From Paramacrobiotus metropolitanus (lineage: Eukaryota > Tardigrada > Eutardigrada > Parachela > Macrobiotidae): a stretch of 64,000 bases of DNA. The translations under genes and the position numbers were made by a program. The stretch lies in the NCBI RefSeq assembly GCF_019649055.1, contig NW_026570307.1:186001-250000 (forward strand). The letters run 5' to 3'. Shown here piece after piece: positions 1 through 64,000 of this stretch; the stretch's first letter is position 1; each line of letters opens with the position of its first letter. The notes beneath the pieces were generated by a model. It searched no databases. It saw only the letters and a list, made by a program, of their open reading frames with translations, and had not been told where the DNA came from.

Positions 1-196
1 CTGCCTGATATTCCCGACGCGATCTGGAAACTGCCTCCTGCTTTTTCTTTTCGTAAAATCTGCGTGCGCATATACTGCACGTAAGTGTATCTGCTAATTG
101 TATGGATTTATTTTCATATCTGCTTCGGTTAAATGTACTTCTGCGGAATTCTCAGAAAACCTTCACAGTAGAATGCATATGCCTTACTGAAAATGC
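1..196. other. No gene recognised
   Basis: I see no supportable exon in these bases. The segment lies 5' of the duplicated block. It could belong to an upstream gene or to the receptor promoter. Confidence 0.4.
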
Positions 197-1273
197 AATA
201 ATTATAATATGTTTCTGTAATACAAGGAGAAAACATTAAGTGTACTAATTTATACTATATTATATTTATACATATTTATACATTCTTATTAAATCAAAAA
301 AATCTAACTAACTGTGACATAAATAATTTTTCATAAATAATAAATAATAACTAACTGTGACATAAATACTTGTACGGTTCTAGAGCCTACTCGTAGACTA
401 CCAGAGTGCACGTACTGCACCAGAGATTCATGATCAGAGCCAAATCGATCGAGCACCGAGCATTGGTTTTACAAAAATATACGACTGACTGCAGCTGCAT
501 GAACGATACAATAATACGTCACTGTGCATGTGAGATTGTAAGTACAGCATAGTGCGCCATGCATGCACTTTCGTTTCCATCTGGCCGATCGTAACAAACC
601 ACTGCGAGAGATACGAACCTGTACCGAAATTTCAAAGCTTCGGAGGAATTCGTTAGACTTTAGAGACTTCATCGGTACCTTATCGTGATGGATGATTCGT
701 CAGAACCGGTTGAAAATGTAAAGAGATCAAAGCGGAGTCATCCTGGGAACAGAGGTGAGACTGCAGTTCTGTTATATATATATATATCTACAGAAGTATT
801 CAGGTAAATTAACAATCCATGTATAATGATTTGTATGTCTTCGGGTAATTTGGCATTACTTGTTGTTTGCAAGGTGCAGATTTCTCATTTCTGCATTAAC
901 TTTATTGAACTGCTTGCCAGACACAGACTGCAGTTAATATTGTTTGAGTTTCCGCAGATGATCCACCATCGGCAGAAGAAGTGCAGTACGAATCTGTATC
1001 CTCCGTATTCGAAACCCTAAACAAATTGGAAGTGGAACATCTGCTGCGTGGACGGTTTAAGCGGGATTTCCTACCTACTGAGGCGACTTTTCCTTCTGGT
1101 TTCCGCAAAGTTGTGCAGCCTGCCGGTCAGTGTCAGCACCTTATTCGGATAAACAGAAAATATCCATACTTAAGCATATCAGATTAAATTTTTTGATACT
1201 AGTAACTCAGTATAAAATTTATTACAGCATGTTCAAGTTTTTCCTTTTTTAGAAGCATTTTATGTTTTATCTT
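197..1273. repeat. Direct tandem duplication, copy 1
   Basis: About 1077 bp that is repeated almost base for base in the following block. The only differences I noticed are one A in a poly-A run and one or two bases at the far edge. It contains a complete copy of exons 1 and 2 of the receptor-like gene (688-754 and 958-1125), each with splice sites and a TA microsatellite between them. The near-identity points to a very recent duplication or an assembly artefact. Confidence 0.9.
688..1125 (+). other. Extra copy of receptor exons 1-2
   Basis: Exon 1 (688-754) starts with ATG and ends in a GT donor, phase 1. Exon 2 (958-1125) follows a TTTCCGCAG acceptor and also ends in phase 1. Both are intact and identical in coding content to the second copy. 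They could serve as an alternative promoter/first-exon set by splicing directly to exon 3. Splicing exon 2 of copy 1 to exon 2 of copy 2 would keep frame and duplicate 56 residues. No transcript evidence is available. Confidence 0.6.
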
Positions 1274-2355
1274 AATAATTATAATATGTTTCTGTAATAC
1301 AAGGAGAAAACATTAAGTGTACTAATTTATACTATATTATATTTATACATATTTATACATTCTTATTAAATCAAAAAATCTAACTAACTGTGACATAAAT
1401 AATTTTTCATAAATAATAAATAATAACTAACTGTGACATAAATACTTGTACGGTTCTAGAGCCTACTCGTAGACTACCAGAGTGCACGTACTGCACCAGA
1501 GATTCATGATCAGAGCCAAATCGATCGAGCACCGAGCATTGGTTTTACAAAAATATACGACTGACTGCAGCTGCATGAACGATACAATAATACGTCACTG
1601 TGCATGTGAGATTGTAAGTACAGCATAGTGCGCCATGCATGCACTTTCGTTTCCATCTGGCCGATCGTAACAAACCACTGCGAGAGATACGAACCTGTAC
1701 CGAAATTTCAAAGCTTCGGAGGAATTCGTTAGACTTTAGAGACTTCATCGGTACCTTATCGTGATGGATGATTCGTCAGAACCGGTTGAAAATGTAAAGA
1801 GATCAAAGCGGAGTCATCCTGGGAACAGAGGTGAGACTGCAGTTCTGTTATATATATATATATCTACAGAAGTATTCAGGTAAATTAACAATCCATGTAT
1901 AATGATTTGTATGTCTTCGGGTAATTTGGCATTACTTGTTGTTTGCAAGGTGCAGATTTCTCATTTCTGCATTAACTTTATTGAACTGCTTGCCAGACAC
2001 AGACTGCAGTTAATATTGTTTGAGTTTCCGCAGATGATCCACCATCGGCAGAAGAAGTGCAGTACGAATCTGTATCCTCCGTATTCGAAACCCTAAACAA
2101 ATTGGAAGTGGAACATCTGCTGCGTGGACGGTTTAAGCGGGATTTCCTACCTACTGAGGCGACTTTTCCTTCTGGTTTCCGCAAAGTTGTGCAGCCTGCC
2201 GGTCAGTGTCAGCACCTTATTCGGATAAACAGAAAATATCCATACTTAAGCATATCAGATTAAATTTTTTGATACTAGTAACTCAGTATAAAATTTATTA
2301 CAGCATGTTCAAGTTTTTCCTTTTTTAGAAGCATTTTATGTTTTTATCTTAATAA
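1274..2355. repeat. Direct tandem duplication, copy 2
   Basis: Second copy of the ~1077-bp unit, offset 1076-1077 bp from the first. Its exons (1764-1830, 2034-2201) are the ones nearest to, and in phase with, downstream exon 3 at 3057. I therefore use this copy in the gene model. Confidence 0.9.
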
Positions 2356-4375
2356 ATTAGATGTTGATTGTTGTTGATCCAAACGATTATTTTTACGCCT
2401 AATTATAATAATTATGCGAACAAGTAAGCATTTGCTGTGGGATGGCATTACGGAGCTGTATCTGTACGCACTCGGAGTGCGGGAATAAAATAAAATTATG
2501 CTAGTAGTTCTATCTATAGTATACTCGTATACAAGTACACGTGAACAAAATCTTTTAAAATTAACATAAATTTCTTAGACGTTCCTGCTAGCTGCAAACA
2601 GCAGAAGTCGATGCAGAGTCATGAAGCAGGCTTTATTTACAGTTAGTCCGTGCTGTGGTTTTTCCGTATAAAGACTGTTTCCGTTCTTACTTCTAGGTTG
2701 CAGCACAACACCCATGAAAATTCGCTAGTCATTTTCGTTCGTTCATGGTAAATAAATATGCTACATACGAGTATGTAGTTAAAAAGTTAAAACCGCCGCA
2801 TCACCATATACGCAGACAACCGCCCGGATAATTATACAGAGCAGAATACAGAATAGGAATACAGAGTAGTACTACGCACCGGTCGCACCCTAATGATGTA
2901 CTGCAAACCCCACTTTAAATATGGGAAAAGGAAGTCGCAATAATTATTATTACATTTGTTGAGGTTGCGTTTAATTTCACGTTCAAGAGTTTTCCCGCTC
3001 TTGCCTTGCCCCTTACATTTGGGCCGCGTTTTATTACGAAAAACGCTTTATTTCAGATCTGAAAGGGTTCGATTTAGCTGCAACAAAGGCATTTCGGAAA
3101 CCGCTGGGAGTTCCATCGCATTTATTTTTCGAGCAGTACGAAGATCTGACAAACACCAGAGATGTCCTGCTGCAGAAAGCTGGTGGCGCTGTGTGTGCTG
3201 CTTATGAAATTGCGTATGGAGATCAAATCGCAGTGTATTCGAGCTTCATGGCGTCGGCGCTGGAAGCCGGACAAATACCGGTAAGATCTCACTGTCAGTG
3301 TTTAGCAGCACGTTCTGGAGGGAATTCTTGGTGGTTTGCAAAAGGTCATTCTTTTTTTGCAGTACCAACCACAGGCCACTCCACAACGTGCAACTTTGAG
3401 AGCTAAGGAGGCAGGCGATGATTCCAGACGTCGCCTGACTGAGTTTGTCCACATGCTTCCTGGTTTCGAAGAGATTAGTGCTGAGGATCGGGATATTTTG
3501 CTTTGGGACAAGAGTCTTATTGGTACTTGGGTACGTATGCTAATCTCGATTATCCGTCTCGATCCGGCATAAAACATAGGATGTTGATGCATAATTAATT
3601 AAAGTGACGGTATCATTGGTCTTTGACAGATTCATCACATGAAGTATTTTTGTAAGGGAGACTGGTACTATATTTTCCCGGGTCCGGAGCAAATTCACGC
3701 GAACAACTACTGTTTCGAGCAGCTTGGCGTTGCTCTGGAATTCGTGCAGCTAGGCCATAAATTCTGTGCAGTATTTAATGGAATTGGACTCACACTAACG
3801 GAATCCTATCTGCTGCTTGCCGCAGCGTTTTTTGACCCAGGTATGTGTTTGTATATACACGAAATTATTGGGCTTCCCGTCAGGGAAGCCCGTGTTTTTT
3901 GCTTTTCGGGGCGCAAAAAATTACTATAATTAAACTAATTTTATGTAAAGTAAATTGCACTGTAAAGTGTAAACTATGTAAAGCTGAGAAACAGCCTTCA
4001 CCATAAATTCAAATACTTGCAGTACCTCATCCGTGCATAGCAGTGTAATAGCCCTAGCCGTTTATTTTAACCTGCTGTCGAAATTGTTAATCAGATTACT
4101 TGCAGCAGTCACAGCACACGGTTGTATAATATTTTATTAACAATAAGTGATGTTTGGTAGATACGACCACTGCATCCAATAAACAATTGCTTGGGGATCT
4201 TCATATGTTATATATGGATGCGTTAACTTACATGATCGGCCATGGACGAAATGCTGCAGAACGCATTGCGGTCTATAAGAAACTAGAGGAAGCGCATTCT
4301 ACACCGACTACACTTCGTAGAATGGGTAGGCAATTTTTATCGATTGCTTTTCCTCTTCTTGGTTATGGAGCGTGA
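1764..4375 (+). CDS. Nuclear-receptor-like protein, ligand-binding domain only
   Basis: Six exons: 1764-1830, 2034-2201, 3057-3280, 3363-3530, 3630-3840, 4161-4375. All junctions are GT-AG and the phases agree, giving 350 residues ending GYGA. The second half reads like a divergent nuclear receptor ligand-binding domain. There is a helix 3-5 signature region (FVHMLPGFEEISAEDRDILL, about residues 175-194), with the usual F/PGF and an E-rich turn before helix 4. A helix 8 region (TLTESYLLLAAAFFDP) and a helical tail follow. No zinc-finger DNA-binding domain is seen: the model opens at an ATG preceded by an in-frame TAG, and nothing upstream in the window encodes a C4 finger. Known NR0B-type receptors (DAX1/SHP) lack this domain and act as corepressors, but orthology to them is not implied. 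The receptor assignment is by pattern only; a DBD exon upstream of the window cannot be excluded. Confidence 0.6.
3870..3891. other. Perfect intronic hairpin
   Basis: A 9-bp perfect inverted repeat (GGGCTTCCC / GGGAAGCCC) with a 4-base loop lies 30 bp downstream of the donor of receptor intron 5, followed by a T-rich run. It would form a stable RNA stem. In this nuclear gene it is not a bacterial terminator; its role is unknown. Confidence 0.5.
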
Positions 4376-6115
4376 CATCGCAGAAAAAACTAGTCTTACC
4401 TGTGGCGCGTGGATCTCAATACAACCCGTATAAACGAAATTCTACACTGCATACATATTAGCTGCTCATCGTGTTTGTCGTGTGCGCATATGCGGACTGA
4501 GCGGAGTTGTTTTGTCCAGAGAACGGTTCGCGCGCATGCAATGCTAACATCGCAAAGGCAAAATATTAAATATTGCTCAAGGCGCTTACGTTTGATCCAT
4601 ATGATGTGCTGATTTTTCCGCTCGTCGACATACTGGCGGCAGTGTGTTTGGATTTTTGCAGTTTCACTTTTATTGTCACATTTTTCCATTGTCGTTTGTA
4701 GCAATATTGTCTTTTACTACAGTTAATGCGCAAAGTCATTTATTTTCCCGATTTGATTGTACTCCTTCGCCATGTGCCGGATAGGAATTTTTCACGATTT
4801 TCATGGAATCGGAGTGGCAAATCTCATTTTCGGGATAATGTACATTATCCTTCCAGATCACGGTACATTGCTGCAATACTTAGTATACTAATGTATAGTT
4901 TTTGGATAAATGTGGATGCTTAACTGTTGATGTTTTTGGATAAATGTGGATGCTTTCATGAGGTTACAAACAAGATGTACAATACAGTAATACTTGCACT
5001 GGGTAATACTAATGCGAAGATTTTATTAACGTTAGCGGAATAAAAGTCCTAACAGTTTTGTAAATTGTCATTTCTGCAACCAAAAAAGATAAAAAGTGCC
5101 GCACATCTTGATATGAAACCCAGATGTCATTTGTTACATATTCGTAGCCCGCTCCGATCCAATTTAATGCAGCAAATGCAATAAGTAGTATATGGCGCTT
5201 GAGACCGATAATGTTAAAATGTTAATATATTCCTGTCCGCGCGAATACGCGATCTTAAGTATTACATTGTCATAGACCTCCCTTCATTCTCACTCCTGGA
5301 CAAATAATTTCCATGTACACACAGGTAGCAGTTACGGGATACGATTATTCAGTCAGGATTAGAGGATGCATTGCATCCGGTTTACCGTTTCGATCGACAG
5401 GCAGTAAGGCAGACGATCTACAGTAGTGAAAGTGAAGTACTTTGTATTTGTGCAGAAGCACTCAAAATATGCATGGTGCAGGTATTGCGACTTATTAGAG
5501 AAGCAGTAAAAGGATGCAGTTAGCAAAGCAAAGCCAAAATTCAGATTTTGTTCTAAAACACGATGAACAGTTATATAAAAAAGTCCACATTATGCAAAAT
5601 TGTGTTGTATGTATTATGCATACTGCTTATGGTCTGCGCATACATACAGTACATACATAGGCAGACCATTCTCACAGTCATAACTCGTACCCTGTACATT
5701 GTGGATATAAATAATATTAATCAGGTGAAAGAAAGCAAATATTAATTTTTTAAAGCGGTATTTCTTTGTACCACAGTTATGATAGGTTAACACACAGCAA
5801 AGCCCAACAGTTACTGGAAATTTGCTGAGTTAGTCAGCTTCTTACCAAGCACTAATAATTCGCTACTAAAAATTAAAATACAAAATGCTGCATTAATGTA
5901 TTTCCGCCGCAATGACCATCTGTACAATACTTCCATACCTTACATTAATTACATATCTGTAGAGCTCGAGGCTGCCGTTGCACTGTTACATAGGTGCTGA
6001 ACCCCGGTACTGCACTAGTCTTGCGAGAATATCGCAACAACACAGACATTAGAAAAATAATATCATAATAGTGGACTGAAGCCCTGCTAACTACAATCAA
6101 TTTATTATTTTTTAG
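4376..6115. other. Intergenic; no gene supported
   Basis: AT-rich sequence with only short open frames. A possible first coding exon for the downstream membrane-protein gene is at 5469-5481 (ATG, four codons, GT donor, phase 1). It fits the phase of the exon at 6116, but so small an exon cannot be trusted without transcript data. Confidence 0.4.
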
Positions 6116-7701
6116 CCCTTTTCTCTGACGACACTCAAAATTTTGTGTTTGATGACAAAACGGTGGATTTTTTTCATGCATCGGACGCCATAACGATAAT
6201 CAATGGAATCTTCTTCCTGGCGGTGGGAATCTGTTCAATGGTACTGGCCCGACGATGGATGGAAAGCCTGAAAATCCGTGTACTGCTGCAAGTGACCTTG
6301 GTCTTGGCGATAATCAGCGTGGTCATTTGTCCTATCACGTTTATCTTAAATATCTTCGGCACCTACGACGCGGCATACCAAGACTATGTTATAAGCCCTA
6401 ATGCAGATGACGGAAGTCCCACAACCACGGTGGATTCTAACGCTGTCACGGCCAGTCCCGATACCGGCAGCACGACAGCATCCAGTAATCGGGAACAAAT
6501 GAAAATCCAGCTCAGCGTAAGTGCTATGATCGCGGCCCAAGGAATTTGAGATTTAAACTATTATATGGCTGTACTAGTCAACGAACCGCTATATCAGATT
6601 GAAAAATAGTTCATTTTGAAGATTCCTTAAAATTGTAATTTACGAGATATCTCGTGATTCACCAGATATTTTGGTTCTGGCAATTATTGACATACCGCCT
6701 GCGTTTAAATATCGAAAATGAATACTGCTTTTATTAGTACAGTAGATGATGCACTATATATGAGCCAGCACTCGTCACTAGGCTGCCTTAATATTTTACA
6801 GTTTATTTGTGAAGTGGTAAATGCATGAGACTGGCACTTCCATTTATCTCCAGACGGCAGACACAGTCACGCATTAAATTTTGTTATTAAATTTTGTCAG
6901 CAACATACCCCGCCGGCCTGGGCGCCATTTGATCGTATTAAGCGGTTTTTATTAATCTTTTCCGAACCATAAAAACTTCAACATTTTATGAAAACGGATG
7001 CATTAGTTCTGAACGGTTCTAATAAACTAACCATTTTATTGTTTAAATTATAAGGATGTAATTGATATACGAGGACGATCGTGATAATGCAAGCAGTAAT
7101 AACGTGGTTTAAATTGAAATAGAAAAACGCGGTATTTATTGTTATCGTAATGGCACTCGCAAACAATACTCTCGAGTCTCGCAAGCAGGCGACAGAGACA
7201 AGACAAAATACTGCAAAATACTGATAAAGACAAAGCAAGATAGTGATAACACGGTAAATTTATATTTTGATATTGTTCTAATATAAGATATTGATATTGT
7301 TCTGTTTGTGTTTTATGTTTTGTGTTTGTTCACGTCTTTTTGTTTTTCAGGTTGTTCTGAATCTGTTCATGTTTGCTTCTCGATTTCTGGAATATCGTTA
7401 CGCCATATGTGCGACATTTGTCTTAATTGCTTTTGGAGCCTTCTTCATGAATATCGCCTTGATAGTCATCATCTTCAAAACCAAAAATTTCCAACCAACA
7501 AATTTCACACACACTGCACCGGAGCCGCATCTCGACACCGTTCCCTACGCGACGGTTAGAAGTAGTGCTATCAATTACCGGAATATGGACGATACAAATG
7601 TTGTCATCCAGCCATTACCGGAAACACCGGGCGTCGCTCCCGCTCACACTACAACGCCATCGATGAATGCTATACCCAACGGGATTAACTTTGTCCATTA
7701 G
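6116..7701 (+). CDS. Multi-pass membrane protein, function unknown (5' end unresolved)
   Basis: Two clear exons: 6116-6516 (after a TTTTTTAG acceptor, ending AGC before gtaagt) and 7351-7701 (after TTTTTCAG, ending TAG). They are joined in phase 0 for about 250 residues. The protein has four hydrophobic stretches. One is near its start (roughly ITIINGIFFLAVGICSMVLA). The second is in RVLLQVTLVLAIISVVICPI. The third and fourth are at the beginning of exon 2. A Thr/Ser-rich stretch sits between segments 2 and 3. The C-terminal tail of about 70 residues is Pro/Thr/Asn-rich and presumably cytosolic. The first exon starts mid-codon (phase 1), so an upstream coding exon is missing. The topology resembles MARVEL/MS4A-type tetraspan proteins, but I recognise no family signature. 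Confidence 0.6.
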
Positions 7702-8238
7702 TGGGTATTTTGCTTGTGTTTAGTCGTATTGAATTACCATGGCACTTTCAAATTTGCTGATGATTTTCATCAAATGAAATGCATAAAAATTAATACTAAC
7801 ATAGTTTATACTTATTCTATGCTATGCTGTACATTCATAAAGCCAAATTGCAACAGAGACGAACAGGTGTGAACTGAACACAACACAAATAAAAACAAAA
7901 AAGACAAATAAAAAAATGTACTCCGTTAAATTTTAAAGCTAACCTAATCAATTCAGGAAAATGTTAAGTGTAATGTTTATTTCTGTTTCTCGAATCTAGA
8001 GAATTCACACTGTACTTCATAGGTTCGGAAAGTTGCATATTGTATGCACCGGTTTGAAGTTTTAACATTGTCTGAGGTCACTCTACGATACACGATCATG
8101 CCAGGCATCCAATATCTATAAGAATTTTTATGTCTGCTGCTATGTACAACAAGAATAGCTAAGAAGTACCACAACAATCAGAAAATACTTGTACAGATAC
8201 AAATATGCGATGGACAGCACAAAGACCGACAGAGAGTT
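7702..8238. other. 3' flank; nothing recognised
   Basis: A-rich sequence between the membrane-protein gene (+) and the receptor-like fragments (-). It contains AATAAA-like motifs near 7890-7910 that could serve as a polyadenylation signal for the upstream gene. Confidence 0.3.
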
Positions 8239-9030
8239 CTATACTCGGTAGAGGCGATCGACAAAATTATGTAAAGCTGTAAACGCACCCATGAAACGGA
8301 CCGACAAGATGACAAATGTGTCGGCCAAAAACCAGCAAAAAAGAAACCCAATAAAATGGCATAAGATTGCTATAGATGTTAAAAACAGAAAAACGAAAGT
8401 TACAGCTATCCGAAGGAAGTCAAGAAAGTCCAAGCCAAGATATACTGGCACGGCTGCGTAGAACGATGCAACATTACTTGACGCACTCCAATAACGAGAT
8501 CTTACCTGAAGTAAGAGTATTAATTCAACTGGCAACACTGGGCGCATACTACACCGTAAGCCCGGATAAGATAATGTGTTAGCATCTTTATATACAGCGT
8601 TCAGGGCTCTACCGATAATTCATCTTTTCCATCTGTTGAGGACGGAATCGAGATCCAACGTAATATAATGAAGAGTGCCGTATCCACTCTTGATCAATTT
8701 CATTGTAGCGCATAATTATCCCATAGAATACTGGCAAAATAACATCGAGCTGGAGTGGACTAGATTCGTGTAGTCTTTTGTGCAGGGATACTTCTGTTTT
8801 GAGGGAAATCTTCACGAAAGACCCAAGGTTCTGATGGATGGTAACAAAGTAAAAACAATATATAATCCACTCCACGTTATCCGAAAAAAAACCCAATAAC
8901 AAAATAAAACCGGCGGAGAAAACGTCACGGAAAGAGGCACCGAATGATTGAGTAACTATTTGATAATCTGCGATATGGTCCAGTAAATCCACGACAACAC
9001 ACAAACTTTCCCAAAAAATGCCACCGAATG
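8239..9030 (-). CDS. Putative multi-pass (gustatory-receptor-like) protein, fragmentary
   Basis: Two minus-strand open stretches with strong hydrophobic segments. The upstream one (about 9030-8609) has a transmembrane-like run near 8900, then the pattern LGSFVKISLKTEVSLHKRLH and a long amphipathic stretch. The downstream one (8518-8239, after a CTTACTTCAG acceptor) has two further hydrophobic helices. Insect and arthropod gustatory receptors carry a comparable loop before the last helix (a TE-containing helix, then L..L), and a similar pattern recurs near 63 kb in this window. I could not join the two stretches with a phase-compatible intron. The locus may therefore be a degraded gene, or the model may be wrong. 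The first stretch runs into the 3' end of the JAZF1 gene. Confidence 0.28.
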
Positions 9031-9044
9031 TCTCATCGTTCCAA

Positions 9045-11888
9045 TCACAAAGTAATCCCTGAATCCAACAAGGAGTTAAGCAGGACATTAGCGGACGGTG
9101 TGGTCACGGGGATTTTAATATCCGTCCGTCCAGTAGCAAATACCGAAGCCGGCGGCAATGGTCCGGCCAGACTAGTCAGTCCTTCCAAAACCGGGCGCGG
9201 TGTCTCCACCGGACGACTTAACAATTTCTGCAGTGTCGGTGTACTAACGCCCGGAGACAGCGGCGATGCCATCATATTCACCGGCGAATGTGCAACGAAG
9301 ACCAGTGGACTCATTGGAGATCCCGGCATTGTGGTGCAAGGTGTGTAATGGTCGTTAAACGATAACGCTACGCTGTCCAGCGGACCGGGAACAGCCGGTG
9401 TCCTGGCGCAGAGTCTTCCGTGAATTTGGTATTCCGCATCCGTTGCATACTTCTTCCCGCACGTGCACCGGTATGCCTTCTTCACTCTGAAAAAACCAGC
9501 ATACATTAATTCAGCGCGAAAAAACACGTGCAACACGGCGCTGATCGGCATACTTATGGGCAGACGATTTTGCGTGGTATTTAATACCCTGCATGTTTTT
9601 GTACTGTTTGGAGCATCCGGGCACTATGCAAACAAATGGCTTATCCACATTGACCCCGTTGTCCATTTTCAGGCGCTTCGCAGCGTTCTCCTTACTAGAA
9701 ACAAGCGTATCATGAAACTCCTACTCCAGTATTTCGCCATGTAAATACTCACACACTTAAAAACAGTACGAAAATGTTGTAAAAGACGTAAGCAATTTAA
9801 ACAATGTACATGCAAACACCCGCTTAATGCAAGCCAGTCGCCAGATGTCTGGCCGCAGTCAGCAATAAAACTGTTCAGGTACAACAAACAAAACTGTCCG
9901 TAAACAATAAACCAATAAAACAGTTAAGGTTAAGTTAATCGAAACAACTGGTGTCTATCAACAAGTGGACCGATAAAATTATCGTTTGAAAATGTGGAAG
10001 CTTTACCTTTGCGTAATAATATGTTCTTCCGAGAAATTTTCCGCGTAAGTCCAACTGTTGTTACTGTTATCATCCAGTTCGTAGTCATCCACATTCCGAG
10101 AAGATGCCGTACTTGGAGCATAGGTTGATAAGGTCGTACCCGTCATATTAGCAGGACTCAGTTGGTTAGAACAACTGTCTTCAGCTGACGATTCCGACCC
10201 TATAATTTCATGCGACAGTTATAGTTTCATTCATTGTCCTTAGTAATAATTCCCCGAAATACATCTCAAAAATAAATTTAAAAGACAAGTCTATCGGTTA
10301 AAAAACTAGGGATTGTGTTCTAGACACAAAACAAGCAATCTTTTTTACCGCGTCCAGAATCCGGTGACTGCGCCGGAGTAACGGACAGCATCCTTGCCAC
10401 TGAGGAAGTGGGTGTCTGATAAACCAGAGGAACATTGACCGGTGCCTTTCCAACTCCCGCACTTACAAATCGCAGAGGACCACCGCTGACCGGAACGGTA
10501 CTGACATACACTGTTCCCGGAGGATTAGCCGGACGGTACGTGTACTGCAGCGGAGTGGTCATCCGAAATCCGGCCACCGATGAGACAGCGCTTCCAACGG
10601 TATTCACAGCATTCGCTGTGGGCATTCCCAGAGATGAATTCTGATGCTGCAAAGCAGGTGCCGCAGCCGTACTGGCAGTACTCGTATAAACAGCACTGCT
10701 TTCCGCTAAAGAACTGGCAGTATTGTTCGGTGTCCAGATTGTGCGCACGGACGACTGGCGCGCATCCTCCTCGTCCTGTTCGTCCCGCAGTCGCTTCTTT
10801 TTGTTGATCAGTATTTTCAAGACAGCCTGTGCCGCTTCCGCCTGGTCGCCGGACTTCAGGTGTTTCGTGGCTTGATACAGTTTGTCCAGAGGCAAATCCA
10901 GCTGCTTACTGGATGTCCGGATGGACGCCGGTTGAGCAACGATCTGTCCCGGATATGAGACCGGATGCAACGGCTGATAGGGGGTGGCAGTGTATGCCAA
11001 ATTGGTCGGGATATAAGGCTGTGCCGTGGCCGCAGTGGACGGGTTCGTCAGCGCATAATGCGGCGCCATGTGCATGGCCGCTGAGTATGGTTCCAACGGC
11101 GCTGGCATGGTGCAGCCGATGCCTTGAGCGGACGACAGCAGCGGATCGGGCTTGTATTCTTCCGCCAGAACGCTGGCTATGATCTCCTGTACCTCCTTGG
11201 GTGACATCCCGACTTCGGGAAAATATCTGCACACGACGATAAGCGCAGTAGTTGCAATTGGTAATATTTTAATAATAACCATAGCAGCAATAATAATAAC
11301 TGTATCTCTACAAGTAGTAATTAATAACACTAGTGACCAGCAGTAAAAATAACTGCAAATGTCGGTAGTACATGTAGTCAGTAGTGATATTAATCAGTAG
11401 AATACTTAACTATTGATAATACTGCAAATTTGCAACTGTGGTTATTCCATGCTACAACTATACAAGTACTGCAAGACAATCAGCTGTTTCCGCTGTGTAA
11501 TCGCAAACCATTCGAAAAAAAAACAGCTGCATGTTTGCAAGAGTTGCGTACCGAAACTGCGAATGCGGAGGAATTCCTGCAACATTTCCATGTCGATCTC
11601 GGAATACCATTCGCTTGATCTCTTCGGGCGCTGCAAGAAATAATGTATCAAAATACGCTGTCAAAATCGCACTGATAAAAATTATGTTGCCTGGTAGTCG
11701 GCATATCTGCACTAAAAAATGCACGTAGTATAATTTTAATACAGGATTTTAGAACTGAACTTACTGGTATGAGTGGACTCCACGTGCATGGCCAGCGCAA
11801 AGTAGTCCTCGCGGCGTTCATTACAGCGCGGATACAAACAGCGGTAACCGACATACTCTGTTCGGCCATCTATTGCACCGGATGTCAT
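9045..11888 (-). CDS. JAZF1: JAZF1 homologue, zinc-finger transcriptional regulator
   Basis: Six minus-strand exons: 11888-11765, 11630-11552, 11226-10349, 10199-10007, 9694-9554, 9486-9045. All junctions are GT-AG with matching phases, giving 618 residues. Three fingers are visible. Finger 1, about residues 17-40, is CX4CX12HX4H (YRCLYPRC...HVESTH). Finger 2 is KPFVCIVPGCSKQYKNMQGI followed by H and H. Finger 3 is CXC-X12-H, with Cys as its last ligand. The acidic NSW/WTY-type segment before finger 2 and the KPF-C-PGC-K-YKN-GIKYHAK spacing match vertebrate JAZF1, a NuA4/TIP60-associated nuclear protein. The human protein is about 243 residues. The excess here lies mainly in the 292-codon third exon, rich in Ala/Pro/Ser/Thr with one helical Lys/Glu-rich block, and in a ~100-residue C-terminal tail. 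The frame stays open to 11987, so an upstream exon is possible, but the chosen ATG matches the JAZF1 start spacing. Confidence 0.85.
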
Positions 11889-11987
11889 TTCCAAAGGGTC
11901 CACGGAGAAATTGTGACGATGGGGAAGAAATGAAATTGCTCCGCACGGTATCAAAGGACACGGCAAGCATTGCGTCGAGAACCGAGA

Positions 11988-13778
11988 CTGTTTTAGATGG
12001 TGCTACAAAATTCTTAAGTTGAAATGAATATGACTACGAGTAGGTATATGACTATTTTTTGAATAACCTAGTAGTCCCATTACCGTCTTTTATTTGCGCT
12101 GATTGTTTTAGCTGGAAACGTTCTACGCTCATCACGATCGTGGCGGGATCGTGGTGCCTGGGCCTGAAAACGTACAGCCACAACGATGGCAAACCTGAGA
12201 AAGGCAACCCAATCTCCTAACGAGCTTTAGATCACTTGGCACGCTGCAAACATTTTAAAATACAACAGAAATTTAATTAAACCAAACGTTTCGCAACTCA
12301 AACAGGGAGAAAGTACCACAAATTTGAAAACTAGTTACTAGTACAAGAAACTGCAAACGACAAGCCCGAGAAACTCGCATGGTAGAATTTCCACAGTGCA
12401 TTCGGGATTGTGGTCTGCAGGACCACAGTCACCACAGGCACACAGTGGCACACACCATCGTGAATTGTGCTCCCCAAGGAGGTGGACTATTCGACGGAGA
12501 TTCCCGTGCTGCAGAAATTTAATAATTAGTTTCTTTCTTTGCCAATAGATGTATTTTCTGTTTAACAATAATAATTTTTAACTTGATGTCTGACATCTAT
12601 CTGTTTACTCGTTTTGAATTTTTAAACATAATTAATAGTATGTTTGAAAACTGCATGATTCTACGTGGCACGAAGTCCGAAACGTATGACCTGCATGCAT
12701 ATGCGCACTTATAACCGGCATGTGTAACGTGTATTATACAATACCTAATACAATTCTTCGACAAGTTCCTTTTCATTTATTTTGCTCACAGTTCAAGAAA
12801 TTTATTACTCATATGTAGCCAATGTAGGTACTATAAAATTGTAGCGTGTTTCCTGTAAAATTAAGAAAGTTGGAATGTACGGATTACAACTTTGGAGAGC
12901 TTATTGGTTCTCCTAACTACACGAGTATAAAATGATGCAGAAAGGTAACACAGGTGTGTGTAATTCGATTTTGTGCCCTTTTATTTCCTAAAGCTGTTTC
13001 CCAGTGGGACAGTGCATTAGGCAATTTTATGCTGGTCACCGTCACTGAAGGCGTTGCCGGCAAATATCTGTATAGTAGACTGTAGGTAGGACAACGCAAC
13101 AGAGCAGCAAGAGCATAATCTAGACGTACGGTTTTAAAAGAAATGAATAATTAGATTTTCCAATACGGTGTGTGCTGTGGGGATAACCGGTTGTGTTAAA
13201 AAATAAAGGACGATCATTAAATGATCGTTTTACATGAAAATGAAACTGCCGTAGTTGTAAACTGTAATTAATCGTAAGTAAAAGTGACTTTTATTTAAAA
13301 TTTAATTTTTTTATTATAACTACGGTAGTTTCATAACGGACAACGTTTTATTGTAAAACTTTATCTGTTATATTATATCTATTTCACTATTTGGATTCGT
13401 TTGTGCACCAAATTTACAATTTTTAATTTGTAAACTTATTTATGTACAACATTTGCGATAGAGTAGGTTACAAAATTTCATTGTTCAATCAAATGCAATT
13501 TGTGGCTTTTTTAGCGCGAATACAGTAGTATGTGAAACTGCAGAGTGTGGTGCTACAGGAGAGCCTGGCACTGCAAAATTTGACTCGAAGCTGCGTAACA
13601 CGGTAACACAGCAACGATTCCTTCTTCCCATATCGGATATCCATATGTGGCGATTGATCCCAATCCCCAGTAGCCACACAGTGCACGTGAAGATGATTAT
13701 GCCTTCATCGATCTCCCACGACAAGCCTTCCAGATATGCTCATACTCGCACTGGAAATGAATTTCAATATTATTCCGT
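11988..13778. other. Intergenic; no gene supported
   Basis: Upstream of JAZF1. Short open frames exist on both strands (for example near 12338-12568), but they conflict with one another and match no family I know. Some of this may be JAZF1 promoter or 5' untranslated exon. Confidence 0.35.
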
Positions 13779-13991
13779 TTAGACTGACAATTTTTGGCCA
13801 TTTCTGACAGTGCGATTGATAGCCACTGTCTCATCTGCATCGGTTTCGTTAACGCACATATTGTCGGGTTTTATTGGTTCATTTTCCACTGGTTGCGGAA
13901 GTGAATGGTCTTCCATTGTGATGATCTCGCCAAGTTTATCGAATTTGATTACACCATCAGAAAGAGAATTGCCTGGGTTTATTGCGACCAT
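13779..13991 (-). CDS. Small hypothetical ORF, divergent from ICA1
   Basis: ATG-initiated 70-codon frame, acidic and Asn/Asp-rich, with no recognisable domain. Its ATG is only 17 bp from the proposed ICA1 start codon on the opposite strand. Both can be real only if the transcripts overlap head to head. It may continue through another exon near 13752 (acceptor CATTTCCAG), but the implied intron of about 34 bp is very short. It could be a chance frame. Confidence 0.22.
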   Translation of the reverse strand: MVAINPGNSLSDGVIKFDKLGEIITMEDHSLPQPVENEPIKPDNMCVNETDADETVAINRTVRNGQKLSV

Positions 13992-14008
13992 CTGTTCCTT
14001 AAGGGAAA

Positions 14009-18775
<4,767 letters not shown>

Positions 18776-19335
18776 AAGTTTCACTAATGAAGTGGATTGT
18801 GTTTCTTCTTTATGCATACCGGTGGCCGATGGAATTTCGTGGATAACGAGTTTTTTGTGCTTTTTAATTATTTGTGTTGCGAAGTTATTTCATTGTTTTA
18901 TCTTAAAACTTGTTTGTTTGATTAAGTAACATTGTTCTTAGAGTGCTTATTGAAGAATCTGATAATTTTGGTGCATGGCGTGCCTGTATTTTTCTTGTCT
19001 GCAGCACGATCGGCTGTTGCCTGTTAAGTACTTTGTTGTCAACTCTGAAGTCGTCATCATTAGCGCCGTGCTCCTCATGCGGGACGCACAATACTTCCTG
19101 TAATCGTACGAATAGGAATATCATTGTGGTTCGCTCTGTATTTCAGATCAGTGACGAATAAAAAGTGATAAAATATGATAAAAATGCTGCTCTATCGTCT
19201 TATTGGCTTTGCGCAAGGGAACAATTTAAATAAACTCAGGTTACAACGTACAAACAGTGGGCGGTACAATTTTGATTACTGTACAACTTAAAAATTTTCA
19301 TGGTCTACCATAGTTCTACCATGAAATGTTAAGAA
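18776..19335. other. ICA1 3' flank
   Basis: Probable 3' untranslated region of ICA1 followed by the tRNA upstream region. An AATAAA hexamer at 19157-19162 is a candidate polyadenylation signal. No coding sequence is supported. Confidence 0.4.
19157..19162 (+). promoter_or_regulatory. Candidate polyadenylation signal for ICA1
   Basis: AATAAA about 380 bp after the ICA1 stop codon. Placement is plausible, but there is no transcript end evidence. Confidence 0.35.
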
Positions 19336-19409
19336 GGCTCCATAGCTCAGTTGGTTAGAGCGCCGTGCTAATAACGCGGATGTCGTGGGTTCGATCCCCC
19401 CTGGAGCCA
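19336..19409 (+). tRNA. tRNA-Ile (anticodon AAT)
   Basis: A 74-nt cloverleaf. The acceptor stem GGCTCCA pairs with TGGAGCC, with discriminator A at 19409. The D arm is AGCTCAGTTGGTTAGAGC. The anticodon stem CCGTG/CGCGG closes the loop CTAATAA, so the anticodon is AAT, decoding ATT/ATC after A-to-I editing. The T arm is GTGGG-TTCGATC-CCCC. The internal A and B boxes are canonical and there is no intron. A run of seven Ts starting at 19411 is the RNA polymerase III terminator. Confidence 0.97.
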
Positions 19410-19410
19410 C

Positions 19411-19417
19411 TTTTTTT
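19411..19417 (+). terminator. Pol III terminator of tRNA-Ile
   Basis: Seven consecutive T residues one base after the mature tRNA end. Confidence 0.85.
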
Positions 19418-19854
19418 CGGGTTACCTGAAGTTCTCCTTCTTTTTAGTTTTAAAAACAGAATTCTTGGTAAAACCCGTATGCTTTCAGTGCAGTTTGTGA
19501 AGGTACATACTGCGTAAGTGGCAATATCATAGCAACCTTGATAGTTGATACGAACGATCTGTAATCGGTAATAACCTACAGTACAATACAGTACAAGTTA
19601 GTACAATATAGTATAAACAACTGTACGAGTCGCAACGAAACCGCATTTTGCAACTGTTTAATTTTAAAAACAATACAGCAAAACAATCCACACCATGTAA
19701 TCCACATCTAACACAACCTCCGTACCAAACAAAATATCCTGTCACACTGACTACCATTATTTACCAAAACATCTCAGACCCGCCCAAAATTACTTATTAA
19801 AAGGCAATCAGACACCAGATGTAACGTAAAAACAATTACAGTGTTCTGTTTTGA
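19418..19854. other. Intergenic between tRNA-Ile and GLB1L2
   Basis: Contains short GTACAAT-type repeats around 19580-19615 and nothing coding that I can support. Part is probably the 3' untranslated region of the beta-galactosidase-like gene. Confidence 0.4.
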
Positions 19855-22800
19855 CTACAAAGAAGTGAGCAAATGTTCCTTTGTAAAATTAACACCAGCC
19901 AAAGCTTGATGCAATTCAAAAATCAAAATGACATTATTCTTTTTCAACACCGGTGCAGGCAGATACAGCGTCTGCTGCGGACCGGCACTCGGCCAGTACC
20001 GTCCCAAATTGAACCATCCGTTGACAAAGACCACCCCGCGTCCCCAGCCGCGCATATCAACAAATGTATCTGCCGGTTCACCGGCAATGTCCAGCTGCAG
20101 ACGAAACAACGCGGGACAGGCGGCGCCGAAAGGATCGCTGTTCCAACCGGCAGACATCTTTGCAATTTCCTGAACTTCCCGTTCTTGAAATTCCATAGGG
20201 GTGATTATCCAATCCGATAGCACTTCGCTGTTAAAAGTAACTGTTCCAACAATACCTTTCCGTTGATCATCCAAAGTCTTCGGATGGCGTACAAAGTTGG
20301 TGCGACCCATGTTCTCCACAAGTAGCGACAGTCTATTCATATTTCGCTGTTGCTCCGATTTCTTCAGCTGAAAGTAAGTACGATGATCACATTATTACAT
20401 GTAAGCAGTACTAATAAACGATCAAACTGAATGTCGTTTAAACTTTAAAGGCTACAAATACCAAATTCATTTTACTTCGTGAATGCTTTCGTAAACAGCA
20501 AGCTAAACATATAACAAAAAAGCGGGCGCTGGTGCCCTTTAGGGTAAGTAATTTGCAGCATACCAAAACGGTTAAAACTTATAAAATTCTTCTGATATAT
20601 ATACCTGGATAGTGTTGTTTCTTCCGGCTACATATTCGATTATAGCCTTTTCTTCCCCATTCACAAGGACGATAGCCCGATCACAAACTTTTTCAATCGT
20701 CAAACTTCCATCAACATTGGGGATATCCCTCTCGTATAAAATGAAACCATGAGACTGTCCATAGCCCTGCTTATAGTCTAACAGCTCCATCGGCACGACT
20801 TGCTTCGAATTAATTTTTGGCATAACGGTCTGGATTCCTGACAGGGGCAGCCATCCGGACACCTGCACGTGCCCATACGACACGGGCTCTTTCCAGACAG
20901 GAGGCTGAGGAAGATCCGTAGCCAACAACCCAAACGTTTCAAAAATATGACGCGTTCGATGCCATTTCGGAGTGATCTCCCCATTTTCGCTGACCAGGGC
21001 GTCGTAATCGTAGCTGGTGATGGTCGGTTCGTATTCCATACCAGAACTTAACCCATTATTGCCTCCATTCATAAAACCGAAATTTGTTCCACCAAAGAAC
21101 ATGAAAATATTGACACTGCTGCCATGGGAAAGAATGGCTGATAGCTCTTTAGCGTACTGCTCAACGGGGATGGTGTGCCGCTGTTCATTCCAGTGATCAA
21201 ACCAACCAGACCTAAAGAAGCCAGAAATGAATCTAGGTAGCATTTACACGTTGCGAGTGCGACATATATCTACTAAGTACTGTACCTGCGCAGGTTTCTA
21301 GTCTCACTTTCTACAGTTAGCAATCTTAATATAACTGCAAAATATAGATATGTGGAATGTGTTACACAAATGTACTCGTATTAGTCGTATATGAAATATA
21401 TAATATTTCCTACAATCCGAGGCCACAACTGGCAAATAAACTGACCACGCATAAACTTACCAGTATTCCATTACCATCAGGGGCCGATCTGGCTGGGCAG
21501 CGGCCAGTTGGTCCAGAACTTCGCCCATATTATGTTGGTCATTTACTGTCATCCAAACTGAAAACCAGTTAAACGTTTAAAATCCTGAATGATTATACTG
21601 CAGATCTTAGAGAGCCCGCTACAAAGTTGAAATAAAAAAAAGTTCACAAAAAGTGCCTACCATCGGTTGCCCTTCCGTGATCAAAATCCTTATAACCATC
21701 GGAAGTCATCAGCAGCTCCACGATGTTGTGCTTTCGGATAAGGCTTGCAACAACGTCCACATACTGCGAATCCGCTGCATAAGCGCCATACTCGTTCTCC
21801 ACCTGCACCATTATAATCGGACCGGTTTTCGTAAACTGCAAGTCGGCAACCATTGGCAGTATTCGTCCGAAGAAGCGATCCACGGCATCAATATAAGGCT
21901 GATAAGTGGTGCGCACTCGCATGCCAGGGTCATGAAGCAGCCAACTAAAGCGCAAAAATATCCCTAAAACACCCATTCGCAATGCTGCATTATCAGAATC
22001 GGTTTATGTAAAAGAATCGGTTTATGAATCGACTTTCTGTAAAGAATATCAAGAATTATACCTAATTGCTAAACGGCTATAATTACTGCTGAAGGGTATC
22101 GTGCCATAAACATATGATAAAGATAAACTATAAACATATGATAATAAACTATAACATAGTACTACAATATAAACATATGAGCGCACTATAAACATATGAC
22201 ACATGAAGTTTGATTAAAATTTTAAACCATTTTAACTAACCTGGGAAGCCCACCGAAATCCCACTCCGCGCAGATGTACGGCCCAGGTCGCAAAATAACA
22301 AATAAATCTAGTTCTTGGGCAATTTCAATAAACCTCCTACGGACGTATGGATTAAACACATTTACCTCAATTCAGACGGTTAATTTTATTAAGCACTACC
22401 TGAGATTTAAACCATTTTCGAAATTAAATTTTCCCGGGAGTGGCTCGTGTAAGTTCCAAGCGACGTACGTCTCCACCGTGTTTAGGCCGCATGCTTTGAG
22501 CTGCAGCAAGCGCTCCCGCCAGTATTCCGGCAAGACACGGAAATAGTGAACTGCTCCGCTTAGGATGCGGATAGGCAGTCCGTTCAACAGCAATTCATGT
22601 CCATCCGCAAGCAACCCTGAAACAGGAATACTTCCAGATAAGCTTTCAGCAATGCGAAACACATTGCAACGCAACAAACAACGTAGTCTGCAGCTGCTGC
22701 CATCAAATATTGTGCTCACCAGTCAGAGGTCACTATTAAAATAAGTAAGCACCTGTATCCAGTATCAGTACAATAGTGCGATATTTATTTTTAGTTATAA

Positions 22801-23446
22801 ATATCGCACCTATTTTAATCCTACCGTATAATGAAAGCTTTAGAGGTCTGCTGGTCTACTGCTGTAATTATGTAAAGTTGTTAATCGACAAAGTCACAAA
22901 GCCTGTACTCCGTAGCTCTAATATCTAATATAGATATCTATATATATATACCTATCAATAGCGCTGTATTAATTTTTGTACCGGTGTACGGTATCTTACC
23001 TGTTGCTGGAGTGCAGTGATCCTTAAAAAACCGCAAGCCACGAAATTCTGGCATTTCTGCAATAGTACGTATTTGAAAGAAAGTCTTAGGATAAGAAACT
23101 GTGCTACGCGCAGATCTGCAGTAAACGAACAAAAAACTAATCCTATTTCTAAAAAAATACTACAAACACCGTAACTCCTCTCCGTGTCTACCTCTGTCGC
23201 AACAAATACTCGTATACAGCCTATTTATGAATTTATTGGCAGTTGCCCATGTGCACAGAAACTATTAGCGACGGCTTTTCATACGCGTTACAACGTACAG
23301 TAAGGCTTATTACTTTTATCAGTGATGATCCACAAAGAAACCAGAACGACAGTAGCAAAACTGATGGCCACAGTAATCAATCTGAACGATAAGAACCTCT
23401 TTGTGTACACCGTACGCGTATGCATTACGGACAGTCCCATTCTCAT
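19855..23446 (-). CDS. GLB1L2: Beta-galactosidase-1-like protein 2 homologue (GH35)
   Basis: Minus-strand exons: 22616-22400, 22336-22241, 21944-21661, 21557-21461, 21211-20605 and 20367-19855, all phase-consistent, plus two less certain 5' exons (23446-23314, 23098-23000) that also keep phase. The full model is 681 residues (human GLB1L2 about 636). GH35 landmarks are [44 protein letters not shown], the acid/base Glu in QVENEYG, and the nucleophile Glu in MVMEYWSGW. Late signatures include [14 protein letters not shown], the DDQRKGI loop, and [19 protein letters not shown] near the C-terminal jelly roll. The family removes terminal beta-galactose. The proposed first exon encodes a basic stretch, then [19 protein letters not shown], which would make a type II membrane anchor or signal peptide. 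Weakest point: the acceptor at 23098. Confidence 0.88.
22120..22200. repeat. Short tandem-like repeats in GLB1L2 intron
   Basis: Several degenerate copies of an ATAAACATATGA motif in the intron between exons 22336-22241 and 21944-21661. Low-complexity sequence with no evident function. Confidence 0.6.
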
Positions 23447-24180
23447 CCTTATCTCTATTCTTTGACGGGGTGATAACACAAATGTAACAAGCAGACACCT
23501 ATACCGATTACAGATTACAGTTTGAGTGTTTGTAAGTGTTATGTCTGTAAATTAGATCAAAATTGTACCTCTTGATCGTTTGCACTAGTAATATGTAGTT
23601 AGCCGAAGACTCCGAAGATGCACTCAAGCAAATGCGCCTGGCTGGTATCGATCCTAAAGGTTGAAGCAAAAATGTCTTGCGGCTGTTATTGTATCGCAAG
23701 GTGCGGAGGTTTTACGAGACAGCCTTCGTAATCAGGTTTACAAAAAGGTACTTATCTACATCAATTTTGAAGCTAACCATAAGACGAAGCGCAGTACGTA
23801 CTGTTAATGTGTAATTGTGTACCGTATATTTATATTTTGATGGTAGAACGGTACAGTACACCACCACCGGGCGGTGTTTCTGAAATAAACCGAAGGGTAG
23901 GGTTACTACTCGTCGGGTAGGATACTAGGATTTTGGATTTATTTGTACGCCAAGATTAAAGGAATCAAGAATTCAAGATTCAAGAGTCCCAAGAAGATAG
24001 GTTATAAATTTAGGATAGAGATTTCAGTTTTCTGGATTGTGAAATTTGCCTTTTTGTACGAAAATATATCCGACATTAAGCGGCAGATGTGCTTCCTAGA
24101 TCGCTGATAGCAAAGCAGAAATTTACAAATTGGGACTTGAACATTCGGGCCAGTTCGGGGTTCGAACATTTATTTTCGTT
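23447..24180. other. Divergent intergenic region GLB1L2/AATF
   Basis: About 730 bp between two divergently transcribed genes, presumably holding both promoters. A short minus-strand frame near 23508-23699 has no family signature. Confidence 0.4.
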
Positions 24181-26395
24181 ATGGATTCTGAATCAGAGAT
24201 TGCATCCGAGGAATACGCCGACGACAGCGAAGATTTCAGCGAGAACGATGCTTTGGATGGTGAAGTCACGAGTGAAGATGAGGAAGGTGATGCGCACGAA
24301 TCTGTGAAACATTTTGCGCATCCCCTGAGTGAGTCCAGAGGAGAAGCCGCTAAAGGAAAAGCTGTGCAAAGCCAATTGAGTACGTATTCATCTGCATATC
24401 ATTATCATAATTTGTGTACTTCTAGACGTATTTGGAATTCAGATTATGGCTGGCTCTCATGATACCGTTGACAATAACAAGGATCGTTTGCGTAATACCA
24501 AATAGGACGATTAATAAGTTTCACCACTTGCAGATTTATGGGACGGTCTGCTGGAGACGCGTATAAAACTGCAGAAACCTCTTGCAGTTTGTAACACGTT
24601 GCCGCAGGCAGGCAGATTTAAAACATTCGTGGATGCAGCTGATGACACCACGAAGAAACATATAAAAACAGGTACCTAAATCTCTGAATGTACGACTTCA
24701 CGTTTGCTGTGTATTGCGATTTATACGCATTGCCATTACTGTTTGTGCAAACAGCTCAAGCTGAATTGGGACAGCTGTTAAGAGGCCTGGTCGAAGTGCA
24801 GCAGAATTTGCTGGAAAGAAATGCCATCCTCACTGGACCTGATGCTGAAGAGCAGGATGGGTGAGGAATTTGAGAATTTTATCCTGTAATGCAGTACATG
24901 AAAATATAATGCCATTTGGGCCAGTTGCATTAATTGTAAGTATATTTTCGTGTACTACAATTGGACCAATTGAATTGGGCTCGGTAACTGTTACGATAGT
25001 TTTATAACCATTTCTGTCGCTAGATTTTGTTGACAGCGCACAGTAGGTTTGTGCTTCATAGTTTTACTTCGTATTAGTAAATCCCGGCATCCCCTTACTT
25101 GGTGTCAGTGGTTAGTGTGTAATTAGAGGCGTCTGTTGTGAAACGACTGATCTTTGCGAATGCTCTGTACACCTGGTAATTACTGTATTTTATTTGGTTT
25201 ACAAGCATTTTTGTTTGGCTTTGTTGTAGGAACGAGTTGGATCACGAGTTTTCGTCAGCGCTTGTACATCCGGTTAATTCACTGGATGTCATTGATAAAG
25301 GTCTGACGGCGCGAAATGCGGCTTTAAGAAATTTCAGGTATTTCACCGCATTTCCTTTTATGGTGTCGGGTGCATTAAGCTGCATGAGCACCAAAATTCT
25401 CGAGTTCTGGACATCCGATTAATCTTAATGAAGTGGTTTGCAGAAATTCGACGTTAGAGAGCTGGCATGGCAAAACACAACAGTTTTCAGTGGGCATGAA
25501 GCGAGGATTTTCTGCTTTTGAACAGTCACCGGTTAAGCATATCGAGCAGGTAAATCGAGATTGTGGGCCTGAAAAATGTAACATGCAGCACCTACGAGAG
25601 ACGCGAATGTTTCTCTGACCATCGTTTGCTTTCTTGATAGCTTATAGTCTTATACTGGTTTATTTTTGCAGATAATGGGTGATGTTGACCGTTTGGTTCA
25701 CCGGACTAAAATACGAAGAACAGCGTACGAAGTCTTAGTATCCAGCGTGGTGGAAAATTCGTCTGCCACAAATGATAATAAAGTAAGCCGTTTTGTCTTT
25801 AAATTATTTCTTGAGCTGATCCTGGACAAATTCCGCTTTTGCTATAGAAAATTTCGAGAGCACCCCAGTCCATAGATCAGGAAATATTTGATGATGATGA
25901 TTTCTATCACACATTATTACGAGAATTAATAGAAAGAAAGACCACTGGAGCAAGTGACGACCCTTTGGAGGTATCAAGGCGAGTTTTTGCGGTGCTTCTA
26001 AATTGCTTTTAGACTTTACTTAATGTTTTTTGTATTTTGTATAGGCAGCAAGTGCAGTTGGCGCAATTAAGAAAGCGGACTAAAAAACTTGTGGATTCCA
26101 AAGCCACTCGTGACCGAAAGTTGAAAATGGATCCTCACCCTAAGCTGATCAACTTTATGGCGCCGCAACCAGTTTGTGGCATTACGGAGCAAGCACGGTA
26201 CTGAAATGACTTACCATAATAATTATAAGTTCATTTGGATTCTGAGACGCGTTGACTAATGACACATATTCTTTCAGAAATGATTTGTTCAAATCTGTAT
26301 TTGGAAAGCTGTTGTCCAATCCTCCCGTCTCACAGTCAGTGAACAATGGCAAAACTGGTGATAATGCAAGAGATATTATACTGTTGCGATCGTAA
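24181..26395 (+). CDS. AATF: AATF/Che-1 homologue (traube), ribosome biogenesis and transcription factor
   Basis: Nine exons: 24181-24379, 24534-24671, 24755-24860, 25230-25337, 25444-25549, 25672-25782, 25848-25978, 26045-26197, 26278-26395. Phases agree throughout, giving 389 residues (human 560). An acidic Ser/Glu/Asp-rich N-terminus is followed by the AATF core: LWDGLLETRIKLQK, a leucine-rich stretch, and SWHGKTQ..KRGFSAFEQS. The C-terminal TRAUB domain has EIFDDDDFYHTLLRELIERK, KLKMDPHPKLINFMAP and RNDLFKSVFGKLL. The family acts in the nucleolus in the ANN (AATF-NGDN-NOL10) complex for small-subunit rRNA processing and has transcriptional roles. The intron after exon 7 uses a GC donor (AAG-gcgagt), forced by the reading frame. 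The N-terminal acidic arm is shorter than in vertebrates. Confidence 0.9.
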
Positions 26396-27502
26396 AATCT
26401 TCATTGTTCAGCAGTGGTCTGCTTCTTGCTCTTTGGCGAAATTGGAATGGTTTACTGTTAGAAACTTAGAGACCATTTATTTCCGCATTTGTTTTCCGAA
26501 AAACGAAATCAGATAAACTGGGCGCGAATATTTTGGAGGCGACGCAAGTTTATAAAGTGTACGAGTACTTTCAAAAAAAAGATCTAAAAAAACAAAGTGT
26601 ATTGACAGCCAACGCAACTGCTTCTGCGGGGCGCGTAACCCGCAGTATCGGAAGTATTGAAACAATAGTGTGATTGTATTGAAACAGGCTGGTGAAAAAC
26701 GTGGAAAATTAAAAGTTATCAACACAAGGATGTATCACATCGCAATTTTTGCGGATCATTGCTAAGCACACCAAAGTCTAAACCTTCTGTTGGTCTGGTC
26801 TTTGTGATCCGAGATCTGCTTGTTGGGACTTCGGATTCACGAAACTGGCCAAATGCTCATGAAAATCTTTAAGTCTCCTTTCTCGCGCTTGTATTATGGG
26901 GTTCAACCATAGAGAAGGAAAATACTAAATAAAAGGAAAATATTTTCCTTTTCTATGGTTCAGCTGTTCTTCTTGGTGCTCTGTTATAACGAGCATATGA
27001 CATGTTCTTATGCTGTTGACCCTTTATTGCACCCAGTTTTTCGTCCGTTTGATAAAAGACTGGTGCGTTTCCTGGGGCAGGTAAGCATTTGTACTCCTTT
27101 TTCTGAAAATGAAAGAAAAAACGATGCGTGATACGGCCTCAGCTGTAAGCCCGTAACCGGCTACCGGTATTCGCTAACGGTAAGCAGTATTTATTCCTCA
27201 ATTTCCTGAGCCTTCGTATCAGTAAAATATGGTTCCATAATAAATACAGGTACCAAAAGCCTTGAAAACCAAAAGCCACCATCTATCACGTATTACCGAG
27301 TCTACAACACAAGATAGATAATTATACTGAATTTAATTATTATTTCATCAACATGTCAGGACGGGTGCAAAAGCAACAAAGCCGTTAAAAATTCACCACA
27401 GCATCGCACCGAAAAAACATCGTAAACCAAGCTGCAACTTGCATAATTATGTGCTCGCATCTATGCGCTCAAGCAATTTTCGGTAACACATTTAGTTTTT
27501 AA
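26396..27502. other. Intergenic; no gene supported
   Basis: Convergent 3' regions of AATF (+) and the Sloth-like unit (-). I see an inverted pair around 26905-26960: AGAGAAGGAAAATA with an upstream AACCATAG is mirrored by TATTTTCCTTTTCTATGGTT, a hairpin-forming palindrome of about 20 bp per arm. No coding sequence is recognised. Confidence 0.35.
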
Positions 27503-28031
27503 CTACGTTTTTTGATTCAGCAGAGGGGGAGGTTGTTGAGCAGGGGATGGTAAGGGAGCAGTAACAGCTGGTGTTTCAGATGCCGCGCTAACCTGCAATC
27601 GAAAGAATACGTACTGATTGCCTGATGAAGACATTGAAAACAACTAGCATATATTGTGCTAGTTACGCAGCTTTTAACAAAGAAAGTAAAGTCAATTCAA
27701 AAACTAGTTTCACGAATTAAAAATAACATTATAATTATAAGACTGGCATACCCTTATTGCTTTTTCAAAAGCACCTATGGAAATTTGGAAAAATACAAAC
27801 CAGGCTCGCACTGCGATCAAACGGTGAATGCGTGTGGATAGTCTTGATTCACGAAGATAAAAACCAGCCGAAAATTAAATGTTCAAACCCATTTCGTTAC
27901 TACATTTCAACCAATACATCCTTACACATGCCCACCTTCAAAGGCTGAAACATCCAGTGAACAAACTGCGCGCCGGCCAGAGCAGACAGACCAGACGCAA
28001 AGGCGAATTTGATGTACTCCCGACTGATCAT
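27503..28031 (-). CDS. BRAWNIN/C12orf73 (Sloth2)-like mitochondrial micropeptide
   Basis: Two exons: 28031-27936 and 27592-27503, GT-AG and phase 0, giving 61 residues. The N-terminal half (MISREYIKFAFASGLSALAG, then AQFVHWMFQP) matches the start of vertebrate BRAWNIN/UQCC6: a short lead, Y-x-K, one hydrophobic helix, AGA, then a VH motif. The C-terminal half is Pro/Ala-rich with no similarity that I can see. BRAWNIN is an inner-membrane factor needed for respiratory complex III assembly. Its start lies 45 nt below the stop of the SMIM4-like ORF on the same strand, the same order as the bicistronic sloth1-sloth2 transcript of Drosophila. The short length keeps confidence moderate. Confidence 0.6.
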
Positions 28032-28076
28032 TTCGAATTTGGATCCACGACGTTTACACAATTACAGGAGCCCCGG

Positions 28077-28565
28077 TCAAACTTGTGTCGATACTGCCGA
28101 CGAAGTCTGAGAAGTTGACTGCCGTTGCTCCAGGATTTTTTGATAAGAGCTAAGAAAACTGGGCAGCTCCGGACTGTCGGGAGACAATATGGGAAATGAA
28201 CTGTCGTGGGCAGCCTTCACAGGAATCAATCGCTCCGGATGCTTACGCTTATATACATCATCTAACAATGATGCCCCATTTACATGGTGATTCCTCTTTC
28301 ACAATAAATCCATAAAGCTAGACTTACAAAAATTAGTTTCTCCGATAGTCAAATGGATCATAATAAACTGCAAAAGCCAACAATAAGTGAAGCGAAGCTC
28401 AATTCTTGTATGCATGTAATCATGTAATGCTAGCAATATGCAAGGGTCCTACAACCTAACCTCAATAGCCGCTCCACATGCGAAGAACAGTGGCAGGAAA
28501 CGATAGTAACCAAATCGTTCTTTCCCTGGCCATCGATCAAGAAAGCGGTAGAACAATGCTCGCAT
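28077..28565 (-). CDS. SMIM4/UQCC5 (Sloth1)-like mitochondrial micropeptide
   Basis: Two exons: 28565-28461 and 28295-28077, phase 0, giving 107 residues. The first exon reads MRALFYRFLDRWPGKERFGY, then YRFLPLFFACGAAIE. It matches SMIM4 in the PGK-RFG-YRFLP block followed by one transmembrane helix ending in E. The second exon gives LLDDVYKRKHPER, like the YDVYRRKASER block of SMIM4. It then continues in a Ser/Pro-rich tail longer than in human (about 70 residues). SMIM4/UQCC5 is a complex III assembly factor in the inner mitochondrial membrane and partners with BRAWNIN. The exon 2 acceptor (AAAG before AGG) is weak but is required by an upstream in-frame TGA. It is the upstream half of a probable bicistronic transcript. 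Confidence 0.72.
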
Positions 28566-28899
28566 ACTGTCATGCACGATCTGAGCAGTTCGAACAGAAA
28601 AATTAAAAGATGTAAAATCGGTAGTTAAATTTGCAGTTTATCACTGTTTATGCTTGTCCCCTAGTCCCCTACGCACCAGGATAGCCGAAGGCCCGAAGTC
28701 AAGCCGAAGTCAGCTCCTTCCGACTCGCAGACAGCAAAACAGAAGGTGATTCAATTTTATTACTATCTCAAGATCTCAGTGTTTTAACCAGCGCTGTAAT
28801 AGTCTAAATATGATAGGAATATAAAGTTCTTGTCAAATGAAATTTAAATTTTATCTTTGACTAGAAAGTATGTACAATAATATACGAGAATTTTTACTT
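28566..28899. other. Promoter region of Sloth-like unit, up to transposon insertion
   Basis: About 330 bp between the SMIM4-like start and the Harbinger target site. No coding sequence is seen. The transposon sits close enough to affect the promoter. Confidence 0.4.
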
Positions 28900-29071
28900 A
28901 TTAGAGCTTGTTCTGGATAACACGGTACATATAATACGGTAACCGTGACGGTAGTTATCGTGATCGTTCCGATTTTAGCTTGTTCGGCATTCATGACGAT
29001 AACGATTTCCGTCTAGATCTTCAAATTTTTAAAAAAAATTTTTGCAGTCTTTATTTGAGAAATTTGTAAAA

Positions 29072-30983
29072 ATGAAGAAATCCACTCTATACCTTTTGTA
29101 CTACAAAAAATATATTTCGCTGAAATTATTCGTGATTCTGCGTCGGCGCTTGATAAGAAACGGAAGGCGAGTAGAGCAGCGTGATAACTGGACCGAAAGA
29201 GCTTTTCGTCTAGAGAACTGCAGCGAGAAAGAGTGTTGGGATTATTTTCGATTCAGAAAGGACGATATCCCCACTTTGCGTATATGCCTTAAAATTCCAG
29301 ATTCGGTTGTGACAGCAACAGGAGACCATGCGTCTGGTATAGAAGCTCTGTGCATACTACTCCGACGCCTGGCATATCCTAACAGATGGATTGATTTAAG
29401 AAAGCTGTTTGGTCGTTCTCACGGGTCCCTGTCAAGAATATTTTATGCCACTTTGAATATTGTTGATATCCAATGGAAAAATCATCTATCAACATGGGAT
29501 CACGACTGGCTATCAGAAGATTTTTTTTGCGTTGTACGCGACTGCAATTGCGGGGAAAGGAGGAATCATCCCTAATGTTTTCGGGTTTATTGATGGTACA
29601 GCACGTCCCATCTGCCGTCCTTCGGTGAATCAAGAAATCATGTACAGTGGACACAAGCGATTTCACTGTACAAAATGGCAATCTGTTGTGCTCCCCAACG
29701 GTTTAATCTGCAGTCTAAGTGGAGGTCAGCCCGGCACGATGCATGACAGCCGCATGTTTAGGGAAAGCGGGCTTTTAGAGCAGCTGGAGAAGAAGCAGAG
29801 AACTTATCAGCGAAAGTTTATACTCTACGGTAAGGTTGTTAACGGTGCGGTTTTTTACCGGTGCAATTTGAAAAAATTGCGGTGCGATTTCGAAACAAAA
29901 TTGGTACAGGCGGTGCGGTTTTTGAGAAAAACCACACCGGCGCACACCGGTGTGGTTGGGTAACCGCGTTAACGTACACCGGTTAACCACCGGTTAACCG
30001 AAGATTTCTAAAATTCGTAGTGTTTTAAAAAATTTAAAACATTTTTATGCGATGACGCTGCTGGATGGGCACATGCCCACGGGGAGCACGGGCTGTGGCG
30101 CTTGTAAGTCAGTACCGTATCAGTCGGTATGACAAAGTAGGTAAGTACTCAATGCTATTGCTCACTCACAGTCTCACAATCACAAGTTTCAACTTGTAGC
30201 TGCTGCAACAACCGGGCTGCCATAAGATTAAAGAAAATGTGTAACATTGCTGCGTAATAATATTGGCGGCTTGATTTTCCACGCTCTACGTTGATTTGGT
30301 TTCGTCACAAATATTCTTAGGGAAATTGTTTTCGATATTTCACGTCTTCATTACAGTTTTCCTACGATTGGATACATCCTGCTGGTGATGCCTTTAGAAG
30401 GCTGAAAGCTAGCAGTGCTAAGAAGTTCTGGCGATTGATAAGTGATAAAATTGCTAATTGTTGCTTTTTCTTCTACTAACGTGTGCTACACCGGTGCACA
30501 CCGGTGCGGTGCGGTGTGAAAAATTGCGGTGCGATTTTTATTTTTCACCGCACCGTCCGGTGCGATTTTCGCTTTACACCGGTAAGGTAAGTGCGATTTC
30601 TTGTAAAACCGCACCGACGGCACACCGGTGTACACCGCACCGCACCGTTAACAACCCTACTCTACGGAGATGAAGGTTACGGAAACAATGCGTTCTTGCG
30701 GAAGCCGTTCTCGAAGCTGGAAGTACGTACTAACCTCCTGAAGCGCATGCAGAACAATGCGATGAAAACAGTACGCGAAAGTGTTGAATGGGGATTCAAA
30801 GAAGTCGTTGCAAAATTTGCGTTTGTTGACTTTAAAAAGCAGATGGCGCTATTACAGAAGCCAATTAACAAGATGTTTATAGTGGCTGTTTTACTAACTA
30901 ACTGTATAAACTGCATGTATCCTAACGAAGCAAGTCAGTTTTTTGATACGGAACCACCTACGCTGCAGGAATATTTGCAATAA
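29072..30983 (+). pseudogene. Harbinger DDE transposase, disrupted
   Basis: HARBI1-like transposase. The N-terminal part (29072 to about 29520) has the FRFRKDDIPTL and HASGIEALCILLRRLAYPNR blocks. The catalytic part has GFIDGTARPI (first Asp), PGTMHDSRMF (second Asp), GDEGY, and RESVEWGFKEV (Glu). Two lesions are seen. One is a one-base shift in a poly-T run at about 29520-29527, moving the reading from one frame to the next. The other is an 829-bp hAT-type element inserted inside the LYG/GDEGY codons at 29831-30659. Apart from these the frame is open, so inactivation looks recent. The poly-T shift could also be a sequencing error. Confidence 0.88.
29831..30659. mobile_element. Non-autonomous hAT-type element (829 bp)
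   Basis: Inverted ends TAAGGTTGTTAACGGTGCGG (left) and TAGGGTTGTTAACGGTGCGG (reverse complement of the right end) are flanked by a perfect 8-bp duplication, CTCTACGG, at 29823-29830 and 30660-30667. An 8-bp TSD and TAGGG-like ends are hAT hallmarks. It contains no long coding frame. Both internal flanks are packed with ACCGGTG/CACCGCACC and GGTGCGGT motifs in both orientations, i.e. subterminal transposase-binding repeats. Its insertion splits the Harbinger transposase. Confidence 0.88.
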
Positions 30984-31022
30984 AATAAAACTGCTACATT
31001 AGTTTTTAATTTCTAATCGCCT

Positions 31023-32038
31023 TCACTTATTATGTAAAAATGCTTTATATCTGAGTTTTTCGATATCAAGCTTGTACTTTTCAAGTTCCAGTTCTTTTAG
31101 TCTAATCTCTTTTTGATCAGCCGCTTTTTTTTCTTCAAATTGCAATTTTTTCTCTTCCTGTTCGCGAAAAAATTCCATCCATTTCATGTCAGTTTCAGCC
31201 TCGTACTTTTTGCTGGCTTTTCGCGATGACCGCAATGCACTGGAAGACGACGATGAGGCCAAATCATCAGCGACAGAAACTCCTCGTCTGGTGCGCAGCT
31301 CTTCTTCCCAGTCACGTTCGTCCAAACCAGTTTCACGCAAAAAGGTCTCCTTATCCATTTTCTCTGTAAATAAGATATCAGAGCGTTATCACTGTAATCA
31401 TTAATTCTGTGCAATTTAATATCGTTAAGAAAAAATTACACAATTACACACAAGAAAACTGCCGTAAAAGAAAGTTGCATGGTGGAATATTTCGTACATA
31501 CCTGTTGCTTCAGTGTAGTCAGGGCCAGCCCGTCCCGTCTCGCCCGCAGCTCGCATCAGAGACGCTGTGCGATCTCGACGTGTTTCTTTTTCCTTCGCAG
31601 CCTTTTTCTTTTCTTCCTTCTCTTTTGCAGCGGATTTAATTAATGAGGCGATATCTTCTAACAGTTGTTCCATGCGGCCGTACTGCTCCTCAGTTCCACT
31701 TTTACTTTTATTGCGCAAGTCGTTTGCCTGATAACTGGTAACAAGGGTCGACAGTCTCTCTTTAACGGCTCGCACGTCCAAAGGCCGCTCAAATAGCTGT
31801 CAAAGCGGGTGGTTTTAGCAACTGTCTTTCCGTTAAAAATAGGAACGATGATCCTAAAACATGTTAGGCAAGTGCTGCAGAAACGTACCTTGGCATCATT
31901 CAGAGATTCAACAACTGACTTCCAGGCTCCCTCTCGATCGTCCGAGGCGTACGGGTTGTAGTGCTGAACTTGTTCAAGCAAAGGTAAATCATGACGTGCC
32001 TTAAAGCATCTTCTGGAGATCGCTGTACTGGTTTCCAT
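31023..32038 (-). CDS. Harbinger Myb/SANT-like accessory protein
   Basis: Three phase-consistent exons: 32038-31889, 31796-31502, 31363-31023, giving 261 residues with no lesion. The N-terminal region (about residues 10-85) has the Myb/SANT-like pattern DLPLLEQV...NPY.......AW..V...LN, then a second helix pair. The rest is strongly charged coiled coil (KEKEEKKKAAKEKE near the middle; EEKKLQFEEKKAADQKEIRL near the end). In PIF/Harbinger elements this second protein binds the transposase and imports it to the nucleus. It remains intact although the neighbouring transposase is broken. Confidence 0.8.
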
Positions 32039-32502
32039 TTTTCAAAAATCAGAATTTGATGAAAATATTATGTTAAACAAGATATCACTTCAAGTTTAGA
32101 AGACATATATTTATTTAAACTTGGTTGCTTTTTAATTTTTGTATCGAGTGGAAGTGCAGAGCCGTGACAGCCGCTTGTGGGGCGGCAGTTTGAGCATACA
32201 TGCTATTTCCGGTGTTTCAGTAACTTGCAAAATTAATTGTTTTAAAATGTTTTAGAAGTGTTTTCTGCAATTTGAAAAGTTGTAAAACATAAAGGAATGT
32301 TTGCTGTACTAATTTCTTGGAAGAGAACGGTAGTATATCAGTTCTGCTACAAGCTGCAAGCTATCGGAAATGCGTGACGATAGCATGGTGTTTTATCGTA
32401 ATCGTAACAACCGTAACGATGCGAAAAGAGCAGGAAAACGATAAATTTATGGTGAGTCATCATCGTCATGGTCACCGTGGTGTGTCTAGAACAAGCTCTA
32501 TT

Positions 32503-33870
32503 TACGATTTACATTATAGCAGTTGGTAGCGCGGTGAAGCTTGTTATGGGGTTCAAATACCCTTAACCTCCAGGGGCCACCAATATGCGGGGGACGTTTC
32601 CGACAGTCGCACAAAATAAACAACACCTGCATCCAGCAATCAGCATGTCAAACGAGTAGTCAAGTCCGGTTGGTTTTTTTGAATTAAAATATATTTTTGT
32701 TTTTATTTTTAAAGAGCTGTTGAAGAATACCCAGGTTTCTACTTTACTCGCGGTAAGTAGCGCTGTATCATTGTACGTACTTGGAAATTTTGTGTTGCAT
32801 TAACGCATCTTATGAGGTTGCGATTTTCTGAATCTTAAATAGTCGGAACTCGCGCTCACTCACTAAGTACATTTGCGCCTTCAGTGCAATATGAGGACGT
32901 TTCGAGGCTTCGTTTCATGGTTTTGAAATATTCTAAAGTTTTAACTGTCTACTGATAATAATCTTCCAAGGAATTTTGTACATGTGAAGAAAACTTCGAA
33001 AGCGAGCTATGTTTTCGGTGAACGTGGTGGTTCTGTGTGTTTTGTGGTCGGGCAAGTCTCAGATTAGAGCGGCATAGGCGAGTTCCTTGTGCGAATGTTC
33101 ATTTATGGTGCTGCTACTAACTCATCAGCAGTTGCGCTCAGTTGTGCTGGTACGGAGTGCGTGCATTGACCCGTTTCAATCGTGTTTCCAGATGCGGGTG
33201 CAGAGAAACAACATTGTTTTTGCATTTTGTTTCAGAACAGAAAAGTGAGAAAACTATGCTAACATTTAAAGCACTTTTTAAGCAGCTTTTTCTTTTGAAA
33301 ATCCTTTCAGCGATCTTATGATCGAGTATTAAATTGATTGCGAGTTCTCTCTGGTTGTATTAAGCGGAACATTAGTCGACTTAAGTTATTAGTTACAGCA
33401 CTGTTTTTAGGATCTCGCAGTCAGAAGTAAGCTTCCACATAAACAGCGTTCAGTCTGTAGCAGACTTATTAACGTTTTTCTTTTCGATCCGAAAATTGCG
33501 CATAGCGAAAATTTTGAATTGAGTTTATCATAAAATTTTGGGAGAGTTGGTCTTCTTATCTTCTAAATACGAAATCTACGTAATCCACTAAATCCAGTAA
33601 TCTGTTTAATCTCATCGGCAGATTACGAAATGCTTCATTCAATTTGCGTGGTAACTCATCAGGTTTGCACCAATTTAGAACTTTCCCCGCTTTAGTTTAA
33701 CCGGGAACTTACTCAGTTTTGCCCGTCCGTAATTCAAGGTTTGTGTTTAGGATTCTGAATGAAATGTAGCCCCCTGCGCGGTCGAAGTTGTTTTACATTC
33801 GGCTTACGATCCGATTCTTCGGCTCCCGACCGGAAAGGACTATTTTGCATCAGCAGAAACGTTGTCCACC
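32503..33870. other. HUWE1 upstream region
   Basis: About 1.37 kb without a supportable coding frame between the Harbinger element and the HUWE1 start. It probably contains the promoter and one or more untranslated exons. No core promoter motif stands out. Confidence 0.4.
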
Positions 33871-36800
33871 ATGAAGATCGATCGCAGTAAAATCAAAAAG
33901 GTCCCTGCTGACCCGGTATGATATTATTTGGGAAATCTGTGGCTGGTATGTTCTGTGGCTGTATTGGAAAATATGTTGCAGCCACCGGATACGAAAGCCG
34001 TCATTCAGTCGTTAATGACTGTGGCCAACGATGACACGGCATTTCTGAAAGCGCTTCAAGATTGCAAGTCCTGGACCGTCAGCAAGGTGCCACTTTCTTC
34101 GGTTTTTACTGGTAGAAATTATTAGTACATGTTCCATTTGGCTGCAGTGTGAAATCTATCATTGGGTGGATGTCCTGAACAAATTCGATGAGATTTTGGC
34201 GGACGCGACAACCACTGCCGATTGGATGTTGAGCTGTGATATTCCGGATTCCCAGGACTCGAAATTGGTAAATACATCCGTTTTGTTGTCCATTTTAGAA
34301 GGTGGTATCAAGTTTATAATTTCTCAGGAAGTCTATCTTTGTTGCAGAAAGGAGCATTGGTTAAAGAGGTTCTAAGATTCACTTCTATGCTCATCGAGCA
34401 CAGCTTCTCGAGACAGCTGTACAACTCCATGGATCGGCTGATCACTTTACTGGGCTCGAGTGATATGTACATCGTGGAAAACGTTCTTACCCTTTTGTAC
34501 ACTTTTAGGTGAGGTTTTAGATTAGCATCGAAGAAATTTTTTCTAATGTGGTCGTTTATATTTAGTAAACGCACCAGTTTTCTGACACGAATGCGCGATG
34601 ATCAAAACAAAGAGCTCTTCTTGCGTCTACAACTACTTGCCGAGGTAATTATTGCATTTTCTAAGCTGACTTTATTGTTGTTGTATTTTATATTTGTTTT
34701 TGTATAGACTTGGGGTGGCAAGGTAAATGGTTTCGGATTATCCAAGTGCTGCGAAGATGTCCCTTTGGATCAGTATCCATCCACCGCTACGACAGTGCAT
34801 TTTGAATTCTTTTCTGAGCCGGAATCCGAGGATGACAGCGCAAAGCGGTCTACCACAAATGTGATCCACATCGAAAATGTTGACAGAGTATGATAACGAG
34901 CTGGTAATAGGTGAATCGATTCAGTTTGATGAGGTTGTTTGATTTTAGTTGAAACCAAAAACGGTGCCAGAAATTATGACGGATCTCGTGCGGGAATATC
35001 GTATTCCGGAAGCTAAGCAGGTGTGCAGCAAGATATGGACGTCATGGGTTATTATTAGTTCAGCGAGGACCGTGCTGTAAATGTATGACTGCATTGTAGA
35101 TCCCGTTGTATTTCCACCTCCGTCTAGCATATTGCTTTGGAAATTACAAGCAGCGCTTGCATTGCGTCCAATCGCGATTGCTAGCGTTATCCATCTTGGC
35201 CTACACGTGCCGCATTCCGGAAAACGTGTCTTCATACATTTACGGAGGACTTGTGGAAGAGCTGGTTGATGTGCTCCAGCTGAAACATAAGCCAGAATTG
35301 ATGGTAAACCTTCTGTTGTGAATTTCTTTGTTATTCAAAAAATTGTTTAGTGGATTTGACACGCACAGACGCAGTGCACTGCACATCGTTCTTGTGAATA
35401 TGATGACTTTAATTTGACCCACTTAATTTTTGTCGGTATATCGCAAATGGATCTTTAAAATGTTGTTATTGATTTGCTTATGCAGGATTTGAAAACAATC
35501 GTAATGCGAACGCTGACCGCTATTGTCCACCACGACCGCGGCTCACGTTGTAACGATATCATTGATGCCATGTCAGCCTCCTCCTACCACGGATTTCTGC
35601 CGGTTCTTGTGCGTTCATGCATCCAGGCGCTAACGGAAGGGAAGCGCGATCAGTTCCCGATCAATTACGCTACAGCTGTATTTTCTTTCCTGTACCACTT
35701 GGCCAGCTATGAATCGGGAGGCGATTCATTGGTGGCGTGCGGTATGATGGAATCTATGTTGAAGGTGGTGAATTGGTATGATACAACCGAAGAGAACATC
35801 ACGGTAAGTTTTTGTGTTTTTGTTGGAAGATGAGTTACAGGAATGTGACCGACAAAGACCTCTTACTCTGTGTTTAGTTTGTGACACGGGCTGTGCGTGT
35901 CATTGATTTGATTACCAACATGGATATGCAGTCTTTCCACAATCATAACGGATTGTCCTTGTTCACGAAACGCTTGGAAGTAAGGAATTGTTTATAGATT
36001 TTCATGCTTGAATTATAAACATTTATCGACTGTTTGCTGTGAATAGCATGAAGTGGAGATTTGCGCAAAAGAGCAGCCAGATCTGATTCAGGCGCCATCA
36101 CTGCAGCGGTCCGAATCAGTGACATCGGATAGTGGAGCTGGTCCGTCGAAACAGGAGAAGACTGAACCTTCACCGTCGGCCTCCAAGTCTGGAACTGGAG
36201 AGCAATGCTTTCCGCAGCGCGTGGCTTTGCTGAAATCCGTTTTGAACTTCTTGAAGAAAATCATTCCAGACCCCACTTTCACGGATTCCGTTCGCCACCG
36301 TAAGTTTACTCTTTTATGAAGGTGTTGATGATTTTAACTTTTTTTACCATATCTTGTGGTTGTATTATAGTGATGGACGGAAGTTTGCCTAACTCGCTTA
36401 AACATATTATCAGCAATGCGGAATATTACGGATCTTCGTTGTTTCTGCTGGCCATTGATATTGTCACAGTGTACGTGTTCCATGAGCCGGCCATGCTCTC
36501 TGCCTTGCAAGATCGCGGTTTAACGGATGTCATTCTACAAGCGGTCCTTCTGAAAGATGTAAGAACATTTGTGTAGTTTTTTATTAATGTTGCGTCGCGG
36601 TATCTACGACTTCTACAGTATGTATTTGTTGTTCGTAAACGACGCTAGAAAGACACACAAATCATCGTTAAGAATTAACCATTTCATGGTTTCTTCTTTG
36701 GTATTCAATGTGGACATCGGAATTTTTTTCCTTATAGTTGCCTCCTACAAAAGAAGTGTTATCAGCAATTCCGAACATCTGCAGCGCGTTATGTTTGAAT

Positions 36801-39800
36801 TCGCGAGGACTGCAAGCTTTTGTGGCTTTGAAGCCGTTCGAAAAATTGTTCAAAGTCCTCTTAATGCCAGACTATCTACCGGCCATGCGGCGTCGGCGTA
36901 CTGGCGAGAGCTATGGAGATACTGCGACCGGTTTGGGCAGTGCTGTGGATGAGTTGATGCGGCATCAACCGTCTCTGCGGGCGCAGGCCATGCAAGATAT
37001 TGTTAAGGTAATATCTTTGCGAATTTTGTAACCATATCAAATTTTTTTTCCAATTGTAAAATTTACAATTACTGTGCTTGTTACTCCGTTAACTTAGCAG
37101 GATGTTTTGTTTCAGCTGTTGAACGATTTGTGCGCCATCGGGAGAGACCCGAATTTTATTGCGGTTGGCAACGGTACTTTAATCCAATCGATCAATCGCG
37201 TCCAACGGGCCGATCAAAGCATTCCGGGAGATTCAGACTCTGAAGACGAAGACTTCGAAGATTCGCAGCAGGGAACAGCTGGGACTTTTCACACAGTACC
37301 GTCTGGACTCCAAATGGATACCGTCGCTACCCAGGAATCTGACATGAAAGAGAAAACTCCCGTACCGCTACTGGACTACATAGTGCACGTGGTATGTATT
37401 GGCACTCTGTATCTCATTTCTTAAGCAGAATCTTATTTCTTGAATTTTGTAGACCAAATTTGTGGAAGCCGTTTTGACCAGCAACTCCACCGATGATCAT
37501 TGTCGGGAATTCATTCGGCAGGATGGATTGAAACCCTTGATGGAAATCTTCCGCTTGCCGAATTTGCCTTTGGATTTCCCATACTCCAACGCATGTCATG
37601 CAGCGTATACTCTGGTAAAATCGGTGGTAGCTTATTGTCGCGATCATTTGGTTTTGGAGGAGGCGTTTACCCACATGGAGCTCGTGCTGAAAGAAATCAA
37701 GGCCTGCACGAAACCGGTGCCTGAGCCCGGAGGATCGGCGATGCTGAATGAGTGGGCACGTACGGCTCCGAATATCGATGATGCGCTGAAAGATCCACAA
37801 CGCACACCGTTACTTCATCGGCTCTGTTACATGCACAGCTATGTCAGCATGATGGCGCACATCTGTAAACTGAATCAGGTGCAATAATTTAGTTTACCTG
37901 CGTTGATCGAGTACCAAGTTGGTCACCGATTGTTTGCGCTTAACCAAATTTTTATTAATAGTCGGATATCCGGATAATATGTACAAACTCCTGGGCAACA
38001 GAGAAGGGATTGAAGCTTCTCCAGGAGATCGCGGATTTGTACAGTTTCCTGATTTGGGAGAATACGATCTTGATTGCGTTATGCAGCGACGAGGGGCTGC
38101 TGCCTCAGGAGAGCGACATTAGTCGGACTGATTTGAAGCTGATTTTGGCCAACCGAAAAGGCGCAGTAGAAGAAGAAAAGCCAAGCGACGAAAATTCCAG
38201 CGGCGGCACACCAATGGATGTTGATGAACAACCGAGCACTTCCGTATCCGTTCCGCCTGCGCCAGTTGCTGTTTCACGAAAGACCTCCACCAATGGTACT
38301 CGACCGCAAATCCATATTGTTAAGCTGTTAAAGCCTTTGATTACCGTGGCGACGAAGTTGTGCCGTGTCACTGGCGAATTACTGAGTTTAATGGTAAAGT
38401 TTTGCGTCAATCCGGCACGACAGCGCCGACAGGCCATTGGATCGCGAAACGGTGAAGTCCCAAGCAGCAGTGCTCGACAAGTGGCTACAACGATTGCTGG
38501 CTTAATGACCCAAGTGCTCAATAAGAAAGGCCCGTTAAGTAACCCGCCAGCGCGCTTCCGGTTAAATTATCTGATCTGTGTTCTTACCTTCATACAACCG
38601 TTGATTTTCGATGAGAAACGGTTTGCCTTCCATTATATGCTTCAGAAGTTTATTGCGGTGGGGACAGTCGATGCGTTCTTTGGAATTTTTGAAAATGTGA
38701 TGAAAGGACCAAGTGTGGAGTCCGATATTAACCGCTCAGTGACGGAGAAAACTATGATCAATCAGTTTATTGTGGATTTTGTGGTTGCCTGGTTGTCCTT
38801 GTTAGAGAAATTGATTAATCCGAAAGCCGTTATGGAAACACCCAATGTTCTGCCTCCGTCGAGGATTGCGATATCCGGTTATGCTCCATTCGATCCAGCG
38901 CAGTATTACATCAAAATGCTGCACCATACACTGCAAGTGGTGGATCGGCTGTTGTCGGTGCAGACACTGAAGAGCTTTGGAGAAAGTACGGGAGATCTAT
39001 TGCTGACCATCTTGAGCCACATTATGAAAATTGAAGCTATCATCAAGGAGAAGGCGCCGGAAGTTAGCGCTGCGGCCGCCCCCGAAGCTGGTCCACCCGG
39101 TCCGAACGCCGCTGCTCCTGCACCTGAGGCTCCTCCTGCTCCACCTGGGCCAACTCAGCAGCAGCAAGCTTTAATGGACATGGGCTTTCAGAGAGAAGCT
39201 GCTGTCGAAGCTCTGGAGCATACCAACAATAATGTCGAACAAGCTGCGGATTACCTTTTGAATTACCAGAATGAGCGAGTGCTGCGCACTGCCGGTATGC
39301 GCTTGATGGACGTGGACTTCGACAACGCGGAGGACGAAATTATGCTGCAGGCTATTGCCATGTCAATTGGGGACCGGGATACCGGCGCGCCAAGTGCCGA
39401 TGGTGCGTCCTCATCGAGTGCATTGGCCCCGCAAGTTCCTCCCACGGCGCCGACACCGCAGCAAATTGAGGCTCTCATCGACAAAGCGCTGCCGCTATGT
39501 GTGGATTTGGTTGATTATGCTCCTGAATGTGTTTTCAAGGTTGCCGACCTTATCTCCGTGATCAGCAAGCGGAACGGCAATGAATGGCGACTCCGGCTAA
39601 TCCGGAAGCTGGGAGCGGATGCTGTAATGTTTGCAACAACAGTTGTGAACAACGCAGATGCAATGTACACGGGAACAGTGACCCCACCGGCGGATGTGTC
39701 ATTTGCGAAGCTGATGAGAAGTTCTGCTGAATCGCAGAAGCTAACGGCAAGGCTGCACTTGCTGTGTATATTGCTTCAGGTAAGTTTGCTTTGCAGTTTG

Positions 39801-42800
39801 GAATTGACAACATATATTTTTGTAATTGATTTTATTTTTTAGGACAACCAAGAAGATTGTGGGAAGATTTTGGATGGCGATAGTTTGATCCCGTTGCTAA
39901 TCAATCTCATCAGTGCAGCCAGGCGCATTTACGGCATGGTAGCGCGCGGTATGGAATTGGTTCCGAAGTGGTTGGCCTTCGCGTTTCTGATACTGGACTC
40001 ATACGAAAAAATGTGCGCCATGGTGAAACGCAAGGAGATTCTACAGAAGTATTACACTCCCACATGGAAATGGTTGGATGTGCGGCTAGGAAAGTGGACC
40101 GCTTACAGTGAGCAGAATAACAAGGAAATCAACGATGCCTACGAGAGGGGCATGCCAACATGTAAGCTCACTGGCCAAGGAGCCGGACCCGTACGGCAGT
40201 ACATTGTGCGCTTCAAGGATATGGTACAAGTGACGGATTCCAGCGGCAGTCGACGACCAATTATGAGAGAGCTAAAAAAGCGCGAAGCGAAACCGGTGGA
40301 AAAACCAACCGAAAGTTCGGACGATGGAAGTGCGATGCAGACCGACCAAGACCAGGCTGAGGAAAAACCTTTTGCCTTGATGAGTGGTCTGAATAAAGAG
40401 CAAAAGTTTCTCCTTATCAATGACATCGTCAGTTTGGTACATCAAAAGCTGGATCCTGACACCCTGCAGGCCGCAATGCGGGTGCTGCTGCGGTTTACTA
40501 GAGATTACGATTCGGCTCGCCATTTTGCCGAATTAAAAGGGCCACAAATCCTTTTGGGTTTGGATCGACGATCATTCTTCGAAAGTTTCAGCTCATTTTT
40601 AACCCATCTTATACGCCACATTATTGAAAATGGTCCCATCCTTGAGCATTCCATGGAAAAGGTACTTACTGGTCTTGTTTGTGCACGTTAAATGCGAGTC
40701 TGTTTAATAGTGATGTCTGTTTCTTTGTAGTTTTGTTCATGGTTGACCTACGGTGTGGTTTCACAAACAGCCGGTACGAATTACGGCTCCCATGCTGTAC
40801 GGGAAGGCAATTATATCATGCGAATTTGCTGGCCTGGAGCGGCCCGAAATCCCGAACTGTTCGTCGAATGTGCTAAACGCACGATACAGTTCAATACTCC
40901 TGCCCCGACTCAGGCAGCCGCTGTTCGCACTGATGATCCGAATTCGCGAACGGATTTGATCAAGCCAAGCCCACCGAAGTTCCGTAACAAAGCCGTCAGC
41001 AGCGATCAGTCCGCGGATTATAAGACCGCGCTCAAATTGGTCATGGCTGAATTGTTGAACTTGCTGGTGGTCCCCTGGGAACCCGAAGGGAAGCCTGAAT
41101 TGAAGAAAGACGGGAAAGAAGGCGCTGGAGCAGTGAGTGAACGGATCTCGCTGTTGAAATCATCGGTACATCAGCTTCAGCAGATGTTGCAGACCACACA
41201 GAGCGGAGATGCGGCTGCGACTTCGTCAAGTGTGAATGGTTCGAGTTTGGATGCGGAGCACAACATCTGGAAAGCGTCTGAGAAAGCCAAGAAGCCGGTG
41301 ATGAACAAGTCCGTTACCTTGCGGGTCATTGCTGAGTTGATCAAGTCGTACAGTCTGGTGGCGGAGTTCGTTTTGGGTCATACGTTTTCCGTAGACCAAG
41401 GCGGATTGATTAAAGAGGTGAATAATTTTTACTGCAATACATAGATTGTTATTTTGTTTAAAACTGATTCTTTGTTAGGAAAACGTGGGTGCCTTAGCAT
41501 TTATTCTGGACAATTTCGTCCACATGGCACAGAAAGCCGGTGACGAGTATTGCCCTCATTCCACACGGGTTCTGATGGCGGCCCTGGCGTCGGCATGCGA
41601 GAACCCTCGAGCCCAGATGCAGGCTGTGGAAGAAGTGAAGCAGGCATTGTATCGTGCGACGCTGTTACCAGAAACACAAGAAAAACATGAACGAATTGGT
41701 GCCTTAGCGAACATCGTAAGTAGGGAAAGCATCGACATGAACATTAACTTTACTGCGGCACTTCATGTCCCCCGCTTTCATTTTTTTAATGATTGAGGGA
41801 CCTTTTATTTGGTGCGAAATCATGATTTGGATTCAGCTCATGGACTTTCTGTGCGAGAATTTCCGTGCAATGAGTTCATACAGCTTTTCTTTGAACTTTA
41901 AAATTTCTGTGTGTGTATTCAGTTTATGGCTTACAGGTTTTGGAGGGCAGTTTTACAACAAGCTTTTCTTTCGCAGATTCATACGATGGTTGACGCTTGT
42001 CCGACACGGGTAGCGGATCCTAACGATGGACGTAAAGTACAATATGTTGTCAACCAAATGGCACGATTCATGGCAAAGCGAAACTTAATCAACGACTTGG
42101 CAAAGATTCCGCACTGCCTGGATCTTCGTAGCCCACATTTGGCTGTAACTGTCAACGCTATTTTACGCCCACTGGAGATCTTGACGCGATTAGCATCACA
42201 ACAGGATAAACCGAAGTCAAGAACGCGACATTCCAGCGTAGCGGTTACCAATACCCTGTCCACCGCCGGAAACGCAGAGGCTGCCGATTTGACGAGAGTT
42301 TCAGCTGTCGATGAGTCTCAACGGACGGAAAACGACGTGGCACCAATTTCCGATGAGGCTGTAAGTGCGGCCCTGTATACAGTAACTGCGGCACCTCATG
42401 TCCCCCGCTTTCGTTTGCTTGATGATTGAGGGACCTTGTACTTGGTGCGAGAATAAATATTTTCGAATTCAGCTCATGGACTTTCTGCGCGAGAATTTCC
42501 GTGCAATGAATTCATACACCGAAGCCTTGCTGAAAGCGGTTGTTTTTCCGCTGTTGTGCTCGAATTATTTCAGTATTTCAGTATTATATTGCACAGTTTC
42601 CGAATATTGAAGGTTTCGTTAGAAAGAAGAATATTGAAGATTTCGTTGTGCTTATCGTTCGTATAGAAATTCTTGCCTTAGCTCCTCTGTATCCGCGAGG
42701 TCAGTCAAGTTATACTCCTTTGCAGTTGAACATGTCCGAAGCAGCAGAAATGGGTGATATTTTCTTACGGGCGCCAGCTATGGAAATCGATATGGATAAT

Positions 42801-45800
42801 CCACGCGGGGGATCAGATGATGAGGACGGTGACCGTCCACCACCGCGCCACAGTCATCGTATCAATGAACTGGAAGTGTCGATGGATGACGACGATTCGG
42901 AAACCGAAGAAAACGACATCAATCAACGACGATCTCCTGGCCGTATTACCGACGAAGAACAGGATGAAGCGGATGAAGACGAGGAGATGCATGATGAAGA
43001 CGACGACGAAGATGACGAAGAAGAGGATGAGGAAGATGATGAGGATGACGATGATGAGCTGGTTGAGCCGGTATGTGGACGGTTCCTCTAGACTGGTTTC
43101 TTTTGGACATAGAAGACTCCGTTTCCTATCTGTTAACTTTTGTACAGGGTGTGCCCGTGGACAACAATGGTGCCGGCGGCATGGCTAACCTGTACCATGC
43201 TGCTTTTGGTGCGGTCGAATGGGATGAAGAACAAAATCCCGATGACGACATGCTGCTGCACCTGGAAGATCTTTTTCCCGGGGCGGCCGTCCATGCTCAC
43301 GCTCATCATGGAATCTTGGATCAACCACTGGTGTTCGAAGTGAATACGGTTGGCCCTGGGGGACTTGCGCAAGAAATACAGGGTGGAGATATGGGTGGCC
43401 GGCAGTTGCCGCCCCCGCTCTCCATCTCCTCCAGTCATCCGTTGCTATCACGACCGCCAGCTGGTGCGGAAGTGGCTCAGGGAGCGGCTGCGGGAGCACT
43501 GCCTCGGATTGGTTTGGGAGCCGGTGTCTCGGAGGCGTCATTAGGCAGCCGTGGACTGCGGACCCTCCGTGTGCGAACCAATTTGGGACGCGGCGGACTC
43601 GGTGCCGGAACGCGAGCGATCAATCCTGGACCGGCAATTCTGCAGCGGCTCCTGGGCCCGACATTCCGTATCGAAAACGACATGATTGTTTCGGCGGAGG
43701 GCGGCTTTGGAGCAGCCAGAGCGATGCGAGATCCGCGGGCCCTGTTCTGGGACGAGCCAGAGTACAGCAGCGTTCGTCCTACCGAACAGGAAGATCTTGT
43801 CCTCATGGTATGTTTGAGTTAGCATTTGAAGGCTTTTGTAGTTCGGTATTTTATTTGATTTTCTGTTAGGATGATCCGATCTTTTTGGGCAACACGGGAC
43901 TGGTAGCCACGCTGCCATCCTTGGTTCGCCGTTGGAGCGAAGAGGCCCGGGTGTTGGATGGTGATAATGTGATTGAAAGTGCTGACATGGTGAAACCGTT
44001 TATCTTTCCTGATCTCGAAGTTAAACGTGATGAGATTATGAAAAATATGAAGAAGCCGGAAACGACTGATACTGCCACCTCGCCGATTTCCGCATCACGG
44101 GCTGGTATGTCTGTGTTGCATCCCTCTTCTGTTTTTCACCGAAGATCTCAGGATTCGGTTACGAGTACGAATCTGTTTCCATTGTGTTTACTGAAAATAC
44201 AAAATGTGACACTGATGAATATTTATAGATGCCAGTGTGGAAACCCAAGCCACAGCAGGCTCTTCTACTGCTCACGAAGATGCGCTGAATTTTGTGATTA
44301 ATGCTCAGGCGGTGCGAGATGAACTCTTGGATGACATTGCACGGATGCAGGAGCATGTGGAACTGCAGGCTGAGGCGGTGGCAGCCCTGAGTCAAGCGGT
44401 TGTAGCACAGGCGATGAATGAATCGGATTCTGAAAATTCTGAGGATTATTCTAGTCATTTATCGGAAGACACTGATGGGGAACTGCAGGACGCGGCTATG
44501 GCGTTGACAGACATGAGTACGGAGCAGACTACTCCGGCTCCATCAGTTCCGGCACACGATTTGCTTCTGAATGGTAATTCGATAAAAAAGTAAATTCTTT
44601 CATAGTGGTAATGGGAAAATTTCTTTAGGGATTGTGTACAAACTTTGTAAAGTCGTTGCAGACATATTTCAGTCTAGTGCTAGAGTTCGTAGAAGATTGT
44701 GATTTTTGGGAAATGGCTCAGTTTTCGTCGTCTGGTCACTACCATCTGGTGACATTTTAATTAAGTTGTGGTTTTTTCAGCGTCTGGAGCACCGAACCCG
44801 GTATCCCCAGCCGAAATGGCCGTTAATTCACCAGCGGCTGAAGCCGATGCTGGTCTGGGGCAAGTATTATCCGTGCCACCGACAGTGAGCAGTAATGTCC
44901 TCCCAACAGCACCGCCTGCTGCAAGTATGGACACTACGGGAGGACAGGACATCTCAGTTACGACGGCCGCGGAAGGCACTTCAACGGAAACTGCCAGTTC
45001 CAGTGACCAGGGCCCCTCCACCAGTACGTAGTGAACCGATAAGAACTCTCAAAGGCACCTAATCCAGCAAAGTTCTCGCGATGATTCCTTTGCTAATTTA
45101 TGATGCCATAGTGAATGTTAGGAATATCCTCGGTTTTCGCAGATCTACCGTGTGTTAATCGGTGGAAAGCCTATCGACAAAACATTTTTTGTGAATGCAT
45201 TACAGTAATTTAACGCGCTGAGGTTCCAGTTGTGACGTTGAGACATGTTTTTAGGTAACAATAATAACTATCCGGAAGGAATTGATCCGTCATTCTTAGA
45301 AGCATTACCCGAAAATATGCGCCAGGAAGTTATTGCGGATTATTTAAGGATGCAGCGCGTTCAGCAACAGAACATGCAAACCAGAGCAGCTGCTTCCAGT
45401 AATGCCGCACCTGTGCCAGCCGCAGTCCCTGATCCCAGTCAACCAGGGCCTTCATCGGGTGTACCCCAACCACAGCTGATCGAAATCAGTCCAGAGTTTC
45501 TGGCAGCATTGCCGCCGAATATTCAAGAAGAAGTACGTGTTCTTATTTTGATGAAACGTGAGCGTTGAAAGCATCTTGTCTTGCTTTCTGTGTAGGTATT
45601 AGCCCAGCAGCGCCTAGAGCAGGCTCGCCTTGCGGCGCAGAACGCTGCACCGGACGCCCCCTTTGATCCAGCCAACTTCCTGCAGAGTCTGGCGCCCAGT
45701 CTCCGTCGCCAGATCCTGGCGGATATTGATGATTCTATGCTGACCGTCCTGCCGGACACGGTGGCCCAGGAAGCCCGGACATTGCGCCGGGATATGGAAC

Positions 45801-48800
45801 AGCGTCACATCTTCCATGGCGGCCTGGCGTTTGAAGGCGACGTGATTGCGTTCATGCGCGGTCGTTATCCAAGTGAGCTCAACCTTGATGCTGCTGATGA
45901 TCATGTGCCAACGGGTCGACGTCACGTATTTCTTGCAGCTTTGCGATCACGCGGAGGATTAACCGGACGACCGTATACAACTAATTTCGCCACCCGCGGC
46001 GGCGGGACCATGGGACGTCGGCAGATTGGACGGCTGCGGATGCGGGCCGGGAATGCCGGTGGACCGGATCAGTGGTACGGGGCGGGACTGCGCTCGTCAG
46101 GATGGAGTCGGGCCACCACGGGAACGGGTACGGAGCTGTCACGGAATGCGGATTTAGAGTCCATGGGCAAGAACAACGCCAAGCCCATTCTGGACTTTGA
46201 AGCGCTGGCATGCTTACTGGTGCTGTACTTTCTCAATGCACCGGCGGTGAATGTTGGTCGGCTGCAGCGCATCTTCCGCAACATTTGTCATCATATTCCG
46301 ACACGGGAGTGGGTCTTTGACGCCGTAATGTCAATGCTGAAGAAAGCGGATGACAGCAAAGCCCAGGAAGCGAAGAAAGTGTATTCCACCATCAAACCAA
46401 ATTGGCTGAACATCAGTATCGACGCGGCGTTGGGCTGCCGGGCCAACGTCTTCCAGTTGATGCCGAAACAATTGAAAAAGCCGCAGACTGCGCAGACCCC
46501 TTTGATAACCATCCATCCGCAGGCGGCGCAGATCGTCTGCACGAATTTGTTGGATTGCCTGATGTTGATGGCCAAAAACTTTCCCGAACAGTTTGTTCCG
46601 TATGCGATCCGTCACGTAGCGCAACTGGGCATGCAGCCATCGTTGGAAAAATCCACACCGGATTCGCACGGTAGCAATCGAAATTCCAAATCGCCCAGCC
46701 GGGGATCAGCGCGCTCGCACGGTGTTGTAGCGAAGGGCGGGCAACAAGATTTCTGGGAAGTGTTGGTGAAACTGGACGCACAGGTCGGAAGTGGACTGCG
46801 CAAGAGTGGAAAAGTTTCAAGCAGGATGAGCAGTGCGGGGCCGACGAGTGTACTGGAGCTGGGACCAGATGAGCCGCTGCGTATGACGACGTTTGTTAAC
46901 TCGGGCTTGGGACAGCTGATTACCATGCTGCTTTCGGAGACGTTCCACAAAATTCCCGATCTGTCCGATCGATTGCTGCGTTTGATTGCGTCCATTGCCA
47001 ACAATGTCCATAAGCGCGATTTGGGTATTCCGGTGATGAATTCGGCCGTGTCAAAAACAGCTCGTGGTGCGATTCGGCCGGGTAAACTGAGCAAAAAGGA
47101 CAGAGAGATGGTGGTGTGGAAAGCTGCCATAACGCGCTACTTCAGCCTTGGAAGTATGGATTTATCTGTGCAGCCTCCGGTGCCCATCGTCGAAACGGAA
47201 GGTGGGGATTACGCCGCTACGACGGCTGAAGTGGAAGGAATGCTGACCAAGTTCCTGGCTGGGCTGGATCCACAGGCCGATTTGTACGATCTGAAAGACC
47301 AAATCTCTACTGCTGCCAGTGGTATGTCGACTTGATTTTAATCGGTCTTCGCCTTGTTAAATTTGTTTGTAATAGTGCATGGGATCATATTTTGTTTGCA
47401 GAATTAAGCCAATTATCGTCACCCGGTGCCATTAAGTTTTCCTTGTCAGTGGAATTTGAGCAGTGCGAAGAGATCTGCAGTTTACTGCGAGAGCTGGTGA
47501 ACGTTTTAATTGCTCGCCGCTGTTCTGAGGAAGGATTGGAGAACATAACCCATACCCTGATCGTTTTGGCCCAGCGTTTTGGCAGTTCAGTACGGCAGGC
47601 CATCGGACAGATGCTGTTGAATGGTATTCGCCAGTTGGCCGTGGATGTGTGCAAACAGATTGAGTCATTGATGAAAGAAGCGGCTACGTATAATGCCCAA
47701 AAATCTCGCGAGAAAACGGAGGAATCTGAAGAGAGCCCTGAAAGTGTTTCCTCTGATGGATCTGCCAAAGGAATCATCTCTGATCGGTAATCCGATAGGC
47801 ATGTGGAAAAGAAATCCGAATTTGCCTCAATTTTTTTATGTTTTAGGTTCTCAACTGGGGAATCAGTGGTGCTTTATAAGTCCAAAGGAAAAGCACAAGC
47901 TGGTCCGGAAGTCCATCTCACTGCAATGTCGAATCTAACCGGGAAGTCATCTTGCCAGACTTTCATGTTGAAGCTGCTGAAAATGATGATCGACTTACGA
48001 GGAAATTCAAGAACTTTCTTGCGGTCGCGGGCAGGTATGTCTGTGTGAAAATGGCGGTTTTTTAGGAAATTAGAAATTGGCGTATTGCGTTATACGATAG
48101 TTGAAAAAAATTCATTGGATTGCGAGTGATTTGTGTGGTCTTTCGTTTTAGGTGATAAAGCTGAAGAGTGTCCAAACGGGACAGTGAACTCACTGGCCCG
48201 ACGTCTTTTGGAAATATCATACCGACAGCGTCAGCGCAAGTCCTCGCCACAGCCTTCCACACCGATTTTCCGCGAACAGACCCCTACGCCCATGGATGTA
48301 GATGTGACCAATCATGAAGAACCGGGCGCCGTCCGCACAACGGAAAGTGTGGGAGTTCAGGCGTCTCCCAGTGCACTGCAGCCACAGGAGCCGGAAGTGG
48401 ATCTACCGCCGATGAGTGAACTGTTGAGTGTGGATGATCTGTGGACCTATCTGTCGCTTTGCCTGTCCGAACTTGAAAAGACCGGCGATCAAAACGCGGT
48501 GCTGATTCTGCAGCCAACCGTTGAATCGTTCTTCTTGGTCCATGCTACGGAACGGAAGAATGCGGATACGCGGTTGGAACGGGCGCGCAGTGTCACCCAA
48601 GAACAGCACCATGCCGCCGAGGAAGCGGCCGCACCACCGTCACCCGGTGCCGCGGTGAGCGGGGAAGCGTCGACGGTGCTGGCGGAGCAAGGCATGGGAC
48701 ATCTGCCGCTCGATGTTCGCAAATTCCTGCATTTTGCGGAAACACACAAAGTGGTGCTGAACCAGATTCTGCGCCAGTCTACTGTGCCGCTGAGTGATGG

Positions 48801-50676
48801 ACCGTTTGCCGTGTTGGTCGATCATACGCGGGTGCTGGATTTCGATGTAAAGCGCAAGTATTTCCGACATGAGCTGGATAAGGTCGACGCCGATGCTCAT
48901 CGAATGCGCCGTGAAGACTTGGCATTACGAATTCGCAGGTAAATAATATTAAGTGTTCACTGTTCTACGCTAATGAATTCCTAGCTTCGTAGATAAGGTG
49001 GTAAATATATGGTTTCTTTTTGTAGATCTGTGGTGTTCGAAGACTCATTCCGTGATCTCCATCGCCGCTCACCAGAAGAATGGAAGGCCCGATTCTACAT
49101 TATGTTCGAGGGTGAAGAAGGCCAGGATGCCGGTGGATTGTTGCGAGAATGGTATTCGATCATTTCTCGGGAGATCTTCAACCCCATGTACGCCCTGTTC
49201 CGCACATCACCGGGCGACCGTGTCACCTACATGATTAATTCCCACTCGGCCATCAATACCAACCACCTGCAGTATTTCAAGTTTGTCGGCCGACTGATTG
49301 CCAAAGCCATCTACGACAATAAGCTGTTGGACTGCTACTTTACGCGCTCCTTCTACAAACACATTCTCGGAAAACCTGTCAAGTAGGTGCCGCGCAGTCT
49401 GGGTGATGACGCATTGGTTAGCACGTTGATTTATGGTAATTGATTTTTCGTATTAGGTACACGGATATGGAGAGTGAAGACTACTCGTTCTACCAAGGCC
49501 TTGTGTATCTGCTCAACCATTCCGTGGAAGAGGTCGGCTCGGATCTGACCTTCAGCACTGAAGTGCAGGAATTCGGCGCGACGGAAGTGCGTGATCTGAA
49601 GCCCAATGGGCGGAATATCCCCGTAACGAATGAGACCAAACACGAGTATGTCCGGTTGGCCTGCCAGATGAAGATGACACAGTCTATCCGCAAACAACTC
49701 GATAGCTTCCTGGAAGGTGCGTTGGATATTTGTATAGCGATTTTTCCCTATGACTGCTGATTCATTATCGATATTATGCTTTGAGACTGTGCAAACCAAT
49801 TGTAATCAAACTATTAAAACAGTATCGCACAATGGCTAATTTGTAACTGTTTGGGTAACATCATCACTGTGTTGAGCAGCATGTGTTAAAATTATTGTCC
49901 GAATTACTAAAAAGTGTGTGTACAGTGTACACTTTTCAGTAATTTGGATAATTATTTTCAGTTGTTACCTAAATCTCGTTTATTGATATCTTTAGGTTTT
50001 GTTTGTTTTTAAAGGGTTTAAATGTTTGCATTCGATTTAAGTTTGTGTTTTTTCTTTAGGCTTTTACGAAGTGATTCCCAAACGGTTGATTTCGATTTTC
50101 AACGAGCAAGAATTGGAGCTCCTGATCAGTGGATTGCCTAACATCGACATTGATGATCTGAAATCAAATACGGATTATCACAAGTACCAAGCAAGCTCTT
50201 TGCAGGTAGCGTTTCGGTATTCGTGCTATGAAAGGCTGCCACATGCTGACAGTTTGATTATTGTTATAGATTCAGTGGTTTTGGCGTGCATTGCGCTCCT
50301 TCGATCAAGCGGATCGCGCCAAGTTTTTACAGTTTGTCACCGGTACCAGCAAAGTGCCGCTGAACGGTTTTGCCGCTCTGGAAGGCATGAGTGGTGCGCA
50401 GAAATTCCAGATTCATCGTGATGATCGCAGTACGGATCGTTTGCCGTCGGCTCACACTTGGTAAGTTTTTTGCTAATTTATTTTGTTAATGCGGTAATCG
50501 TGCACTGTTGATTGACAAATTCTACTGACAGATGACTTGCGTATTAATAATTATGTTGTTTTTATTTTTTCAGCTTCAATCAGTTGGATTTACCGGCATA
50601 CGAGACATATGATAAATTGCGTACAATGCTGTTAACGGCCATCCATGAATGTTCGGAAGGATTTGGATTCGCATAA
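33871..50676 (+). CDS. HUWE1: HUWE1 E3 ubiquitin-protein ligase, complete
   Basis: Thirty-five exons, all GT-AG with matching phases: 33871-33915, 33982-34086, 34148-34267, 34348-34508, 34566-34644, 34708-34887, 34949-35020, 35100-35303, 35486-35803, 35878-35979, 36047-36299, 36371-36558, 36738-37007, 37116-37391, 37453-37878, 37962-39779, 39843-40661, 40731-41417, 41479-41715, 41977-42360, 42726-43070, 43148-43807, 43870-44104, 44229-44573, 44781-45023, 45255-45532, 45596-47321, 47402-47786, 47847-48034, 48152-48938, 49026-49382, 49457-49716, 50060-50205, 50270-50460, 50574-50676. They encode 4330 residues (human 4374). Order: [10 protein letters not shown] start and N-terminal armadillo-like DUF908/DUF913 solenoid; UBA at about 1337-1376 ([20 protein letters not shown]); a UIM-like helix; WWE at about 1600-1680; an acidic run at about 2290-2363; UBM-type motifs ([32 protein letters not shown]); and HECT from about 3980 to the end. 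The catalytic Cys is 4297, in [14 protein letters not shown], 33 residues from the end exactly as in human. The enzyme ubiquitinates many nuclear and cytosolic proteins (e.g. p53, MCL1, MYC in vertebrates). Confidence 0.97.
41756..41887. repeat. Duplicated intronic segment, copy A (HUWE1 intron 19)
   Basis: About 130 bp closely matching the segment at 42385-42520 in the next intron, from ACTGCGGCAC through CTCATGGACTTTCT to GTTCATACA. It includes an acceptor-like ATTCAG followed by an open frame that starts [12 protein letters not shown]. Confidence 0.8.
42385..42520. repeat. Duplicated intronic segment, copy B (HUWE1 intron 20)
   Basis: The partner copy, starting 15-25 bp after the donor of exon 20, just as copy A follows the donor of exon 19. 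It also has AATTCAG followed by an open frame ([15 protein letters not shown]). Exon 20 joins exon 21 in frame without it. Confidence 0.8.
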
Positions 50677-51613
50677 GACAGGCGTACAGCGTGTGATACT
50701 CTTGAAAAGTGGACATTATTTGGAGCGGATCGGTGCTGGCTTTCGTTTGACGTTGATTTTCGGGACATGAGAAATGGTGTTTGGTTTCAGTTCGTGTTGG
50801 AAAGGCTTATGTGTTTGGTGTTGGATCTGGGGTGTGATCTCCTGTTTTTGAGAGAGCCTTTTTGCCGAACTGAATGTGCATGTCGGCTGTTTTTTTCTGC
50901 TTTTTGTGCAACGTACAAGATTGGATTCGGATGTTCACTTACTGTGGCACATTGGTCAGATTTATTTGTGTTAGAGAATAGCGAAGAATGCAGGAATATA
51001 GTTATTACGAAAATAACACTTATTTTGCCGAACTGTGTTCCTTTTTGCTATGAGGTTTTATATGGCGTTTTGTGGTAAATTCAAGAAATAAAAAACTAAA
51101 TCGATAATAAGTGGAAAAAGCTTGGAGGAATACTGATGTACTCGTAGCAAATCGTTAATTACGGCGAAAACATTACGAAAAAAAGATTTATGGAGAAAAT
51201 CTGGACACTAGCGAACACAAGAATTTTCAGCCACTAAAGTGCGTGTAAACAAACAGGATAGGATAAGGTAAACTGACAATTGATCTCATCTGATTGTGAA
51301 CACTCGGCAAAACCGAAGGTTGGGTCAGTTTTCAAGTATTAAAGCGTAAAGTAGTGGGTAGTGTTAAATTGGTAATTCGCCGTATTAATACGTAAGATAC
51401 GATCATACTACCTACAGCCAACCCATTTTTTGCAGAGTGGACTGTGAGCGGGTGCAGAGTACGGGCGATATAATCATTTGCAGTAATGCTTGGTGTTCCT
51501 TCATAAATTCGTTGCAGACTTGTAGTCGGTTTCTTCAAGATTGTCATTCGCTAATCCCCGATTTTTGTCGACTGTGTAGTCTGGCTTTGTAGCGAGTCGA
51601 AAATTTCCCAACA
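50677..51613. other. HUWE1 3' untranslated region and astacin promoter
   Basis: Directly follows the HUWE1 stop. An AATAAA at 51087-51092 is a candidate polyadenylation signal. The remainder probably includes the promoter of the secreted astacin-like gene. A minus-strand frame at 51332-51547 has no family signature. Confidence 0.45.
51087..51092 (+). promoter_or_regulatory. Candidate polyadenylation signal for HUWE1
   Basis: AATAAA about 410 bp after the HUWE1 stop codon, followed by A-rich sequence. Confidence 0.4.
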
Positions 51614-53834
51614 TGTACTGCGCTATTATTTTGACCGTAGTGGTTGCATGCGTTGCCGGCCAGCGGCACGCTGATGGACCACAGTTCGAAGCCGGTACGT
51701 GTACGTTAGTTAAATGCTTACTTTTTACGTTTATTTAGGTCAAATAATATTGACGTATCTATGTCTATAAGACAAAATTATTGCCTGTTATAAGCGTTTC
51801 ATAGCGTTTTTTGTTTAATTTTTATGAATTATCTAATGTCACCACGTTTACAGTTACAGATTTACCTTATCCTGGCTGCTAATGCTCCGTAATTTATTTT
51901 TTTCTCAATAAAATTAAATTTATTAGATTGCGTTTTGAACCCTACCGTGTATTGATTGCAGAATCTGAAATAGTAGGTTTCATTTACGACACCTGCTTGG
52001 TGTTCTAGTTTTGCATTAACTTGTAAGTCTCTTATGTTTCCTATATTGCAGGATTACCACTTCGACAAGTCGGAGAGAAGACTGTCCCAAAACTGTGGCC
52101 AAAAGCTAAAGTCCCGTATTCTATCTCTTCATCTATCGTCAGTGATTGTAAGCCTAATTTCTTATATCTATATTAGGAAAGTTACATATCCAGGGACAAA
52201 AATATAGAGAATACTACGTTACTAGTGAGGCAACGTACAGTTTATGCAATAACTTTTTGTTTAGGGCAATAATCGGTGACAGAATCGCTTTCGAGCAGTT
52301 GCGTACATATTTTATATTATTTAACGCACACATATGCGTATGTAAAAATAAATTACGTCATCAAAAATTGTTATCTACAGACGCATACAAGTAGTTCTAT
52401 AGCCTCGCATCCCGCAATTTCCCTTGTCACTGGTCATTTCATAACTCATTTGCAGCCAAAATTCGAGCGATCCGGGAACCGATGCAGGACATCGAAGCCA
52501 ACACTTGCATTAAATTTGTCAACAAACGACCGAGTGATACCGAATATATAAATATCCAGACTGACCGAGCGGCGTAAGTACAATTACTTATAATTACTTA
52601 TCTAGCGGCACTGCAAGCAAATCACAGAGTTCTCGAACACATCTTATAACGTTATATATTGTACGGTAAACTTTAAGAAAATTTTCTATTATGAAAACTG
52701 GAAAGCAATTGCACTTTTCTTTTTCGGGCAGGTGTTCTGCACAGATTGGACAGCAGACAGGAATCAATCAGCTTAATCTCGCAGATTGTAAGATTTGATT
52801 GCTGTAATTGTGTACTGCGATCGTCGGCATGTTGCCGATTATTTATCAAACAAATGTTTTTTTCTTAGCATGCTATGATTATCCTACGATTGCATTACTG
52901 ATCCTCCATTCTCTCGGTAAGTAAAGTTGGCAAACAGCATATAACTGTGTAAAATTAGCGAACCAAACTAATTGCGTACAAGCTGAGTCAGCTAATATAC
53001 GAGTGTATTCGAAACGCATTATAGAATTTATTCAGCAGGTAAATTTATTGTCCAATGTATTTGACTTTTTTTGGTTATATATATAGGCCTTTGCAACGAG
53101 CATAACCGTGAAGACCGGGATAAATATGTGGAAATCAATATGGATAATATTCGATCGCGTACGTATAAAAAATAATTTTTTAAAGCTAACATAGGGCTCG
53201 CATGAATGGCATAATTAGCGTAGCGGATTAAATGATGGTGAGCTTTTCAATTTTTCTTACCAAAATCGTCAGCTAGTATGGAATGTTGACTTTCGTACGT
53301 CGACCTTATGATTTCTCAGTTTTTACACCGGCTATTACTCGGGCACTGCATTACACATATGTAAGTATTCTATATTTATACTCGCAATATGACGTATATA
53401 TCTGGTAACAATCCAAAGGCTACAATTTGAAGGTTCTCAATGTTGCCCCTGTAAATGAAAGTTATACCAATTCTGCATAATATACGTATTGTATTCGTTT
53501 TTTCTACTACAGCGTACATTTGTTTTTGTCTAATAATATTAACAATGCATCTAGAAGTTATAAAAATTTTGTGTTTTGTTGTGTAGTACACCAACGTAAA
53601 TTCGAGAAACTCACGCGCGCTCAGTGCCCGGTTCTGGATACGCCTTATGACATCAAATCTCTGACGCACTTTGATGGCAAAGCTTTCGGCACCAAGAAGG
53701 GAGCGCGTGACTGGACCATCCGTTCCCTGAAAACACCATCAGCCACCCTGGGCAACAGCCGTATCAGCGCTGGTGATTATCAGAAACTGAACAACCTGTA
53801 CTGCGGCGGAAGTGGTGGACGCGGTCGTAGTTAA
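51614..53834 (+). CDS. Secreted astacin-family protein, predicted catalytically inactive
   Basis: Exons 51614-51698, 52052-52147, 52456-52573, 52732-52787, 52869-52916, 53087-53158, 53587-53834 are GT-AG and phase-consistent, giving 240 residues. An N-terminal hydrophobic segment (MYCAIILTVVVACVAG) looks like a signal peptide. The astacin (M12A) fold is evident: KLWPKAKVPYSIS start, TCIKFV, GINQLNL, EHNREDRDKYVEINMDNI, TPYDIKSLTHFDGKAF, and LYC end. Cysteines 78/231 and 101/120 fit the two standard disulfides. The zinc motif HExxHxxGxxH is reduced to LLxxHxxGxxN (residues 128-138): first His, catalytic Glu and third His are replaced. The SxMHY Met-turn is SLTHF (183-187), so Met and the Tyr ligand are also lost. 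No long propeptide is seen. Exon 1 has alternative donors 2-4 bases away, and the last exon was joined by comparison with meprin spacing. Confidence 0.82.
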
Positions 53835-54001
53835 ATCGAATTACTGTATTGTAATGGATGTCGAATTTGCAACAACCAAAAAGCACAAATTGTTTTACAC
53901 AATTGTAGTGTGGCACTGATTGTTAAAATATGTTGTTTGTATGTACAATCTCGTACATTTTATTGAATGTGAACCTGAGAACGCAATACTCCTACAAAAT
54001 C

Positions 54002-54007
54002 AATAAA
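54002..54007 (+). promoter_or_regulatory. Candidate polyadenylation signal for the astacin-like gene
   Basis: AATAAA about 170 bp after the stop codon and only about 40 bp before the convergent RIIa gene ends. Confidence 0.5.
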
Positions 54008-54045
54008 GGGTCACCAGTTTTGATCGCTCTCGCAGTCTGGAATTT

Positions 54046-54605
54046 TTATCTTTCATCAACGACTTCATAAGGAATGGTTCGACGGGATCGATTCTCCTGC
54101 GCTAGATCAGCAAAATATTCCGCACCAAACTCATTAATATTGGGCGGCTGCTGCCGTAACACTTCCCTTGCAAATCCTTCTAGTATCTGACGAAATCCTC
54201 GAGGTATTCGAATACGTGGTCTGTCCGGGAAGATCGGTTTGATGCAGACAAGTCGTTTGATGTTTGGCGTTAAGACTTCTTGTTTGTTATCAGGATAGCA
54301 AAAGGTTACCGGATTTTGTCGAGTGTGCATGTTGACGGCAAAAACTGCATAAATTGGTAATCAAGTTATAACTGCACTCGTTGTTAGTATTTGAATTCCA
54401 AATAGCGCAAAATAATTATTCAATTCGTAACTATGCGACTACGGTACTTACCTATATCTGCAACTGCCTAATCTAGCTAGTAGCTACTCTTACAGTAAGT
54501 ACTTATTATACGTATCTTACCATTCATTAATGCAGTGCCTGCTACAATCAGAACTACCGGCAATACTGTGTAAATAACTGGGAATTTATAGCGTCCAAAA
54601 TTCAT
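54046..54605 (-). CDS. RIIa-domain (SPA17-like) protein with N-terminal hydrophobic segment
   Basis: Two exons: 54605-54521 and 54344-54046, GT-AG with phase 1, giving 127 residues. The C-terminal part (about residues 78-115: RIPRGFRQILEGFAREVLRQ, then QPP.I..F...YF..L) is an RII-alpha/SPA17-type dimerisation-docking domain, which binds A-kinase anchoring protein helices and occurs in sperm and ciliary proteins. Unusually, the first exon encodes a short basic start and a hydrophobic stretch (FPVIYTVLPVVLIVAGTALM) typical of a membrane anchor or signal peptide. A second possible ATG (in VNMHTRQNP) would give a protein without the anchor. The short 3' distance to the convergent astacin-like gene suggests overlapping 3' ends. 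Confidence 0.72.
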
Positions 54606-54802
54606 AAGACAGCATGATTCCTGCTCAACGTCATAATTACACCATTTTCAATGTACCAAACGTACATCATCAACTCAACTCTCTGCAGATCTAAAAATCA
54701 AAAACTTAAAACGAATAGAAGAAACACAATAACCACATTTTATCTAAAACAGCCGCACGATTTATTATAAATTTTTCGCATTTTTCGCTTATTTTGCCAA
54801 AA

Positions 54803-57347
54803 TTACCGCTTTCGAAACATCAGTTTATACGGGCTTGGAATAAGCGTGACGCCGACGCGAACACCGGCCGAGGAGACTGTCTCGCCTTCTGGAATAACCA
54901 AATCAAACTGGTGCAGGATATTAGCAAAGATTAGGAACAGCTCCATTTGTGCCAATGATTCTCCTAAACATGCTCGCTTCCCTGAAAAAAGTCACCCCAA
55001 CCATCATCACTCATTGTAAACAGAAGTACATATTGGATATTTCTATAATTTCGCATTGTATGTACACGCCATTTCGTATTAGGTATTATGCTTTTCTCAC
55101 CAATCGAGAAGGGTATGACAAAAGGCGACTTGATAAATTTCCCATTTTCATCCACGAATCTTGAGGGATGAAACACATCAGGAGCGTCAAACACCGCCGC
55201 ATCGCGATGTGCAGCGTACAGGTTAGAGATGACCAAGGCATTTTTTGGTATTGTAAATTTGCCGATGTGGATGGTTTCCGTGGTGCGGTGAATTGCCCCG
55301 ATCGGCGCAACGGAATCTAACCGCAGAATTTCCAGAAGCGTCGCTTCCGTGAACGGTAAATGACCTGGAGCATGGGTTTAGTCGGCAAAAACCAAAATAT
55401 TTTTTGTGAAAATGTATTCTATCGAATGGCGTACAATGTGCAAACCATTCCAATTGTTAAGTAATGTATGCAATAGTGTAACACGTACTGTATACAAACT
55501 GCCCTACTCGTGTACATATGTCTAAGGAGAAAAATTCTATTTTGAAAACAAATTCTGTCGGCTCACAACTAAATTATTATCAGAAAAATGGTCAGCTGAC
55601 GATACATATGGACTCACTTCGATGTTCAATCCCTACAGAACCGGAACGACCGACGACTTCGTCCAATTCGGCCTGAAGACGTCTCATAACTTCGGGATTT
55701 TCCACCATGCGAAGCAATCCTAACAGCAGCGTGGAGGATGTAGTCTCCGTGCCAGCCACGAACATATTCACCACGCTAACCTGCAGCTGCTTACCTAATT
55801 CATAACAGAAAGAAATTCAACAAGCAAAATTATAGTAAGCAAAAAAAGAAACAACTTCGGAATAATTACAGTACATTACTAAATCATAAACAAGTGAGAA
55901 AATATTACTGCATATTATCATTACTGAGACGAATACTATGGCATACATAATACATCACTCTGACAAACGCAAAACTAGGCGTACTTTCGAATGTGGTTGG
56001 TATGTGCTGTTGCTTTTGGCGCTCAGCTTCGCGCAGAAATGCATTGACATAATCCGGACTGTCCAGACTTCTGGTCTTTCTCGTCTCCTGTATCATGCGT
56101 TCCACATAGTTGAAAACAAAATCCTGTTCCGCCTTCATCCGCGCGTACTTCTTCCGGAAAACCGGCAGATACTTAAGCGAGGGAAACAGCATCAGCATAT
56201 TAGATTGTCCGAGGTTTTTCAGTCCTTCCTTCAGCACGCGTAATAAACCGCGAAACTCCTCATCATCGTAGGCAAAACGTCGGCCAAACATGGCAGCGCA
56301 GATAATACTGGATACCGCGTTGGTGATCACGTGCGCCGGGTCGAAGGGTTGCCCGTTCTGCGCAGCGAGAATGTCCACGATAACATCCACTTCTTCCAGA
56401 ATGCGCTCTTGCAACCAGGATTTGCCCATTCCCAGATCGCGTAATGTCGACAATGCGAAACGCCGGTGCTCTTTCCATAGTTCCCCGTCGCTCATAAATA
56501 AACCTAGTTTGAAAAATCGGGTGTTTCCATGAAATGCCACAGCTGCAATTCCATGCCACACAGTAATTATGATCAATTGATCTTCACGTCTGACGCTTAC
56601 TACAGCAAAATTTTGAACAGCTTTCTTGTATTTAACTTCAACTGATTTTTAAATTAAAAAATTAAGTTCAGAGAAATTTTAATTCTATTAAAGAAAACGC
56701 AGACTTCAAAAAAAAAATTCCAAAAGCAGACAGTGTTTCAACACTATATTAAAAAAATTCTACACCGAGCCGAAAATGTACAGTGTGTGGTATGCTGTAC
56801 AGTAGGAACATCCTGTACGACGCTAGGCTATTACTCGTCAATGTACCAAATACTCCATTTTAATTGTAGACATACCTTTGCCTTCGGTAAATTCCTCCAC
56901 CAATGTGCCTTTAACACGTCCACTACACCCATCTTGCGCAAACGCCTCCCGAATACTGCCGTAATCATTCAGCACAATGGCGAGCTTGGAAGCGAAGTAC
57001 ACCCGGAATACGGATCCGTACTGCTGGGCCAGTGCCATGAAGCTGATATGGCGCACCGGTCCCAGCTGCCGCAGATTGCCCACAAACGGCCATCCTGATG
57101 CAGAGACATATGCAGGTAGAGTCGTATAGACGTACGCGTCATGGGGTTCGCGAATATCGCCAGTACAGAGACGCTACTGCCGCGCTACACTACCTGAAGG
57201 TCCAGGCGGAAGATCACGGGATGCGATGCGCTGTCGCTGCCAATAGAGGAGCATCAGTACGGTTACGCCAATGGCTAGTACTGCGGCGGCATTCCCGCCG
57301 TCTTGGGGAGTCCGGGTTTGGGGACTGCTGTCAGACGTGTCAGCCAT
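54803..57347 (-). CDS. Cytochrome P450, CYP2-clan (copy A)
   Basis: Six exons: 57347-57194, 57094-56876, 56503-55985, 55794-55618, 55364-55101, 54981-54803, all GT-AG, giving 503 residues. An N-terminal membrane anchor (AAAVLAIGVTVLMLLYW) and the DLPPGPSG hinge indicate a microsomal enzyme. The C-helix is LWKEHRRFALSTLRDLGMGK. The I-helix is FVAGTETTSSTLLLG (oxygen activation). The ExxR motif is LEILR, a PERF-like FHPSRF follows, and the heme loop is FSIGKRACLGES with the axial Cys. All catalytic motifs are intact. Substrate unknown; the clan includes steroid and xenobiotic hydroxylases. The four internal exon lengths (219, 519, 177, 264 nt) equal those of copy B, indicating tandem duplication. 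Confidence 0.93.
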
Positions 57348-57633
57348 GATTCCGCTGGCAATAAGATCTGGCTGTTGCTCGAAAAACTAGTTGCTGGCGA
57401 ACCCAGAGCGCTCAATAATAACCACAACTTCTGATCGTGCCGAGAATGAAGATGATCGACCGTCGCGGCCGTATGCATGCTGCATGCACTGCTGTTATTA
57501 TTGTACGACATTCAGGTGCAGTAGTTATTTGTACGAACTGCTGCATACCGTATCCGACCGGTACAAAAATACGGGTGTATACGGGTGTACTGTACTTCTA
57601 CTTATCTTTACTAATTTTAAAAAAGTGCAGATC
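57348..57633. other. Upstream region of P450 copy A
   Basis: Non-coding sequence presumably holding the promoter. No core element is identified with confidence. Confidence 0.35.
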
Positions 57634-57886
57634 GCGCATAAATAAACCTAGTTTTGAAAAATTGGTTGTTTCCATGAAATGCGACAACTAATTTAATTTT
57701 GTAACAATTTGTAACGCCGGTGTTCAATTTTGTAACTTTATAATTAATTTTAATAACGCCGGTGTTCTTTCCACAATTCCCCATCAGCCATAATTAATCC
57801 TACAAAATTTATTAAGAAAATGCATAGGCATATACGATAATTGTACATTTAGTAACAGTTAGTGTATTAATGCTTAAGTAATAAGT
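57634..57886 (-). pseudogene. P450 relic fragments
   Basis: Two non-coding scraps. Bases 57634-57690 resemble the exon 3 start plus upstream intron of copy A (56490-56543). Bases 57755-57886 resemble the same exon boundary and intron of copy B (about 60290-60440), including the long TACGATAATTGTACATT tail. Only the first codons of exon 3 (around AEGELWKEHRR in the parents) are present and no full exon survives. They look like debris of further duplications or unequal exchange between the P450 copies. Confidence 0.75.
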
Positions 57887-58472
57887 AAGACTTACGAGTA
57901 TTATAGAGGAATCGCTGTACCGTATAAATATACAGGAATCGCTGTACAAAAAATGACCAAATAAGTATACGCCAGAATTTACGAAACATTAGTTTTTATG
58001 AGAGCATCGTTTTTTTCCCAAACAATTCAAGCCATACTTTACCAGTTTTACATACGGAGAATGTGGGAATATTGCACTGCAGCGATGATACTGAGACAAT
58101 CAGCATATGACGTGCATAATATCATTTTCCCGTCAAAAAGTGAGCATTTTCGCCCGTCAAAAAACTGAAAAAAGCTCGCAAGCATTTCCGCCCGGCAAAT
58201 GTGCTCACAGCGTGAATTGTGCACATGTTAACATTCTTGCCGGCTATATATGTAGATCATTATATACAACTTGCTAACTATTATTTCTTTTCGACAAAGT
58301 TCTTTTATACGAGTGCAATGTTTTATTTCAAATTTCTGCTGCTTCTGCAGTCCGCGGACGACAATCCGTGGATGCGGAATACTGATCAACGATAAAAATT
58401 GCGCAAGTTTCCACCCTTGTAATACGTAAACCAATACAAACCACACTTAAGTTATTCATCGATATAATCGCT
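57887..58472. other. Intergenic between P450 relics and copy B
   Basis: AT-rich, with a local repeated CCCGTCAAAAA / CCCGGCAAA pattern around 58125-58200. No gene is supported. Includes the 3' flank of copy B. Confidence 0.35.
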
Positions 58473-61367
58473 TTAAAATCGTTTTTTAAAAATAAGTTTG
58501 AAAGGATTCGGATTAATAGTTACTGCAACATGGACGTTCGACGACGATACACTTCCGCCTTCTGGAATAATTAAATCGAACTTATGCAAGATATTGGTAA
58601 ATATTAAGAACAGTTCCATTTGTGCCAGTGATTCTCCTAAACATGCGCGCTTCCCTGTAATAAAAAAAACAGAGACCGTAGAATAACGAACTATGCAATT
58701 TTTATAAGTACACGTAGCATTGCATTGCGGTAACAAAAATCAGACCGTTCGCCACAGGCTACGCCCGCTTTTATCAAATATACATATAAAAATGTTACAA
58801 GTACGAGTAAGTATTCTGTAAAGCCATTATTAGCCATACCGACAGAGAAAGGTATAACATAAGGCGATTTGACGAATTTTCCATTGCTATCCAAAAATCG
58901 GGATGGGTCAAAAACATCAGGTGCCTTAAAGATATTAGGATTGCGGTGTGCAGCATAAAGATTGGAGATGACCAGTGTATTTTTTGGCAAGGTGTAATTA
59001 TCTAACTGGATTGGTTCCGTTGTGCGATGAAACACGCCAATGGGCGCTACTGACTCCATCCGCAATAGTTCCAGCAGCGTCGCTTCCGTAAACGGTAACT
59101 GACCTATACAAGATTTGACTATACTTGAACATTATGTTAAAATTAATAATTTTAAAATACGAATTAAAAGCAACTAGGCACTGTATTTACTTGTATTATA
59201 TCTATACATTATACTCTTGTTATCTTATACGTCATATGTTGTACGTACGCCGGTGCACCAGTGCATGTAAGCAACCATGCACCGGACCCGTTGTAGTTTC
59301 TTAACAAAATAATGGTAAAATAAATAAATATCCGCAAAGCGTACTTTACTATGGCGGTAATCTTTATCAGTTTGAAATCTGCAGAAGTATTGATTACTGC
59401 GACTATTTTTTGAAGTAATCCGACCGGACGTACCGCGGTGTTCTATCCGGACGGATGCGGATTGGCCAACTACATTGTCCAACTCTGATTGAATTCGCCT
59501 CATAATTTCTGGATTTTGTACCATATGCAGAAATCCCAACAGCAGGGTGGATGAAGTGGTTTCCGTGCCGGCCACGAACATGTTGGCTACGCTGACCTTT
59601 AGTTGCTTCGCTATAAGTGCATATGATAATAAGCATACTTTAATTTTATCGCGACGCTATGAAAATTTTTTTACGTAACAACCACTCCACACTGCCTTAT
59701 AGTATTAATTTATTAGATTGCTTTTATTACGTTTACGATGCTTATATTTCGCTATATATATTTATTTTTTTATTGTCGCAGGGCACCAACATAATGTAAT
59801 TACGAAGAACTACCTTCAAAGGTTGTTTGGACTTTTTTCTCCTTATGCCGATCGGATTCTCTGAGAAAAGCGTTAACATAATCCGGACTGTCGATGCCGC
59901 GTGTTTTACTAGTCTCTTGTATCATTTTTTCCATATGATCAAAGAAGAAATCATCTTCCGCTTTCATACGCAGGTAGCCTTTACGGAAGAAGGGCAAATG
60001 TTTCAGCGATGGAAACAGTACCAATAGGTTGGATTGGCCGAATTGTTTAATACTCTCTCGCAGGACATGCAGAAGTCCGCGGAATTCTTCATCATCGTAC
60101 GCGAAGCGTTTACCAAACACCGCGGCACAGATTATATTGGAGACTGCGTTGGTAATTAAATGTGTCGGGTCGAATGGCTGTTCCTGCTGATCGGTAAGTG
60201 TTTTCGCCACCACTTCCACTTCATCGAGAATCTGATCTTGTAGCCAGGATTTGCCCATCCCCAGATCGCGCAGAGTGGACAAGGCGAAACGCCGGTGTTC
60301 TTTCCACAATTCCCCATCGGCCATAATTAATCCTACAAAATTAATTATGAAAATGCATAGCGCATCTAATCGTAAATATGTACCATAGCGTAGCATATAC
60401 GATAATTGTACATTAAGTAACAGTTAGTGTATTAATGCTTAAGTAATAAAACATATTCAAATATTTCGCTAATTATAATGTGACTGCATTCTCATACGGC
60501 TAAAAATAAATTCATGACAAAATGTAGTTGTAGCAAATAGAAACATGCAGCACTCTTTTTGCATTATATGTATGTACAGAGTACCAGTCTACCAGTAAAA
60601 ATTTTCCTAGCTGAAATTATACTCCACACTTGCCTTTTCCGTCGGTGAATTCATCGATAATCGTTCCTTTAATTCTCCCTGAACATCCATCTTGAGCGTA
60701 GGCTTTTTTAATGCTCTCATAATCATTGAGTACGACGCACAGATCCGAAGCAAAATAAATGCGAAATATTGGTCCGTATTTCTCCGCCATCTTCATTAAG
60801 GTGACATGAGGGATCATTCCTAACTGCGGTAGATTGCCCAAAATGGGCCAAGCTGCAAAAAAAATTTCAATTAAAACTAAAATGTTTGCGATTTATATTT
60901 ACTGTATGTATTGATGTATCAAATGCAATACACTCTGACTTCACAATGAAAAGAATTTCTGCAGATATACTGTGTTTTTAATTCGTAAGCACCGGTCCAT
61001 GTATTGGATTGCATGGATACGGTAAGTGTGTATCGTACACAATTGCACATTATAGTATCACCAATCATGTATAATTTATAATCATGTATAATGTATAATT
61101 ATTATGTTATCATGTATAATTTATTATCATGTATAATGTATAATTCCAAAAAAGCTTCTATCCCTATCATTTACATTAAAGTATATTATTAAGCATAACC
61201 GCGTGCTTACCAGGGGGACCCGGAGGAAGATTTCGAAGGGAACTACTAAACCGGTACCATAAAGCCAGAAGCAGTGGAATAGCGATGGCCAAAACTAACG
61301 TAGCGTTTATACCCGGCTGCTCGGATGTCGTCGTTGTCGGATCGGAACTCACATTGATTTTTGTCAT
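58473..61367 (-). CDS. Cytochrome P450, CYP2-clan (copy B)
   Basis: Six exons: 61367-61211, 60852-60634, 60332-59814, 59610-59434, 59103-58840, 58654-58473, giving 505 residues. Anchor INATLVLAIAIPLLLALWYR and NLPPGPPG hinge; C-helix LWKEHRRFALSTLRDLGMGK identical to copy A; I-helix FVAGTETTSSTLLLG; ExxR as LELLR; FDPSRF; heme loop FSVGKRACLGES. All key residues are present. The intron between exons 2 and 3 starts with GC (AAAG-gcaagt), where copy A has GT; the frame requires this donor and the consensus around it is perfect. Introns are on average longer than in copy A. Confidence 0.93.
61067..61145. repeat. TCATGTATAAT tandem-like repeat
   Basis: Several degenerate copies of TCATGTATAAT(GTATAATT) in intron 1 of P450 copy B. 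Low-complexity sequence. Confidence 0.7.
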
Positions 61368-62800
61368 TTCTGATACCTGCTAACAATTTTCTGCATGCAA
61401 AACTGGTCAAGACCAACGTACAATAGTCAATTAAATGGTTGAGTAACTGCAAAACAACTGCAGCTAAGTTGTAAAACTCAAAAGGCGGCTCGCGACGCAG
61501 GTCCAGGGTAGAAGTACTTCACTTGTTGCTTATGGTAAATTACTTTGCCCACGTTTCTATAATCAGTATGTCATGCCTATCTTGGGAATTCGGTGCGCAG
61601 TACAAATACCTTACTTGTTAGTTATCACAGTTTATCTTGAAATGGCCAGATAATGACATAACAATAACACTTAAAGACGTTAATTATTCGCAAATCCGGG
61701 ATTAAAAACAGAAGCGTGCCGTAGCAGCAGAACTGCACGTGCCATATAAATACAGAGTACTGTATTTCCCAGTACATTATTTCCCAGTCTTCCCAGTTGT
61801 ACTACACCAACTGGGAAGACTACACCTTAACTATAGTTTCACCTTCGCCCCAGGCAGACAGTTCGATACCTGTAGTTTTACTTTCACAATATTACATACG
61901 CGGTTCTTCGGCAGCTGACAAAATTTGACTAACCTGTTGCACTCATACCGCATATAATGTACCATACGCTTAACTGTGAATTCAGCCTGTGATGCAATAA
62001 GAGCAAAATTGCTTATGATAATTATGCAGTGTAACATACTTGATCATGACGTACAGTATCTATATTCAACACTGCATAATGTTGTTTTTATCGAGCTTTG
62101 CCGATACCGATAGTTCCCATCCGATTGCTAAAGCAATCTACGTAGTTGTTATAATCTACACGCGCCTTAGTTATCTACTCTATCCTATTATTGTCAGAAC
62201 TGAACGCTCAACAATTGCCAATGAACAAGAGGCACAATGGAGGCAACCGAAAGATCAAGCAACTATAAACAATAAGAATTTAATAACTTCGAATTGCGGT
62301 ATACAAGAAAGAATGGATCGGGTAGAAAACTAGCGCCTTCAAATTTGTTGTGCAGAGACAGCAGAGTAAGTAAGTAATTAAAAAACATCCTACAATTCTG
62401 TCAGATGATTCCGCTTTTTAAATTGCTCAGTATTACGGTGCAAACAAGTACGAGTACTATTGTCCTGTCATCCCTCATCTGTTTTGGTACTTCAGTTTGT
62501 ACTTGTACTGCGGTACTTATTAAAGTCATTAATTTAGTGTTCAACCAATACTATTCCTGCTCATGGTACATCTCCAGCTGTCTGCCAGCAGTAACATTAT
62601 TCATTAATTACAAAATAGTCTGAAAAAGCCAGTAAGATATCACCCGGCCTTGTCCGGCAAGTATGCATGCAGTGTGACCATGTATTGCAGCTTATAAGTG
62701 GTGTCACTTTTAACCACTTGTTGAACACACGGCAAATCCACTTATTTGTCGACAGCAAATCCACTTATTTTATTCGTATAATTAAATATTCCGAGAAGAC
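61368..62800. other. Intergenic; no gene supported
   Basis: Upstream region of P450 copy B. Contains an inverted repeat around 61775-61825 (CCCAGTCTTCCCAGTTG and CAACTGGGAAGAC). Short plus-strand frames at 62040-62333 and 62405-62623 show hydrophobic stretches but no family signature. Confidence 0.35.
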
Positions 62801-62814
62801 CAATAATATATTTA

Positions 62815-63874
62815 CTAGACAAAAATACAAATGCCACCGATACACGATAAACAAACATACGATAGTCTGATCTGAAGGTATGCAAAAGCAGTCTCGAGTG
62901 TAAACACTTTTTTAACTACACCCAACTCATGGCCCGGCACTGATGCTTGGAATGTATAAAAAAATTCCTCAATAAACGAATAACGACCACCTGGAAGATT
63001 CTGAACACCTAATATCGATGCTTCCGTTAACAACACCAGTTGGATAAACGAACCTAACGGGGTATTCACACCACTTCGAAAAAGACCTCCCATCAAGTCC
63101 GTAAACTCAAGGAACTTCTAAGCACCACAAAGGACGCCGGTGAAATGCTGCATATTTATTTAATACGAGATCTGACCCTGGTGCTCCAATCCCAAAATTT
63201 TTAAGAATTCAGAAAGTACCACAGGGGATTAATGCAAACTGGACTCAAGAGTCTCGTTTTCCACCCACGCAGGATCAATCAGAATAATTTTAATACCATT
63301 GCTTGGAAACAACACTTCTCTCGTAACATTTTTTTAACAAGTGAAATGCAAAATCTGATGTCAGCAGAAGCACTGTAAAGAGGGAGTGCAACACAGAATT
63401 CAGAATCCACAAACAATCTGGGCATATAATAACAAAAAAAGAACCAAGTTTTAGCAGCAAAAAAAAGGAAACAGAAGTCCAGGATCATAATAATGCAATC
63501 GACAAACTGTGTCAAAAGTAGCTGATTTTACCACAACTGCCAACTAACCCATACAATGAAAACGCGACGTCGATGAGCGATCCATCCATTAAAGGCGATA
63601 TAAATTCCGGTAAATCCGAAACGCTAATGGAGTACCTGATGATTATCATCCACAAATTGACAGCTGAAAAGCAAAATTTTACCATTACAACAGATTCAAA
63701 TACATATTTTCCTACACTGAAAAAGAAACAGTCATGGTCGTGTCCACTATTTAGCAAAAACTGCTTCGTTTGCTGCTGGACTGATGAGAACCAAACAAAC
63801 TTGCACAAAACGCGAACAAACATTGCAGGAACTTGAACGAAGTGGAAATAAGCGACGAAAATACGATTTAGCAA
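62815..63874 (-). CDS. Putative gustatory-receptor-like multi-pass protein, fragmentary
   Basis: Three minus-strand stretches. 63874-63512 has several hydrophobic helices. 63500-63279 has two helices, including IIMILDFCFLFFAAKTWFFF. About 63118-62815, following a GCTTAG acceptor, contains LGSFIQLVLLTEASILG and a final helix with KKVFTLET. The last stretch resembles the terminal region of arthropod gustatory receptors (a TE-containing helix, then a G..FTL motif before the last helix), and the same LGSF(I/V)...TE pattern occurs near 8.8 kb. The first two stretches are in different frames with no credible intron between them, so it may be a pseudogene or a wrong model. Confidence 0.3.
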
Positions 63875-64000
63875 CGTTTACCGTTTGCAACTAGAAGTTC
63901 CCGTTTCAGATAGGAACGAACGATTATTTTTTAGGGCAAGTCAATCTCACCTTATTTTTTATAAGTTTCCTGTTTCAGAAAAGCCGTAGGCTTTTCATTA
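63875..64000. other. Window edge; nothing recognised
   Basis: Upstream flank of the receptor-like fragment. It ends in a short palindrome, AAAAGCCGTAGGCTTTT, at about 63978-63996. Confidence 0.3.

What the first reader, a model, noticed from the sequence alone, without database searches (positions are those of the whole stretch)
27503..28565. Conserved Sloth1-Sloth2 micropeptide pair, probably bicistronic
Seen: two tiny same-strand ORFs only 45 nt apart. The upstream one has the SMIM4 PGK-RFG-YRFLP block; the downstream one has the BRAWNIN Y-K-helix-AG-VH block. Known: in Drosophila, sloth1 (SMIM4) and sloth2 (C12orf73/BRAWNIN) sit in the same order on one transcript, and both products act in mitochondrial complex III assembly. 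Inferred: the arrangement is ancient and kept in this lineage, with an intron inside each ORF. Genes this small are commonly missed by annotation.
Basis: partly seen in the sequence, partly recalled or inferred. Interest (0 to 1): 0.78.

Follow-up and report, generated by a model that had tools for sequence, protein, structure and literature searches.

The report
Tardigrade SMIM4–BRAWNIN micropeptide gene pair
Two tiny mitochondrial assembly-factor genes, known in flies to share one messenger RNA, also sit back to back in what is very probably a tardigrade genome, which adds a new animal group to a known arrangement.

Summary
On the minus strand lie a three-exon SMIM4 (Sloth1) gene, 28565-28077, 109 aa, and a BRAWNIN/C12orf73 (Sloth2) gene starting at 28031; 45 nt separate stop and start. 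The spliced products pass Pfam's cut-offs of 27 bits (UPF0640 97.8, DUF4516 33.2). Each family has one match in the 169.8 Mb assembly, both here. The spacer has no AG, ATG or AATAAA, so a trans-splice acceptor or poly(A) signal in it is unlikely. One dicistronic mRNA is the best reading; no RNA data were available. The arrangement is published for fly, sea squirt, lamprey and choanoflagellate (PMC9681215), so this is a new member of a known kind. Unlike fly, both start codons have a purine at -3 and five AUGs lie between them, so fly-style leaky scanning is not specially supported.

The parts
28461..28565 (-). Sloth1/SMIM4 exon 1 (start codon at 28565)
   Evidence: Pfam UPF0640, exon 1 with three read-on residues 53.6 bits; coordinates
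28368..28460 (-). Sloth1 intron 1, 93 nt, GTTAGG...TTTTGCAG
   Evidence: joining across it and intron 2 raises the profile score to 97.8 bits
28328..28367 (-). Sloth1 exon 2, 40 nt
   Evidence: part of the continuous UPF0640 match, profile positions 6-62 of 67
28262..28327 (-).
   Evidence: joining across it carries the profile match on to residue 61
28077..28261 (-). Sloth1 exon 3 with stop; includes a C-terminal tail (residues 62-109) beyond the profile match
   Evidence: profile match ends at residue 61; coding bias of the tail inconclusive
28032..28076 (-). 45-nt intercistronic spacer with no AG, ATG or AATAAA
27936..28031 (-). Sloth2/BRAWNIN exon 1 (start codon at 28031)
   Evidence: Pfam DUF4516, residues 3-32, profile positions 7-36 of 46
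27503..27592 (-). Sloth2 exon 2 in the 61-aa model. Alternatives: acceptor 27621 with donor 27936 gives 66 aa ending at 27517; acceptor 27621 with donor 27926 gives 74 aa ending at 27503; unspliced gives 43 aa ending at 27900
   Evidence: not resolvable without RNA
28571..28573 (-). uncertain element: an AUG 8 nt upstream of the Sloth1 AUG, in another frame, behind an acceptor-like CTCAG whose last base is 28581
   Evidence: whether it is in the transcript is unknown

Best explanation
This is a sloth1-sloth2 (SMIM4 - BRAWNIN/C12orf73) locus, very probably of a tardigrade, transcribed and spliced as one dicistronic mRNA that encodes two small inner-mitochondrial-membrane peptides. By analogy with human and fly, they act together with UQCC1 and UQCC2 on newly made cytochrome b in an early step of complex III assembly, and sharing one transcript keeps their amounts matched. 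Shown here: both gene identities, one detected copy each, order, strand, 45-nt gap, and matches to the UQCC1 and UQCC2 families elsewhere in the genome. Inferred: one transcript, membrane and mitochondrial location, function. For translation of the second ORF I favour a mixture of leaky scanning past the Sloth1 AUG and re-initiation: the four out-of-frame ORFs that start inside Sloth1 all end by 28226, and no AUG follows until Sloth2.
For: Pfam UPF0640 97.8 bits and DUF4516 33.2 bits, cut-off 27 each. One match per family in the own genome, both at this locus; neither family rang in the 14 control genomes, which are prokaryotes as far as named. Searches with the two proteins found no second copy, the only hit elsewhere being E 0.98. 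Exact anatomy. The spacer lacks AG, ATG and AATAAA; 4.1% of all 45-nt windows on this strand of the 64-kb window lack both AG and ATG. Matches to the UQCC1 family (2.0e-7) and UQCC2 family (5.0e-15) in the same genome. Known role of the human pair with UQCC1, UQCC2 and new cytochrome b (PMC8719881, abstract and passages). Bicistronic transcript in Drosophila and similar architecture in choanoflagellate, sea squirt and lamprey (PMC9681215, passages and section 5).
Against: No transcript evidence. Both AUGs have a purine at -3 (A for Sloth1, G for Sloth2), so the weak-then-strong asymmetry reported for fly is not seen. Five further AUGs lie between the two starts, against a mean of 3.3 in codon-matched shuffles of Sloth1 (P of five or fewer 0.98), which argues against plain leaky scanning. 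A 109-codon first ORF is long for re-initiation after Sloth1 itself (general knowledge). The Sloth2 match is modest, covers only its first exon, and its hydrophobic peak is weak (1.19). A UQCC3 profile found nothing, though that search rang in no genome and shows no absence. The UQCC1 profile also rings in 2 of 14 bacterial/archaeal controls, so it is not specific to mitochondria.
Confidence: 0.8

Rival explanations
1. Two independently transcribed neighbours: Sloth2 has its own promoter inside Sloth1 exon 3 or intron 2, and adjacency is just retained linkage.
For: No RNA was available. The Sloth1 tail lies beyond the profile match and could carry promoter elements. The published figure legend counts 'adjacent separate transcripts' among linked structures.
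Against: A 45-nt gap leaves no room for a separate poly(A) site and promoter outside coding sequence. Of the five poly(A)-type hexamers scanned over 27000-28700 on this strand, none lies within the pair; the hits are at 27337, 27195 and 27028, all beyond the Sloth2 stop.
Confidence: 0.12
2. A trans-spliced operon: the precursor is dicistronic but is cut into two mRNAs by spliced-leader addition upstream of Sloth2.
For: YAG sites exist in the last part of Sloth1 (28107, 28094), and a CTCAG site sits just ahead of Sloth1. One paper names tardigrades in the same sentence as nematodes and appendicularians when it lists changes such as trans-splicing and operons; two of the three references it gives there are by title about Oikopleura and nematodes, the third about metazoans in general (PMC7854359, passages).
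Against: No AG in the spacer. No SL1-family match in the genome at E <= 1, although only 50 of 33806 candidates were scored, the model is that of nematode SL1, and two prokaryote controls rang below the cut-off. Two literature searches (5 and 2 papers listed) showed no title or abstract start that reports tardigrade spliced leaders; of these papers I read passages of PMC7854359 only.
Confidence: 0.05
3. Sloth1 ends earlier because of an unrecognised intron in its tail, so the spacer is longer than 45 nt. This can hold together with the dicistronic reading.
For: GT-type donors after 28247 and 28221 within exon 3; YAG sites at 28174 and 28150; the tail's coding bias barely differs from one other frame (-0.111 against -0.145).
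Against: The frame stays open to 28077, and the profile match runs through the first part of exon 3 without a break.
Confidence: 0.1

Closest known systems
Drosophila melanogaster sloth1-sloth2 (CG32736-CG42308), PMC9681215 (passages and section 5)
   Same: Same two families, same order, same strand, very short gap; sizes 79 and 61 aa in fly, 109 and 61 (or 66, 74, 43) aa here.
   Different: Gap 45 nt, not 5; longer Sloth1; no weak/strong start-site asymmetry. Introns here; the word intron does not occur in that paper's main text, so fly introns were not compared.
Human SMIM4 and C12orf73/BRAWNIN, PMC8719881 (abstract and passages)
   Same: Same protein families; a clear hydrophobic segment in Sloth1, a weak one in Sloth2.
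   Different: On different chromosomes in human; adjacent here.
Linked pairs in choanoflagellate, sea squirt and lamprey, PMC9681215
   Same: Similar bicistronic architecture, as the paper states.
   Different: Their sequences were not read here (supplements could not be opened), so gaps and introns were not compared.

Membership tests
SMIM4 / UPF0640 (PF15114) | Profile match above curated cut-off over most of the model | tested here: met
   97.8 bits against 27, positions 6-62 of 67
SMIM4 / UPF0640 (PF15114) | Hydrophobic segment fit for one membrane span | tested here: met
   maximum 19-residue Kyte-Doolittle mean 1.96, starting at residue 23; usual threshold 1.6 recalled
SMIM4 / UPF0640 (PF15114) | Inner-membrane location and binding to UQCC1/UQCC2 | not testable with these tools
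   known for human
BRAWNIN / DUF4516 (PF14990) | Profile match above curated cut-off | tested here: met
   33.2 bits against 27, positions 7-36 of 46; 35.5, 32.4 and 33.8 bits in three other models of the 3' end
BRAWNIN / DUF4516 (PF14990) | Hydrophobic segment fit for one membrane span | tested here: inconclusive
   maximum 19-residue mean 1.19, below the usual 1.6 (threshold recalled)
sloth1-sloth2 bicistronic gene | sloth1 then sloth2 on one strand with a very short gap | tested here: met
   45 nt
sloth1-sloth2 bicistronic gene | One transcript spans both ORFs | not testable with these tools
   no RNA data held
sloth1-sloth2 bicistronic gene | Weak start context on sloth1, strong on sloth2 (reported for fly only) | tested here: not met
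   GACAGT-AUG-C and TTCGAA-AUG-A, purine at -3 in both
sloth1-sloth2 bicistronic gene | Subtle sequence similarity between the two peptides (27% in fly) | tested here: not met
   BLASTP of the two products gave no alignment at E <= 100; profile methods were not tried
spliced-leader operon | Acceptor AG between the cistrons and SL RNA genes in the genome | tested here: inconclusive
   no AG in the spacer; SL1 search negative but shallow

The most novel reading that the evidence does not exclude
Tardigrades express the pair from one dicistronic mRNA whose second cistron is reached mainly by re-initiation after short out-of-frame ORFs inside Sloth1, rather than by the leaky scanning proposed for fly. 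The linkage would then be old while the translational solution differs between lineages.
Probability: 0.25. Interest if true: 0.5.

Novelty: new member of a known kind. Interest (0 to 1): 0.36.

Why it matters
If confirmed by RNA, a tardigrade joins fly, sea squirt, lamprey and choanoflagellate. That would strengthen the view that this two-gene transcript predates animals and was broken up on the way to jawed vertebrates, as PMC9681215 proposes. It also gives another animal in which to ask how an ordinary eukaryotic ribosome makes two matched peptides from one mRNA. Genes this small are easily missed in annotation; the deposited annotation was not available to check.

Tried and rejected
Nematode origin was considered (operons, compact genes) and not supported: no Col_cuticle_N match (no control rang, so this is weak) and no SL1 match (weak). 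Using a lipocalin/FABP gene as a tardigrade marker led nowhere: 246 PDB sequences matched at E <= 1, of which 60 were shown, all named as fatty-acid-binding proteins or their close kin. A viral-contig scan for Sloth1 relatives confirmed none of 21 pattern matches. Neither peptide has a PDB relative at E <= 1. NCBIfam, built for prokaryotes, gave nothing, Rfam nothing over 24000-32000 at gathering thresholds, and a repeat scan of 27300-29000 only one two-copy 19-nt repeat and one imperfect inverted pair. The paralogy of the two peptides proposed for fly was not visible by BLASTP. A broad literature search (831 papers, 20 listed) listed only PMC9681215 among papers on this pair.

AUG depletion ahead of Sloth2 as a sign of selection for scanning: the last 59 Sloth1 codons lack AUG in 29% of codon-matched shuffles and the spacer lacks it in 39% of shuffles, so it is not significant. 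A 224-nt AUG-free stretch is found in 2.7% of windows of that length on this strand; I take the codon-matched test as the fairer one. Absence of AG in the spacer: 2.0% of mononucleotide shuffles but 9.3% of real 45-nt windows.

Full report
Observation. The two ORFs are on the minus strand of the window. Sloth1 runs 28565-28461, 28367-28328 and 28261-28077 (109 aa, introns of 93 and 66 nt, GT-AG). The gap between the Sloth1 stop and the Sloth2 AUG is 45 nt.

Identity. The spliced 109-aa product matches Pfam UPF0640 (SMIM4) at 97.8 bits over positions 6-62 of 67, and the 61-aa product matches DUF4516 (C12orf73/BRAWNIN) at 33.2 bits over positions 7-36 of 46; both cut-offs are 27. That these Pfam names stand for SMIM4 and C12orf73 is recalled. 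Exon 1 of Sloth1 alone gives 53.6 bits, so the splices add about 44 bits and are well supported. Four models of Sloth2's 3' end score 32.4, 33.2, 33.8 and 35.5 bits. The one with donor 27936 and acceptor 27621, ending at 27517, scores highest, by 1.7 to 3.1 bits; another, with donor GTAAGG after 27926, keeps the 27503 stop; the unspliced reading (43 aa) gives 33.8 bits. These differences are too small to choose, so the Sloth2 3' end is open.

Not chance. In the whole assembly (169,799,020 bases, 533 contigs) each family has one match, and both are at this locus. Searches with the two proteins found no second copy; the one hit elsewhere has E 0.98. Random placement within 45 nt downstream on the same strand has a probability of about 1.3e-7.

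Organism. The window is contig 87, bases 186001-250000. Paramacrobiotus metropolitanus is reported to have a 170 Mbp genome and five DMRT genes, two of them (the 3090/3093 complex, a region of more than 30 kbp) on scaffold 5, in a stretch compared at 1.96-2.37 Mb (PMC11191345, passages). The DM-domain search here gives five matches, two of them on contig 5, at 2.135 and 2.163 Mb. Contig 2 is 3,852,049 bases long, long enough for the paper's scaffold 2 stretch at 3.79-3.84 Mb. I take the genome to be this tardigrade's published assembly or one very like it; no call names it. That paper gives the assembly a BUSCO completeness of 72.9%, so genes not found here may simply be missing.

Transcription unit. 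The spacer has no AG, no ATG and no AATAAA, so a trans-splice acceptor or a canonical poly(A) signal inside it is unlikely. Of the five poly(A)-type hexamers scanned on this strand over 27000-28700, the first after the pair is ATTAAA at 27337, about 165 nt beyond the 27503 stop, as expected of one shared 3' end. This is consistent with one dicistronic mRNA but does not prove it.

Translation. In the predicted mRNA the Sloth1 AUG has A at -3 and C at +4, and the Sloth2 AUG has G at -3 and A at +4. The fly gene has a non-optimal first and an optimal second context (PMC9681215, section 5); that asymmetry is not evident here. Between the two AUGs there are five others (28533, 28479, 28361, 28261, 28258), one of them (28361) in the Sloth1 frame; the four out-of-frame ones open ORFs of 23, 5, 11 and 10 codons that end by 28226. 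A further AUG at 28573, 8 nt upstream of the Sloth1 start, opens a 40-codon ORF ending at 28358 if it is in the transcript. Five is above the codon-matched mean of 3.3. Plain leaky scanning is thus not favoured by the sequence; leaky scanning combined with re-initiation after short ORFs is possible. This is inference.

Function. In human cells SMIM4 and C12ORF73 depend on each other, bind UQCC1, UQCC2 and new cytochrome b, and support early complex III assembly (PMC8719881, abstract and passages). In fly, loss of either peptide is lethal and both bear on complex III assembly (PMC9681215, abstract and passages). The present genome has one match each to the UQCC1 family (2.0e-7; this profile also rings in Escherichia coli and Caulobacter, 2 of 14 controls) and the UQCC2 family (5.0e-15; 0 of 14 controls). 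A UQCC3 profile found none, but it rang in no genome and does not show absence.

Novelty. The arrangement is published for fly, choanoflagellate, sea squirt and lamprey. Searches of the held library for tardigrade with SMIM4 and tardigrade with brawnin returned no paper, and the searches for sloth1/sloth2, SMIM4/C12orf73 and UQCC5/UQCC6 (4, 4 and 2 papers) listed no tardigrade study by title. So this is a new member of a known kind, of moderate interest.

Noticed in passing
window 29457-29963 (+), with 29033-29575 (+) just before it: A DDE_Tnp_4 transposase-like open frame (56.5 bits) starts 892 nt upstream of the Sloth1 AUG on the other strand; the overlapping frame from 29033 matched no family. 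It looks like a PIF/Harbinger-type element (type recalled).
   Followed up: partly
window 26013-26204 (+): TRAUB domain (44.3 bits), so an AATF-like gene runs towards the Sloth pair from the other side; its frame ends 1299 nt from the Sloth2 stop at 27503.
   Followed up: partly
window about 35400-50400 (+): Long open frames that by eye look like a HUWE1-type HECT ubiquitin ligase (recalled; not tested by a family search). Five of them were used as codon-usage reference.
   Followed up: no
window 54964-60423 (-): By eye two similar cytochrome P450-like genes in tandem; one piece, 55908-56648, was tested (89.2 bits).
   Followed up: partly
window 28571-28573 (-): An AUG 8 nt upstream of the Sloth1 start in another frame, behind a CTCAG acceptor-like site ending at 28581, could open an overlapping upstream ORF of 40 codons.
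   Followed up: partly
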